This document shows positions 1 to 64,000 of a DNA stretch of 64,000 nucleotides, in pieces. The stretch is from positions 682,001 through 746,000 of the forward strand of contig JAPFFF010000014.1 of the NCBI GenBank assembly GCA_039105265.1, given 5' to 3'. Positions within the stretch are counted from its first letter, which is position 1. Each line of letters begins with the position of its first letter. A program made the position numbers and the translations under genes. Below the pieces are notes generated by a model that was given only the letters and a program-made list of their open reading frames with translations, was not told the DNA's origin and ran no database searches. The DNA is from Tritrichomonas musculus. Its lineage: Eukaryota; Parabasalia; Tritrichomonadida; Tritrichomonadidae.

Positions 1-1
1 A

Positions 2-163
2 TTCACCAAACGTAATGGTAAGCTCTGTAATGTATCACGAACAGTTCCACGACAGAGTACTACCAAACCAGAAGAGAGTGACTCATACACATACAAGTCC
101 AGATACTATGATCCACATACCAAAACATTTAAGTATGTCACTAGAATACAATCCAAATACTAA
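2..163 (+). CDS. 3' end of an unidentified ORF (partial at window edge)
   Basis: An open frame enters from the left edge and stops at TAA (161-163), giving about 53 residues rich in T, S, Y and K, ending near DPHTKTFKYVTRIQSKY. I do not recognise a family. The same frame, after stops, runs into the pentapeptide-coding repeats that start near 240, so this may be the preserved part of a repeat-containing surface-type protein, or simply an open stretch. Confidence 0.25.
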   Translation, partial: FTKRNGKLCNVSRTVPRQSTTKPEESDSYTYKSRYYDPHTKTFKYVTRIQSKY

Positions 164-231
164 GTGAATCACTCCATTGGTAACATATCTATTTTTGATC
201 GGTAACAGTCGAATCGAATACAAATATAAAT

Positions 232-1000
232 GGATGGTTCATCATATGCGGATACATCATTATCGATCACAACATATGCGGATGCAACATAAACAGATAC
301 ATCATATGCGGATACATCATATACAGATACAACATATACAGATACAACATAAACAGATACATCATTATCGATCGCAACATATGCGGATATATCTTATGCG
401 GATACATCACATATGGATATAACTTATCGGATACACCATATGCGGATACAACATATACGGATACACATTATCTATTACATCATATACAGATACATCATAT
501 GCGTATACATCATATGCGGATGCAACATATGCGGATACACATTAACGAGTACGTCATATATAGATACAACATATGCGGATATAACTTATCGATAACAACA
601 CATGCGGATGCAACATATGCGGATACATCTTATCGAGTACATCTTATGCAGATACATCATCACATGCGGATACATCTTGTCGATTACATCATATGCGGAT
701 ACAACATATACAGATACAACATATGAGAGTACATCATATACAGATACATCTTATCGAGTACACATCATCGGATACATCTTATCGAATACACATCATCGGA
801 TACATCATATACAGGTACATCACACGCGGATATAACTTATCGATAACAACACATGCGGATGCAACATATGCGGATACATCTTATCGAATACATCATCACA
901 TGCGGATATATCTGGTCGAGTACATCTTATCGGATACATCATTATCGATTACATATCATTATCGAAATCGATCAGAATCACTCATGAATCACATCATTGG
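232..1000 (+). repeat. Degenerate 15-bp minisatellite (units like CATATGCGGATACAT)
   Basis: About 50 imperfect copies of a 15-bp unit built on ACATCATATGCGGAT, with variants such as ATACAGATACAAC and TTATCGATTACAT. Because 15 is divisible by three, long spans stay open in several frames. One frame reads pentapeptides such as TSYAD and TTYTD, but indels shift that frame repeatedly, so no single protein spans the array. It is either a decayed repeat-coding gene or a plain minisatellite. The Met-His-Ile-rich ORFs across it are best read as repeat artefacts. Confidence 0.85.
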
Positions 1001-1010
1001 TTAATGGGTT

Positions 1011-1239
1011 AGAATTAACCCGATATCTCCCCCTTTTATTAACAAGTCGATTTCGATACGTTTTTGATCCATTTTCGATACACTTCGACCATCATATAAC
1101 GATTCATCTCTTAACAACGAACCGATAACAGTCGATCACTAACAGACGATCATTAACTAAAAGAAATGATTGTGGGTCCTTTCAGTCAACAATAAATCTG
1201 TTATTATAATTTTTCAAATCATTTAAATCTTCTTTATAA
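1011..1239. other. Spacer between minisatellite and Rep fragment
   Basis: No convincing gene. A short stretch near 1160-1200 on the plus strand (around RNDCGSF) might be the decayed linker upstream of the Rep helicase domain, but this is too weak to annotate. Confidence 0.3.
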
Positions 1240-1600
1240 GGAATTCCTTATGATGAAGAACTTTTAGGAGAATGGCATTATGGTTGTAATGGTGGTGGAA
1301 AATCAACTTATGTCTTTAAAATTGCAATTGAGAATTTTGGTTCTTTTTATACAAAAGAAACAAACAAGAGGTGGGATGGTTATAATTATGAACCTGTTTT
1401 TATCATTAAGTATATTGATCCTGAAAGAGCTTATTTGGGTTGATCATTTTCGGCTTAAAGCCGAATTTAAAGGCGGTTCAATGACAATTCATCCTAAACC
1501 GATTATCATTACATCAAATTATACTATTGATGAATGTTTCTAAAATGATTTTGATCGTGAAACAACATCAATGGTTCAATTTTAATGGAAAAAGGCTATT
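1240..1600 (+). pseudogene. CRESS-DNA-virus-type Rep, helicase-domain fragment (broken)
   Basis: The plus strand carries, in the right order and spacing, the landmarks of the superfamily 3 helicase half of circovirus-like replication proteins: a P-loop ending GGGKS after a WHYG-like lead-in (about 1273-1300), a WDGY-type segment (about 1370), a weak Walker B region, then FKGGS and an IIITSN motif C (about 1500-1520). It is broken. The first part stops at TGA 1441-1443, and the homology resumes in another frame (1280 frame, stop about 1541), followed by more stops. No endonuclease half (HUH, YxxK) is evident upstream. I interpret it as an endogenised relic of a replicon or virus and infer no activity. 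Identification rests on motif order; a database search was not possible. Confidence 0.7.
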
Positions 1601-2114
1601 TTAATAAATAATTATATTCTTCTCTTATCTTGCGACAATCCTTGTTCATTATTTGTATTGATGATTTACTAAGAAAGTATAGCAGAATGATTGCAATTTC
1701 CACTCGTTCTTCTTTTTTTTCTTCAGACAATTGATATTGAATCCATTTGAAGTTAATTTTGTGAATATGAATATCATTTTTTAAAATTGAGCAATCTGCT
1801 TTCTTATCTATTCCAATATGTTTTGCACATTGTATAAGGCAATCATATGGATTTTCTTGCATGGATTCCTTGACTAGTTCAATATATTCAATTTCTTTTT
1901 ACTATCCTTAACGAATTATATCAAAAACTGAAAAAGAACCGTTTTCAATTGATTCAGTATATCTCTTTACAGTTCTTAGAGTTATTGCTCCATCACCATA
2001 AATACTTATGAACTTCTGATATATCTGTATTATTAATTCCCAATAAATAAAGAAATCGTGTTACTGCACAAATATCATGTATATCAATTTGTGAAAGTAA
2101 AGAATATATAACTG
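1596..2114 (-). pseudogene. Mariner-type transposase N-terminal half, decayed
   Basis: Read on the minus strand, the segment resembles the paired helix-turn-helix region of mariner transposases: a first helix set (LYLLGINNTDISEVHKYL), then a YGDGAITLRTVKRY-like segment with FENG-FSVFD-like residues, then the second half ending in KINFKWIQYQLSEEKKEERV, matching the family pattern K..FKWVPH.L...K..RV. There are several stop codons and at least one frameshift (near 2005). The 88-codon open piece 1596-1862 is only the surviving part. No catalytic D,D residues remain visible and no terminal inverted repeats were found. It directly abuts the Rep relic. Confidence 0.65.
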
Positions 2115-2148
2115 ATATGTTAAAAGAAAGTATGAAATGAATCAATGA

Positions 2149-2456
2149 TTGCCTTGTGAAATTGATAATTCAGAACAAATACATAATGAAGCCAAAGATA
2201 TAAAAACTGAACTATATTTGATTCAAAATAGAATGTACTTAAATACGTATAACATTAACAATTTTGGATTATCAATATAAAATATTAAAACATAAAAATA
2301 AACATCTTATAGCTATAAATTTTATTTTACAAATGCTCATTCATTGATGCTTCATAAGATATTTACAGATATATAATAAAAATATTCAATAGTTTATTTC
2401 ACATTTTCAAATGATGAAGGAACTTCACTTTGGTGAAAAAGGAAGATAGTTTTCTT
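2149..2456 (+). other. Spacer upstream of RecQ; short open relic at 2149-2280
   Basis: 2149-2280 is open in one frame for 43 codons with a protein-like composition, ending at TAA 2278-2280, but lacks an ATG. It could be the tail of a lost gene. The rest is AT-rich leader sequence containing the initiator of the RecQ gene. Confidence 0.25.
2425..2430 (+). promoter_or_regulatory. Initiator-like element TCACTT for the RecQ gene
   Basis: TCACTT matches the trichomonad initiator pattern TCA(+1)YT/W. The A at 2427 would give a 30-nt leader to the ATG at 2457. Because transcription would begin here, the upstream in-frame TTG at 2430 cannot be the start codon. Confidence 0.5.
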
Positions 2457-5400
2457 ATGATTCAGAACCGATTAGAACTTGAAAACAGTATTTTTGGTGA
2501 TGATGAGGTCCTTGACTCTTTAATTAAATCTGGATTTATATATAGTTTTAACTCTGTACCAATTAATGAAGAAGTTGACTTTGAGAAAACATATCAATCA
2601 AATCAAAAAGTCAAATATTCTAAAGGTTCTAAATTTCAATCAGAAGATGAAGAACATTCTTTCTCATCAAAATCAAAAAATACATTAACTAATAATTATT
2701 CTCAAAAAAAAAAAGAATCAAGTCAAGTAATACAGAATAGTCAACAAACTCAATCAAAATCATATGTTAGCTTAAATCAACCATTAAAATCGAAACCAGA
2801 AAATGAAATAAATCAATTTAATTATACCAAAAATTGTGATCAAAATAATTTTTTACTTGATGATGAAGATATTGACGAAAATACCTTTCTTCAAGATTTA
2901 TATAATCAATTAGTTATTCTTTCTAATAAAATAAGTGGAAAAATAACCAATAATTATCCAGAACAAGAAATTAATCAACTTCAATTGCAAAGGAGAGGTA
3001 TTATTGATCAAATAGAAATCATAGAAACCCAATTGATTTCTTCTCAAAAAAATACAGCAAGCATACAAGACGAGCCATGCTTAATTCCTTTGAGGATTCC
3101 AAAACCAAATCAAAATCAAACACAAATACAACCAAATGAAACCAATTTTACAAATAATGATAGTTATAATAATTATATAGATGATATTGAAGACAATGAT
3201 AATAATTACAACAATAATAGTAATAATATTAATGTTATTGTTAATAATAGCGCTAATATGAGCCAAGATCATGAAGTGGAAGTTAAAAATATTCAAGATT
3301 TACATCAAAGACCAGAAAATTCTTTTTTAAGCGATGATTATGATGAAGATATAGAATTTATTAACAACACAAATAGTAATAACAATTATAACAACCAAAT
3401 ATTTAATAAATCAGCCGAAAAAGTAGTTTCAAATGAAAATACTTACATTGAAGTCAACGATGATGATATGGATGAGAACATTGAAGATGACGAAGACGTA
3501 CAAGAAATATTTCCAGAAGAGCAAAAAAAACCTATTGATCCACAAAGGCTTTTACAAATGAACGAAGTTAACAAGAGAGTTTTTAAACATAATTCATTTA
3601 GAGGTGTCCAATCATCTGCAATTGATGCAGCTCTTTCAGGTTATGATGTCTTTGTTTTAATGCCAACCGGTGGAGGAAAGAGTCTTTGTTATCAGCTTAC
3701 TGGAGTTATTCAAGGTGGTCTTACTATTGTTGTATCACCATTGATTTCACTTATTGTTGATCAAGTCAGAGGATTGAAAGAAATTGATGTCAAAGCAGAA
3801 TATTTATCTGGAGAAACTACAAGAAGTTCCTACAATTCGATCATTAATCAAATGAAAAGCGACCAACTTCGCTTTTTATACGTTACTCCTGAAAAGCTGA
3901 GGCTTTCTGATCATTTAAGAAGCATTTTACTCGAGCTATATAATCAACAGAAAATAACAAGATTTGTTGTTGATGAAGCACATTGTGTTTCTCAGTGGGG
4001 ACATGATTTTAGACCACAATACATGGAATTGAATTCATTAAAGGAAGATTTCCCTAAAGTTCCAATTATGGCTTTAACAGCAACAGCAACAGATGCTGTT
4101 AAAACTGATATTATTAACAATCTTAGCATTAAAGACTGCATGAAATTTCAGCAATCATTCAATAGACACAATCTTTTCTATGAAGTTGCAGAGAAAAAAG
4201 GAAACATCAGGAAGAACTGCGAATTCATCCATGATTGGATTGTTTCTCATAAATACCAAAATTCAACTGGCCTCATTTTTTGTCTATCCACAAATGACAC
4301 CGAAGATGTTGCACAATGCTTGAATGAATTTGGTTTTAAAGCAGAAAATTATCATGCTCAAATGGCAACAGAACTTAGGCATAGCGTTCAGAGGAAATGG
4401 ACAAACGGGGAAACCAAAATTATTGTTGCTACAAATGCTTTTGGAATGGGAATTGACAAGCCAGATGTTCGCTTTGTCATCCATCATACAATGCCAAAAA
4501 GTCTTGAAGAATATTATCAAGAAAGTGGACGTGGTGGCCGAGATGGGAAAATAACACATTGTTTATTATTATTTAACTTAGGCGACTATAAGCGTGTTTT
4601 TCGACTTGTTTCAAATATTGAACCAGGAGTCAAGAAGAATCAAACACGAATTGATATTGAAAGAAAACTTCTCTCTGAAATGACTCAATATGGAAAAGAA
4701 GAAGTTCAATGCAGAAGAGTGAAAATACTTCAGTACTTTGGCGAACATATTGATCGTTTTGCTTGTAATGGAATGTGTGATAATTGTAAAAGGTTTAACA
4801 GCGGAAAATGCCATGTCGTCCAAGCTGATGTGACTGATCATGCTAAGAATGTTGCACGGATTATTGAAAAAATAAGTAAAAAAAGAAAAACAGCTCCATA
4901 CCCAACAAGTAATCATGTTGTTGACGTTTACACTGGCTGCAAGGCATCCAAAATTAGCAAATGTGGTGATGATAATTTAGAAGAGGCAGGATTAGGATCT
5001 GAATTAAAAGGAAAAAATCAATCAATTTTACACACTATATTATCCAAATTATCTGAGCAAAAAATTATTGTAGAAAAAAAAAGAAAAACGGCTCATGGAA
5101 TTATTCTTTATTGGGCTCCAGGGCCTCAAATAAACAGTTTCTTAAGATCAAATGAAAATAAAATAATTGTTGATCGTATAGCTAGCAGTTCTGTAACTTC
5201 TCCAGTAAAATCTTCCTTATCAGCATCATATCCAAAACCTTCACTGGCTTCATTGCCAGCACGTTCATTTAATAAAACAAATGATACATCACAACAGCCA
5301 AGCGAAAAAGAACTTTATGATGCTCTTTATTCGGCAAGACAACGAATTGCTCAAATAGAAAAGAAGCAAGTAAATGAAATTGTTAAAAAAGATGTACTCG

Positions 5401-5882
5401 TTCAAATGGCTCATAACAGACCAAATGATCTATCTGATCTATCAGTAATCAAAGGTTTTACAAAAGAAAAAGTTTCTCAATATGGACAATACTTTTTAAG
5501 TGTCATAAACAAAGATTCAACACAGAAGTCACCTTATTTTTCACCTAATTCTAATTCAAAATCTAAGCAACAACGTTTATCATTTCAACAAGAAGCACAA
5601 TCACCGCCTTCTCCATCACGTCCTCTTCCACCACCACCACCACCACCACCACCTCCTCCTCCACCATCTCCTCCTCAAGCAATTTCACCACCTCAGGTTT
5701 CACCAATGCCTATGGAACAATCACCTCCATCGCCACAGCAACCAAATATCATTTCTCAAATTCAAAATTTACAGCAGCATACAAGCATGAATGTTGTAGA
5801 TTTATTACAACTTATGCAAAAGCCAGAAACGATTCAGTTAATGCAACTAATCGTTAATGTGGCTAAACCAATGAATCAATAA
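2457..5882 (+). CDS. RecQ-family DNA helicase (BLM/Sgs1-like)
   Basis: A 1141-residue ATP-dependent 3'-5' DNA helicase for recombination and replication-fork repair in the nucleus. Start is the first ATG after the initiator; the frame is open slightly upstream from a TTG. The N-terminal 380 residues are low complexity (N, D, Q, S-rich with acidic runs). The helicase core has motif I MPTGGGKS (about residue 402), [15 protein letters not shown] (DEAH at about 506), TATAT, and the GRGGRDG motif. It is followed by the RecQ zinc-binding/RQC region (cysteines in CRR..., CNGMCDNC, about 755-780), a winged-helix part and an HRDC-like domain (about 950-1018). The tail has a proline run and SPP/SPQ motifs. 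The domain set matches Sgs1/BLM rather than short RecQ5 forms. The proline codons form a slippage-prone CCA/CCT tract. Confidence 0.92.
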
Positions 5883-6204
5883 TTTCTTTGGCTGCTGGAT
5901 CTAATTTCTATGAAATATTAAAAACAAAGGAGCAAAAAAATGCACAAAACAAATGTTAAAAAGAAAAAATATTTTAAATTTTAAATATTATAAAATAATC
6001 ATTGGCTCAATTTGGATTACTGTTTTATTATTATTTATTTTAATTTAAAAGATCGAATAAATTCAAAAAAAGGTTGATGTTCAACATTATATTTTTTAAT
6101 ATTCGAATTTTGCAAAGTGTTAATTTTTGGGTTGATTCGTACGTTAAAATACGTTAAGTAAGCTATTCATTTGAATTTTTTTGGTATAAAATGTCATCTA
6201 TTGT

Positions 6205-6212
6205 TTTGGCGC
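6205..6212 (+). promoter_or_regulatory. E2F-like site TTTGGCGC
   Basis: Exact match to the E2F/DP consensus TTTSSCGC, 86 bp upstream of the putative H2B transcription start. Function is inferred from the consensus and the S-phase nature of histone genes. Confidence 0.4.
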
Positions 6213-6272
6213 AATGAGCTCAATACTTTCCAATCAAAAATTTAGGGAATAAAAAGACATAATATTGAAATA

Positions 6273-6280
6273 TTTCCCGC
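6273..6280 (+). promoter_or_regulatory. E2F-like site TTTCCCGC
   Basis: A second exact match to TTTSSCGC in the same orientation, about 18 bp upstream of the putative start site. Two perfect sites within 76 bp in very AT-rich DNA are unlikely by chance, although an AT-rich genome makes any GC block conspicuous. Confidence 0.4.
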
Positions 6281-6295
6281 CTTTTTAGATGAGAT

Positions 6296-6301
6296 TCACT
6301 T
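6296..6301 (+). promoter_or_regulatory. Initiator-like element TCACTT for H2B
   Basis: TCACTT with the A at 6298 would give a 17-nt leader to the ATG at 6315, the short-leader arrangement known from trichomonads. It is identical to the RecQ element. Confidence 0.5.
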
Positions 6302-6314
6302 CATTAAATTAATA

Positions 6315-6701
6315 ATGTCCAGCAAAAAACCAGCATCAAAAACACCAACAGAAAAGAAGCCAGCCGCCGAAGGAGAAGCCGCTGAAGGAGCTGCCAAAGA
6401 TAAGAAGCTTCGTCATAAGAAGAGGAGCGAAACATTCTCTTCATACATTTTCAAAGTCCTTAAACAAGTTCACCCAGATATTGGTATTTCTAATAAAGCT
6501 ATGATGGTTATGAACTCATTTGTTACAGATATCTTCGAACGTATTGCACAAGAAGGTGCACGCTTAGTTGACATGAACGACCGTAACACTCTTGGTTCAA
6601 GAGAAATTCAAACTGCCGTTCGTCTTGTTCTTCCAGGTGATCTTGCTAAACACGCCGTTTCAGAAGGAACTAAAGCTGTTGCTAAATTCAATGCAGAGTA
6701 A
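6315..6701 (+). CDS. Histone H2B
   Basis: A 128-residue core histone that pairs with H2A in the nucleosome. A lysine/alanine-rich N-terminal tail (residues 1-30) precedes the histone fold, recognisable from [39 protein letters not shown], the [20 protein letters not shown] helix and the C-terminal helix [15 protein letters not shown]. Length is normal for H2B. The stop is TAAA, the context associated with trichomonad 3'-end formation. Codon use is noticeably richer in C than in neighbouring genes, as expected for a highly expressed gene. No partner H2A gene lies within the window. Confidence 0.97.
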
Positions 6702-6910
6702 ACTTTTTTTATTATTATAAATTCTCTCCTTTATTTTATTTTTTTGTTCAAATTTTTATTCGTTATGGTGAACATGCTGAATTGATCATTATGTATTTAA
6801 TGATCAGATATGTTTCTGCCATTAAATGAATATTTTGTTGAAGATTAATAAAATGAATGTATTTAAAAAAAAGGAAATGAAAAAATCAATGTTGCTTTTT
6901 TATAATAAAT

Positions 6911-9235
6911 TTATATCGATCGAGTGCTAAATAACACAGTATCAGAAACATAATATGATTTTGCATATGGTTGAATGAAAGATTTGAAGAATCGTCTGAA
7001 TCTATATCTTTCTTGGGTTATCTTTGAAGTTGTGAATAAGACGTCAAAAGTTACTTTATTTTGAGTATCTAAAATGATATCAGCAGAAAAGCCAGTACAT
7101 ACAGGAGAGAATCTAAGAATACAAATATTATTACCATCATCATCAACTCGGTAAGAAATATTTGTAAAATGGTTAACTGACTTTATACAATGATCATTAT
7201 GGCAATGCGGTACTAATACTACAGACTCAAAATCATTGACAGTTAAATTTCCAAGGACATTGAAAGTGACTTTTCTATATGAATCAGACGAATCAAATTT
7301 ATCTATGAATTCAAATTGAGGCCATTCATTAACCCATTTTGGTAATTTAACTTTTTTAATAAATTGAACAAACGCTGGCCCTCTTGTATCAATTCTTGCA
7401 AAATCATTATTTATTGAAATATCACGAGTGTAAGTAAATCCAGAATCGATACCATTTATCCCACGTTCTCCACTGACAGGGAACATCGAAATTGTTGCTG
7501 ATAAATTTTCATATATATATTCGGATTGTGAGACAAGTAATGGATATGTGAGAGAGTATGGTTTTGGTTTCATACAGACTACCATAAAGATACCTGTGAT
7601 AACAAGAACGAGAATAACTTGAATTCCAGTCTTATTTTGAATTCCAAAATTGAAACTTTGAGAATGTGAAATTGGCACAAGGGATAAGCACAAGTATAAA
7701 CAGTAGAATGTAATAAGAACGATGGGCAGAATTGTTGCTTTGAAACCTGGTACTTGGCCCATATAACCAACAACAATAGGATATAAAAATGAAAACATAA
7801 AACATAAAGGAACAAATGAAATCAATGATAAAAGAAGATTGACAATATATGGAAGCGAATCTGGCAAAAAGGCTAACATTATATGCAATACAATGGAAAT
7901 TATAAAAATAACACTGATATCATAATTACAGATAAGTGCTAGTAATACTGCTTCAATAATGAGTTGAACTGCTTTCCATAGTTTCAAATTTGGCATATCA
8001 TCATAACACTCAAGAATGAGAAAAGCAAAAGCTCCAGAAATAATGAGGATATTGAACCAAAATGGAATATCTGAAGCAAAACTAAGAGGATTCACAAAAT
8101 TAATCAGTGCACCAGTGAAGAAATACCAAAAAGCGACAGTGAAAATACAGCCGAATACCCATAAAAATGATGAAATTGGATTTGTGAGAAACAAAGCTGT
8201 TGTAATAGCTAATATTGCTGCTGAATATGCTATTGTATTGTATAACGATCTATCTATTATTATGACAAATGGAGAAAAACCAAAAGCAACAACATCTTTT
8301 TCATTTTCATCACCATCAAAACTTAGTACAAATTGAGTCAATAGTTCACCTGCATACTCAACATCGTGAATTGAAGGTCCTTGATCCAATGCTGTGTGGT
8401 ATAAAGTAGGGTTGCCAAAGAAAACAGTTTGTGCTCCTGATAAACCAAATTTATCATATATTTCGATATCTGATCGTGATTTAAGAAGATTTAATCGAGT
8501 AACATCAGAGAAAAATGTTGCAATAAGGGCACCATGCGTTTTGGCAAAGGCCTTTACAACGGAAGAAGATTTACTTGCTTTCCAAATCAATCCAAACGGC
8601 CGTCCTGTTCCTAATGATTCAAGATTTAAAACATTTCCTTTTTGTCCTGGATGATCACGCATATAAAGTTGTGAACCATGAAGACCCATTTCTTCGGAAC
8701 CGAGGAAAATAAAAACTATTGGCTGCTTAATTGGATAATTTGATTTAAGAATTGAATCAGCTATACCATACATAAGAGCAACATTAATAGCATCATCATA
8801 TGCACCAGATGTGATGGCATGTGAGTCAATATGAGCAGATAATATTAGTGGTGGTTTGGTGAGATTGGAATGATTGAGAGTGATGACAATAGATCGAATA
8901 TCACTTTGAAAATGAAGTATATTATTATCAGAAAATGCTGTGAAATTACCGCTATTAAAAGAAAAGCTTAATGAAATATTATTTCTAGAATTAGAGGATA
9001 GTTCAGTAAGCACTTTGAAAAGAGTATTAATTGTTTTATTGTAATGACTATTTCCTATAAATCTTGGGGCTTGAGATATTAATTGAAGAAGGTTATAAGT
9101 GCTTTTACTATCGAATGTAAAATCAAGTGGTTGTTTGATTGGAGGGGCATTACCAGAAACAATCATAAAAAATAAATGCTGCAAAACTAGCGTTGCAAAA
9201 AGCCCTATTATAAATTTGATTGGGGAAAAATACAT
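6911..9235 (-). CDS. M28-family membrane metallopeptidase (ERMP1-like)
   Basis: 774 residues, predicted ER-membrane aminopeptidase-like enzyme with two zinc ions. An N-terminal hydrophobic segment (5-27) is followed by the lumenal M28 domain with every metal-ligand motif readable: SAHIDS (H135), GAYDDA (D147), GSEEMG (E181/E182), NLESLG (E206) and LYHTALD. Residues about 330-590 form a multi-span membrane region, and the last 180 residues are a soluble lumenal-type domain. This order is that of ER metallopeptidase 1/Fxna proteins. The gene is transcribed leftward; TCAAAT lies about 17 nt upstream of the ATG as a possible variant initiator. The stop is TAAA. Confidence 0.85.
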   Translation of the reverse strand: MYFSPIKFIIGLFATLVLQHLFFMIVSGNAPPIKQPLDFTFDSKSTYNLLQLISQAPRFIGNSHYNKTINTLFKVLTELSSNSRNNISLSFSFNSGNFTAFSDNNILHFQSDIRSIVITLNHSNLTKPPLILSAHIDSHAITSGAYDDAINVALMYGIADSILKSNYPIKQPIVFIFLGSEEMGLHGSQLYMRDHPGQKGNVLNLESLGTGRPFGLIWKASKSSSVVKAFAKTHGALIATFFSDVTRLNLLKSRSDIEIYDKFGLSGAQTVFFGNPTLYHTALDQGPSIHDVEYAGELLTQFVLSFDGDENEKDVVAFGFSPFVIIIDRSLYNTIAYSAAILAITTALFLTNPISSFLWVFGCIFTVAFWYFFTGALINFVNPLSFASDIPFWFNILIISGAFAFLILECYDDMPNLKLWKAVQLIIEAVLLALICNYDISVIFIISIVLHIMLAFLPDSLPYIVNLLLSLISFVPLCFMFSFLYPIVVGYMGQVPGFKATILPIVLITFYCLYLCLSLVPISHSQSFNFGIQNKTGIQVILVLVITGIFMVVCMKPKPYSLTYPLLVSQSEYIYENLSATISMFPVSGERGINGIDSGFTYTRDISINNDFARIDTRGPAFVQFIKKVKLPKWVNEWPQFEFIDKFDSSDSYRKVTFNVLGNLTVNDFESVVLVPHCHNDHCIKSVNHFTNISYRVDDDGNNICILRFSPVCTGFSADIILDTQNKVTFDVLFTTSKITQERYRFRRFFKSFIQPYAKSYYVSDTVLFSTRSI

Positions 9236-10404
9236 TTATAAAATATATTTGATCTAATCAAATTGAATAATATCAAAATTGAATAAAATTGAAAGGCTCT
9301 TCATTTTTCAAATTTTTTTCACTTCCACATTTTTCAATACAAAATTAAACAAATATATTTTCGATCGTATATTCAATAAATCACCCTATAAATTATATTA
9401 TTATCTAGCTTCTGCTTTCAATATTTTGCATATTTTGAGTTTTTAATTGTACATATGATACATGCAACAACAAACTTCATCATTGCTTTACAATTGCAAG
9501 ATAATAATAATGTGCTCTAAAAATTGTTCGTTTAATTCTAATTTCATAATAAAGAACACATAAAAATATTTAATTAAAAACCAAAAAACCCTTCAAATAA
9601 TGAAATAACATGCCTATAATTTAATTTTTTCATCATTTATTTACTCATTGAAAATTGAATAGGAATATTTCATATAAATGATTTCCATTTCATTTGAAAT
9701 ACAAGAATAATCGATGGAAAAACAACTTTTTTCTTAAAAAAAAAGTAAGCAACACCGTGATAAAACATGAATTAATCATTCTCAAAAGCAAAAAAAAATA
9801 TTATTATGAGCATTCGCATATAAACAAGAAAGCGCAAATATTTTTAACACCATCATTTTATTATTTTGATGTATATAATTACGTAAATTCCAACTTTTCG
9901 CCAATATCATTGATATTGGAAATCATATACTTTTAAAGTTAAGAGGTAGTTAATTAATTTCGAGTAATACGGTTTCATATTTATTTTTAAGCCTTTGGAT
10001 TGTGCATTTGTTTACACAATATAAAATATTCATATCATATTTAGATTAAAATTTTGATTTTCTCTGTTATAAAGTAATCAATAGAACTTTTATTAGTATA
10101 TAAAATATTTGTCCTTTCTTGTTTATAAGCCAAGGCTCATAATAATATCGATTTTAGACAATAAAAAAATATTCCGTTTATATTTTTTTTTTTTATATAG
10201 AAAAAAGTTCCAGACTTTTTTTTCTATGGTACAATATAAGGTCAATATTGACCTAAACCGCCACGGGCGATTACGATTTCCGAAAAAAAGTTTTTTGAAA
10301 ATATGCTATATTAATATTTTTAATTTTTTATTTATATTAATTTAAAAAACTTTAAAATTCGAAATAAATAAAGCAGAAAAGAACAATCCAACACTTGCTT
10401 TTTT
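9236..10404. other. AT-rich intergenic region with a 16-bp perfect palindrome
   Basis: 1.17 kb upstream of the M28 gene and downstream of the coiled-coil gene. No ORF or RNA is convincing. At 10239-10254 lies AGGTCAATATTGACCT, a perfect 16-bp palindrome, followed by the only GC-containing patch here (about 10256-10280). Long T and A runs occur near 10180-10220. Confidence 0.4.
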
Positions 10405-13400
10405 TTACATTTCATTTTGAGTTTCATACGGATTTCTCACAAATTTTTGACTAACAGGAGGTCCAGAAAAATGTGTTTCAGATGCTTTAAACTTTGTTTT
10501 TGAAAGATCTTGGTTCGATTTAAACGAATTAATCATTTTCTGAAGACGAATTGCAGCTACTGTCAAAATTGTAAGGTGAAAGATGGAAACACTTTCACCT
10601 TGACCATTTTCGCTGTTATACGAAACTGTATTAGGCCAATTTGATGAAGGAGCTTGAAGATTATCATTATTGTTATCTAAAGCTTGTTGGAGAGCATTTT
10701 CAATTCCTTTCCTTAATATATATGAAGTAGGCTTTGTTGCTTTGCTATTTGTAACTTTTCGATAAAGAGGAATTGCCCATTCTTCCCAATCTTTAGCAGG
10801 AGCTCTTGAAATGATTGCATCGTCTTTATTTTTGATCTTCTTTTTAAGTTCTCCATTTTCAGAGGATAAGTTTCGAACTTGCGAAGTGAGTTTTCTATTC
10901 TCCTTGACAAGTTGATCAATCTTCTTTGATGGATCTTCACCGGATTTGAAATTGATAACATCATTAACTTTTTCAAATTCATAAGCTTGCTTAGTATATT
11001 TATCGAGTTTTTCAGCAACATCTGAAAGAATTGAAAGGACATTGTCACAATTAATTGTCTGATTGACATCAACATATTTGCGGAATAATTGGCAAACTGA
11101 AATAAGGAATTGAGATAATTTCTCATCAACCTCGCGACGATGCTTGTCGATTTGATTTTGTGTACTAGCTTCTAGATTGTATTGCCTTAATTTCCATTGT
11201 GAATCTGCAATGGATTTTTCTCGTTTAATTTCTTCATTGCGACTGATTAGTTTTGCATTTGCAAGTTTATTGTCAATTTGTAATTGCCTGTTCTTTTGTC
11301 TTATATCGCTAAGCTCTTGGGTAGCTTCTTTGCATTTCCTTTCTGCTTCTTCTTGCTTTTTGGCAGATTTCTCTAATGAATTAGCCAAATCTTTATTTTG
11401 TTGAATAAGAGCATACTTAGTCTTCTTATGCTTTTGTTTCATTGAGGCACGTGATTTCTTGAAAGCATCTTGCATCATTGATATTTTGTCTACTGCTTTT
11501 TGGTGAACCTTTTTGAGCTGTTCTTTAAGATGTTCATTTTCATTTGTTAATGCTTCAATTGTTTCTTTATCATTATTGGCTTTGGAATGAAATTCAGTAT
11601 CCTCAGTATCTTTAAGGTTTGTTTCAGTTTTTTCATTAAGGTTTTTATCATCTTCATCTTCATTCAAATTAGCTGACTTTTCTTTTTGCTCATTTCCATA
11701 TTTTTGTAGCGCGTTTTCAAGATTGTGAACATATTGTTCATCACTAATTGGCTCAACTTCGTCCAAACTCTTCAAGTTATCAAGAACAGAGTTTGAGAGA
11801 TTTCCTTTTTCAACTTCAGATCGAAGAATTGACTTAAGGCTTTTGACGGCGTTCTTATATTTTTCTAGTTTCTTTTTATTTTTATTTAATTTTTCTTCGA
11901 GTTTTTTGACATATTCATCATCATCAGTATTTTGTGAAACGAGACTACTGTCTAATGTTGAGGTGGCAACATTTTGATCATCTTCAGCAGTATATGAAAT
12001 CTGGAGTTGTGGCCTTTGATTTTGAGATTGGCGATATCTTTCAATATCCTGTTGTGTTTTCTCAATCTCTTCTCTTAACTCATCAGCATATTGCTCATTG
12101 GCTCTTTCAAGCTCATCAATACGAGCTTGAAGTTCTTTTTTCTCATCATCTTGGGTTGACCATTGCTGTGTAACTTGAGTTGCATAAGCTTGAAGGAGAA
12201 GACCAGCAGCTAAGGATTGATGTAAAAGAATTAAAAGATCTTTTCCTTCATTTGTTCTTACTTTTTCATATGGCGTTAGTATACGTTTGATTGATTGTTC
12301 GAGTTGTAATGGATCATTTCTTTCTACAAATGAACTCAAAATAGTATTTTCATTTTCAAGGTATTGAATACAATTTTCTTTCATAAATTGCTGAATTGAC
12401 TGAACTTGAGATATCAATAATGTCTTCGATTCTTCAAAGGAATATTGGGTAAATGCCCAGCTTCGAATTTCTTGCGATCTGATCATATCGTTGAAAAATT
12501 GCATCAGACTACTAACAGTACTTAGTAGAAGTTGATTTCTTTGCTCCAAAACTTCAGGATTTTCATCATATGATTCTGCATGTTGGATAGAATTAACTAA
12601 AGTTGAAACAACAGAAAGAACACGCTTTGAAATTGTGAAATCAGGGTTTTCAACTATTCCTGACAATGTATCTCTGAGTGAATCATTTGCAGATTGGATG
12701 ATTTCTTTTAGATGTTCGATGAGAGATTCATCAACCGTTTCTTTAGATTCATTAGAAATTGATGAATCATTATTTAAGTTATCAGAATTTAATCCATTTT
12801 CTGTTCCTTCTAAGTTTCCTATGGATCGAGACATTAACTGCTGCTTGATTTCGGCTTGTTCTTTGAACATGTTATCACGTATACTTTCAAGTTCATTTAT
12901 GCGAGTTGTTGCTTGTTGAAGTTTTTGGTCAAGAATTGTGTTGATTGACATCAATTTTTGAACAGAATCCAAGAGTTCCATTCTAAGTGCTGATTCTTCA
13001 TAAATTTCTTTAGATTGCTTTTCATATTGATCGAGCAATTGGTCAAATGGGAATTGAAGATCATCTTTCTTATCGATTTCAGAATTCGATTGGAGATCAT
13101 CAAGTTGATCTTTTTCTTTTTGATCACTAATTTCCTTTTGTAGATCTTCGTTCCTTTGAGCTAAAGCTTTTATTTTGTCTTGATATCCTTTCAGAATTCT
13201 TTGAAGCTCGGCGTTTTTCTTTTGGGCCTTTGTTTTGAATTTGATTAATTTGGCATTTTCGCTCTTTAATGTTGTAATATCATTCTTGTAACGTGCTAAA
13301 TCAATTTTATTATCAACAATTTCAGCACTGATATCATTCATAATTTCAGTATTTTGAAGTTCAGTGATTTTGTTTTGCAATTCAAGGATAGTTAAATTTT

Positions 13401-14100
13401 TTTGTTGCTCATTTGAACGAAGAGAATGCATTTGCTTCTGAGCGTCTGCGAGCTCTTTTGATAATTGAGATAATTGAATACGAAGATTTTCATCTGATGA
13501 ATTATATTGATTATTTTCACCGAACTTTTCATTAAGAGCACTGATAATGCCTTTTTCTTGGGTGCCTTTTGGCAAACCAAAAGTTTTAATTAAATTTGCT
13601 TTAAGCTTTTCAGCTTGATTGAGTTTGTTTGAAATTGTATCAACAAGATTTTCTTCTGTTGTTGGCGTTTCGATCTTAAGTTGCTCAGCAATTCGGTCAA
13701 TTATATCATCATCGTCATCATTGCGCTCAGAATCATTTTTATTATTCTCGAAATCAGAATCGTCAAATTGATGATTTAAAGCACCATGCGGACTAAGTGG
13801 ATCTTTTTGCCTATTCGAATTTTTGTTTGAAACCGATGGGTAAAGTGATAAAGATTGATTAAGTAGCTGAAGAACATTAGACTCACCTTTTCCCAATAAA
13901 AATTGACAAACTGATTTAACAAGTTGATTGGTAAGCGTTTGGGCTTCTTCGAATTCTTCGGGTGTATAATTGGATTGATGTTTTTTGTGAGACGAGAGAA
14001 AGTTTGATAAATCAGTATACGGTTGTTTATTTATAAGTTGAGAATCCATAAGAGTAAAAATTGTTTGGTCTTGCTGAGCTTTCTTTGAATAATTACTCAT
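10405..14100 (-). CDS. Large coiled-coil protein, function unknown
   Basis: A 1231-residue protein. I place the start at the ATG at 14100 (MSNYSKKAQQDQ); the frame is open 16 codons further only from a TTG. It is rich in E, K, Q, L and N. Long heptad-patterned stretches run from about residue 190 to 1130, interrupted by acidic or serine-rich linkers and one less charged block at about 480-670. The C-terminal 90 residues are not coiled coil (SILRKGIENALQQ, then FVRNPYETQNEM). Such proteins in trichomonads are often labelled golgin-like or viral A-type inclusion protein-like by composition only; a cytoskeletal or Golgi tether role is possible but unproven. No transmembrane segment is visible. 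Stop is TAAA. Confidence 0.85.
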   Translation of the reverse strand: MSNYSKKAQQDQTIFTLMDSQLINKQPYTDLSNFLSSHKKHQSNYTPEEFEEAQTLTNQLVKSVCQFLLGKGESNVLQLLNQSLSLYPSVSNKNSNRQKDPLSPHGALNHQFDDSDFENNKNDSERNDDDDDIIDRIAEQLKIETPTTEENLVDTISNKLNQAEKLKANLIKTFGLPKGTQEKGIISALNEKFGENNQYNSSDENLRIQLSQLSKELADAQKQMHSLRSNEQQKNLTILELQNKITELQNTEIMNDISAEIVDNKIDLARYKNDITTLKSENAKLIKFKTKAQKKNAELQRILKGYQDKIKALAQRNEDLQKEISDQKEKDQLDDLQSNSEIDKKDDLQFPFDQLLDQYEKQSKEIYEESALRMELLDSVQKLMSINTILDQKLQQATTRINELESIRDNMFKEQAEIKQQLMSRSIGNLEGTENGLNSDNLNNDSSISNESKETVDESLIEHLKEIIQSANDSLRDTLSGIVENPDFTISKRVLSVVSTLVNSIQHAESYDENPEVLEQRNQLLLSTVSSLMQFFNDMIRSQEIRSWAFTQYSFEESKTLLISQVQSIQQFMKENCIQYLENENTILSSFVERNDPLQLEQSIKRILTPYEKVRTNEGKDLLILLHQSLAAGLLLQAYATQVTQQWSTQDDEKKELQARIDELERANEQYADELREEIEKTQQDIERYRQSQNQRPQLQISYTAEDDQNVATSTLDSSLVSQNTDDDEYVKKLEEKLNKNKKKLEKYKNAVKSLKSILRSEVEKGNLSNSVLDNLKSLDEVEPISDEQYVHNLENALQKYGNEQKEKSANLNEDEDDKNLNEKTETNLKDTEDTEFHSKANNDKETIEALTNENEHLKEQLKKVHQKAVDKISMMQDAFKKSRASMKQKHKKTKYALIQQNKDLANSLEKSAKKQEEAERKCKEATQELSDIRQKNRQLQIDNKLANAKLISRNEEIKREKSIADSQWKLRQYNLEASTQNQIDKHRREVDEKLSQFLISVCQLFRKYVDVNQTINCDNVLSILSDVAEKLDKYTKQAYEFEKVNDVINFKSGEDPSKKIDQLVKENRKLTSQVRNLSSENGELKKKIKNKDDAIISRAPAKDWEEWAIPLYRKVTNSKATKPTSYILRKGIENALQQALDNNNDNLQAPSSNWPNTVSYNSENGQGESVSIFHLTILTVAAIRLQKMINSFKSNQDLSKTKFKASETHFSGPPVSQKFVRNPYETQNEM

Positions 14101-14768
14101 TGCAAAATATATTACTAATTTAATAAACGTCCATGAGAAAATTATCAACGATCTTCCTAAGATTCAAAAGGTTTTGAATATTTTCAATTTGATTACAACT
14201 TTTTGAAATAAAGAATATAAAAAGAGCCAACATTTGTAATGAAGAACATCTTACAACAAAATTACTGATAATAGTGACCCGTTACAAGTACACTTCCTTT
14301 AAATTTAACTTTTTTATAATTTATACTTTTTTCAAATCGAAAATATCGATTACAAAAAATAATAAATCATAAGTTTTTCAATGGAAAAAGATTTATTTCA
14401 TATAAAAAGCTTTTTTTTAAAATGAAGATTTCATGAAATGATGGTTTTTGAACTCCTCAATAAGCTAATTTTTAATCTCACAATATTTTGAACTATTCTC
14501 AAATAATATTGAAAATAAAAGACCAATATCCATATATTTATATTAGGAAAAAACTTTTTTTTAGCGTAATAAGTATTTTTTGATATAAAATAAATTACTG
14601 GTTTATTAAGAATGTAATATATTTATTTCATGACTTCCTTCAATGCATATAAATTGATCCAAACTTTTTGATTCTATATATTCAAAATTTAATTTAAAAA
14701 ATTGTTAACGATACTTTTTTTATAAGAAAAGGTCTATTGAAATCGGTTTTGACAAAGAAAAAGAAATA
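14101..14768. promoter_or_regulatory. Divergent promoter region, coiled-coil gene and AAA gene
   Basis: 668 bp between two divergently transcribed genes. AT-rich, with no ORF, RNA gene or repeat that I can support. Neither flank has a clear TCAYTT initiator. Confidence 0.4.
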
Positions 14769-16721
14769 ATGTCTCAACCAGTTCAACAATTACATCTAAT
14801 TGTAGATAGATTATTAGATCAAAGCGATTTTCATGTTTATTTGCATCCGTCAAAAATGGATTCTCTTTCTCTTTCAGATGGATCTATTGTTAAAATTAAA
14901 TCAAAAAACAAATATATATTAGCTAGTGCTGTTCGAGGAGATAATAACCTTCCAATTTCGTCGATACAAATGAACAGATGCCTTAGAATCAATTTATCGG
15001 TTTATCTTGGCCAACCAGTGACTGTTGAATCTTTTACGAAATGTGTTCCTGCTGAATGCGTCACTTTTGCACCAATAGATGACACAGTTGATGGAATTAC
15101 AGAAAACTTACAAGATATATTTTCTGCAAATTTAGCTTCTTTACCTTTAACGCCTAATTTTGTTATCCCTGTTTTCTCGCTTCATAGAATTATCGAATTC
15201 AAAGTTTTAGGATGCAATCCAACCAATTTTGTAGTTGTTAGAGATATTGAAACAATAATTGTTAAAAATCAAACTGTGAAAAGACCTGAAGACACACCTC
15301 GATTTGATTCTATTTGCTATGATGATATTGGAGGTATTGAACCTCAGATTCGTGATCTTCGTGCTGCAATTGAACTTCCTCTTATTTACCCTGTTATTTA
15401 CGATACTTTGGGCATACAAACTTTCAGAGGAATTCTAATTTCAGCTCCTTCTGGTTGTGGGAAAACAATGATATCGCACGCTATACATAATGAATCTCCT
15501 CTTTATTATGAAAGAATTCAAGGTTATGATTTTAAAGCAAGAAATGCTGAGGACGCTTCATGTATTATGCGTAAATTAGCCGAAATGGCAATACAAAAAG
15601 CACCATCTATTGTTTTTGTCGATGACTTGGATTTAATTATAGGCGATCAATATATAAATGGGAAATCAGACAAGCGACTTTACTTATCTTTTGTTGCTGC
15701 TCTCGATATGATGTTGCTACATCCTAATATTGTTGTGATAGGTGCAACCAAAGATCTATCTTTAATACCGCCACCTTTAAAGAATGTCAATAGATTTGGC
15801 CAAATTATTGAGATATCTCTTCCTGGCAGAGAAAAGAAAACCGACATATTTTTAAGGAAGGCCCGCGGTCTGAAAATTGATTCTGATGTTTCAAACAGAA
15901 TTATCGATGAATCAAAAACAGGTGAAGACATTGAATCACGTGTTTATGAAGAATTAATTAGTAAAGCTCTTGAATTAACGAGCAGCAATCATAATGATGA
16001 TAGAGAACCAATTGATCTCCGTGAACTTGTTTCTCTTGAATTTGGTAATTCCAATTCAATGCCTTCTCCACGCGGTTATGGATTAAATGGAAATGGTAGC
16101 TTTGATCAATTCCAACAGCCGCAGCGAGATAGTTTTGGATATGGATTTGGCTACAATGGCGGCTCAATTAATAGTAGGAAAAACAATACTGGCGTAAACA
16201 GAGGGTCCACCTCTTTTGGAAATATCAATAGCACATCAAGCGGAGCTCAACAATCTTCGTCTTTTAATAACAATGATTCTAACACAAAAGGAAGCGTGAA
16301 CAACAGAAGTAGTGAAAACCTTTCATTTCAAAGGGGCGGTGGCGGCTCAGGGGGAATCGATCCCTTTTCAACTACTCCTGCAAATGCAAATCCTTTTGCG
16401 CAAAATTCAAATACGATATCACAAAGCCAAAACGTACAACAGACACAATCACAGCAGAATTCAAATCAGAAAAACCCTTTTGCAACAATGGGCCGATCTG
16501 ATCCTTTTGCCTCCCAAACTTCACAACAACCTCCGGGTGCCGATCCATTTGGAACTACACCTATTAAAGATCCTTTTTCAGCAAATTCTGATCAGCAAAA
16601 CTCAACTAATCAAACCATTGCTGCCGATCCATTTTCTTCACAGCAGCAACAACAAAAGCACCAAGGAAAGAAGAAACAGAAGAAAGATGTTGATCCTTTT
16701 GCTACGAGAAATCGGAAATAA
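14769..16721 (+). CDS. p97/CDC48-derived single-AAA protein with DPF/NPF tail
   Basis: 650 residues. Residues 5-190 match the p97 N-domain (KMDSL..LSDGSIVKIK, IQMNRCLRINL, PIDDTVDGI, IIEFKV). Residues about 195-380 match the D1 AAA domain (YDDIGGIEPQIRDLRAAIELPL). Key residues are altered: Walker A is APSGCGKT, Walker B reads VFVDDLD with Asp where the catalytic Glu should be, and sensor 1 is GATK instead of GATN. D2 is absent. Residues about 430-650 are instead a G/S/N/Q-rich disordered tail with six DPF and two NPF tripeptides, motifs that in other eukaryotes bind clathrin adaptor AP-2 appendages and EH domains. This suggests a weak or inactive ATPase acting as an endocytic scaffold. The family is clear, the role is inference. 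Stop TAAA. Confidence 0.8.
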   Translation: MSQPVQQLHLIVDRLLDQSDFHVYLHPSKMDSLSLSDGSIVKIKSKNKYILASAVRGDNNLPISSIQMNRCLRINLSVYLGQPVTVESFTKCVPAECVTFAPIDDTVDGITENLQDIFSANLASLPLTPNFVIPVFSLHRIIEFKVLGCNPTNFVVVRDIETIIVKNQTVKRPEDTPRFDSICYDDIGGIEPQIRDLRAAIELPLIYPVIYDTLGIQTFRGILISAPSGCGKTMISHAIHNESPLYYERIQGYDFKARNAEDASCIMRKLAEMAIQKAPSIVFVDDLDLIIGDQYINGKSDKRLYLSFVAALDMMLLHPNIVVIGATKDLSLIPPPLKNVNRFGQIIEISLPGREKKTDIFLRKARGLKIDSDVSNRIIDESKTGEDIESRVYEELISKALELTSSNHNDDREPIDLRELVSLEFGNSNSMPSPRGYGLNGNGSFDQFQQPQRDSFGYGFGYNGGSINSRKNNTGVNRGSTSFGNINSTSSGAQQSSSFNNNDSNTKGSVNNRSSENLSFQRGGGGSGGIDPFSTTPANANPFAQNSNTISQSQNVQQTQSQQNSNQKNPFATMGRSDPFASQTSQQPPGADPFGTTPIKDPFSANSDQQNSTNQTIAADPFSSQQQQQKHQGKKKQKKDVDPFATRNRK

Positions 16722-17670
16722 AAAGGATTCTGTTGTTTGGCTTTTATTTTCAATTTTATTTAATGTTTAGTTCTTTTTTAAGGATACTGACAAAATCCCC
16801 CGCACGAAAATAAACTCCACCCAGATTTTATAGGAGGAAAATAAAAATTGTCTTGCATTTTTGCTTATTGCTTATATAAATAATATTTTTATATTTATTT
16901 TAATAGCGCTGTTTAATGATTAAGACTAAACAATCTTTAATATCAGCTTTTTCAGATTTGACCCAAGTCGCATTGAGGTTTTTTCTCTTCTTTCAAAGGA
17001 TCATTTACAGAACTTATGTTTGATTAACAAATAAAAGCTTTAACAAAGAAGTGAACAAAGACATCATACTAATTACAGTAGGCATGGTTAGTATATATGC
17101 CCCAAGTCAGAAAATAATTATTCTTTTTTTTTTTTTTATTAATTTCAAAGGATCATTTATTAGTTATAACTAATAAGAGTTTAAAACTAATAGAATTATG
17201 CCAATAAATCGGCGCAATACCCAATTAATTTCTTCATTATCACATCTAATATCTTCTTTCTTTAATTAAAGCTTTGAAAATCATTCAAAATATGGGCGTG
17301 GAAACTCAAAGAAAACCATATAATGATGAATATGCTTAATAATAAATATTTAAATTCAATACATAATAACTATTGATAATACACAATATTATTAAAATTT
17401 GTTACACCATCCAAGCTATATTTATATATTAAAGATTGCAAAAATGTTCTCAATTTTTCTGAGTGTACAAAAAAATATATAATTGAAATTTTGAGCTAAT
17501 ACTATTTATTTTATTATCAATATACTGAATTTGATATTTTATATGTTTATTGTAAAAATGGTAAAAATAAAATTAAGTTTTCTTTCTAAATATTAGATAT
17601 CATTTGAATAATTAAAGCCATATTAATAGTATTTATTTTAATTTTGTATTTATACAAACATATAATCATA
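16722..17670. other. AT-rich intergenic region
   Basis: No supported gene. The segment TTTCAAAGGATCATTTA occurs twice (about 16993 and 17143), a dispersed direct repeat of unknown origin. The rest is AT-rich up to the transposon end at 17673. Confidence 0.4.
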
Positions 17671-17672
17671 TA

Positions 17673-17724
17673 CCCAATTCTCACGTAACTTCGCCCAAAT
17701 GTGGTTACATTAAATTACCCTTTT
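17673..17724 (+). repeat. Left terminal inverted repeat of the pogo-type element
   Basis: 52 bp, mate of 21286-21337 with one mismatch (fourth base A versus T). Preceded by TA. Confidence 0.9.
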
Positions 17725-18663
17725 CATAAAATTTGAGAAGAATTCTATGAGCTATTTTAAAAAGTTTATATAGCTTTTTATAAAAAATTCGTTTTATTTA
17801 AAGAATAAAAAGAAATTTCTACAAATAAATAAAAAAATATTAATAACATCTAAGGCTTTATTAATAATTAAAATATGAATAAAAAGGAAGATGGTAAATA
17901 TTTAATTATTTTATTATATTCTAAAAAGGTAAAAGCTATCGAAATTCTTTATATGCAATTTTTTTAACATTTGTCATTACTCATCATTTATTTATTTTTT
18001 ACGGTTCACTTTGTTTTTTCATTCAAAATATAATGTTCATATTGCGCTACTTGTTAATTTTTCAAGTAAATTTTCTGTGGTTATAAAAAGTTTATTTAAT
18101 TGTAGATTAAAATGTTTGGTTGAGAAATACTGATTCTGATAAATGTTGGATAAAATTGCATATAATTTCAAAAATGATGACGAAACAAATGAACGTAGAA
18201 CTTAATTTTATATGCATTTGTTTTCAGTATAAAAGTATAAATCGATTCAACAATGATTTGGATTTTGATTGATTTTTTGCATTTGCGAAATGAGATTTTT
18301 ACTATTAAATTGAAAATGAGTAAACATTAAAATTGTAATAATGATCAGAATGCTGAAATATTATGCACAATTTAAAGATTACTTAAATCTAAAGAAGATA
18401 ATTAAATAATTAAAATTGGACATAATCAAACTTTTCTGAAAAAATGAATATTAATAAGACTAAATAATTATTAAAAATGCGCGTTTTAACTTTGTATTTT
18501 CCAAAATTAAGTTCACTTAATTTAAATAATTATTAAGATGAACATATATTGCATAAAATCCGACAATAAAGATAAAATACTTCTTTGAAATCGAAAAAAA
18601 GCAGAAAACAGCGATCTTTTGTAATAAAGAAAAATTCAAACAGTTTCTTATGGAATCAAATGA

Positions 18664-19034
18664 CTAATCATAAAGAAATTTATCATTTGCATTGAATTTT
18701 TATCGTATGAATTTGTCTAATCATAAAGAAATTTATCATTTGCATTGAATTTTTATCGTATGAATTTGTCTAATCATAAAGAAATTTATCATTTGCATTG
18801 AATTTTTATCGTATGAATTTGTCTAATCATAAAGAAATTTATCATTTGCATTGAATTTTTATCGTATGAATTTGTCTAATCATAAAGAAATTTATCATTT
18901 GCATTGAATTTTTATCGTATGAATTTGTCTAATCATAAAGAAATTTATCATTTGCATTGAATTTTTATCGTATGAATTTGTCTAATCATAAAGAAATTTA
19001 TCATTTGCATTGAATTTTTATCGTATGAATTTTA
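18664..19034. repeat. Tandem array, 7 copies of a 53-bp unit
   Basis: Units begin CTAATCATAAAGAAATT at 18664, 18717, 18770, 18823, 18876, 18929 and 18982, exactly 53 bp apart and almost identical. There is no coding potential and no unique spacers. It lies in the non-coding half of the pogo-type transposon; copy-number change by unequal exchange or slippage is likely. Confidence 0.93.
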
Positions 19035-19608
19035 ATTGATGAATAATAATTATGAATAAAATTGATTCTAAATTTGGATGACATTTAAGACAAAATTATT
19101 CAATATTTACATTTAGTTGTTGGGATCTATTTTAAATTTTGGCGTTTATAAAATATTCATGATAAATTATTTATAAAAAGAGAACGAAATTGTTTCTGCA
19201 TTTGAATTTTTATTAAAATTGAGCACGAAATTATTTTTGCCTTTCAACAGTAATCAAATCAAATCATCATTATTTCAATTTTTTAACAAGGTAAAAATAT
19301 ATGTTTCATTGGAAAACATAAATCATAATCAGTAAAAAATAATGCTTTTCAATGTAAAAACTTAAGTTTTTAGCGATAAATTAGTTTTTGAATGCTATTG
19401 TTAGTCTATTGACAAAAATCGTCTCAAAAAAATCTATTGTCTGAAGCCAATAATTTTGATACAAAAATTTTAATTTGATAGAATGACAATATCTCCACAT
19501 CATTAAGTTAAAATGATTTTTGAATCATTTTAACAATAATAATAATAATAAAACTAATATATTATTGATGGGAAGAGTTTGGATCGATAATTTATTGGAA
19601 CGCAATAT

Positions 19609-20038
19609 CTTATAACGATATCAAATTTGATAACCAAAACAAAGAATGAAAAGAATAACATCATTCTTGAATACAAAAGAGTAACAATATTCACACCTGA
19701 TAAAGTTGCAGCAGTAACTTGTTGTGCATCATCTTATAACGATATCAAATTTGATAACCAAAACAAAGAATGAAAAGAATAACATCATTCTTGAATACAA
19801 AAGAGTAACAATATTCACACCTGATAAAGTTGCAGCAGTAACTTGTTGTGCATCATCTTATAACGATATCAAATTTGATAACCAAAACAAAGAATGAAAA
19901 GAATAACATCATTCTTGAATACAAAAGAGTAACAATATTCACACCTGATAAAGTTGCAGCAGTAACTTGTTGTGCATCATCTTATAACGATATCAAATTT
20001 GATAACCAAAACAAAGAAAAAGAATAACATCATTCTTG
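19609..20038. repeat. Tandem array, 3 full and 1 partial copies of a 124-bp unit
   Basis: Units start CTTATAACGATATCAAATT at 19609, 19733, 19857 and 19981, exactly 124 bp apart. The last is truncated and carries a small deletion. The array sits immediately 3' of the transposase gene inside the transposon. Confidence 0.93.
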
Positions 20039-20052
20039 GATGTAGTGAAAGA

Positions 20053-21222
20053 TTATTCATTAAATGTCCAACCTTTTTCAATAACATGAGTAGGGAGTCG
20101 TTCTCAGGCGCAGATCATATCTTCCACTGCATCGCTCTTTTTTCTAATGACATTTCTATCTTGGCTCACTCGAAGTCTAAATAGTCTACGGGCCATGGAC
20201 TTCAAAGAACCAAAAACTGCTCTGTCTAAGGGTTGAAACTCGTCTGTTCTACCAGCAGGCACAAACAAAAGATCCATATTTAGACCAACTGCAAAATTCT
20301 TGATGTCTTCAGTCCTGTGTGACGGATAGACATCAAGGATTAAATGCAATTTTGGACCATCAACACCTCCATAGTGTTCTCTCAATATTTTCAAATAATG
20401 TAAAAAAACCTCTTCAGTTACCCATCCTGTCTCGGAGTGATAACTCCAATGTGGGGAGACATCTCCAATTTGTGAGTTTTCGCACCTTTCTGTTGTTCCC
20501 TTTGCAATAAACATGAGTGGAAGTTTTGTTCCCGAAGCAGTAACGCCAGCAATAACAGTCATGCAATCTTTTGGATTGGCCTTGTTCATATAACATACTG
20601 CATGATCTTCATTTTTACATTGCCAAACCAAAAGATTGTTAGGGAATAGTTCCCAGCTTGTCTCATCAATGTTTATAATAAAATCATTATCATTTGTTTG
20701 TTTTAAATTTTCTACTTGATTTACAAACTCTTCTTCAAAAGTTCCATTTTCAGGTCTTCTTCTTATATGGCATTTGCGACTCGAGATTCTATGCTTTTCT
20801 TTGAAATTAAAAATATAACCATCCGACGCATTAAATTTCTTTATATCTTCGGAATTTTTGTATTTTCTTAAATATTCAGATATGATAAGTTCTCTGAAAT
20901 CATCATCTGTAAAAAAGTAACCTGGCTTAATGATATAATCTTTTATAAATTCTGCAATATTATCTTCTTCATCTGGCATAAAAATTCTTGTTGATTCTCT
21001 TATTTGCTTTTTTGTTGGATCATAACTCGGATCTTTTTGAAGTTTTCTTCTCCAGTCTTTTAAAGTATTATAACTAATCAAAGTTTGCTTTTCTATTTTT
21101 CTCATTTCTCCCCTTTTACAGTTCTTAAGAGCATTTAGAACAGGAGCAATCTTTTCTGGTTTTTCATTATGGTGATGATATGCTGGCCTTTTATAGACTC
21201 TTGGAAGCATACTTACATTCAT
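20053..21222 (-). CDS. Pogo/CENP-B-type DDE transposase, ended early by TGA
   Basis: The open frame from the ATG at 21222 to TGA at 20104-20106 gives 372 residues; the span given includes about 17 further codons that continue the same frame to TAA at 20053. An N-terminal helix-turn-helix DNA-binding region (about 1-140) precedes a DDE_1-type catalytic domain with Asp residues in NIDETSWELFP, LILDVYPSHR and EFQPLDRAVFGSLK. In-frame sequence after the TGA (ERLPTHVIEKGW) resembles the usual C-terminal end of these enzymes, so TGA probably replaced a TGG codon. Whether the shortened protein works is unknown. It would catalyse excision and TA-targeted integration of the surrounding element. Confidence 0.85.
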
Positions 21223-21285
21223 TGAAATGTATGGCCAAACAATTATAACTTTTTCTATAAGATAATTTAAAATTTAAAATTGAAT

Positions 21286-21337
21286 AAAAGGGTAATTTAA
21301 TGTAACCACATTTGGGCGAAGTTACGTGAGAATAGGG
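21286..21337 (-). repeat. Right terminal inverted repeat of the pogo-type element
   Basis: 52 bp, inverted copy of 17673-17724, followed by TA. Confidence 0.9.
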
Positions 21338-21339
21338 TA

Positions 21340-22038
21340 TTTTTAAAATTATTTCTAAATTTGGCATTTCATCCCAAATTTTTTCATTTATCAGTATAAA
21401 ATACTTAGTTTTCATGAATTATTGGTCATAAAACCAATTTTTTTCAGTATTATATACAATGATTTACCATATTTTAATAAATATTAGAGTAATAACTGAG
21501 ATTTTTAAAGGTTTGGAAAATTTAATGCCAATTGCTTGTCTTAGCTTTTGTCTATATCAGTAAAATTCTATTATATAGATGAAAAAAGCAGTATTATTTC
21601 GATATAAATAACAAGGTATTGACTATTTGATATTATTTTTTGATTTTGTGGGAATGTATTCTTTGTCTAATATTTTTCAACATTTTAAAGCTAATTAGTC
21701 ATCTCATTCTTTAATTTTTTTAGTTCATTTATTTTTTAAAATAGTAACTCTAATCAACTGATTCCAGACATTATTCTCAGAGTTAGGATTGTAATCACCA
21801 GTTATTATTGATTTGCTCAAAAGATACATTTCATCATTCCTATTCTTTTATTTCTATCTTTATATTTTTAAAAAATTTTGATATTATTTTTTTTTTGTTA
21901 TCATGTCAAGAAAAATTTATCGTAGATAATTATCAATATATTATTATTAGATATTCTCTGCTGAATGAAATTGTAATATAGACATTTTTAAAGATTTGCA
22001 AATAAAAAAGTATTCCATGTAAATTTTATGAGATATAC
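21340..22038. other. AT-rich intergenic region
   Basis: About 700 bp between two transposons. I see no gene, RNA or repeat that can be supported. Confidence 0.4.
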
Positions 22039-22040
22039 TA

Positions 22041-22782
22041 TAGTGGTCCTAAAAAATATTGATAAGAAATTTGAGAGAAATTTTCATGTTTCATTGAAAA
22101 AATTGAGAAAATTTATTTAAAAATAATTTGAGAGAATTTTAAAAGTTCTTTCAAATTCATTCAAATTTAATGACCTATTCATGAATTTATGAATCAATTG
22201 TTGGTCAATCTTTTGACCTTTTATTTATTTGTTTTCTTTACCAAAAAATACAAACGAACGCTATAATTTAATCGCAAGTGGTTCTGCAATCGCACAATTT
22301 TAATAAAAGCAAAACAGCTGATGCATTAAGTATTTCGTTAAATTGCGTCAAAGCAGTAGCTAAATAGATTGATGAAGGGAGACCAGAAAAAACACAACCT
22401 TGCCGACCACAAATATTAACAAATGAAATCAAGTATTTCATATGCGTTAAAGCAATAATGTTTCCTGAAATCCCTGGAGCTGAAATGGCAAATGTTTCCT
22501 GAACACATATTTTATTCTTTATATGGAATAATCTAAGTTTAGCAACAAACAATTCTTTGATTGATTCTTTTCCAAAGAAATTGAAACAATGCCTCGAAGT
22601 GCAAGGCAATCAAGTATGATTTTAATTTTAATTTTTAATAAAAAATCAACTTTTTCAATTGCCGAAAAAATATTGATAAGAAATTTAACTTTTTAAATTA
22701 AAAATTTTAAAAATAAAATAACTTTTGTTAACGACGATTAACTATTGAATTCATTTCTTATCAATATTTTTTAGGAACACTA
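22041..22782 (+). mobile_element. Deleted Tc1/mariner-like element, 742 bp
   Basis: Inverted ends of about 30 bp, TAGTG(G/T)TCCTAAAAAATA..., lie at 22041-22070 and 22753-22782 with TA outside both. A further copy of the ATATTGATAAGAAAT part occurs near 22666-22682. The inside holds a broken transposase-like HTH relic. The TAGTGGTCC-type terminus and TA duplication fit the Tc1/mariner group. Confidence 0.75.
22280..22620 (+). pseudogene. Decayed transposase-like helix-turn-helix fragment
   Basis: The plus strand reads KSKTADALSISLNCVKAV, then a GRPQILTNEI segment. GRP plus LT is the linker signature between the two HTH halves of Tc1-type transposases. Stops interrupt it (for example after AVAK and ANVS). 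The opposite-strand open frame of 113 codons over the same DNA is a shadow. No catalytic domain remains, consistent with internal deletion of the element. Confidence 0.5.
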
Positions 22783-22897
22783 TATTGTATAATATTTTTA
22801 TCTATTAATAAAAAATAATAATTACTATTTTATATAATAATATATATTTATTTATGAAGATATTTTATTTTTTAATAATGTGATACGTTATATTTAA

Positions 22898-23093
22898 TAG
22901 GGGTTTTTCGAAAAAAAAAGTTTTTTCCAAAAAAATACATTTTTTCAGAAAAAAGTTGATTTTTTGGAAACATTTTTGTGAATTTATTTGGCCAGACGAT
23001 CAAAAATCATTCAAAACGTTTTCTGAAAAAAGTAGTTTTTTTCGGAAAAACTTTATTTTTTAAGCAAAAAGTATTTTTTTCGAAAACCCCCTA
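22898..23093. repeat. Foldback/MITE-like repeat, about 196 bp
   Basis: Ends TAGGGGTTTTTCGAAAAAAA and, inverted, TTTTTTTCGAAAACCCCCTA. The interior is a series of A and T runs around GAAAAA/TTTTTC, so much of it can fold back. Possibly a tiny non-autonomous transposon; TA-type flanks cannot be separated from the palindromic end. Confidence 0.5.
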
Positions 23094-23808
23094 ATATATT
23101 GAGAAATCTATTCAATAATTAGTATTGAAAAAAGAAAATTGAATAGGCTTTGAAATATTCAATTTTGAATATGCATACAATTATTCAAAATATTATTATT
23201 TTGAATTCAAATGTATATATTTGGTATTATATCTATTATATAAGTATTAAAATAAATTTATAATAAATAACTAAAGTATATAAATCACTAAATTGTTGAA
23301 TGATGAAATATCATGATCATAATTTTAACGAAGTTTATAAATGGGATGCTCGAGCCGCTTTCTTTTAAATTTAAGTATACTACTAATTATATGTAACAAA
23401 AAAATGATTATTACTTTAAATTTAGAAATATTGTTTTTAGACATTGAAAAGATTGATTTTTGCCATATTTTGCTTGAAATATCACAAATTTAAAGTATAA
23501 AGTCAATATAAAAGCACTAATCATGCTATTTAATCATGCATAATAATAATACCTTAAGATATCTAAAAAATATTATCTTTTATTGTAGGTATTAAAAAAT
23601 GAAATTTTTTCTAATATTTTTGATAATCTTGCTTTAATGCTTTATTTAAATATTCAGATAATGTATTTTAACTGAAAATACTTTTTCAAAAAAGATATTT
23701 AGAAAATAAAAATATTAAAATACGTTATTTTTATAGTTTCCCCACCCATTTCAAAATTTAAAAAAAGTTGTTAAATTTTTTGAGAGGTAAACATATACGT
23801 GTGTGAGC

Positions 23809-23859
23809 GCCCGGAAAACGAAAATTCACAAAAAGTTTGCTTATTTTCGATTTCTGGGC
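23809..23859. repeat. Imperfect hairpin, 17-bp stem
   Basis: GCCCGGAAAACGAAAAT pairs with ATTTTCGATTTCTGGGC (one mismatch, one G-T) around a 17-nt loop. Read from the right it begins TATAGTGCCC, similar to the TAGTG termini of the mariner-like elements here, so it may be a minimal foldback relic. Confidence 0.5.
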
Positions 23860-24268
23860 ACTATAATTATCTTCAGGACAACAACTACTAATACTACTAA
23901 TAATAAACAAAGAAAAGGCATTATTATCCCGTCATTAATGGATTTTTCTTATTCACGATTCTGATGTCATATTAGGTATTGTAAACTTGCTTAGTATTTT
24001 GCCGATTGCTGAGATATTTTTAATAATATTTTGAGAATGATTCGATATTGCTGTTCAACTTTTTTCAGATTTCACCTTATTAATTGCTCATTGCTTTTGG
24101 AAGTAATATGCCTCAAAAATTTTCTTGTGGTGCAGATTAATCAGTTTTCAAAAAGTGATTTATTAAAAAGTTTTCAAAAAGAGTGGTAGAAAAATACGAT
24201 TCCCCTTAATTTCTCTGGAAAAAATTTGAATACCGTTGAAATTTCCTGGAAATCAATTTCAGGAAAAC
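23860..24268. other. Intergenic, nothing recognised
   Basis: AT-rich DNA with no gene or RNA I can support. It lies between the hairpin and the next foldback repeat. Confidence 0.4.
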
Positions 24269-24405
24269 ATTGTAGCATGCTTATTAGGATATTTTTCATG
24301 AATTTTGCATAATTTTATAAAAGTTGTAAGATGAAATCATTTAAATAGATTTCGTATTCATTAGGGAAAGCATTTATGAAAATATCCTAATAAGCATGCT
24401 ACAAT
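24269..24405. repeat. MITE-like inverted repeat, 137 bp
   Basis: ATTGTAGCATGCTTATTAGG... at 24269-24300 is repeated inverted at 24374-24405 (about 30 bp, nearly perfect). A short AT-rich centre separates the arms. It is non-coding and probably a non-autonomous element. It lies just downstream of the tRNA gene on its strand. Confidence 0.65.
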
Positions 24406-24481
24406 ATTTAATTCATTCTGGAAGGAATACATCAGGCTAATTTTGATTTTTTATTAATATTTTCAAATTATAGAGAATGTT

Positions 24482-24490
24482 AAAAAAAAA
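24482..24490 (-). terminator. RNA polymerase III terminator (T9)
   Basis: Nine consecutive T residues on the minus strand directly after the tRNA 3' end, the standard Pol III stop. Confidence 0.85.
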
Positions 24491-24572
24491 CGACACGAAC
24501 CAGATTCGAACTGATGCGGGATAAACCCATGGGGACTCTAATCCCACGCCTTAACCACTCGGCCATCGTGTC
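24491..24572 (-). tRNA. tRNA-Ser (anticodon AGA)
   Basis: 82 nt folding as a class II tRNA. Acceptor GACACGA/TCGTGTC (7 bp), D arm GCCGAGTGGTTAAGGC, anticodon loop TTAGAGT giving AGA, long variable arm TGGGTTTATCCCGC, T arm ATCAG-TTCGAAT-CTGGT, discriminator G. The anticodon stem has one A-C mismatch next to the loop (TGGGA/CCCCA). No intron, no encoded CCA. It would read UCU, and UCC/UCA/UCG only partly if modified to inosine. Confidence 0.95.
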
Positions 24573-24797
24573 TCCATTTTTCTAAAAAAACTGGGAGTTT
24601 TTAATTTTGTTTTATTTAAATAATTCCAAAATTGATCTTTAAATAAAAAATGATCTATATGTTACTTTATTCAATGATAAAACATTATTCAAAGAATTAT
24701 ATTTCACCTTAATTTAGTATAATATGAAAAATATAGAATTAAAACAACGCATTAAGTAATTCAGAAAAAAAAATGTAAATTAAATACTATTGAATAG

Positions 24798-25886
24798 TTA
24801 CACCAAATCATCATTAAGCATTGGAAATGTTTTTCTTTTAGCAGCATTTTTTAGTTTTGCTCTTCGATGACTTTTTTGAAGAACATTCAATACATCACTT
24901 TTCATTTCATTGCCTTCTGGCATTTTTTTGCTGTAAAAACATGAAGAAACAGGATGAATATTTCTGTTAAAAACAACTCTTTGATTAAAGTTTGATCTGA
25001 ATACTTCTCGAATTGAATAGAAATTTGGCTGACTTCGAAGCATGTTTTTTGATTCTATTACAGGTAGATTTATATCACTTACCCATTGATGATGCATTAT
25101 TTTCTTAAAAGAAGGCCTTTTGGAAGGTATAATATTAGTCATTTGATTAATTAAATCTATAACCTCTTTTGATAAATAGTCAGGAAAACTAATTTTACGT
25201 GCTTGTATATGCTTAACCATATCTTCTTCACTTGTTGTTGGCCATGGAAATGTTTGTGTGATTAATGCGTATAAAAGAATTCCTGCACTCCAAACATCAC
25301 TTAAAAAAGGATTATATTGATCACCATTTAAAACTTCAGGAGCAATATATGCGATAGTTCCACATTTTACATGAGATGAAGCTTTATCCTGTGCAAGAAG
25401 AGAAAATCCAAAGTCTGAAAGAACAATCCTTCCATTATTTTTTAAATCAATAAGAACATTTTCTAGTTTGACATCTCGATGAGCAATTCCTTTATCGTTC
25501 ACAAATGACATTGCTTCTATAATTTGCTTGAACACAAATTTGGCGTCCTTCTCACACAATTTCCCATTAGATAAAATAAACTTCTCAAGATCCTGATCAC
25601 AAAGTTCAGTTACCATGTAAAAATTAAGTGAATCTTGAAGAAGATTTATTAAGAAGAGAACATTAGGATGATGACAACGAAAAAGCAAACTAACCTCATT
25701 TTGAAATTTTGACATTTCAGCTTGATTACGAAACTGCTGTTTAGGAACAATTTTTATTGCAACATTTTCTTGCGTTGTTTGATCAATAGCTCGGTAAACA
25801 ATTGATGTTTTCCCTCGGCCAACTTCTTCGCGAATTACATATGGACCAATTTTTCCTGGAGGTGAAACTTTTATAGGAGTTTCCAT
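24798..25886 (-). CDS. Serine/threonine protein kinase, CAMK/SNF1-like
   Basis: 362 residues. The kinase domain fills residues 14-270 with all catalytic elements: glycine-loop GRGKTSIVY, VAIKIV lysine, HRDVKLENVL catalytic loop, DFGFS, APEVLNGDQ and DVWSAGILLYALI. The activation segment (LLAQDKASSHVKCGTIAYIAPE) and short insert pattern fit CAMK/AMPK-type kinases common in trichomonads. The C-terminal 90 residues are basic with no recognised UBA, KA1 or calmodulin-binding motif. Substrate unknown. Confidence 0.93.
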   Translation of the reverse strand: METPIKVSPPGKIGPYVIREEVGRGKTSIVYRAIDQTTQENVAIKIVPKQQFRNQAEMSKFQNEVSLLFRCHHPNVLFLINLLQDSLNFYMVTELCDQDLEKFILSNGKLCEKDAKFVFKQIIEAMSFVNDKGIAHRDVKLENVLIDLKNNGRIVLSDFGFSLLAQDKASSHVKCGTIAYIAPEVLNGDQYNPFLSDVWSAGILLYALITQTFPWPTTSEEDMVKHIQARKISFPDYLSKEVIDLINQMTNIIPSKRPSFKKIMHHQWVSDINLPVIESKNMLRSQPNFYSIREVFRSNFNQRVVFNRNIHPVSSCFYSKKMPEGNEMKSDVLNVLQKSHRRAKLKNAAKRKTFPMLNDDLV

Positions 25887-27199
25887 GATGATGTAAAATT
25901 ATTTTTTCAAAAAATTCATTATTTCAGAAGAAAAAATTTTAGTATTGAAAAAATAAAAAAATTAAATACTAATTTTAAATTTTCTTTTGAATAATCTTAA
26001 AAAACTTTACATCATTCCAAAAAATAATATTATAAAATATTTTAAGTTTAGGACATGAAAACATTTTTATTCAATTTAAAAATTAATTTTTAACGTTCTT
26101 TTTCAAAAAGTTGGTATAAAAAACATTGATTATTGTTGTTTTTATTAACTTTTTGAAATATAGAATATTTGAAAATATTTGAACTTCAAATACATGGCAT
26201 TATTGATATTCTTAATATTTTTAACTCCATTTATTTATGATTCATAATTATTTCAACTAAAATAATTTAATTAAACAGATAAAAAAAAAATATAAAATTT
26301 CAATCAGATTATATATAGATTAATCAAAATACTAAGAAAGCAATTATTTAAAATAAAATCTACTATTATCCAGGTTCAAACTATTATTTAATTAGTGCCA
26401 AATGATTTGATTTTTTTTTCTTATCATAATCATTTCAACTTGAATTTGGATGACCCTTTGGTTCAATTCATTAGGAATTTGATCAATTGGCTGATTTAAA
26501 GTTACATTCAAGATTTATTGACTTCAATATCTACACTGACATATTAAGATTAACGAAAAACAGGTAGTTTAATCAATGATGATTATTTTTATTATTTTTT
26601 TGAGATTAATTTAAATTAATATAATACAACTATCTCGAAATAAGCATGAATTCTAGAATTATAAAAACAAATATAAATGGAACATAATATAATAAACATA
26701 TTAAATATATTATAAAATAGAAATAGCTATTTTTAACTTCAGTGCTTTAAAAATAAAGATTCAACTTCCGTTTATTTTTAAATAAAATTGAGAATTTCTC
26801 AATTTTTTCTTTTTTTATAAAAATATCAAATTGAGTTTTTTTAAGAAAGTTAATAAAAATCACTATGAAAATAAAATGAAATATGTAAGTTCAAATTTTG
26901 ACTCATTCAAATTTCCGGCTTATTAAGTCTTAAAAATTCAGCTTTTTCAATTATTATTAATATTTATAAAAACACCATAAATAATTATTATCTAGTATTA
27001 CTTAAATTACATAATACTAATAAAATAATAAAAAAATTTATATTGATTATAATCAATATAAATTCTTATTACCTATATAAAAAATTATTATATATGAAGA
27101 TATTTAATTTTTTTAATTTTTAAAAAGGTTTGAAAAATAGACCAAATAATAAAACAAAAAGTTTCGCTCTACCATATCTACGAAAAATTATCCTAAAGA
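25887..27199. other. AT-rich divergent intergenic region
   Basis: 1.3 kb between divergently transcribed kinase and phosphoesterase genes. Mostly AT runs. A segment near 26440-26570 has protein-like composition in fragments but is interrupted by stops and not identifiable. Confidence 0.4.
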
Positions 27200-27205
27200 T
27201 CATTT
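27200..27205 (+). promoter_or_regulatory. Initiator-like element TCATTT
   Basis: TCATTT with the A at 27202, 13 nt before the ATG of the phosphoesterase gene; fits TCAYT(T/A). Confidence 0.45.
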
Positions 27206-27214
27206 TTTGCAATT

Positions 27215-29206
27215 ATGAATATTATCGAAGAAGGGATTAACCAATTTAAACCAGATCCCGAAAATCTTTCATCAGGCCGTGATTTGACAAAATCTTTTAT
27301 TCCCCACCAGTACGTTAATAAGATTACCATCATATTCTTTTCAATTTCTCTTGTCTTATTCTCAATTACAAATATTCTTTTTCATTTATATTTTAGTGAT
27401 ATTGAAATTGAAATGGGCGAAGATGCAACCATATATTATCAAGATGATCATGATTCTGTTGACAAAGGAAAAGATTTAGAATTTGTTTATATTAATGATA
27501 TTCATCTTGATCCTCTTTATATTGCATCTTCATCCCCGAGTTCATTTTGCCGTAAATTTGATGAAAGATTCGTTAATAGACCATTTTATTTTGGACAGTA
27601 TAAATGCGATTTACCGTTCTCAACGTTGCACTCAATGCTCAGATATATAAATTCAAAAATATATCCAAAGAAATTTTTACCTCAAAATCCAAGGCGTTCA
27701 AAACCAAATTTTGTTCTCCTTGGTGGTGATACAGTTGCACATTTCTTGCCATATTCAATGGAACAGAGCCATTCTTTTATCAGTGAAGTCGTTAATAATA
27801 TATCAATTTCTTTTAATCACAAATACAATAATAACGATGATAAAGTTCCTATATTATTTGTATTGGGCAATAATGAATACGTTCCAAATTATGGCAGCTG
27901 CAATTTTTCATTTGATAAACAAAATTTTGAATCTCTTTATGAACATGTCATTGGCCCACACATAATTAAAGATAGAAATTATATCAAAGAAGACAATGAG
28001 AAATATAATCCAAAAGATATCAAACAGATTGAGCATGATAATTATGTTAAAGAACAAAAACGGACTTTTAAGCGCGGAGGCTACTATTATTATGATATAC
28101 CTGAAGCAAAATTGCGGCTTTTGGTTATGAATACAGTTACATATAGTCATTGGAGAGATATAGATGCTTATAACAATAGAAAAATTTCGTACGATGAAGA
28201 TATTGATATCAAAGATCAATATGATTATTTAAGTGAAGATGAAATTGATTTTTTGAGAGAGCTTAAAAAACATTCAAAATCAAACAAGATATCTAATGAT
28301 GATGAAGAAAATGATAATTACATAGACCCCAAAGATCCTTATGGCCAATTTGAATGGATTTTAGAATCATCTCGTGATGCAATCAATAATCACAATTATA
28401 CTGTAGGAATAGCTCTCCATATACCTCCAGGTATTTTTTTCACCGATGGCAACTACTCCCGAATTTCACAAGGATGGAAGACATCTTTTATTCAACGCTT
28501 TGATACCGTTATTACTGAAGCCAATATTGAGTTCATAATATCAGCACATTCACACTTTGATCTATTTCTACCAATAAATGGCCCTAATAGCACATCAAAA
28601 CTCTTTTCCATCAGCGCACCAGCTTTATCACCAAATCACTGGAATAACCCTGGATTCCGTATATTCAAATTATCAAATGAAGGAAAACTTCTTGATTATG
28701 AGCAATATTATGCAAATATTATAAATAATCCACAACCTAGATTTAAGCATGATACGAATTCGAAAGGAACTGGCTTAACATGGAAATTAGATTATACTTT
28801 TAAAGAAGCATATGGAACCAAAGTTTTCCAAAAAGAACCACAAGAAAACGATGATTCCAATGACGAGTTTGATGATGTATCAGATTTTGAACAATATAAT
28901 AATTTTACTTCTGATTCAAATGACACATATCAGAGCACTAATAAAACTAAAATAAATCCGCAATTTGAAATCATATTTCAACCAAAAAGCCCCAAAGAAT
29001 TTACTGAAATTAACAAAGAAACGCTCCAACGGGTTATTGAGTGGGTTTCATCAACTACGGAAGGCAGATGGACATTTAAGCAGAGGTCCATGACTCATGG
29101 CGAGGAAAATGGTGTTTTCTACAATTGCTTGCACACTTGCACTACTGTCGAACAAGTATTTAAATGCCTTGGACCACTTGCACCAAAAATAATGCCCAAG
29201 CAATAA
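27215..29206 (+). CDS. Acid sphingomyelinase/endopolyphosphatase-like metallophosphoesterase
   Basis: 663 residues. One hydrophobic segment (about 35-62) after a short N-terminus suggests a type II membrane protein with the enzyme in a vacuolar or extracellular compartment. Calcineurin-like metal-binding motifs appear in order: NDIHLDPLY, LLGGDT, LGNNEYVPN, ALHIPPG and SAHSHFD. Spacing and the HIPPG...HSH pattern fit the acid sphingomyelinase-like and endopolyphosphatase branch. Two acidic, N/D-rich insertions (about 355-375 and 545-570) are probably loops. Substrate (sphingomyelin, nucleotide or polyphosphate) cannot be decided from sequence. The C-terminus has paired cysteines (CLHTC, CLGP). 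Confidence 0.8.
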   Translation: MNIIEEGINQFKPDPENLSSGRDLTKSFIPHQYVNKITIIFFSISLVLFSITNILFHLYFSDIEIEMGEDATIYYQDDHDSVDKGKDLEFVYINDIHLDPLYIASSSPSSFCRKFDERFVNRPFYFGQYKCDLPFSTLHSMLRYINSKIYPKKFLPQNPRRSKPNFVLLGGDTVAHFLPYSMEQSHSFISEVVNNISISFNHKYNNNDDKVPILFVLGNNEYVPNYGSCNFSFDKQNFESLYEHVIGPHIIKDRNYIKEDNEKYNPKDIKQIEHDNYVKEQKRTFKRGGYYYYDIPEAKLRLLVMNTVTYSHWRDIDAYNNRKISYDEDIDIKDQYDYLSEDEIDFLRELKKHSKSNKISNDDEENDNYIDPKDPYGQFEWILESSRDAINNHNYTVGIALHIPPGIFFTDGNYSRISQGWKTSFIQRFDTVITEANIEFIISAHSHFDLFLPINGPNSTSKLFSISAPALSPNHWNNPGFRIFKLSNEGKLLDYEQYYANIINNPQPRFKHDTNSKGTGLTWKLDYTFKEAYGTKVFQKEPQENDDSNDEFDDVSDFEQYNNFTSDSNDTYQSTNKTKINPQFEIIFQPKSPKEFTEINKETLQRVIEWVSSTTEGRWTFKQRSMTHGEENGVFYNCLHTCTTVEQVFKCLGPLAPKIMPKQ

Positions 29207-29690
29207 GACACAATATAATGCATATATATTTGTTTTTATTTAGAAATAATATAGAAATACTAATTAGTATCATATTTGTATTTTTTTTTCTACTATATTA
29301 AAATTTGTTATTTAATCGACTTCTTGAATGATTTTTTTATGATTTAAATTATTCTTTAATTTTTCCTTTTTCTTTCTCACAATTCCGATTTTAATTAAAT
29401 AATAATTAGTATACTTCATAACAACAAAAAAACAAGAATCCTTGATAAAAATAATATGACTATTGCTCTTATCTCAAAATATGATAATATTGATAACAAT
29501 TGTTTCATATGTAATTAATAGTCAAAATAAGCCTAAAAAAAAAGTTCCAAAGTCTACGCAACAACAATTTATGTGACCAATACTTTGAAATGATGCATAA
29601 AATTGAACTTATCATTTCATTTTTTTATATTTAATCATTAGAATGAATTTTTAATTAAAGCCATTTGAATTGAAAAATTTTAATTTAAAC
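29207..29690. other. AT-rich intergenic region
   Basis: No supported gene or RNA between the phosphoesterase stop and the foldback repeat. Confidence 0.4.
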
Positions 29691-29692
29691 TA

Positions 29693-29798
29693 AGCATACC
29701 TCCATTTGACGGTTTGGAGGAATTTTGAATTGAAAATTCCTCCATGTAGGAAAAAATCCTCTCAAAAATCCTCCAAACCGTCAAATGGAGGTATGCTT
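29693..29798. repeat. MITE-like element, about 106 bp, with 29-31-bp perfect inverted ends
   Basis: AGCATACCTCCATTTGACGG... is exactly repeated in inverse at the right end, with TA next to each end. The centre contains another small inverted pair around GAGGAATTTT. Likely a non-autonomous DNA transposon that moved into the edge of the adjacent pseudogene. Confidence 0.75.
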
Positions 29799-29828
29799 AA
29801 TTTAAACCATTTTGTGGATCAATGATCA

Positions 29829-30235
29829 GCTGAGGCAGCATTTAAAGATGAATATTGATTAATTGATACAAATATCTCTTAATTCAATGAAAAAGCTGTT
29901 GGAAGAGCAATTAAAAACTCATGAATTCCACAAAATGAAATTTTCTTGAGCTCAAAGATATTGCAAACGCATTATGAAGATCCAAATGCAATTGAAGGAA
30001 CATAAAAACGTTCTCAAGCAGATCAGAGAGATCTTTTACTTATTCATCAGCAATCTAGCAATTTCACTTCAGTTTACAGACAGTTAGAAAAAAGCATAAA
30101 AAGATCAAGTTATTTTAGGATGTTGGCAGCAACTTGGATCAATTATAAAAAAATGCGAAATCAAACCACATTTTTAAAAGTGCCATCCTAAACATTATGG
30201 AGCCATTTCAATGGCTTGGCATTCAATTTATTTAA
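29829..30235 (+). pseudogene. Aldo-keto reductase pseudogene (fragment)
   Basis: One frame and its shifts follow the aldo-keto reductase pattern: AEAAFKDEY then LIDT, FNEKAVGRAIKNS, NEIFLSSKI, DLLLIHQ, VYRQLEK, CEIKPHF and HPKHYGA. These match the (beta/alpha)8 core of AKRs from the nucleotide-binding Asp/Tyr region to the HPYYQ motif. Several in-frame stops (after DEY, NIS, NS and EGT) and at least one frameshift disable it, and the C-terminal third is missing. The first stop, TGA after Tyr, is where family members have Arg (CGA to TGA). No intact copy is in the window. Confidence 0.7.
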
Positions 30236-30611
30236 TTAATCAATAAGAAAATCAACTTTTTGCTTTAAAAAAAAAAAGAGCGAATCATTCATTATTTGAT
30301 GATTTTGCTTTAATACAAATTATGTAATCTACAGCACAATATATAAAGCAAATTACTATTGAAAGTTTTTTTTTTTCAATCTCACTTTAATATTTTTTTT
30401 TTTATTATTATTATTTTCAATTTTGAAATTCAGAAAATAAATCAAATGAAGATGTTTATTCAGATTATATTCACTTATTAGCATTTGCATTTAATGAAAA
30501 TGTATATTCAGTAAGTATACTTACTGTTTACTTATATTAGCATTTATTGAAATTAAATTTTAAAATTCATCGAAGTTCACATATTGAAAACAATACAAAA
30601 AAATGCCATGA

Positions 30612-30642
<31 letters not shown>

Positions 30643-30732
30643 GAGAAGCATGACCATTTATGCGAGCAAAAAAACATTGATGCATTTTAACAAAAAACTG
30701 AATTTATAAATTAACACATAAAACCATATCTT
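30236..30732. other. Intergenic with T29 tract
   Basis: AT-rich. A run of 29 T residues occupies 30614-30642, that is poly(A) on the minus strand about 90 bp past the BEACH gene stop. No gene seen. Confidence 0.5.
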
Positions 30733-33700
30733 TTATTTAAACATAGATGATAAAGCGATCGGTTTCACTGTAACTTTTCCTAATTTGTTAACTATCAAAA
30801 GAGATTCAAAATCCTGGCTATAATGAACACCTACCATATCGTTTGCTTCGCAAATAAAAGTGACATGCTCAGGATACATTGCTTCAAACATACAGAGAGC
30901 ATTTATTCTGTATCTAAACATGATATAGTCAAATCCACTTACAGACGAAAATGTTGTCCAATAATTCATATCATACTCAAACTTAATTGTTTTAATAAGT
31001 TCTCCATTTTGATTTAGAATAGTAATTTCACCTTGCGTTTGGACAACAATGAATCCCCATGATTTAGTAATTAATAATTTCAGAGGGATACTAGTTAGCT
31101 TTCGTGAAATGTCGCCTTTACCTTTCGGTGTATTCTGGATATGAATAACATTGTCAACCGTTGCGAAGGCAATAAAGCCGAATCGAGCGCTGGCAGCAAA
31201 ACATATTATTTCTTTGTCAGATCGATATGGATGCCCATATTCAGATCTGATGGTCGAGAAATCTTCACTATATACAAAGCTTCTATCAAATTCTTTAAAT
31301 TCAGGGGTTTCACAGTAGATCGTTTTATCATCGATAATGTTATTAGAAGCATATCGAGTTAGATTCATAGTATCTTTATTAAATGCGTTGATTAGATCAT
31401 TCGTAGCAAAGAAAACATATTTTGAAACATCAAGATCAAGCTGATAATTTTTAATTTTCTTAAAAGTTAACTGACTATTTTCGTGGACGATTAAAAAGAA
31501 TTGAATTTCCCGATCGTTTGTAATTATTCCAATCGTCTTTTTATTACAAAGAGAAAAAACAACATTACTGTTTTTCATTATTTCTACATCATGATTTTCT
31601 TTTAATTTGGGCGGAGGAGGCACGCAAGCATCTTTAGATTTATGCGGAAGGTGGAAGATAACTTTATGATCATGTTTTGTTGATACATATTCTTTATCAT
31701 ACCATATCATATCGATCCATTTTGGCAAGTTATTTGTTACTGATTGAGATTCCAGCAATTTCCTCATTTTATACACAAATTCAAATTTAGTTGAAGCCCA
31801 AGGTGGTAATTGGCAATCACCAAAAAGTTCTGGGAAGTAGTAAAATTCAGGAGGAAAGAATGATTCATTTTCAATCACCCTACTTAATCTAAAATCGACT
31901 ACATTATAAAATGAACCATTCCAACGAAGGAAATTAATATCAGGCTGATTTATTTTAATTGAATCCGGCCTTAAACTTGCAATGTTTCTACACATATAAT
32001 CAGAGAAGTTGACTAATACATTTGGAAATATTGGATATTGCCTTGTCTTATTAAACGAACGACCAGATATGTTATTTAAGTGTATCAAATATTCAAAGTT
32101 AGATGTCCATTTTGATGGATCTGGCTTAGCTACTTGATAATCTGAAAAATATTTTGATAAAAGCGTTGCATTTTGACTAGTACGGCTCAAATCAATCAAA
32201 TACGATCTTCCAATATATGTATGAAATTCTAAATTTGTGTCGAAAAGATAAACAACTTGAATATCTCTCAATCTGAACAGTTTGTCTGCATCATCAACTA
32301 TTACTTTAATAAATTCTTTTGATATTTGAAATTCACAATGTCGACTTTTCTTTATATTTACTAAACTTGCATTAGAGATCGTCAAGTCAGCCTTTTTCAA
32401 TTGAAAATGATTATTTTTCTTTATTGGACGTGTAAATAGTCTTTTCTTTATCTTTGGTGGAAAGTCTGGTGTTAAAACACGACTTCTACAAAAGTCAAGC
32501 ATATTTGTTAGCTCTGGCTTTGGTTGAAGTTCTTTTAATTCAGCAATAAGACTCTTCGAATCAACATCAATTTGTTTATATGACAATTTATCAATACCAC
32601 TGATTGCTGTTTTAGATTCTCTCAAACATTTTGACATATTAGCAAATAGCTTAACAGTTACATTAGCAAATTGATCTGAATAATTTGTTCTCATTTTATC
32701 GAATAAAGAAGGATTCTTATTACAACTTCCATTTCTCTTTTTCTGAGCAAAATAATTGATGATTTCAGCATAATCTGATCTTATTCTTGTTTCAGTTAGA
32801 ACTTTCATTGCAATTTGTAAAGTCGGGAAAGCAACAAAATTTTCTTTGTCATCAAAAAGATGTTCAAATCCAATACTTGGTACTTTTCTATCATTAGCAA
32901 AATCATCAATATCCGAAATTGTGTTCAACTTGATCATAGGGAATATAGAACCAATTAAATAGTTAATATGACTGTTTTCATTATGATAAGGGCTTTTAGT
33001 AAATTCTTTAATGAACAATGAATTATGTGTGTGCGGAGATATGTGATAAAAGCTTATGAAAACAAGTTGATTCACAATTTCAGATAAAACCAAATTTTCA
33101 TTGGAATTGATTAAATCATGTAATGCAATTAGATATTTACTTGCCAAATTTTGAACTTGAAGACCAGCTGAGATATATGTTAATAAGCTGCAGATATTTT
33201 GTATAGTTAGAATCTTTTCATTTTGGTTTCCTAATTCGGCTGTTCCATTTGCAAGGAAATTGAAAATCTTTTCATTTGAATATCCATTCATTTTAAATGA
33301 GAGGATAATTGGCCAGAAGTACCATAATTCATTATACATCATTTTTAGCTTATAACCTTTGTCAGCAACTTCAGCTGCATCAACTGGAGAAGAGAAAAAC
33401 TTTTTAATAGAAGTTCCTTGCTTCGGTGAAGGAGAAACAGACTGTTGCTGCTTCTGCTGCTGTTGCTTTACTGGCGTTTTCGTTGGTGGCTGCAGTGGAA
33501 CTTTGTTTATCACTTTGACTTGCGATAATGATTGTGGTTTTGCCGCTGTCGCCACACTTGGTGATGAAATTGTATTCATAGGTTTTGTAGATGCTACAGT
33601 TTTCTGATTGGCTAGTGTTGGAGTTCCTTGTCGAACAGGTGGGAATAATGATTTCTGAATTTCAATCATTTTATTAGCTATTTTTTCTCTATCATCTTTT

Positions 33701-36700
33701 ATAATTTGCTCATCTTTTTCACTTTGTGTTGATATAGCTGAAAGTCCGCATAATAATGGATAAAATCCAGGAAAATCATTTAAATTATTTAAAATGTCAT
33801 AAAAAAGGGCATCATTATTTATTTTTGTATGTGGAATTAGTCTCATTAGAACTATTGACTCATTTACATTATTTAATAATGATGCTAAATCATGCAATGT
33901 CATTAAAAGTTCATGAACAATTTCGTTACTGTTTTCATTATTGCTATGAGCAAAAATGAAACTCGGATTTTGAATAATATTATGAAGATATAATATCATT
34001 TTCTTTTGTTGATCTGGAGCAATGATACCTGCAATATTACGAATAAGTTTTAAGTAAAATTTGAATGATGGCTTTGACCAGGAAGAAATAGCAATTGCAA
34101 ATAGGTTATTTGAATCTTCATTAGAAAAGTTCAGAAATGCAAGTTTAGAGAGCAATTTTATATATTCATATTTACAATCGTCTTCATCGTTTTTAAATGT
34201 AGTTTCAAAATAACGAAGAACTTCGCTGAATTTTGACATTGATTTAAATATTTGTGCGTAATTTTGAAGTAATGTTGATGTCCAATGACAAAGAATTATA
34301 TACTTAGAAATATGATCGCTCTTCATCCATAATGAAAGATTAAAAATAAGAGTTCTTATCCATTCTTCTTCTAAATGTTCATCAGATAAAACTTCAAAGA
34401 TTGAATAAACAGTCAAATAAAGAGATGAATCATGAGGTTGCATTTTTATAACGCAATCAAGGACATCATCTGTCATTGAAAGATTTAATTGTTGAGAAAT
34501 AGATGGCAAAATGTACTTCAAAGAGTATAAAAAGTCGGGTTTAAGAACGATTGATAAAGCATTTATAAATTGTTGAAGTACAAAATAGTCGTCGTAGATT
34601 TCTAGTAATGTTTTTGAGCGGAAATAAGATGATTTTGAGACAATCTCCACAAAATCTTGTTCATCATGTGGTTGCTGAAGGCAAAATTCATGAGATTCAC
34701 TACTTTGAAGGACTCTTGGATAATAACAAAACTCTGCAATATATCCAAGTTCACGACATCTTTGGGGATCATTTGTTTTTATTTGGCCAATATTTAATTC
34801 AATTTTCCCTTTTGAAAAATTGATCGGATGCAAATTCGTTACATATTCTTTTGTAATTTGTCTCTCTAACTTGAGCGGAATATCATCAATAGAAAACCAA
34901 ACTGATTGTTTTCCATCAATTGTTGCAAAAGATATACTTAAAAAGTGCCAGAAATTAGCTGCAACTATACTTTCAGAAACACTTTTAGTTCTATCAATTA
35001 AAAAAAATTGGTATACAATCCTTGATGGTTTCTCTTTTGGTATTTCATAAGTTAAATAAAACTTATTTATATTGAAAGATAAGGTTAGAGTCGATTTTTT
35101 ATCAGACAATGAGAAAAATGTAATAGCAGGCCTTGTACGCATGATTCGCTGTACGTCAAGTTTAAACCAAAACGTTAGGGAAAATTTACTCGAATTAATT
35201 GATAATTCACTTGAATTAATTACAGGCAATGATGAAATAAGATAATAAGGTGAATGCCGTAGTGTGCAAGCTGCTAGAGCAGATTCAAAAAGTGTTAAGA
35301 AATTAACATCATTCATTCGACATAATTTATGAAGAAGAGAAACAACCGAATATGACGTTTTGGAGGAAAACATTGAAATCAAAAGTGGAAAAACATAGTC
35401 TTTTTGTGCTTGCGTTGGAATTTTCAAATTTATTGAAATCCCTCTATGTGTCACATTGCACTCTTCTTTCCCTTCAGCTAAAAATTGAAGAAGTACTATA
35501 TCAAGGCATCCATCATGGCAGTTTCTTGAGTTGTATGGTGATATTTGACTGTTTAACGAAAGAACTTTTAAATATTGTGGAAATTGAGGTGAAATACCAA
35601 AGCATGATAAAAAGAAGAGAATAAATTGAGGACGTTCTATGAAGTAAAATTGATTTAAAGCATTCTCACTTTGTGGGGGAACATAGCTATTTGTTATTAA
35701 AGTTAATATATTTAAGAACCAAACTTTTTCAAACAACTCGTTATTTTTAATAAAAGTCGAAATAAACATTATTTTCTCTACGTTTAATGTAAAATCTTCT
35801 TTCCATGATGAAATAATCCGCAAAAGAGACAAAACTAGCAATAAGAAATCGGAAGTTGGCTTCACTTTGAAGCATTGGAAAATTACATCAAACAATTGAT
35901 AAGCAAGCTCAATTGTTTGCTTCGAATGCTTCAAGCTTGAATTGATCATATCAGTTATTTTGAAAGCAAGAATTGAATATCTTTCATTACTAACACTTCG
36001 AGAAGCGCAAATATGCAAAATTGTAGAAAATCGTTCAATTAGTGGTAAATATTTGTTTCCCGATTTGCAAAGTGAAAAATTAAGTTTAAAAATAAGCAAT
36101 ATTTGATCAGTTATGTCTGATTCGAAGATGAAATGAGTAAAACTTCGAGCAAATTCTGGTTCCAAAAAAACAGAAAATTTGGCCAGCCTTGCTGTAAATG
36201 AAAAAATAACGCTTCGTATTGTTGATAATTTTTCGTTATGATGCTGTAAATCTGCAGCTTGTAAATATGTAGAAACATCAATTATGTCAGCGAAAAAGGT
36301 TTTGAATGTAGAAAAGTTGTCTAACTTACTTGAAATCGATAAAAGTCGTCCTAAAAATTCAACAAATAAATACACATTTTTTTTTGTCATAATTTCCATT
36401 AATATATGAGGGTCTTTATCTGCCAAAATTTGAACAATTTCATTTCGTAAATAATTAATAATTGGATCAAGGCCACCTTCATTAAATATTACGTTGTTTG
36501 GATTGAAAACTTTTTCTGATATTAAATATACTTTGGAAAATAAAAGACGAGAGGGTGTTGCGTTTTGTTGTAAAAGTAATAAAAGAATGGATAAATGTGT
36601 ATAAAAGAGGTCTGAATTTTTTTCTTCTTGGTACATGCTCATCATTTGAGAAAAGAAGGTGTCGGTAGCTTCTATACTTGATTTTTTAAGTAAATCACTA

Positions 36701-37755
36701 ATTTCAATACAGAAATTCCATATTTCATTAGGAAAATGTTGTGATATATCGTAATTATCATAAAACTGTTGAGGCAATGGCTTAAAACCATTTGGAAAAG
36801 TATGTGATTCAGTACCTACAAAAGAATATTGATCACGATTTGAAATTTCAACAGCTGGTAATTTGTCACATTCATTTTGATGGCTAACCTTAATTGGGTA
36901 ATCTGCAATTTTATTAATTATTTTTTCGCCAAAATCAGAATATATTTTTTTTAATGCCTGGCATTTTGATGCCATAGAAATTGTGGACAAAAGATTAAAA
37001 ATTTGGGGGTTATCTTCCTTAATAAATGGGTCTAGAGCTTTTAGCAATAAGGATTGATCATCTCTTTTAATAAAGGAACGTTTTTCAGTAAACAAAAGAA
37101 AAACGATATTGATAACATATGAATTAAGCTCTTCTTCTTTCAGATTGAATGCATCCTTGCAAAGGTTTGTAAATGATTCATAAAATGCGCCATTAATTGA
37201 AGAATTAGTTCTTATAAAATCAAATGCAATTTGGAAAAATTCTTTGTTCAAGTACGATTTTTGGCTTTCGAGAATGAAGTCGATTAGATTTTGGAAAAAT
37301 ATTGCTGCAAGTGGCTGATTAGATGTCGGGCATTTTATAAGCGCTTTTATAAATGATTTCATTAAGCCAACATCAATTTCGTTTTGAACTTTAAAATATA
37401 ATAGAGAGATCAAATGGAAAAATATAAAAACGACCAATGGCTTGGGGAGCTGCTTTATATTTTCATTATTTTTGACAATTTCTTCGACACTTTTAAATAA
37501 GCAAAACTGGTTAAAATCAATTGGAAAATGAGATAATGCCTGTTCCAAAGGATATATTTGTAAATCACGTTTTAATTTATCTATTTTCATTTTATCAACC
37601 TGAGGAAGTTGATTATATAGATCAGATTCGAGTTCAGATAAGATTTTTAAATCATCTTGAGTAATTGAAGCTTTCATTTCAAGAACTGAATAAATTGTTT
37701 GCATATTAACTGTTGTTTTGTTATTTGAAGTTGCTGTATGCTGAGAATTCGACAT
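30733..37755 (-). CDS. BEACH-domain protein
   Basis: A 2340-residue protein of the BEACH family, which acts as a scaffold in membrane traffic and lysosome/endosome sizing. An alpha-helical repeat-like region fills the first 800 residues. A concanavalin-like segment (FSLTFWFKLD, about 850) and a Q-rich disordered insert (about 1400-1470) follow. A PH-BEACH-like part is at about 1740-1870. The BEACH core begins about 1885 (NFEYLIHLNNISGRSFN, QYPIFPNVLVNFSDY) and includes PPEFYYFPELFGD, LPPWA and LLESQSVTNNLPKWIDMIW. WD40-like beta repeats end the protein (about 2070-2340). The core looks shortened: the usual YSS-type segment between the YP.FP and PEF.Y.P motifs is mostly missing. Stop TAAA. Confidence 0.88.
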   Translation of the reverse strand: MSNSQHTATSNNKTTVNMQTIYSVLEMKASITQDDLKILSELESDLYNQLPQVDKMKIDKLKRDLQIYPLEQALSHFPIDFNQFCLFKSVEEIVKNNENIKQLPKPLVVFIFFHLISLLYFKVQNEIDVGLMKSFIKALIKCPTSNQPLAAIFFQNLIDFILESQKSYLNKEFFQIAFDFIRTNSSINGAFYESFTNLCKDAFNLKEEELNSYVINIVFLLFTEKRSFIKRDDQSLLLKALDPFIKEDNPQIFNLLSTISMASKCQALKKIYSDFGEKIINKIADYPIKVSHQNECDKLPAVEISNRDQYSFVGTESHTFPNGFKPLPQQFYDNYDISQHFPNEIWNFCIEISDLLKKSSIEATDTFFSQMMSMYQEEKNSDLFYTHLSILLLLLQQNATPSRLLFSKVYLISEKVFNPNNVIFNEGGLDPIINYLRNEIVQILADKDPHILMEIMTKKNVYLFVEFLGRLLSISSKLDNFSTFKTFFADIIDVSTYLQAADLQHHNEKLSTIRSVIFSFTARLAKFSVFLEPEFARSFTHFIFESDITDQILLIFKLNFSLCKSGNKYLPLIERFSTILHICASRSVSNERYSILAFKITDMINSSLKHSKQTIELAYQLFDVIFQCFKVKPTSDFLLLVLSLLRIISSWKEDFTLNVEKIMFISTFIKNNELFEKVWFLNILTLITNSYVPPQSENALNQFYFIERPQFILFFLSCFGISPQFPQYLKVLSLNSQISPYNSRNCHDGCLDIVLLQFLAEGKEECNVTHRGISINLKIPTQAQKDYVFPLLISMFSSKTSYSVVSLLHKLCRMNDVNFLTLFESALAACTLRHSPYYLISSLPVINSSELSINSSKFSLTFWFKLDVQRIMRTRPAITFFSLSDKKSTLTLSFNINKFYLTYEIPKEKPSRIVYQFFLIDRTKSVSESIVAANFWHFLSISFATIDGKQSVWFSIDDIPLKLERQITKEYVTNLHPINFSKGKIELNIGQIKTNDPQRCRELGYIAEFCYYPRVLQSSESHEFCLQQPHDEQDFVEIVSKSSYFRSKTLLEIYDDYFVLQQFINALSIVLKPDFLYSLKYILPSISQQLNLSMTDDVLDCVIKMQPHDSSLYLTVYSIFEVLSDEHLEEEWIRTLIFNLSLWMKSDHISKYIILCHWTSTLLQNYAQIFKSMSKFSEVLRYFETTFKNDEDDCKYEYIKLLSKLAFLNFSNEDSNNLFAIAISSWSKPSFKFYLKLIRNIAGIIAPDQQKKMILYLHNIIQNPSFIFAHSNNENSNEIVHELLMTLHDLASLLNNVNESIVLMRLIPHTKINNDALFYDILNNLNDFPGFYPLLCGLSAISTQSEKDEQIIKDDREKIANKMIEIQKSLFPPVRQGTPTLANQKTVASTKPMNTISSPSVATAAKPQSLSQVKVINKVPLQPPTKTPVKQQQQKQQQSVSPSPKQGTSIKKFFSSPVDAAEVADKGYKLKMMYNELWYFWPIILSFKMNGYSNEKIFNFLANGTAELGNQNEKILTIQNICSLLTYISAGLQVQNLASKYLIALHDLINSNENLVLSEIVNQLVFISFYHISPHTHNSLFIKEFTKSPYHNENSHINYLIGSIFPMIKLNTISDIDDFANDRKVPSIGFEHLFDDKENFVAFPTLQIAMKVLTETRIRSDYAEIINYFAQKKRNGSCNKNPSLFDKMRTNYSDQFANVTVKLFANMSKCLRESKTAISGIDKLSYKQIDVDSKSLIAELKELQPKPELTNMLDFCRSRVLTPDFPPKIKKRLFTRPIKKNNHFQLKKADLTISNASLVNIKKSRHCEFQISKEFIKVIVDDADKLFRLRDIQVVYLFDTNLEFHTYIGRSYLIDLSRTSQNATLLSKYFSDYQVAKPDPSKWTSNFEYLIHLNNISGRSFNKTRQYPIFPNVLVNFSDYMCRNIASLRPDSIKINQPDINFLRWNGSFYNVVDFRLSRVIENESFFPPEFYYFPELFGDCQLPPWASTKFEFVYKMRKLLESQSVTNNLPKWIDMIWYDKEYVSTKHDHKVIFHLPHKSKDACVPPPPKLKENHDVEIMKNSNVVFSLCNKKTIGIITNDREIQFFLIVHENSQLTFKKIKNYQLDLDVSKYVFFATNDLINAFNKDTMNLTRYASNNIIDDKTIYCETPEFKEFDRSFVYSEDFSTIRSEYGHPYRSDKEIICFAASARFGFIAFATVDNVIHIQNTPKGKGDISRKLTSIPLKLLITKSWGFIVVQTQGEITILNQNGELIKTIKFEYDMNYWTTFSSVSGFDYIMFRYRINALCMFEAMYPEHVTFICEANDMVGVHYSQDFESLLIVNKLGKVTVKPIALSSMFK

Positions 37756-38027
37756 AAATTTTGAAATACAAATATTAATTTTATTGAAAAAGTTGAAACA
37801 ATGAAAATCAATTCATTAAATTGATGCAAAAAAAAAAGGTTAATTTTAAAAAAAAAAAACAAATCAAAATTAAATTACAACAAATTAATGATTTAAAATA
37901 AATAAATAAACTTTCAAACGAATAGAATAATTGCTCCGAATATCAATATTGGTGATGAAAATATAAAATATATTAAAAATAAAATCTAACTGTTTGTTAC
38001 TTGCTTTTTGCTTGATTGATTTAAAGC

Positions 38028-39518
38028 TCATTGTGCATTTTGACTCGTGCTTTGTCCATCTTCTTGTGCTTTAGGTTTTCTACTTCCACGAATTGGGCAA
38101 AGCTCATCAATTCGTTTCTGAAGTTCTGAGATTTTCTTATCTGCTTCTTCAGCCTCTTTTGGTTTAATGCCCCAAACGCCGCCTTTTGTTCTAAATACTT
38201 TAAGTTGATCTTCTTTATTTCTCAGGAATTTATCAAATCTGAGTCTATCTCTAACAATTTTTACTGCAATTGCTGCTTTTATATCTTTCATATCTACCTT
38301 TGCTATCTGAAGATCTTGTTCAATTTGCGCGGTATCTTCTTCTAACTGAGATGCTTGTTCCTTTTCTTTGTTAATTACATCATTTGTGGTATCTTCAATG
38401 TTTTTGAGTGTTGCAATATTTCTGTCACGTACTTCTGCAAGTTGCTCATCTAGCTCTTGTTTAATTGTTGGCATCTGTTCTTGGCACTCACGAGCAACTT
38501 GATTTTCTTGATTTTCGAGCATATCTGCGCAATCTTTAGCTTCTTCAAGGATTTCTTTTAAAGTATCTTCAAGAGTCTTCAGTTTTTCTTGATGTTCCTC
38601 TTCAAGTCGGCTGTATTCTTCACGTTGTTGGTTTGTTGTTTCAATAAGATCATCAAGTGTTTGTTGTTGTTGTTTCATTATTTCGAGAAGATCTGAGATT
38701 TCTTGATCATGTTCCTTTTTCATTTTATTTGTAGCTGCTAGTTGTGCTTTCTTTAGGAGTTCACGAAGAGTTTCAATCTCATCATGATGTCGTCTATCAG
38801 ATAATTGAAGTTCACTTTCAGCTTTGTTTCTAGATGAGCTCAAAGCCCATGCTATAAAGAATGATATATTTTGCTCATGAACTTCACGGCAAAGGAAAAT
38901 TCCTTCTGAATCTTGATCGGTTAAATGATCAAAATCAATTAATAATATAAGTGGAACGGCTGCCTCGGGATTTGCATAAAAAAGAGTTAAAACAAATTCG
39001 AGGAATTTCTGTTTATCGATTCCTCTCGGTTCTGAGCTAATTATAATTTGAAAGATAATTTCAGGCTTAACATTGATAAATCTAGGATCAACTAAAGCCT
39101 CATTTATAATATTAGCAACATTATTTATATCCTCTTCACTATAAATTCCGTCCTTGGCATGATCAAGAAGTAATTGAAGAAAATCAGAGCTATTTGGGCG
39201 GGATATTTGTTTCTTTTCTATATATTCATCTACGAGTTTAATTAATGACGGAATGTCCCATTCTTCAGCAAGATCTCGGATCTCAAATGCGTTTTTTGGT
39301 GTTATTTTGTATGATTGGTGTTTGCAAGCTGCAACAAATGAAGCAAGTGAATCTGCACGAACGCGAGTTTGAATTGTTCCTACTGTGCTACCTTGAGTTA
39401 ATAAACTTGCACATCTTCTTGACATTTTGGAAAACTGTTCGGCATCAAAGTCAAAACGCTGATTATTTGCCATAAGGCTGAATGTTCGCATAAATTGTGG
39501 AGTTTCTTCTGAAGACAT
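38028..39518 (-). CDS. BTB-like plus coiled-coil protein
   Basis: 496 residues. The N-terminal 110 residues resemble the divergent BTB/POZ-like domains abundant in trichomonads (FDFDAEQFSKMSRRCASLL, then SFVAACKHQSYKITPKNAFEIRDLAEEWDIP). A helical BACK-like region (about 110-255) follows. Residues about 255-440 are a long charged coiled coil, and a basic tail ends in GSRKPKAQ. No catalytic motif. A scaffold or ubiquitin-ligase adaptor role would be a guess. Leader sequence TTTCAAAAA precedes the ATG, like the BEACH gene upstream on the same strand. Confidence 0.75.
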   Translation of the reverse strand: MSSEETPQFMRTFSLMANNQRFDFDAEQFSKMSRRCASLLTQGSTVGTIQTRVRADSLASFVAACKHQSYKITPKNAFEIRDLAEEWDIPSLIKLVDEYIEKKQISRPNSSDFLQLLLDHAKDGIYSEEDINNVANIINEALVDPRFINVKPEIIFQIIISSEPRGIDKQKFLEFVLTLFYANPEAAVPLILLIDFDHLTDQDSEGIFLCREVHEQNISFFIAWALSSSRNKAESELQLSDRRHHDEIETLRELLKKAQLAATNKMKKEHDQEISDLLEIMKQQQQTLDDLIETTNQQREEYSRLEEEHQEKLKTLEDTLKEILEEAKDCADMLENQENQVARECQEQMPTIKQELDEQLAEVRDRNIATLKNIEDTTNDVINKEKEQASQLEEDTAQIEQDLQIAKVDMKDIKAAIAVKIVRDRLRFDKFLRNKEDQLKVFRTKGGVWGIKPKEAEEADKKISELQKRIDELCPIRGSRKPKAQEDGQSTSQNAQ

Positions 39519-40135
39519 TTTTTGAAATGCAAAAAAAGTTTATAATTAAAGCCGTTAAAATTCATGAATTCAAAAACAAAAATAAAATGTATCTTTGCAT
39601 TCGCAATAAAAAGCCAAATATATTTATGTTTTTTTAATATATTTGAATACAATATATCAATAAAAATGAAATTTATAATTTAATATTTTAAAAAATACTT
39701 AAAGGTCAATAATATTTTTTTTTGAATTTGAAACGTTTATTTTAAAGGTCAAAAATATTTTTCTCTTTATTGAGTTATTAGAAATGTTTTTATTGTATTA
39801 TTATATTTTATATTAGTAAATAAAGATATAATAAATGTTAAAAAATATTTTTAAGATAAGGATAGGCAAATAAATTTAACTTAATTTTGAAATTCTATTT
39901 CTATATGATTTACAAAAAAATTGAATTATGATGTGGTCAATCGAAATTTTCAAATATAATTCTGCCACAATGAAAAATAATAAGGAATGTTATTTTTGGT
40001 TTCATTTTTCATTTCAATTTAATAATAAAAAATAATATATAAAATTTGATTAAAAATTTATCTTTCCCAATATACAAATCGAAATGATATTTCAGAATGT
40101 GATAAAAATAAATTCAAAAAGTTCAAAAAATTTTA
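39519..40135. promoter_or_regulatory. Divergent intergenic region, BTB-like and Maf genes
   Basis: 617 bp, AT-rich, between divergent genes. Both ATGs are preceded by TCAAAA motifs, a possible variant initiator. Nothing else is recognised. Confidence 0.35.
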
Positions 40136-40744
40136 ATGTTGTCTCCTTATAAAGATCAACTTGATAAAATGAAAATTGTTTTAGGTTCATCAAGCCCAAG
40201 ACGACGTGAACTGCTTAGTAAAGAATGCAATTTTGAAGTGATTCCTTCTAATTTTGATGAATCAACTATTAATCCATCAATGTTTGCCAATCCTTCTGAA
40301 TTTGTTCGCACCCAAGCAAAGAAAAAATGCGAAGAACTTGTTTCACGAGTTAAAGATGCTGATTTGATTATTACGGCTGATACAATTGTTTTTATTGATA
40401 ATCAAATCCTCGGAAAACCTGGAACTCATGAAAAGGCATATGAAATGATTAAAACTCTTAATAATAGATCACATTCAGTTGAAACAGGTGTTTATATAAC
40501 TATGCCTAAAAAAGGAAAGAGCTCATCTTTCTCTGTTACAACATCTGTTCATTTTGATGATCTTCCTGATTCAGTTATACGAGCTTATGCAAATTCAGAT
40601 GATCCACTTGATAAAGCTGGTGCATATGGTTATCAAAGTGGGGCAATGTCACTTATCAAAAAGATTGATGGTGATTTTGCAAATGTTGTTGGACTTCCTC
40701 TCAATGAAGTTTGTAAACAAATTGCCCGTTTGCTTAATGAATGA
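40136..40744 (+). CDS. Maf-family nucleoside triphosphate pyrophosphatase
   Basis: 202 residues, house-cleaning hydrolase that converts non-canonical or methylated NTPs to NMPs. Family motifs: LGSSSPRRRELL (substrate loop, about 16-27), FDES, ADTIVFIDNQILGKP (catalytic Asp and metal site) and the conserved C-terminal DKAGAYGYQ. Length is typical of Maf/YhdE proteins. A second Met at codon 12 sits just before the conserved domain and could be the start instead; I keep the first ATG because leaders are short here. Cytosolic, no signal. Confidence 0.92.
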   Translation: MLSPYKDQLDKMKIVLGSSSPRRRELLSKECNFEVIPSNFDESTINPSMFANPSEFVRTQAKKKCEELVSRVKDADLIITADTIVFIDNQILGKPGTHEKAYEMIKTLNNRSHSVETGVYITMPKKGKSSSFSVTTSVHFDDLPDSVIRAYANSDDPLDKAGAYGYQSGAMSLIKKIDGDFANVVGLPLNEVCKQIARLLNE

Positions 40745-40885
40745 ATATAGATTTTTAGATTTTATTAATAAATTATTAATTTATTGATTTTTATTTGTTT
40801 TAAAAATAACAAATTAAACTATTGTATGTTTTGAATATAATAATAGATCCTGATAATTAACTCTTTTTTTACAAATTATAAAGAT

Positions 40886-41258
40886 TGCCCTTCGGAGGTT
40901 TTAAAAAATACGTTCTCTTTAAACTTTTTCAATAAAATAGACCAAAAAAAAATCAATTACGTTTTACGATTAAGTCTACGTGAAAATAATTAGAATACTT
41001 CTTTTTTAGAAAAAGTTAATATAAAGTTGTATTTGAAAAATAAGGATATTTATCTTTAAATATAAATATTTTATCCTTTCAAATTTGAGAGCTCTAGCTT
41101 AGAGGTTAAATTAATTTAATATCAAAGTATTGAGTTCGAAACTAAACCTCTTTCCTTTTTTTTATTTTTATGTAATTACGTTTCTTTTAGGTAATTTTTA
41201 CATTTTAATACGTCTTTTCATTGAATTTTATAAAATTACAATTACGTCCGAAGGGTAA
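40886..41258. repeat. Possible small element with inverted ends and Pol III-type boxes
   Basis: GCCCTTCGGA at 40888 and its inverse TCCGAAGGGT at 41248 bracket about 370 bp. Inside, TAGCTTAGAGG (41095-41105) matches the Pol III A box TRGYNNARNNG and GTTCGAAAC (41134-41142) matches the B-box core GWTCRANNC, followed by a T run at 41155-41163. The sequence does not fold into a proper tRNA (acceptor pairing is lost). It could be a SINE-like or tRNA-derived relic. Confidence 0.4.
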
Positions 41259-41656
41259 CATTAATAATTTATTAATAATAAAAGTTGGCTTACACTTTTT
41301 GAAGCCATGAATGATTTAAATTTTAATATTCGATAATCTTTATGCATAATCTAAGATGGCCATTAAAATATAAAAGCACTCTTCTAAAACAGAATGAGTT
41401 CTACGTTCAAAAAATGTTTGAAAAATAACAAAATTGAATAAAGAATTTCGCAAAAGCTCACAAAAACAATCATTCATAGAATAGAAAAAATGGTATCCAT
41501 ATTAATCTATTCAAAACGAAACATTTTAAAAACATAATTATATTTCAATAATAAAAAAGAAAACAATAAATATGAATTAAAAATGAATGATCGAAATGTA
41601 GTTATTCGGAAATTCTAAAAATATATATTCAAATATTTTATTGTATTTTTCAACGA
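41259..41656. other. AT-rich spacer before the palindromic element
   Basis: About 400 bp with no gene or RNA that I can support. Confidence 0.35.
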
Positions 41657-41665
41657 TTCATTTTT
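41657..41665 (+). repeat. 9-bp direct repeat (left target-site duplication)
   Basis: TTCATTTTT directly before GGGACTATTTCACC; the same nine bases follow the inverted end at 52019-52027. Confidence 0.7.
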
Positions 41666-44600
41666 GGGACTATTTCACCTAAGTACTCAATTTTTCACTT
41701 AAGTTATCAAAAATTGAAAAGGTAAAAAAAATAATATCTCCAATTGATAAAGAAAAAATATTTAGTATCATTTTTCCTCTCAAAAACATATCATTAAAAA
41801 ATTCCAAAATGTTAAGCGCTGCAGCATTTATAGAGTAAGAAGCCGAAAAAAATATATATTAATCGGGGTTCCGTGGAGATTACAATGACGCAATTTTTAT
41901 CCCAAAATTCCTTTTTCAAATATAATATCTAATTTAATCGCAACAAACTCCACGAGAAAAAAGTTTGTAAGTACCAGGACATTGTAGACAATTGAGTTTT
42001 ACGTCGAACTTTGCGATATAAAATGCTAATTCGTATATTTTTAGATCAGCGATTTATATCTAATAATTTAATTTTCTTGGTTCATTGTTGAAATAGATAG
42101 AAAATCTCCTCGAATAATATTCTTTATCATTTTTTACATATTATACTAGCTTTAAACGTTATAAAAAACCCTCTGAATATATACGATTATTCTATAATAT
42201 TCATAAACCAATCAGTAAATTGCTAACAAAAACATATTAAAATATATATATGTGAATCAATATTAGAAAATATGTAAATCATTTTTTCTTATTTTATTTT
42301 TTTGATGTAGAAAAATGAAGATTATGATTAAATCAAAACTTATTATAAACGTATTTGGTATTAAATCAAGATATATTACTGTATTTATTTAAAGTATTTT
42401 GATTTTTATATTATTTGGAATATATTTGAGTAGTATATAAATTGTTTTTACTAGAAAAATCTATATCATATTTTGATATATCAACATTTTAAAATTATTT
42501 TTTTTTTTTCTATAACTTATTTAAATTTTTCAATAATTATTTGTAATTTTGAGAAAAGTTTATATCAGTTGATGAATATTTTAAATCAATTTTTTGAGAT
42601 AATGCCTTTTATCGGCAACTTTTTGTGATGTTTTTATTGAATGAAGATTAAGAATTATTGACATAGAAAAAGTAGGAAAGTAAAATAATTATATAAAATC
42701 AAAATATCTTAATATTAGCTTTGTATAATAATAATATTTAAATCTAAATTAGATGTTATATAATATATAATACTAAATTTTGCTGCATAATAAATAAGTA
42801 TTTAATTAAAATAGTTTTTTAATAGATATTGTTTGAAAACAAAAATATTCATAAATACATTATGTGGAATAAAGATTACTAAATTTTTAAGTGGATAATT
42901 ATCAATATAAGTTGTAAAATAACCTATTTTATAATCGAGAAAGGAGCAAGGGTAACCGTTTTTCGTACGTTAAGAAGCCTTAAAAAAGCATTTATATCTT
43001 ATTATAAGAACAAGAAAAAACAATATTTTTTAAATATATTGATTATTTATATTAGATAAAATAATCCTTAATGATACATTACATAATTATTTCAAGTGTG
43101 ATGAAATTAATGACTAATGATATTTTTTTTGATCATCCAAAGGACTTGTAGATTAATGGTTTTGACATTCTATTTTAGTGCTAAATGATAAAATGATATT
43201 ATGTCTTTTAAATAAAATTTATAGTAGACTTATAAAATTCCATATCGCATTTTTTATTTTTGAAATCCTGGGGAATAATCCTTTCTGTTGAGTGTTTATT
43301 TACATTAATATTTTATTTTGTCGACGATTGGTGTTAATAATTCTATTATATTATAATTAATGTTTTTTTAATAAGGAATTGTTATTACAAAATATAATTT
43401 TTTTAATATATATTTATTTAATAAAGCATATTAAATATATTATTTTCATTTTGGAGTTGAAATGGAAATAATTGCATGAATATTTATGTTCATTAAAAAT
43501 CAAAGTTTTCGGGGGAATAATAACAAATAGTTGTTATATAAAATCATATCAAGCAAATATAATTATTTATCAGCTGAATAAATCAATTAATTGCGATATT
43601 TATGAATTTTAATGATGTTTAGAGGTTCTATGATTTTTAATTATTAAATTTTAATAATAAAATAGACTATCATCTTTAATATAGGGAAATTTCATTTCCA
43701 AAATAACTAAGCACATAAGTAAATTCAGAATTAAAAATGAATAAAAAAAAAAATTGAGTAGTGCAAATTTTTAACACAAAAACTCATAGTATAATTTGTT
43801 TGTATTTTTCATAAGTACATATAATATTTTATATAATATATAATAGTTTTTTTATCTAAAATATCTCTATAATTTATTTATATTATTGAGATAAAAATGT
43901 TTTATTCAAAATAAATCTAATTTGAATGCCTATTCAAATATTTTTTTCTCTCAATTTTTTCTTTTCAAATTTAAGTTTTATCGTTTTACAAATTTTTCTT
44001 GATGGGATATTAATATTTTTTAAATATTCTTGTATATTTAATCATATATATAGTTTTAAAAAATAATTACTCATAAGGTATTTTAAATCAATTTATATAT
44101 TTGCTTGGGAGAATGCATAAAACTAATGATCGAGTGTAACTTATCATGACTCTAATATAAAATTGGTAGTTGTGATTTGAGATTTAGTCGAATAAATAGA
44201 TTTAATATACGCATATATATCTAATATATTGTTTTCGAATGATTTGGTATGTTGAATTTGGGACAATATTTGATTTAATAGCATCAGTAATTATTTCAAA
44301 AAACTGATTATATCTCAGCCATTTTGTAAAAATATTGAGTCTCGCATGGTTTATTCTAATTATATTAGCAGATACTTTTAAATCATCATATGGTCTATCT
44401 TGAATTATTTGAAATTGAGAATCTCCAAATTTCATCGATTGCCCTTAATCAAATCATAAAAGTAATATTTATATATAAATATTATTATATTATTTATAAA
44501 TAAAATAAAATTTTGAATTTATTAATTATATAACGCAAAAAAAGGCAAACAACGAGAAAAAATAGCCCATTCAATAAGTTAACTCTCCTCTTCAATTTGT

Positions 44601-46029
44601 CAACTTTTTGAATTATTTTTATACTTTGATATTTTTCTTTCATTTGTCGGTAAATCGATTTATTTCTGTGATTTTACACAACTTCTATCAAACATGTAAA
44701 AACGTTTAGAATTAAAATTCGTACGTTAGTTCTGAAAAGTTAAACTTTTTGATAACTTGGATTTTTTTAAAACGATAGATTCTTTTCTGGTCCATATAAA
44801 GTTTACTTAAAAACCAATATACTATATAATATTTCAATATGAAGTCGAAACGATTTTCAATAACCTCTAAAGTGGTGCTTCTTTTAATAGAGGTAATTTC
44901 AAGATCTTTTTCTCAAAATTGAAATAAAATATGCGAAAATGGTCTATAATATATATATATAAACGTTATTATATAATAACAACATTATGAAATTCAAATT
45001 TCAGTTCAAATCATTGAGATATTTGAAAACTTTTTTATTAAACTTTTTCATTTCCACTGGAAATTTTCAAGAAGGGAATCATTTTAAACTGTATAAAAAA
45101 ACTTAAATCTCCAGTGTGGAATTTTTATGACATTAAATAAATTAAAACATATATTGAAAAGAAAATTAAACCTTTTGGAAATAATTGATATAAAATCTGA
45201 AAATTAACATAAAATGTAATTTTAATGAAGAAATCATAAGTGTCAATGTTTAAAAAATAAAATTATAATTTTCTTTAATGAAACCCTTTATTCAATTTTT
45301 ATGATAAGATAAATGCTAACATCTAGAGTTTCGATTTGTTATTCCAAAGTAAATTTAATAAATATAAATATAATAAATAAGATATTTTTAATTATTTTGA
45401 CAACTTAAATGATTATAATTCTTCAAATTTGTCTAATAATTTTATTCTTTTTCTAAAATGACAAGTAGGCTTGTTATTTTCCGATTCTCGAGATTGATAA
45501 TTGATTGACTTTTCGATATCGATACATAAATACGCACTGATTCTCGAGATCGATTTCAGAGATCGAGAATTTTACGAATTTCCAGTAGCAACTTTTTGAG
45601 AGCTAGATTAATTGAATTTAATTTCGCTCACTTTTTCATGAACAATGCTTCAATGAAAATGGATTATTTTTAAAAAGTTTGAATTATCATATTCATAATG
45701 CTATTATATGAGTTGTTTAAATTCGCATATTAACCATATCATATGACAAAATAATAACCACTTCTTCATTTTAATTTACTTTTTCTTTTAATTGAAAGGT
45801 TATGTTGGTTATATTTTTTAGAGAAAAAGTTGATATGCCTCGTGCTTTAAAAAAATGCTAAAATGAGTGAAAAAATGAGGGAAAGAATCAAAATTTAGGA
45901 TTTGGTGGTTGCTACAGGCAACAACAGTGATAGGTATCACGATATTTATTATGTGTAGCAATCAAAACCTTAAACTTGAACCTTGTCCAGAGATAATGTT
46001 TGACAAAGACTTAACTGGCAGCAATCTTA
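41666..46029 (+). repeat. Left arm of the long inverted repeat (4,364 bp)
   Basis: AT-rich and mostly non-coding. It contains a 77-codon ORF on the minus strand and, at its inner end, the beginning of a frame that continues into the core. Apart from this nothing was recognised. Confidence 0.9.
44202..44435 (-). CDS. 77-residue ORF in the left arm, unknown
   Basis: MKFGDSQFQIIQDRPYDDLK... continues with a charged, helix-like sequence including RINHARLNIFTKWLRYNQFF. No family recognised. Identical to the ORF in the right arm at 49249-49482, so it exists as an outward-facing pair. It could be a remnant of a transposon protein or a chance frame. No clear initiator precedes the ATG. Confidence 0.35.
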   Translation of the reverse strand: MKFGDSQFQIIQDRPYDDLKVSANIIRINHARLNIFTKWLRYNQFFEIITDAIKSNIVPNSTYQIIRKQYIRYICVY

Positions 46030-46675
46030 GCAAAGATCTTATCACTGTTGCTAGAGAAAAAGTTTTTACGATAGAATTTGACGATTCTGATTATGCTAAC
46101 ATACTTGAACCCAAAATATTTACATTTATAAAGGATATTAATCTTAGAGATGTATATAAATGCGATGTTATAGATTTGTTATAGGTATAAAAAATAACAC
46201 AGGACTTGTTTCATAATGCATTAGAACTTAAGAAAATGATTCTGTATAAGGTAATGATCCATCAAGTATTACGTATATTAAGCACTTTAGCATACCTGGA
46301 ATAGATATAGCTCAAGACCCAGATATAGCTATCGTGAAATATGTAAAAAACTTAGTAAAAAACAAGAGCAATAATAATTATGAAACATTAAAGACAAAAT
46401 TAGATGAAATGGAGAATAATTTGTGGAAGCATTTTTATTATGTATTTACACTTTGTGATGACCAAACGATAGATAACATTTTTTATTCAGATAATACTTC
46501 AACAAAAGAATTTGGTTTAGAATTTTATTAAGATTTTATTTTTAACAAGAAAGAATATTTAGTGATGATGATTAGAACCAATATTATAAAAGGGAAAACT
46601 TATATTGATGAAATTTATGGTCCTACAAGATTTATAGAATTAAATGATTTTGAGTATACTAATTTTGATAATATT
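45879..46675 (+). pseudogene. Broken gene of unknown function crossing arm and core
   Basis: A frame open from 45879 (hydrophobic WWLLQATTVIGITIFIM segment, no ATG; first ATG at 45951) runs to TAG at 46182, crossing the arm/core boundary at 46029. Protein-like sequence continues in pieces: DLFHNALELKK (after two stops), then 46250-46531 (IPGIDIAQDPDIAIVKYVKNLV to EFGLEFY), then a piece ending FELNDFEYTN-like near 46670. Asp/Asn/Lys-rich and possibly membrane-anchored. I recognise no family. The stops make it a pseudogene or several short genes. Confidence 0.4.
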
Positions 46676-46967
46676 TAACGTTATGGACGGCACAATTATA
46701 ATTATAATATAAAGTAACCACGCTTATAATAATTATCATAATAATAATAAAATAGATATATAGCAGTAGTGAACCGTAGGCTAGGCCAAATAAAATGCCC
46801 CAGCCTACCACTACTCCAAGGGCTCCCACCCCTGGACCCCGCCTTACAAAGTCTTCAAAAAGCTCCAACAGTCCATATAATTCAAAAAGTTGGTAACAAA
46901 AAAATTCTAAGCAAAAAGTTTTATGGTCTCGTTATCAAAATTATTTTAGGGCAAATAATCTACCTAA

Positions 46968-47126
46968 ACCAATTTATGGGATAAAGACGAGGTTGATGTT
47001 AATATTCTTAATATTTTCATCATGAATGTAACGTTATGGACGGCACAAATGGACGTCCTTATATCGAAGATTGTGCCAGAGCTATATGGTGCAAGTGTTA
47101 AGGACAGGCTTAACGAAGTATTATAA
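46968..47126 (+). pseudogene. Protein-like open segment in the core
   Basis: Reads NLWDKDEVDVNILNIF, then LWTAQMDVLISKIVPELYGA and VKDRLNEVL, ending TAA. The composition is convincingly protein-like but there is no family I recognise and no in-frame ATG at its beginning. Probably an exon-sized fragment of the same decayed gene set. Confidence 0.35.
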
Positions 47127-47259
47127 ATATGATTACAAATATTTTTATAAGCGTGGTTACTTTTATTTCGAAAATAACTGATGTAGAAATGGGGGATGGA
47201 GATTCCATGGAAAATACATATAAATGCTATAAGCTGATAGAATAGGTGAACTGGCACCT

Positions 47260-47630
47260 CCAGATGATCCCAATATCGATCAATAATTTCTTAATGAGAT
47301 AGAAAATGACTGACAAGAAAAGGAAATAATTGTTTTTGTTGAAATAAGAATTCCAAGTCAAGAATATTAAAATGATTTTTTAAATCAAATAACTGTTTAA
47401 TTTGACAAGAATATAAGTAATAAGATCAAATGATATTTTTTTTAATATGGAGCTACAATATTATCAATTGTTTCACGGCAAAACAATGTGAAAAGCTTTA
47501 TATAAATTAAACTATATAAAGTTTAAGATGGAATGAACAAAATATCTCTGAAAACTTTATTAGTTCAATTAGGAATGAAAACAAAAGCAATTAATGATAA
47601 TTTATTAACTAAATAAAAGTTTTATTTCCT
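47260..47630 (+). pseudogene. Stop-riddled coding relic at the right end of the core
   Basis: One frame reads EKEIIVFVEIRIPSQEY, NDFLNQIT, DKNISNKIK, YGATILSIVSRQNNVKSF and KISLKTLLVQLGMKTKAIND, interrupted five times by TAA and once by TGA. Unknown family. The stops could be C-to-T changes of CAA and one TGG to TGA. Confidence 0.35.
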
Positions 47631-47654
47631 TTTATATAAAATATAATTTAAAAA

Positions 47655-50600
47655 TAAGATTGCTGCCAGTTAAGTCTTTGTCAAACATTATCTCTGGACA
47701 AGGTTCAAGTTTAAGGTTTTGATTGCTACACATAATAAATATCGTGATACCTATCACTGTTGTTGCCTGTAGCAACCACCAAATCCTAAATTTTGATTCT
47801 TTCCCTCATTTTTTCACTCATTTTAGCATTTTTTTAAAGCACGAGGCATATCAACTTTTTCTCTAAAAAATATAACCAACATAACCTTTCAATTAAAAGA
47901 AAAAGTAAATTAAAATGAAGAAGTGGTTATTATTTTGTCATATGATATGGTTAATATGCGAATTTAAACAACTCATATAATAGCATTATGAATATGATAA
48001 TTCAAACTTTTTAAAAATAATCCATTTTCATTGAAGCATTGTTCATGAAAAAGTGAGCGAAATTAAATTCAATTAATCTAGCTCTCAAAAAGTTGCTACT
48101 GGAAATTCGTAAAATTCTCGATCTCTGAAATCGATCTCGAGAATCAGTGCGTATTTATGTATCGATATCGAAAAGTCAATCAATTATCAATCTCGAGAAT
48201 CGGAAAATAACAAGCCTACTTGTCATTTTAGAAAAAGAATAAAATTATTAGACAAATTTGAAGAATTATAATCATTTAAGTTGTCAAAATAATTAAAAAT
48301 ATCTTATTTATTATATTTATATTTATTAAATTTACTTTGGAATAACAAATCGAAACTCTAGATGTTAGCATTTATCTTATCATAAAAATTGAATAAAGGG
48401 TTTCATTAAAGAAAATTATAATTTTATTTTTTAAACATTGACACTTATGATTTCTTCATTAAAATTACATTTTATGTTAATTTTCAGATTTTATATCAAT
48501 TATTTCCAAAAGGTTTAATTTTCTTTTCAATATATGTTTTAATTTATTTAATGTCATAAAAATTCCACACTGGAGATTTAAGTTTTTTTATACAGTTTAA
48601 AATGATTCCCTTCTTGAAAATTTCCAGTGGAAATGAAAAAGTTTAATAAAAAAGTTTTCAAATATCTCAATGATTTGAACTGAAATTTGAATTTCATAAT
48701 GTTGTTATTATATAATAACGTTTATATATATATATTATAGACCATTTTCGCATATTTTATTTCAATTTTGAGAAAAAGATCTTGAAATTACCTCTATTAA
48801 AAGAAGCACCACTTTAGAGGTTATTGAAAATCGTTTCGACTTCATATTGAAATATTATATAGTATATTGGTTTTTAAGTAAACTTTATATGGACCAGAAA
48901 AGAATCTATCGTTTTAAAAAAATCCAAGTTATCAAAAAGTTTAACTTTTCAGAACTAACGTACGAATTTTAATTCTAAACGTTTTTACATGTTTGATAGA
49001 AGTTGTGTAAAATCACAGAAATAAATCGATTTACCGACAAATGAAAGAAAAATATCAAAGTATAAAAATAATTCAAAAAGTTGACAAATTGAAGAGGAGA
49101 GTTAACTTATTGAATGGGCTATTTTTTCTCGTTGTTTGCCTTTTTTTGCGTTATATAATTAATAAATTCAAAATTTTATTTTATTTATAAATAATATAAT
49201 AATATTTATATATAAATATTACTTTTATGATTTGATTAAGGGCAATCGATGAAATTTGGAGATTCTCAATTTCAAATAATTCAAGATAGACCATATGATG
49301 ATTTAAAAGTATCTGCTAATATAATTAGAATAAACCATGCGAGACTCAATATTTTTACAAAATGGCTGAGATATAATCAGTTTTTTGAAATAATTACTGA
49401 TGCTATTAAATCAAATATTGTCCCAAATTCAACATACCAAATCATTCGAAAACAATATATTAGATATATATGCGTATATTAAATCTATTTATTCGACTAA
49501 ATCTCAAATCACAACTACCAATTTTATATTAGAGTCATGATAAGTTACACTCGATCATTAGTTTTATGCATTCTCCCAAGCAAATATATAAATTGATTTA
49601 AAATACCTTATGAGTAATTATTTTTTAAAACTATATATATGATTAAATATACAAGAATATTTAAAAAATATTAATATCCCATCAAGAAAAATTTGTAAAA
49701 CGATAAAACTTAAATTTGAAAAGAAAAAATTGAGAGAAAAAAATATTTGAATAGGCATTCAAATTAGATTTATTTTGAATAAAACATTTTTATCTCAATA
49801 ATATAAATAAATTATAGAGATATTTTAGATAAAAAAACTATTATATATTATATAAAATATTATATGTACTTATGAAAAATACAAACAAATTATACTATGA
49901 GTTTTTGTGTTAAAAATTTGCACTACTCAATTTTTTTTTTTATTCATTTTTAATTCTGAATTTACTTATGTGCTTAGTTATTTTGGAAATGAAATTTCCC
50001 TATATTAAAGATGATAGTCTATTTTATTATTAAAATTTAATAATTAAAAATCATAGAACCTCTAAACATCATTAAAATTCATAAATATCGCAATTAATTG
50101 ATTTATTCAGCTGATAAATAATTATATTTGCTTGATATGATTTTATATAACAACTATTTGTTATTATTCCCCCGAAAACTTTGATTTTTAATGAACATAA
50201 ATATTCATGCAATTATTTCCATTTCAACTCCAAAATGAAAATAATATATTTAATATGCTTTATTAAATAAATATATATTAAAAAAATTATATTTTGTAAT
50301 AACAATTCCTTATTAAAAAAACATTAATTATAATATAATAGAATTATTAACACCAATCGTCGACAAAATAAAATATTAATGTAAATAAACACTCAACAGA
50401 AAGGATTATTCCCCAGGATTTCAAAAATAAAAAATGCGATATGGAATTTTATAAGTCTACTATAAATTTTATTTAAAAGACATAATATCATTTTATCATT
50501 TAGCACTAAAATAGAATGTCAAAACCATTAATCTACAAGTCCTTTGGATGATCAAAAAAAATATCATTAGTCATTAATTTCATCACACTTGAAATAATTA

Positions 50601-52018
50601 TGTAATGTATCATTAAGGATTATTTTATCTAATATAAATAATCAATATATTTAAAAAATATTGTTTTTTCTTGTTCTTATAATAAGATATAAATGCTTTT
50701 TTAAGGCTTCTTAACGTACGAAAAACGGTTACCCTTGCTCCTTTCTCGATTATAAAATAGGTTATTTTACAACTTATATTGATAATTATCCACTTAAAAA
50801 TTTAGTAATCTTTATTCCACATAATGTATTTATGAATATTTTTGTTTTCAAACAATATCTATTAAAAAACTATTTTAATTAAATACTTATTTATTATGCA
50901 GCAAAATTTAGTATTATATATTATATAACATCTAATTTAGATTTAAATATTATTATTATACAAAGCTAATATTAAGATATTTTGATTTTATATAATTATT
51001 TTACTTTCCTACTTTTTCTATGTCAATAATTCTTAATCTTCATTCAATAAAAACATCACAAAAAGTTGCCGATAAAAGGCATTATCTCAAAAAATTGATT
51101 TAAAATATTCATCAACTGATATAAACTTTTCTCAAAATTACAAATAATTATTGAAAAATTTAAATAAGTTATAGAAAAAAAAAAAATAATTTTAAAATGT
51201 TGATATATCAAAATATGATATAGATTTTTCTAGTAAAAACAATTTATATACTACTCAAATATATTCCAAATAATATAAAAATCAAAATACTTTAAATAAA
51301 TACAGTAATATATCTTGATTTAATACCAAATACGTTTATAATAAGTTTTGATTTAATCATAATCTTCATTTTTCTACATCAAAAAAATAAAATAAGAAAA
51401 AATGATTTACATATTTTCTAATATTGATTCACATATATATATTTTAATATGTTTTTGTTAGCAATTTACTGATTGGTTTATGAATATTATAGAATAATCG
51501 TATATATTCAGAGGGTTTTTTATAACGTTTAAAGCTAGTATAATATGTAAAAAATGATAAAGAATATTATTCGAGGAGATTTTCTATCTATTTCAACAAT
51601 GAACCAAGAAAATTAAATTATTAGATATAAATCGCTGATCTAAAAATATACGAATTAGCATTTTATATCGCAAAGTTCGACGTAAAACTCAATTGTCTAC
51701 AATGTCCTGGTACTTACAAACTTTTTTCTCGTGGAGTTTGTTGCGATTAAATTAGATATTATATTTGAAAAAGGAATTTTGGGATAAAAATTGCGTCATT
51801 GTAATCTCCACGGAACCCCGATTAATATATATTTTTTTCGGCTTCTTACTCTATAAATGCTGCAGCGCTTAACATTTTGGAATTTTTTAATGATATGTTT
51901 TTGAGAGGAAAAATGATACTAAATATTTTTTCTTTATCAATTGGAGATATTATTTTTTTTACCTTTTCAATTTTTGATAACTTAAGTGAAAAATTGAGTA
52001 CTTAGGTGAAATAGTCCC
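47655..52018 (-). repeat. Right arm of the long inverted repeat (4,364 bp)
   Basis: Inverse of 41666-46029 with no net indel. It carries the mirror ORF at 49249-49482 and the mirror 5' part of the core gene, which here runs into different core sequence and stops at once. Confidence 0.9.
49249..49482 (+). CDS. 77-residue ORF in the right arm, unknown
   Basis: Residue-for-residue identical to the minus-strand ORF at 44202-44435. See that entry; function unknown. Perfect identity of the pair supports recent or continuing homogenisation of the arms. Confidence 0.35.
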   Translation: MKFGDSQFQIIQDRPYDDLKVSANIIRINHARLNIFTKWLRYNQFFEIITDAIKSNIVPNSTYQIIRKQYIRYICVY

Positions 52019-52027
52019 TTCATTTTT
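52019..52027 (+). repeat. 9-bp direct repeat (right target-site duplication)
   Basis: TTCATTTTT, copy of 41657-41665. Confidence 0.7.
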
Positions 52028-52092
52028 TATGAAAAAAAAAAATTCAATTAATTGAATATATATTTCTTTATTCATTTAGTATTGAAGATCAG

Positions 52093-52129
<37 letters not shown>

Positions 52130-52416
52130 AATAATCGCGAAATAAAAAATGCCGATTATGATTTTTAATTCAAATATTTTGAAAAATACTATTCAAAATT
52201 CTAAAAAAATATTCTGATTACAAAATTTTAGTATTTTAAAAAGTTTCTTTCTTTGTGTTATTTTTCCTAATATAAAAATTGAAAAATATTCGATATAAAT
52301 CATTATTACTGGATTAGTTTATTGAATTATCCCAAATATATATAATGTAAAAAAATTTTATTTAAATTGAATGTATTCAATAAAAGCAATAAATTATTTC
52401 ATTGTTTGACTTCATC
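52028..52416. other. Spacer with T33 tract upstream of alanine dehydrogenase
   Basis: AT-rich leader region. A 33-nt T run lies at 52096-52128. No gene seen. Confidence 0.5.
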
Positions 52417-52422
52417 TCATTT
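52417..52422 (+). promoter_or_regulatory. Initiator-like element TCATTT
   Basis: A at 52419 would give a 14-nt leader to the ATG at 52433 and excludes the in-frame TTG at 52367 as start. Confidence 0.45.
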
Positions 52423-52432
52423 TTTCATCATA

Positions 52433-53539
52433 ATGAAAATTGGTATACCAAAAGAAATCAAAAACCATGAAGGTCGTGTCTCTGTAACTCCTTCTGGTGC
52501 TCAAGAATTTATTGAACATGGTCATGAAGTTTATGTTGAACATGATGCAGGTCTTCAATCTGGATTCACTGATGACATGTATAAGGCTGTTGGTGCTAAA
52601 ATCCTTCAAACAGCAGCAGAAGTCTACGGTATAGCTGATATGATATACAAGGTTAAAGAGCCAATCAAATCTGAATATGGCTTAATTCGAGAAAACCAAA
52701 TTGTTTTTACATACTTCCACTTTTCAAGTAATAAAGAACTCACAGATGCAATGATTAAAAGCAAAGCTATTTGTATCGCATTTGAAACAGTCAGAGGAGC
52801 AGATGGACGTTCTTTACCTCTTCTTATTCCTATGTCAGAAGTTGCAGGTAGAATGTCAGCACAAGAAGGTGCAAGATTCCTTGAAGCGCCACAAGGAGGA
52901 AAAGGAATTTTGATGGGTGGAGTTCCTGGAGTTAAGCCAGCTAAAGTTCTTGTTCTTGGTGCAGGAACAGTTGGATATTATGCAGCATTAACATGCGCAG
53001 GAATGGGAGCAAATGTAGTAATTACTGATGTATACTTGCCAAGGCTTTCTCAAATCAGGGAATCACTTCCTGCAAATGTTAATACCCTTTACTCATCCAA
53101 GTATAATATTGAAGCTGAATTGCATGATAGCGATTTAATCATTGGATGTGCATTGATCCCAGGAGCAAAGACGCCACATCTTGTTACTAAGGATATGCTT
53201 TCAAAGGTTAGACCTGGAACTGTAATGGTTGATGTTGCAATTGACCAAGGTGGATGCTTTGAAAATTCTCATGCAACATCACACGATGATCCAATTTTCA
53301 AAGTTGATGATAAAGTATTTTATTGCGTCGGTAATATCCCAGGAGCTGTCCCTCATACATCAACTCCAGCTCTTGCAAATGCAACAATAAGATATGGTCT
53401 TAAGATTGCCGATATGGGGTGGGAAGCTGCTCTTAAGTCAGATCAAGGATTCAAACAAGGACTTAACATTTACAAAGGAAAAGTTGCTTGCAAAGCTGTT
53501 TCTGACACATTCAAACTTCCATACGAGCCATGGGAGTAA
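52433..53539 (+). CDS. ald: Alanine dehydrogenase, bacterial type
   Basis: 368 residues, NAD-dependent interconversion of alanine with pyruvate and ammonia; in anaerobic protists alanine is a common end product. Motifs: IGIPKEIKNHEGRVSVTP (N-terminal substrate site with Lys/Arg), YFHFSSN, MSEVAGRMSAQEGA, the Rossmann fold LVLGAGTVGYYAA, and VDVAIDQGGCFENSHATSH with the catalytic Asp/His pair region, then YCVGNIPGAVPHTST. Length is close to the bacterial enzyme (about 371). The start is the ATG just before MKIGIPKE, supported by the initiator. Trichomonad copies of such enzymes are generally explained by lateral transfer from bacteria; base use matches the neighbours, so any transfer is old. 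Stop TAAA. Confidence 0.95.
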   Translation: MKIGIPKEIKNHEGRVSVTPSGAQEFIEHGHEVYVEHDAGLQSGFTDDMYKAVGAKILQTAAEVYGIADMIYKVKEPIKSEYGLIRENQIVFTYFHFSSNKELTDAMIKSKAICIAFETVRGADGRSLPLLIPMSEVAGRMSAQEGARFLEAPQGGKGILMGGVPGVKPAKVLVLGAGTVGYYAALTCAGMGANVVITDVYLPRLSQIRESLPANVNTLYSSKYNIEAELHDSDLIIGCALIPGAKTPHLVTKDMLSKVRPGTVMVDVAIDQGGCFENSHATSHDDPIFKVDDKVFYCVGNIPGAVPHTSTPALANATIRYGLKIADMGWEAALKSDQGFKQGLNIYKGKVACKAVSDTFKLPYEPWE

Positions 53540-54216
53540 ATTTTCATGAAAAGCAAAATAACTATTAAATTAGCATTATTTAACTCTTTTTCACAGAATT
53601 TTGGTATTTTCATCTTTAACAGTTAATTTTAGGATTTTAATTAGAAATTTCCAAGATATTTATATTTATTATATGGTAAATATTTTTTTTTGAACTTTTT
53701 AGTTTTTTTCCCCTCAATTTTTTTCTTTGTATATTTGTTCACAAATAGTTGAACTTTTTAGTTTTTTTCCTCTCAATTTGGATTGAAGGGGGTGAAGCTC
53801 TTCATTCTCAATAGGGTTTTTTTTCAGATTAAAATATTGTATTAGTATCTATAAAAAATAATTAAATTTTATATTTTTATGAGTTTTAAAAGAAAAAAAC
53901 TCATTTTTCTTAATAATTTTATTGTATATCATTTCATAAAATATAAATATCTATTAATATAAGTAATAATTCCTTAATTTTGGTTGTTAAATAGATTAAA
54001 ATATATAATATAAGAAATATATAGTAATATGATATCTCTAATATAATGACGCATCATTGATTCCTGTATTCTTTGTGATTTCTCAAAATCAACAATTCAT
54101 TAATATTATCTTTCAAGCATAGGTATTCTTACTTATATTTAGGTATATAAAGAAACTCACTAAATTAAAAATAAAAAAATCTCAAATTCATCAACTTTTC
54201 TCTGAAAAAAAATTGA
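53540..54216. other. AT-rich intergenic region with a short direct repeat
   Basis: TTGAACTTTTTAGTTTTTTT followed by C/T-CTCAATTT occurs twice, near 53692 and 53750, about 58 bp apart. No gene. TCATCA near 54188 may be the initiator of the following gene. Confidence 0.4.
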
Positions 54217-56646
54217 ATGAAAAAGAGTGTAATTAACTTTGGTGAATTTGCTTTAATTTTTTTAAATGTTTTAATGAATACTCTCAATTGGAATCTCGAT
54301 AAGAGAGAATTCCAGAATGTTGAAATAACTCAAGTTCAATTTGTTAAAGGAACAACAGATTTATCAGATAGTAGCGAAAGGCTAAGGCTTCTTGTATTAT
54401 CTCATCAAATTTCACAATTTGGTATTCCAGCCTTTTTTTTAGAAAAATCGCCAAATTATGTAAAGGAAAATCATGTGTCAAATCCTGTTGTAATCATTTT
54501 TGATTTTGAGAAAAAAATGCAATTTTTTTCGTTACCTTCTTTTTTTTCAGTAACATCATTCTCAACTAATTTTGAGTCGACGTTCATAAATGAGATGAAT
54601 GATCATATTCAACGCGCAGTAATTCTTTTTTATTATTACAAATTTTATGATCTTTCACCATTATATCATTCATCATTCTTATTATTTCCATGTACAGAAT
54701 CATGGCACGAACCATTTATTTTGCAATATATTCCAACTAAGTTTCAAGGCCGACTTCGTTTTCGAGTACTCATTTTAAGTGGTTTGGATATTCAATTTGA
54801 TTCTCAGGATATTCTCGAGGAGCAGTCTATAATTCTAATTCCCCCATTTGAGCATCCTTTTTTAGTTGTATCATCAACAGAAACGCAAATAACAGTACAA
54901 TATGTAGATAAATCTATTCACACATTTCAACTTAATGATATCAAATTTTCGCATATTTTAAATCCATCACCATCACTTTTGGATGTTTTCCAAGATATAA
55001 AAACAATCAAATCGATTATTTCACCAAGTTCAGAAAATTTCAGTCAAATATCAAACACTAATTCAAAAAGTTTCTTTCTATCAGATAATGAAATAAATGA
55101 TTTTTTTGAAGAAAAAATTGAATTAAGCCAAAAAAAAGAAATGGAAGAGCTTCGAATTGAATCGTCTGAATTAAAAGATTTGCCAGCAAGTATTGATGTT
55201 ATTTTAACTGAACAAGTTCTAGATCAAAATTTGAGAGAACAGATCTCTGATACATTAAAGCCGCTTTGTTCATTTCCATCAAAATTGCAAGAAGTAAAGT
55301 TATCAATTACACCATATAATACATTTTATGAAAGAAATTATGGAATAACCAATTATGCTATTCCTAAAATGGCGAAATCGATTTATTCTAAAACTTCTGT
55401 GCATTGCATGAAAATTGAAATTCCGAATGTTATTGTTTCTCAAAAAAGTCAGATATATGAAATATCTGCTAATGATGTTATTAATTCATGGGTTTCTGAT
55501 TCATTGAGGCCGATATCTGGCCAAAAGGATGCCCATTTCATTGTTTTTGCCGATTCGGTACTTAAAGAAAATCATACAAAGCAATTTTTTTCTCATTTAT
55601 CTCATGTATATTCTTTATTAGGATTTGGAAAATTAATTGTTTATCCGAAAACATCAGCTTTTTGTTTTTCAAACCCTGAAGATATTACAAACAGTGTATC
55701 ATCGTTCTCTAATAATAATCAATTACTTGAATTTACTTCATTTCCAACAATCATATTTGTAATTGCTAAAAGGGAATTCCCTAATATGATTCGGCCAAAT
55801 ATGCTCACAATATTTATTTCTACACATAATGTTAATATTTGCACTTTTGATTACTTAAAGCAATTATCTTTTCTGATATATTCTCGAATTAGGATGCCAT
55901 CAGCAAATCTTCATTTGCAAATTGATTCTCTCTTGCAGCCTCAAAATACTCAAAAGTTTCGGCCTCTTGATATTTTTTTTGGATTTCGATATCAGCCACC
56001 TTTTTTACTTCAAAGAATTAAAGAAAATGTTTTAGTTCTTCATGTTTTTTGGGATCCGGTTAGTAATGAATCAGTATGGACAGATGATACCGGATCTACC
56101 TTGCATGCTGCCAAAATTGGCAGTTTATTAGAAATTTCTTCAGCCTTTAATGAACTTAAAAATGTTTTTAACGAAATCAAAGTTATTTTGTCAGTTGGAT
56201 TAATTGTCAAAAGTGTTTCACCAAAATTGATTGAGCCAATTAAGCATATTTCTGATATTAACATTTACACTATTTTACCTGCTCCTTTTATTCAGGTTCA
56301 ATATCCTTTCAAGACAGATGAAGATGGAATTATTTTTTCAGATTATGAACAGATATCAAATGTATCAGATTTCGATATGAAGCCACTTGTTAGTTGTTAT
56401 GTTGTTTCAAGAAGATTTCCTGCTTATTATTTATCTTTATATTACTCCAGTGACCCTAATTATACAGAGACGCTTAAGTCAATAGCAATAAATCTCTCAA
56501 ACTTATCGTGGCTTTCAGTCAGACCTGGCCATGAAAAAAGGACAATTGGTTATCCTCCTGGTTTCAATTTGATACTACAAAAAATTCCTGCAAACTCGAG
56601 TGCAGTGAATAAGTTCGAGTTTCTACCCTACGATGATCAATTATAG
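54217..56646 (+). CDS. MED13-like Mediator kinase-module protein (tentative)
   Basis: 809 residues. The N-terminal 270 residues resemble a MED13 N-terminal region only faintly. The C-terminal half (about 380-809) fits the MID/PIWI-like part of MED13: a YEISANDVINSWVSDSLRPISGQKDAHFIVFAD block followed by FFSHLSHVYSLLGFGKLIV, LHVFWDPVSNESVWTDDTG and a terminal YYLSLYYSSDP/ PPGFNLILQKI region. MED13 links the CDK8 module to Mediator in the nucleus. The protein is shorter than animal or yeast MED13, as expected for a reduced parabasalid form. Low-complexity linker at about 270-330. An Argonaute-like protein is the main alternative, but catalytic DEDH residues are not apparent. Confidence 0.5.
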   Translation: MKKSVINFGEFALIFLNVLMNTLNWNLDKREFQNVEITQVQFVKGTTDLSDSSERLRLLVLSHQISQFGIPAFFLEKSPNYVKENHVSNPVVIIFDFEKKMQFFSLPSFFSVTSFSTNFESTFINEMNDHIQRAVILFYYYKFYDLSPLYHSSFLLFPCTESWHEPFILQYIPTKFQGRLRFRVLILSGLDIQFDSQDILEEQSIILIPPFEHPFLVVSSTETQITVQYVDKSIHTFQLNDIKFSHILNPSPSLLDVFQDIKTIKSIISPSSENFSQISNTNSKSFFLSDNEINDFFEEKIELSQKKEMEELRIESSELKDLPASIDVILTEQVLDQNLREQISDTLKPLCSFPSKLQEVKLSITPYNTFYERNYGITNYAIPKMAKSIYSKTSVHCMKIEIPNVIVSQKSQIYEISANDVINSWVSDSLRPISGQKDAHFIVFADSVLKENHTKQFFSHLSHVYSLLGFGKLIVYPKTSAFCFSNPEDITNSVSSFSNNNQLLEFTSFPTIIFVIAKREFPNMIRPNMLTIFISTHNVNICTFDYLKQLSFLIYSRIRMPSANLHLQIDSLLQPQNTQKFRPLDIFFGFRYQPPFLLQRIKENVLVLHVFWDPVSNESVWTDDTGSTLHAAKIGSLLEISSAFNELKNVFNEIKVILSVGLIVKSVSPKLIEPIKHISDINIYTILPAPFIQVQYPFKTDEDGIIFSDYEQISNVSDFDMKPLVSCYVVSRRFPAYYLSLYYSSDPNYTETLKSIAINLSNLSWLSVRPGHEKRTIGYPPGFNLILQKIPANSSAVNKFEFLPYDDQL

Positions 56647-56977
56647 TTTTTTATTTAATTGTTATTTTATATTTATGTTTTAATAATTATATTTAAATAT
56701 TTGTTATGAAAAATATATATATTATGGTAAAAACGATATGTTCAAAAGAATGTGATATTTAAAAGAATACTTTTTACAAATGTTTGGAATTATTATATAT
56801 TAATAAAAATATTATTGCTGTATTCATTAAAAAGTTAAGATAATTAAAAATTAAGTCTATATAGTCATTTAAGAAGATAATATATTGTTTGGTTAAACAT
56901 TATTATTTTTCGAAAAATCAAGATTGGCTTTACAAAAGGTCAATCTCACATTTTAATTAATCAATTAATTAAAAACA
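56647..56977. other. Convergent intergenic region
   Basis: 331 bp of AT-rich DNA between convergent genes. Nothing recognised. Confidence 0.4.
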
Positions 56978-59900
56978 TTATTTATCATTCTTTTTCTCTG
57001 CTATTCTCATAAAACTCAAAATTGTTTGAATCTGGTTCTTTTGCTTTTTCGTTTTCTGAGGCTGGTTCTCTTGCTGACTTTTGGCAGGGCTCGTTGGAAT
57101 CATTTGTGGTTGACTTGAATCTGGACTATTCGATGATTTTTGCTTTGTCTTTTTGGTATCTGAAGTTTTTTGTTTGGATGGTTCTTGTTGAGTATCAGAA
57201 GATACAGAAAGAACTGTCTGAGATAACTTAGAAAATTGAGTAGTCAATACGTTTGATGGTATTTGAGATTTTTCTATTTGTGGTGATGTCGTAATTTGCG
57301 GTGATGTTGTAATTTGTGGTGATGTTGTAATTTGTGGTGATGTTGTAATTTGCGGTGATGTTGTAATTTGTGGTGATGTTGTAATTTGTGGTGATGTTGT
57401 AATTTGTGGTGATGTTGTAATTTGTGGTGATGTTGTAATTTGTGGTGATGTTGTAATTTGTGGTGATGGTGTAATTTGTGGTGATGTTGTAATTTGTGGT
57501 GATGGTGTAATTTGTGGTGATGTTGTAATTTGTGGTGATGTTGTAATTTGTGGTGATGTTGTAATTTGTGGTGATGTTGTAATTTGCGGTGATGTTGTAA
57601 TTTGTGGTGATGTTGTAATTTGTGGTGATGTTGTAATTTGTGGTGATGTTGTAATTTGTGGTGATGTTGTAATTTGTGGTGATGGTGTAATTTGTGGTGA
57701 TGTTGTAATTTGTGGTGATGTTGTAATTTGTGGTGATGGTGTAATTTGTGGTGATGTTGTAATTTGTGGTGATGGTGTAATTTGTGGTGATGTTGTAATT
57801 TGTGGTGATGGTGTAATTTGTGGTGATGGTGTAATTTGTGGTGATGGTGTAATTTGTGGTGATGTTGTAATTTGTGGTGATGTTGTAATTTGTGGTGATG
57901 TTGTAATTTGTTTTGGGTTTGATATTTGTGGTGTTTTCGAAATTTGTTGTGTATTTTGAGATGATTGATTCATTTGGGGAGATGGCGAAACCCTCATTGA
58001 TTGTGGAATTGCTTGTGGCCGTGGAATCTGAGAAATTGGAATTTGATTTGATTGTATAATACCTTGCTTAATTGGTATATATTTATTTTGGAATTTAATA
58101 TTGATATTTCCATTTAGCTGTTGAGTCGAGTTTTGAGGAATAGAATATTGACTAGATAAATTATTAGGTTGTTGATTTGAATTAATTTGATTTTGGCTTT
58201 GTGAATTTGCCAAATTTGAGGAAGAGCCCAATGGTGGTTGCAGCATATTTGGTTGATTGGTTGTTGATGAAATGGAGTTGCGCTGTACAACTATCTTTTG
58301 TTGCGAATTGACTTGAATCGAATCTTGTTGATTTTGATTTTGTATTTGCTGTTGATTCTTTGGGATTGGCAATTGAGATTGCTGAAACTGTTGTTGAGAA
58401 TAAACTTGATTCTGTTGAGATTGGGTTTGTGCCTGAATTGGTGATTGTTGAGGTTGAGGCTGAAATTGTTGGATCGGTGTTTGTGGCGATTGTTGAGATT
58501 TCCACTGCTGTTTCATAAAAGCTTTTTGCTTTCTTGTATTGTTCATCAATTCATTAATTACCCAATAAATATTTGCATTTTTCTGATTTTGTTGTTGAGT
58601 CAAAACTTGGCTTTGATTAATTTGAGAAAGAGGGATTTGAGGATTCGATGACTGGGCTTGTAGTTGTAATGTATTATTTCTGTTTTGCAAAAATTGGAGA
58701 GAAATAGGCATATTTGAAATTTGCCGAATTTGTTGAAGGTTTTGCATTTGTTGTCCTGGTTGTTGTAATGATAAGTGTGGTGGTTGCTGTTGAGATGTTC
58801 CTTGATATCCAGTCTTTTTATGAAATAATTCTGGTTTAATAAAACGCCTCTTTTTCTTTCTCTTTTTCTCTCCTTCATTTTCACTGTCTTTATCGTTATC
58901 AGTCGATTTTGTTTTTCGTTTCATCGAAGGAAGCTTGAGTTTCAATTTTTGTGCAATTTCTTTCTGTTCTTTCGAACTGTATGAAAAAGCCTCAATGAAT
59001 TTGTCAATTTTTGGATCGCTTTTGTTTGATTGTTCAATGTAGTCATCAACTTTATTATTAAAACTGTAATAAAAATCTTTTTCATTTTCAATCGGATAAA
59101 AATGATTTTCATCAAAAGATTTTCTTTTCTTGGTTTCGCCTAATTCATTTGTTGGGACCTCTCTTACCTGGAATTTATATACTGGATTGTTATCGTTTAT
59201 ATTTTTATTAAAAATAGTAACTGTATTATTTGTTAAAGAAGTCTGAGAGACTTCGTTATTATTAGTATTGCTATTTGGTATTTCATTTATATTATTATTT
59301 CCGGTGTTATTTGAAGTAAAATTAATGTTAGGAGATGCGTTTGAGGGATTTTCAATTATCATAGAGTTTGAATTACTTGTAAGGTTTTGTTTATCAATTT
59401 TGTCATTTTCTTCATTATGCACATGCTTTTCTCCTTCCTCCTCTTCACCTCCAAGATAAATTTTGTACTCCTTAGAATTGGCCACAAGGTCAACCATCTC
59501 TTGATGATTATTAACCAAATGATCGAATGCATGCTTTAAAACATCATTAAGCATAATATCTGATACTTCTTTAATACCAACATTATAATAATTAATTAAT
59601 CGAATGACACATTCATAAGGAGTTTCTTTTAGCATTATAATGTATGTTTTTTCCATTAGAACTTGATTATGAGTTAATAAAGCATAACCAAAACTCTTAA
59701 TAACATCATCCAGCGTTTCAAAGTTTTCTATTAAGGAAAATGGTGGTTTATATTCATAATCTGGAAGAGTCCAGCATTGTCGCTTAAATGAATATCTGTA
59801 TCTTTTGTTCTCTGTCTGAATTATTGGTGAAAATTGTTTTGTTTCGATTTCTTGTGTTAATTCAATATATCTTATCTTATCTAAATTCCCATAAAAATTA

Positions 59901-60442
59901 ACTTTCATAATGCATTTTGGTAATATATTTGGGTCGATTTCCCAAATTATTAACTGATTTGTATTAGTCAAAAGTGCGATTTTATTATTTCCAATTTTTT
60001 GAAGATATTTACAGCCATTTGGTAAAAAAATTGATGGAAGGCAAGTACATCCAGTTGTAGAATCTATAAAATTTAAAGTTTTATTGCACAATGAAACAAC
60101 AATAAGGCCATTACAATAGCATGCAGCATTTGTATGGCATGGAAATGAGCATTGCTGCTTCCAGATTGTACGGTTATCAAATATTTTGATTAAATGTGAA
60201 ATGTTTGTGGCGTTTCTTATTTGAAACCAAATCCCATTATTATCTGGGTGTTTGAAGCAGAAACCTTTACAATGTTTTTCACTTTTTTTCAATTGCTTTT
60301 CAGAATTTTGAACGATTCTAATTTCAATACCAGGTCCTTTAAGTTTTGGTAATTCTGGGGACTCTAAAATAGGAATAATTTGTATTGAATTTTTGCCTTG
60401 AGAACCATCTTGAATTTGGAGAAGCTCACATGTTGTGAGCAT
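56978..60442 (-). CDS. HIRA-like protein with Q-rich and hexapeptide-repeat tail (tentative)
   Basis: 1154 residues from the ATG at 60442 (a TTG codon precedes it in frame). Residues about 60-230 resemble the HIRA C-terminal domain: FDNRTIWKQQC, LIVVSLCNKTLNFIDSTTG, FLPNGCKYLQKIGNNKIALL, NQLIIWEID and RYSFKRQCWTLPD. Helical sequence continues to about 330. The rest is disordered: an N/S-rich stretch, a basic KKRKKKRR cluster (about 540), long Q-rich prion-like sequence and 35 hexapeptides. HIRA is the H3.3-depositing histone chaperone. The N-terminal WD40 propeller of HIRA is missing, so it could form a split HIRA with another gene, or only be a related beta-propeller protein. Confidence 0.5.
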   Translation of the reverse strand: MLTTCELLQIQDGSQGKNSIQIIPILESPELPKLKGPGIEIRIVQNSEKQLKKSEKHCKGFCFKHPDNNGIWFQIRNATNISHLIKIFDNRTIWKQQCSFPCHTNAACYCNGLIVVSLCNKTLNFIDSTTGCTCLPSIFLPNGCKYLQKIGNNKIALLTNTNQLIIWEIDPNILPKCIMKVNFYGNLDKIRYIELTQEIETKQFSPIIQTENKRYRYSFKRQCWTLPDYEYKPPFSLIENFETLDDVIKSFGYALLTHNQVLMEKTYIIMLKETPYECVIRLINYYNVGIKEVSDIMLNDVLKHAFDHLVNNHQEMVDLVANSKEYKIYLGGEEEEGEKHVHNEENDKIDKQNLTSNSNSMIIENPSNASPNINFTSNNTGNNNINEIPNSNTNNNEVSQTSLTNNTVTIFNKNINDNNPVYKFQVREVPTNELGETKKRKSFDENHFYPIENEKDFYYSFNNKVDDYIEQSNKSDPKIDKFIEAFSYSSKEQKEIAQKLKLKLPSMKRKTKSTDNDKDSENEGEKKRKKKRRFIKPELFHKKTGYQGTSQQQPPHLSLQQPGQQMQNLQQIRQISNMPISLQFLQNRNNTLQLQAQSSNPQIPLSQINQSQVLTQQQNQKNANIYWVINELMNNTRKQKAFMKQQWKSQQSPQTPIQQFQPQPQQSPIQAQTQSQQNQVYSQQQFQQSQLPIPKNQQQIQNQNQQDSIQVNSQQKIVVQRNSISSTTNQPNMLQPPLGSSSNLANSQSQNQINSNQQPNNLSSQYSIPQNSTQQLNGNINIKFQNKYIPIKQGIIQSNQIPISQIPRPQAIPQSMRVSPSPQMNQSSQNTQQISKTPQISNPKQITTSPQITTSPQITTSPQITPSPQITPSPQITPSPQITTSPQITPSPQITTSPQITPSPQITTSPQITTSPQITPSPQITTSPQITTSPQITTSPQITTSPQITTSPQITTSPQITTSPQITTSPQITTSPQITPSPQITTSPQITPSPQITTSPQITTSPQITTSPQITTSPQITTSPQITTSPQITTSPQITTSPQITTSPQITTSPQIEKSQIPSNVLTTQFSKLSQTVLSVSSDTQQEPSKQKTSDTKKTKQKSSNSPDSSQPQMIPTSPAKSQQENQPQKTKKQKNQIQTILSFMRIAEKKNDK
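57283..57912 (-). repeat. 35 tandem 18-bp units coding ITTSPQ/ITPSPQ
   Basis: 630 bp of perfectly phased 18-bp units (GGTGATGTTGTAATTTGT on the plus strand) encode 35 copies of I-T-(T/P)-S-P-Q. Variation is almost only T versus P at position 3. Each unit offers one Ser-Pro, so a dense phosphorylation array is possible. Units are nearly identical at DNA level, so length should vary between strains. Confidence 0.95.
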
Positions 60443-61118
60443 CAATTTTCTAATAGAAGATTTTTTTTTCTGAAAGTACCGTTTAAAAATTTAATGTTAC
60501 TATGATATAACAGAGGTATTCATGTAGAGAAATTGACGAAATATTGTAATATTGATCCTATTTTCTTTATTTTTATTTTGAAACTAAGAATGAACTTTAA
60601 TGGATAAGAATTTTATACTCCTATTTTTGAGATATTTCTATTTTTATTTTTCTGAATAAGAATTGTTTTATAATTGAGAGGCTATATAATTTTTTTTATA
60701 TAAAAATTGATGAAATATAAATATATATATAATTTTGTTTTATTAATTATTATGTATGTATATATTGATAATTTATTAATACTTATATGTTTAAAAAATA
60801 TTTATTTTCTAGAGATACACTTGCTTATATTTTTTTTATTTTTTATAAATTTTTAACTTTTTCAGTTATTATATTTTTTATATTGAAATAATAAACATTT
60901 TTTATCCTAGTAGTATTGTTATTAAAACATTATTTTATTTTATATATATAATATATATTATATTTTATATACTATTTAAATTTTATATTTAAGTTTTACA
61001 TTATATATTAAATAGATAAATTAACAAAAAAAAATGAAAAATTCAATTAAACGATGATTTTTGATTGAATTTCTAAAAAAATATGTTGCTTTGTATTGTG
61101 ATTATTTTTTGGTTTTCA
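60443..61118. other. AT-rich intergenic region
   Basis: Extremely AT-rich, with TA-rich runs near 60940-60970. No gene seen. It includes the upstream region of the HIRA-like gene. Confidence 0.4.
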
Positions 61119-61122
61119 ATAT

Positions 61123-61404
61123 AGAGGTGAGAAAAATATGTATACATATTGAATTATATGTATACGTTATGTTTCTCTTTCAGAAATTAATTACTATTTA
61201 TTTTATTCTTTGAAATTATATCTTATTTCCTAATTTAATATAATTTTTAATTATAAAAAGATTTTTGTCAAAAATTAAATGAGATATTTATGAATTTTTC
61301 AAATTAAATTATATTCAAATTTTTGAATTAACAGCCATATAACAATTGAAAATCAGGCGTATACATATTTTTCAAAGGTATACATATTATTCCGACCACT
61401 ATAT
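61123..61404. mobile_element. MITE with mariner-like TATAGTGGTC ends, about 280 bp
   Basis: Right end read inward starts TATAGTGGTCGGAATAATATGTATAC. The left end is an imperfect inverse match, ATATAGAGGTGAGAAAAATATGTATAC. The TAGTGGTC terminus is shared with the element at 22041-22782. Non-coding. Likely a mariner-derived non-autonomous element. Confidence 0.6.
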
Positions 61405-61481
61405 ATTAAATATTAAAGTTATTTTTATAATATAGTAAATAATATTTTTACTTTATAAAAAATATTTTTAATAATATTTTT

Positions 61482-61728
61482 AAGGTACAAATCCAGTACG
61501 TTTAGTAACCGCAATTTTTTTTGACATTCTCAAAGAATAAGATGACATGTTAAATAAAAAACGATTTTTTCCATCCATTTCATATAACATGTCATAATAT
61601 TTATTTAAATTGTAAAATAAGTGTCAAAAACAAACCTAGTCAATTTAAACTTTTTCAGAGACATGCAACTATTCAAATAATAAACGTTCTCCTATTCAAA
61701 AAATAACGTACTGGATTTGTACCTTAAG
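61482..61728. mobile_element. MITE with AGGTACAAATCCAGTACGTT inverted ends, about 247 bp
   Basis: The 20-bp terminus at the left is repeated exactly inverted at the right, with TA on both outer sides. A second inner inverted pair around GACATGTTA/TAACATGTC lies near 61532 and 61587. Non-coding. Confidence 0.7.
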
Positions 61729-62978
61729 AAAATGAGGAAATTTATATTTTTCAAGAATCACTTCACTATTAACTTCACTTCACCGAAAATAATCATCTCA
61801 CGTCACTAAAAAATAATAACGTACCAAAATACGATGAAAAATAATTCAAAATAACGCAAAATATAAAATTACATTTTTCTTTAAAATGAGAGTATAAAGT
61901 AACTTATTTACATAAGAAAATTTATATAAATATTTATTATTATTATATTGTACAATTAGTATATAATTATTTCGTAAATCAATTGAGAAATAAGTCATTT
62001 TCTTAATTTTTTAATGTAAATTTGCATTTAAATTTATATATGGCTAATAAATTGGATATATAACAGATAATATATTTTATAAATAAAATATAAAATATTA
62101 TTATTGATTTATAATTCATAAATAATTTATTTGACTCGAGATATAGATGAAACATTATTTTTTAAATGGTTTTTAAAATCTCAACATCCATTAAAACCAA
62201 TAATGGCAAATGTCGTTATTGGATATATAGAAGTAAATAATCTTAATATTTTTTCATAAGATAAAATATTCATTCAATTAAAGTAAAAATAAAAAAATCA
62301 AATAACGAGTTTTCACTTCACATGAATACCTCTGATATAACACAAATATCATATTAACATAATATCAGAAATACGCTCACTTTTCTTTTTAATAGTATTC
62401 ATAATCTTTATTCAATATCTTAAGCTCGGAATTTTAACTTTTTGTCACTTTTTAGGATAACCTAGGATAACTTTTTTTTTTTAAAAAAAAATAGCGCATT
62501 TCTGTAAATAATATTGATTGGAAAGTATAATATTGCAATAATCAACATTTTTGTGGAAAAAAATAATAAAAATTTTCGAAATATAAAAATTTTATAAAAA
62601 TTGCAACCAAACTATTTTTTGAGAAGCGCTTCCATTTTTGCAGTAAATTTCATTTTTTGTTGAAAAATTTAACCAAAAATTTTGGTTTAATATTTATTAA
62701 CTTATAAAAGCTTTATTTTATAAGCAATCGTTTCTTTGTTATATGCGATTTGCTGTGTCAGCAAATTGCTGTCATCATTAATTGCGTTTGGAAAGAAAAA
62801 GATGAGATAATTGATAAAATGCTTAAATAAAGTTAAAAATGGAAAATTCTTACTGTATTTGCAAATAATAAGGCAATAAAATCAATATTGTGGATGTGAT
62901 CTGATTTCGTTAGACATATCTGTTTATTTTTTTGATATTATAATAGTTCTATATATAATTATAAACGAATATAAAAAT
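61729..62978. other. AT-rich region with a short open relic
   Basis: Mostly non-coding. 62122-62259 is open for 45 codons on the plus strand (RDIDETLFFKWFLKSQHPLK then PIMANVVIGYIEVNN) with protein-like composition but no ATG at the start and no recognised family, perhaps a fragment of a lost gene. A small perfect hairpin TTTGCTG-TGT-CAGCAAA lies near 62749. Confidence 0.3.
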
Positions 62979-63069
62979 CTCTCAAATGGTCCACTTTTTG
63001 AACTTTGTTCCTTTAAATTTCTCCAAAAATTCCTTTTGGTCGGATACTCTCAAAAAGTTAAAAAATTGA
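62979..63069 (-). repeat. Left copy of a 91-bp inverted repeat
   Basis: Inverse of 63547-63637 with a few differences (for example GGTCC versus GTGTCC). Contains CTCTCAAAAAGTT near its inner side. Confidence 0.8.
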
Positions 63070-63470
63070 ATTAAAAAAGATAAAATTATAAAAAAATTAA
63101 AATTTTTATTAAATTTATAAGATATCACTGATTTGGAGACCTGCTTTATCTTGGTCTCGATCAAAATATAATAAATATGCCTCACTTTGCCACCTTCCGT
63201 TGCAATTGATTTTTCAGAGAAATCGTTAGATTCTTGAGTTGCGTTATTTTGGTTGTAATTTGGCGGTTGTTGAAAAGGCGGTTGGTAATAATTCATTGGA
63301 AATTGCGGCTGTTGTACAGGAAAATTATTGTTAATCGTTTGATTTTGGAATTGAAAGTTAAAAAAATTGGTTGGCTGATTTGAATAAGTAGAAACGCCAA
63401 TTCCATTATTTTGAGGATGTTGAAATACAGGATTTGTATTTTGAAGTGCATTGTAATTTCGTCCAAACAT
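62982..63470 (-). CDS. N/Q-rich small protein, unknown
   Basis: 162 residues. The first 90 are rich in N, Q, P and F (MFGRNYNALQ, then repeated QPP/QPQ and NFF), like a disordered prion-type or nucleoporin-like segment. After EGGKVRH the sequence becomes hydrophobic and basic (NFFIILSFLIQFFNFL), possibly a membrane segment or read-through into non-coding DNA. The last 20 residues are encoded by the left 91-bp repeat. No canonical trichomonad intron signal was found. May be a truncated gene whose tail was replaced. Confidence 0.45.
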   Translation of the reverse strand: MFGRNYNALQNTNPVFQHPQNNGIGVSTYSNQPTNFFNFQFQNQTINNNFPVQQPQFPMNYYQPPFQQPPNYNQNNATQESNDFSEKSIATEGGKVRHIYYILIETKIKQVSKSVISYKFNKNFNFFIILSFLIQFFNFLRVSDQKEFLEKFKGTKFKKWTI

Positions 63471-63546
63471 AGCTTTAAATTTTTGAAAATCAATAAATGG
63501 TTCAAGATTTTTATTGAAAAAGTCATTTTTCAGATCAGGATTGATT

Positions 63547-63637
63547 CAATTTTTTATCTTTTTGAGAGTATCCGACCAAAAAGGAATTTTTGGAGAAATT
63601 TTAAAAGGAACGTTCAAAAAGTGGACACATTTGAGAG
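63547..63637 (+). repeat. Right copy of a 91-bp inverted repeat
   Basis: Mate of 62979-63069; the pair brackets the N/Q-rich ORF and part of its upstream region (478 bp). Confidence 0.8.
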
Positions 63638-63645
63638 ATTTGCAC

Positions 63646-63698
63646 ATTCCTCTCAGCACTTTTTGAGAGCTTCGCTCTCAAAAAGTGCTCCGAGGAAT
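63646..63698. repeat. Strong hairpin, 16-bp perfect stem plus 7-bp outer stem
   Basis: AGCACTTTTTGAGAGC, loop TTC, then its exact complement; outer ATTCCTC pairs with GAGGAAT across a 2x2 internal loop. A run of 25 A lies shortly after (63717-63741). Could be the 3' end of a retroposed RNA, a transposon end or a structured non-coding RNA. Confidence 0.7.
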
Positions 63699-63741
63699 TT
63701 CCAAACTTTATTTAACAAAAAAAAAAAAAAAAAAAAAAAAA

Positions 63742-64000
63742 CAATATCTTCATTCTTAACAAATATACATATTATATATTTGAAAAATAAAACATTTATG
63801 ATTCATATAAAATTATACTAATATATAAATATATAATTTTCTATGAATCTTAAGAGGTATTTAAATTCATCATTTTTATTATGTTGTTTTCAAAAAGCTT
63901 GGAAAGTTAACTTACATCAGATAAGTTTTTTTATTTCAATAAAGAAAAGTTATTGAATGAATAGCCTAAGAAAAATCATAAATTTGAGATAACCGATAAA
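63742..64000. other. Right edge, AT-rich
   Basis: About 260 bp after the A25 tract with no supported feature. Confidence 0.35.

Follow-up and report, generated by a model that had tools for sequence, protein, structure and literature searches.

Fold-back Mutator-like elements (MULEs) are already known, and the origins of fold-back transposons have often been guessed from old, decayed copies. For the MULEs of Trichomonas vaginalis, a survey table gives target-site duplications (TSDs) of 9–11 bp (TvMULE) and 9 bp (MULE-Tv), with terminal inverted repeats (TIRs) of 20–38 bp (TvMULE) and 100 or 31 bp (MULE-Tv); TIRs of the surveyed MULEs span 14–500 bp in its text and reach 640 bp in its table (PMC6446971). 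Tm1, a Mutator/Foldback element of root-knot nematodes, is described as Mutator-type with foldback-like ends and composite TIRs of repeated motifs, with transposase-less beside transposase-bearing forms and TSDs of 8–10 bp, mostly 9 bp (PMC3169594). The account of Galileo of Drosophila, a P-superfamily transposon with TIRs lengthened by recruited internal sequence, attributes its defective copies to abortive gap repair or to a switch of template (PMC4168063). In maize, Mu killer is reported to duplicate a segment of a MULE in inverted orientation, with some of the transposase gene included (PMC3440606), and plant multiple-TIR MULEs are described as having rearranged ends with extra or tandem TIRs (PMC3310237).

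We analysed a palindromic element within a 64,000-nucleotide stretch of Tritrichomonas musculus DNA (the window, taken at its full length). Its family shares with TvMULE and MULE-Tv (PMC2725143, PMC6446971) the status of a trichomonad Mutator-like group and a similar TSD length; however, its TIRs measure 1,045 and 1,159 bp, against the 20–100 bp of the survey table, in a comparison of element structure. These TIRs are also longer than the 500 bp that the survey's text gives as its upper figure and the 640 bp of its table (PMC6446971). The likeness to Tm1 extends to its ends and its two kinds of copies, whereas the arms here are a duplicated left end without arrays (PMC3169594). Recruitment of internal sequence into the TIRs recalls Galileo, although the superfamily differs (PMC4168063); the arms lack transposase sequence, unlike the duplication described for Mu killer (PMC3440606); and a whole half is folded back, in contrast to the end rearrangements described for plant multiple-TIR MULEs (PMC3310237), to which the 110-bp tandem end of a family copy on C16 may be compared. 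A trichomonad-type MULE with TIRs above 1 kb seems to be new relative to the 20–100 bp tabulated for the surveyed parabasalid groups (PMC6446971), as do arms of 4.4 kb and a nearly unmutated series from parent to derivative.

In our reading, which has a probability of roughly 0.88, the window element derives by fold-back from a Mutator-like DNA transposon that was active recently, and is itself non-autonomous. Its parts are as follows, with parent coordinates being those of copy C43:40626-54772.

41657..41665, no strand: left target-site duplication TTCATTTTT
41666..46029, plus strand: left arm, equal to the parent's left end from position 1 to about 4363
41666..42710, plus strand: parental TIR of 1,045 bp within the left arm
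46030..47654, plus strand: single-copy centre, colinear with the parent to about position 5990
47655..47657, no strand: fold-back junction, a 3-bp overlap (TAA) between the parent to 5991 and the inverted copy from 4363
47655..52018, minus strand: right arm, where the left end of the parent recurs inverted, replacing its right end and transposase half
50974..52018, minus strand: parental TIR sequence of 1,045 bp within the right arm
52019..52027, no strand: right target-site duplication TTCATTTTT

Equal inverse arms of 4,364 bp and a flanking 9-bp duplication had been claimed in a preliminary description of this DNA, and both are there: ungapped base-by-base comparison of 41666-46029 with 47655-52018 gave 0 mismatches, and TTCATTTTT bounds the element on both sides (41657-41665 and 52019-52027). 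Separate inverted-repeat detection returned 100% complementary arms of 4,364 nt around a 1,625-nt spacer. The arms take up 84% of the 10,353-bp element, which is thus a fold-back element in the sense that inverted repeats form most of it. Base composition alone predicts agreement of a given 9-mer between the flanks at a probability of about 1.7e-5 per locus, and the palindrome with its flanking repeat is not a chance occurrence. The centre (46030..47654) holds short frames only, and the three frames tested there gave no Pfam match at E≤0.01. Drosophila FB-type elements have TIRs with tandemly repeated motifs inside; such motifs were not found by Tandem Repeats Finder in 41666-47654, where its 10 rows comprised units of 9–21 bp in at most 3.0 copies with scores of at most 62, and none of the listed direct-repeat copies of ≥40 bp falls inside the element.

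The parent is a 14.1-kb Mutator-like element in the same 193-Mb genome, with TIRs of 1,045 bp and a single transposase gene (1,018 aa) in its right half; the copy examined has no other open reading frame of ≥150 aa. The window copy corresponds to parent positions 1-5991 followed by inverted 4363-1 at 99.95-99.97% identity, the transposase half being gone. Uninterrupted, identical 1,018-aa frames occur at nine positions, of which one may be an allele, and copies with intact frames have TIRs of 1,045 and 1,159 bp. As is usual for MULEs, the TIRs are common to autonomous and non-autonomous copies, and the terminus GGG[AC/TT]TATTTCACC is shared by 44 places (the family terminus is also given as GGGACTATTTCACC). 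Two plain internal-deletion derivatives were also present.

The protein of this autonomous partner is predicted to be a MULE-type DDE transposase. It matches the Pfam MULE domain PF10551 (E=1.2e-4, 22.9 bits, under the curated cut-off of 27.6), as do six of its seven relatives, all of them under the curated cut-off; relatives P0003 and P0006 match SWIM, P0006 above that domain's cut-off. The candidate residues D686, D746 and E837, together with CxxH and CxCx9CxH, which we take to be MULE-type transposase motifs, are invariant in all 10 aligned proteins, one of which is 99% identical to the query. The sole solved-structure match by sequence in the PDB, a ribosomal protein at E=0.071, was not credible.

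Besides the window locus, the same palindrome was found at four more loci, in agreement with the preliminary description's expectation of other copies. These five derivatives (type A) share one junction in differing flanks, and perfect 9-10-bp target duplications border four of them, the palindrome at C1:8961012 being without one. At three other loci, parent positions 1-5893 are joined to inverted 2363-1 (type B), each with a 9-bp TSD. Arm lengths in the family range from 2.4 to 4.4 kb, both types have target duplications within the length expected of MULEs (about 9-11 bp), and identity in long matches between copies is 99.7-100%. Because two distinct junctions each recur at several loci, fold-backs were born at least twice from the same (left) end, each then multiplying. 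For the sister copy C9:704757, a paralogous empty site on C3 (93% identical) has a single TCTGTGAGGG target copy. The search covered four of the eight fold-back copies and found no empty site in this genome for the window locus, nor for C14:2391207 and C2:5832264, so that an empty site, which the preliminary description had named as a check, was obtained for the C9 sister copy and not for the window locus. The proposal in that description that inverted duplication of a MULE gave rise to the element is borne out by the parent, the MULE-type transposase, the two junctions, the 9-10-bp duplications and this empty site.

To generate the palindrome, all sequence to the right of 5991 in the 14.1-kb parent would have been replaced by the parent's first 4,363 bp in inverted orientation, the joint forming at 3-bp microhomology. 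The most likely route is interrupted gap or break repair during which the template switched to the left end. Three junctions overlap by 3, 3 and 5 bp, for which P(sum≥11)=0.003, rising to P=0.04 when a fourth junction was added, for which the automatic count failed (-2); the two fold-back junctions overlap by only 3 bp each, a length that about 10% of random joints would attain. Since both ends keep the family terminus, the transposase of intact parents could move the palindrome in trans by cut-and-paste, and the target duplications, the several loci and the intact genes suggest that the fold-backs were presumably mobilised in this way. After its birth, the type A fold-back spread to at least five loci.

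Sequence exchange between arms was suggested as a secondary process by sites that vary between copies. Across the five type A fold-backs, both arms agree in every copy at sites 4/5, 501 and 1018, which differ between copies. Arms disagree at sites 415, 843 and 3143 in one, two and one of the five copies, respectively (site 843 lies in a homopolymer and may be a sequencing error). Arm-to-arm gene conversion, an idea of the preliminary description, is thus probable but modestly supported: the events behind it are few (all three mirrored differences set the C2 copy apart from the other four), and the type B copies kept unlike ends in all three cases. It is also possible, if not our favoured view, that arm identity stems purely from recent origin, as the near-identity of copies and the identical arms of three of the five type A palindromes would allow; the terminal AC/TT and sites 501 and 1018 speak against this, differing between copies in both arms together.

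A second question is whether the palindrome began as two parent copies, lying side by side or one inside the other and inverted relative to each other, that an internal deletion then shortened with no template switch. Inverted nesting does occur in this genome: a parent copy on C43 lies inverted within another parent copy, and on C4 one copy of a second MULE family lies inverted inside another, resembling a 21-kb palindrome. Moreover, site 3143 is G in one arm of C2:5832264 and A in the other, both states being found among parents, as if two parents had contributed. We nevertheless consider this origin less likely, and reject inverted nesting as the source of the window element, because internal termini are absent (it has two termini only) and its centre is colinear with one parent; nesting would also require deletion of all internal ends twice independently, for types A and B. 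In the second family, only the nested case and no fold-back was seen among six copies (40 of 968 candidates scored).

With the fold-back derivation preferred, two further explanations have very little probability. Mavericks and invertrons have polymerase and integrase genes and 5-6-bp TSDs, and an integrated replicon of this kind, as the preliminary description had considered, would account for the long inverted ends; the 9-10-bp duplications and a parent copy whose only frame of ≥150 aa is the MULE-type transposase discount that identity, even though T. vaginalis is reported to carry many Mavericks (PMC6431247). Local mis-assembly is unlikely because this palindrome recurs, centre included, at four other loci whose flanks differ, and a fold-back read chimera, palindromes being a known assembly hazard, is very improbable with TSDs at four of the five loci and an empty site for one.

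The parent, its plain deletion copies, fold-backs of two independent origins and an empty site thus occur together in one genome, showing fold-back birth in detail, and because of the near-identity of copies, birth junctions and later arm exchange are legible almost without noise. The arms of Y-chromosome palindromes correct each other by conversion; by comparison, we speculate, at rather low probability, that this MULE clade repeatedly makes left-end fold-backs as a by-product of its own repair, the palindromes being self-maintaining parasites with two identical ends, no transposase cost and arms mutually corrected by conversion. On this speculative view, fold-backs would, if transcribed through the centre, also be natural sources of long-hairpin RNA against the parent's ends. 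No right-end fold-backs were seen among the 29 candidates, all scored, no single element having long inverted copies of the right subterminal stretch. This stretch contains a 62-bp internal inverted repeat only, and it occurs in both orientations on C43, but in two nested copies.

The arms of the palindrome at window positions 41666-52018 are exact inverse copies of each other over 4,364 bp, separated by a 1,625-bp centre, and both ends are bordered by TTCATTTTT, as the preliminary description had held. An ORF scan of the element found none of ≥80 aa from a start codon wholly within an arm, where the longest stop-to-stop frame is 80 aa. In the centre (window 46680-47165), GTTATGGACGGCACAA was seen by eye twice and CCACGCTTATAA once per orientation, perhaps as a relic of another small element.

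The window element is a real, recently active fold-back Mutator-like element (MULE), and it derives from a larger parent present in the same genome. When the left arm was used as a query against the genome from which the window comes (746 contigs, 193.4 Mb in all), the best 40 of 1,466 candidates were scored, and copy counts are therefore lower bounds. Besides palindromes, this search returned copies carrying the arm once, with a second, inverted copy of its first 1,045 bp lying 14.1 kb away. In the reference copy of this parent (contig C43, positions 40626-54772) the single ORF of ≥150 aa, read from stop to stop and introns not considered, lies on the minus strand and encodes a transposase of 1,018 aa, which matched the Pfam MULE family below cut-off (E = 1.2e-4; 22.9 bits against 27.6). 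Residues 480-1018 recovered nine relatives at E ≤ 0.001 among 7,999 proteins scored; in the resulting 10-protein alignment (one relative being 99% identical to the query) D686, D746, E837, CxxH and CxCx9CxH were invariant. We take the three acidic residues to be candidate catalytic positions and CxCx9CxH to be a zinc motif. Pfam scans of seven relatives matched MULE in six (each below its cut-off), SWIM in two (E < 0.001) and, weakly, ankyrin repeats in two. Among the best 45 of 2,913 candidates scored, the transposase frame was uninterrupted and 100% identical at at least nine genome places and broken at one; the C566 place lies on a contig repeating a C43 site, and nine is therefore a count of places rather than of proven separate insertions.

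Two independent fold-back junctions were found at several loci, and both types have lost the transposase half of the parent.

Derivatives of the parent element (parent coordinates; C numbers are contigs of the window's genome)
Type A, 1-5991 then inverted 4363-1: C14 (window), C9:704757, C1:8961012, C1:3697375, C2:5832264; common junction, 3-bp overlap TAA in the window element
Type B, 1-5893 then inverted 2363-1: C52:711705, C14:2391207, C16:1246090; overlap GAA
Plain internal deletion, transposase removed: C12:1148845; 5-bp overlap
Plain internal deletion, transposase removed: C2:6256203; 6-bp overlap by BLAST coordinates, -2 by automatic count (adjoining homopolymer difference)

The summed overlap at the three clean junctions (11 bp) was reached by 0.34% of random triples; with C2:6256203 entered as -2, its failed automatic count, the four junctions sum to 9 (P = 0.04). 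Sequence resembling part of the arm (841 bp, 94% identity; C1:3707800-3708640) lies about 70 bp outside one type A copy and is perhaps an older relic. The parent and its derivatives are nearly unmutated, and it is this that makes the fold-back MULE valuable.

Target-site duplications (TSDs), called by eye from element flanks
Type A: window, TTCATTTTT; C9, TCTGTGAGGG; C1:3697375, TAATTTTTTT; C2, GAAAAAGTT; C1:8961012, none
Type B: C52, CTTTTTTCC; C14, CAACCTTTC; C16, ATATATTAA (beyond the additional 110-bp tandem end)
Other family members: C2:1079820, TTTTATAAT; C14:2304608, CAATTATAA; C34, GTACTGGTA; C12, AAAAAAAAT; C43:40626, 8/9 positions match
None seen: C9:1636021, C2:6256203, C1:9699392-9730084 (30.7 kb)
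Not readable: C7
Outside the scoring (nested copies, or copies with one fetched or one detected end): C43:1272726, C43:1235276, C53, C566, C589, C10

Once joined, the sequences flanking the type A element on C9 matched an uninterrupted paralogous stretch of C3 at 93% identity, and this stretch carries a single TCTGTGAGGG precisely at the insertion point; searches of this genome for empty sites of the window element and of two further fold-backs found none. The fold-backs were presumably transposed in trans by the parent's enzyme. In the type B C16 copy, the last 110 bp are tandemly repeated outside the element end (C16:1254337-1254446), the TSD lying beyond. A terminus pattern matched 44 times in the genome (reversed control, 0), with ends in two forms, GGGAC and GGGTT: where both ends of a full-length copy could be read (six copies), they were TT left/AC right in four, AC/AC in one and AC left/TT right in one, and type A palindromes were AC/AC (four) or TT/TT (one).

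The two arms of a type A element were identical in the window copy and in the two copies on C1, and differed at two sites each in the C9 and C2 copies (edge column left out). Sites 4/5, 501 and 1018 vary among copies and are the same in both arms of all five; all set the C2 copy apart from the other four, G at 501 being the only one of these states that no other aligned row shares. Arms were unlike at site 415 in one copy, at 843 (a homopolymer) in two and at 3143 in one. This pattern fits partial arm-to-arm conversion, with few events and one of the sites a homopolymer. Type B ends stay unlike in 3/3 copies (AC at one end, TT at the other), with one further arm difference in C52 and one in C16 (edge columns left out), which speaks against homogenisation in type B.

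Interrupted repair with a template switch probably gave birth to the fold-backs. Their origin from two inverted neighbouring copies, later trimmed, is a less probable but credible alternative, since inverted nesting is present in this genome, both in a second MULE family on C4 and in the parent's own family on C43. The second family (10.8 kb, 1,159-bp TIRs, uninterrupted 1,027-aa frames, transposase 48% identical) has one copy inserted inverted in another at C4:5245040-5266687, mimicking a 21-kb palindrome. At C43:1289039, C53:1129250 and C566:13927, which share an identical 1,001-bp flank, the breakpoint between the outer copy's right-end fragment and the inner inverted copy falls at parent position 11982, 11941 or 11853; these are apparently alleles with deletions adjoining a transposon end, a process that is perhaps ongoing.

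The parent's TIRs measure 1,045 bp. In a MULE survey, TIRs span 14-500 bp in the text and reach 640 bp in a table, with 20-38 bp for one of the two parabasalid groups and 100 or 31 bp for the other (PMC6446971), and typical long TIRs were not identified in TvMULE according to its paper (PMC2725143). Fold-back MULEs such as Tm1 are already known (PMC3169594), and a Mutator-type affiliation is said to seem the case for most fold-back elements (PMC4079207). For Galileo, TIR growth by recruitment of internal sequence is described, as is aborted gap repair (PMC4168063). Among the titles and opening abstract lines of the open-access papers listed, we found no trichomonad MULE with long TIRs or a fold-back structure, which is no proof of absence.

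An alanine dehydrogenase gene lies 0.4 kb from the window element; its two closest relatives are 99% and 83% identical, followed by Tritrichomonas foetus (80%) and Trichomonas vaginalis (74% and 72%). Judged by this one gene, the host is probably a Tritrichomonas-like trichomonad distinct from T. foetus. The window also holds tandem arrays of ~15/44-bp units (230-930), 53-bp units (18608-19085), 124-bp units (19602-20033) and 18-bp units (57105 to beyond 57926).
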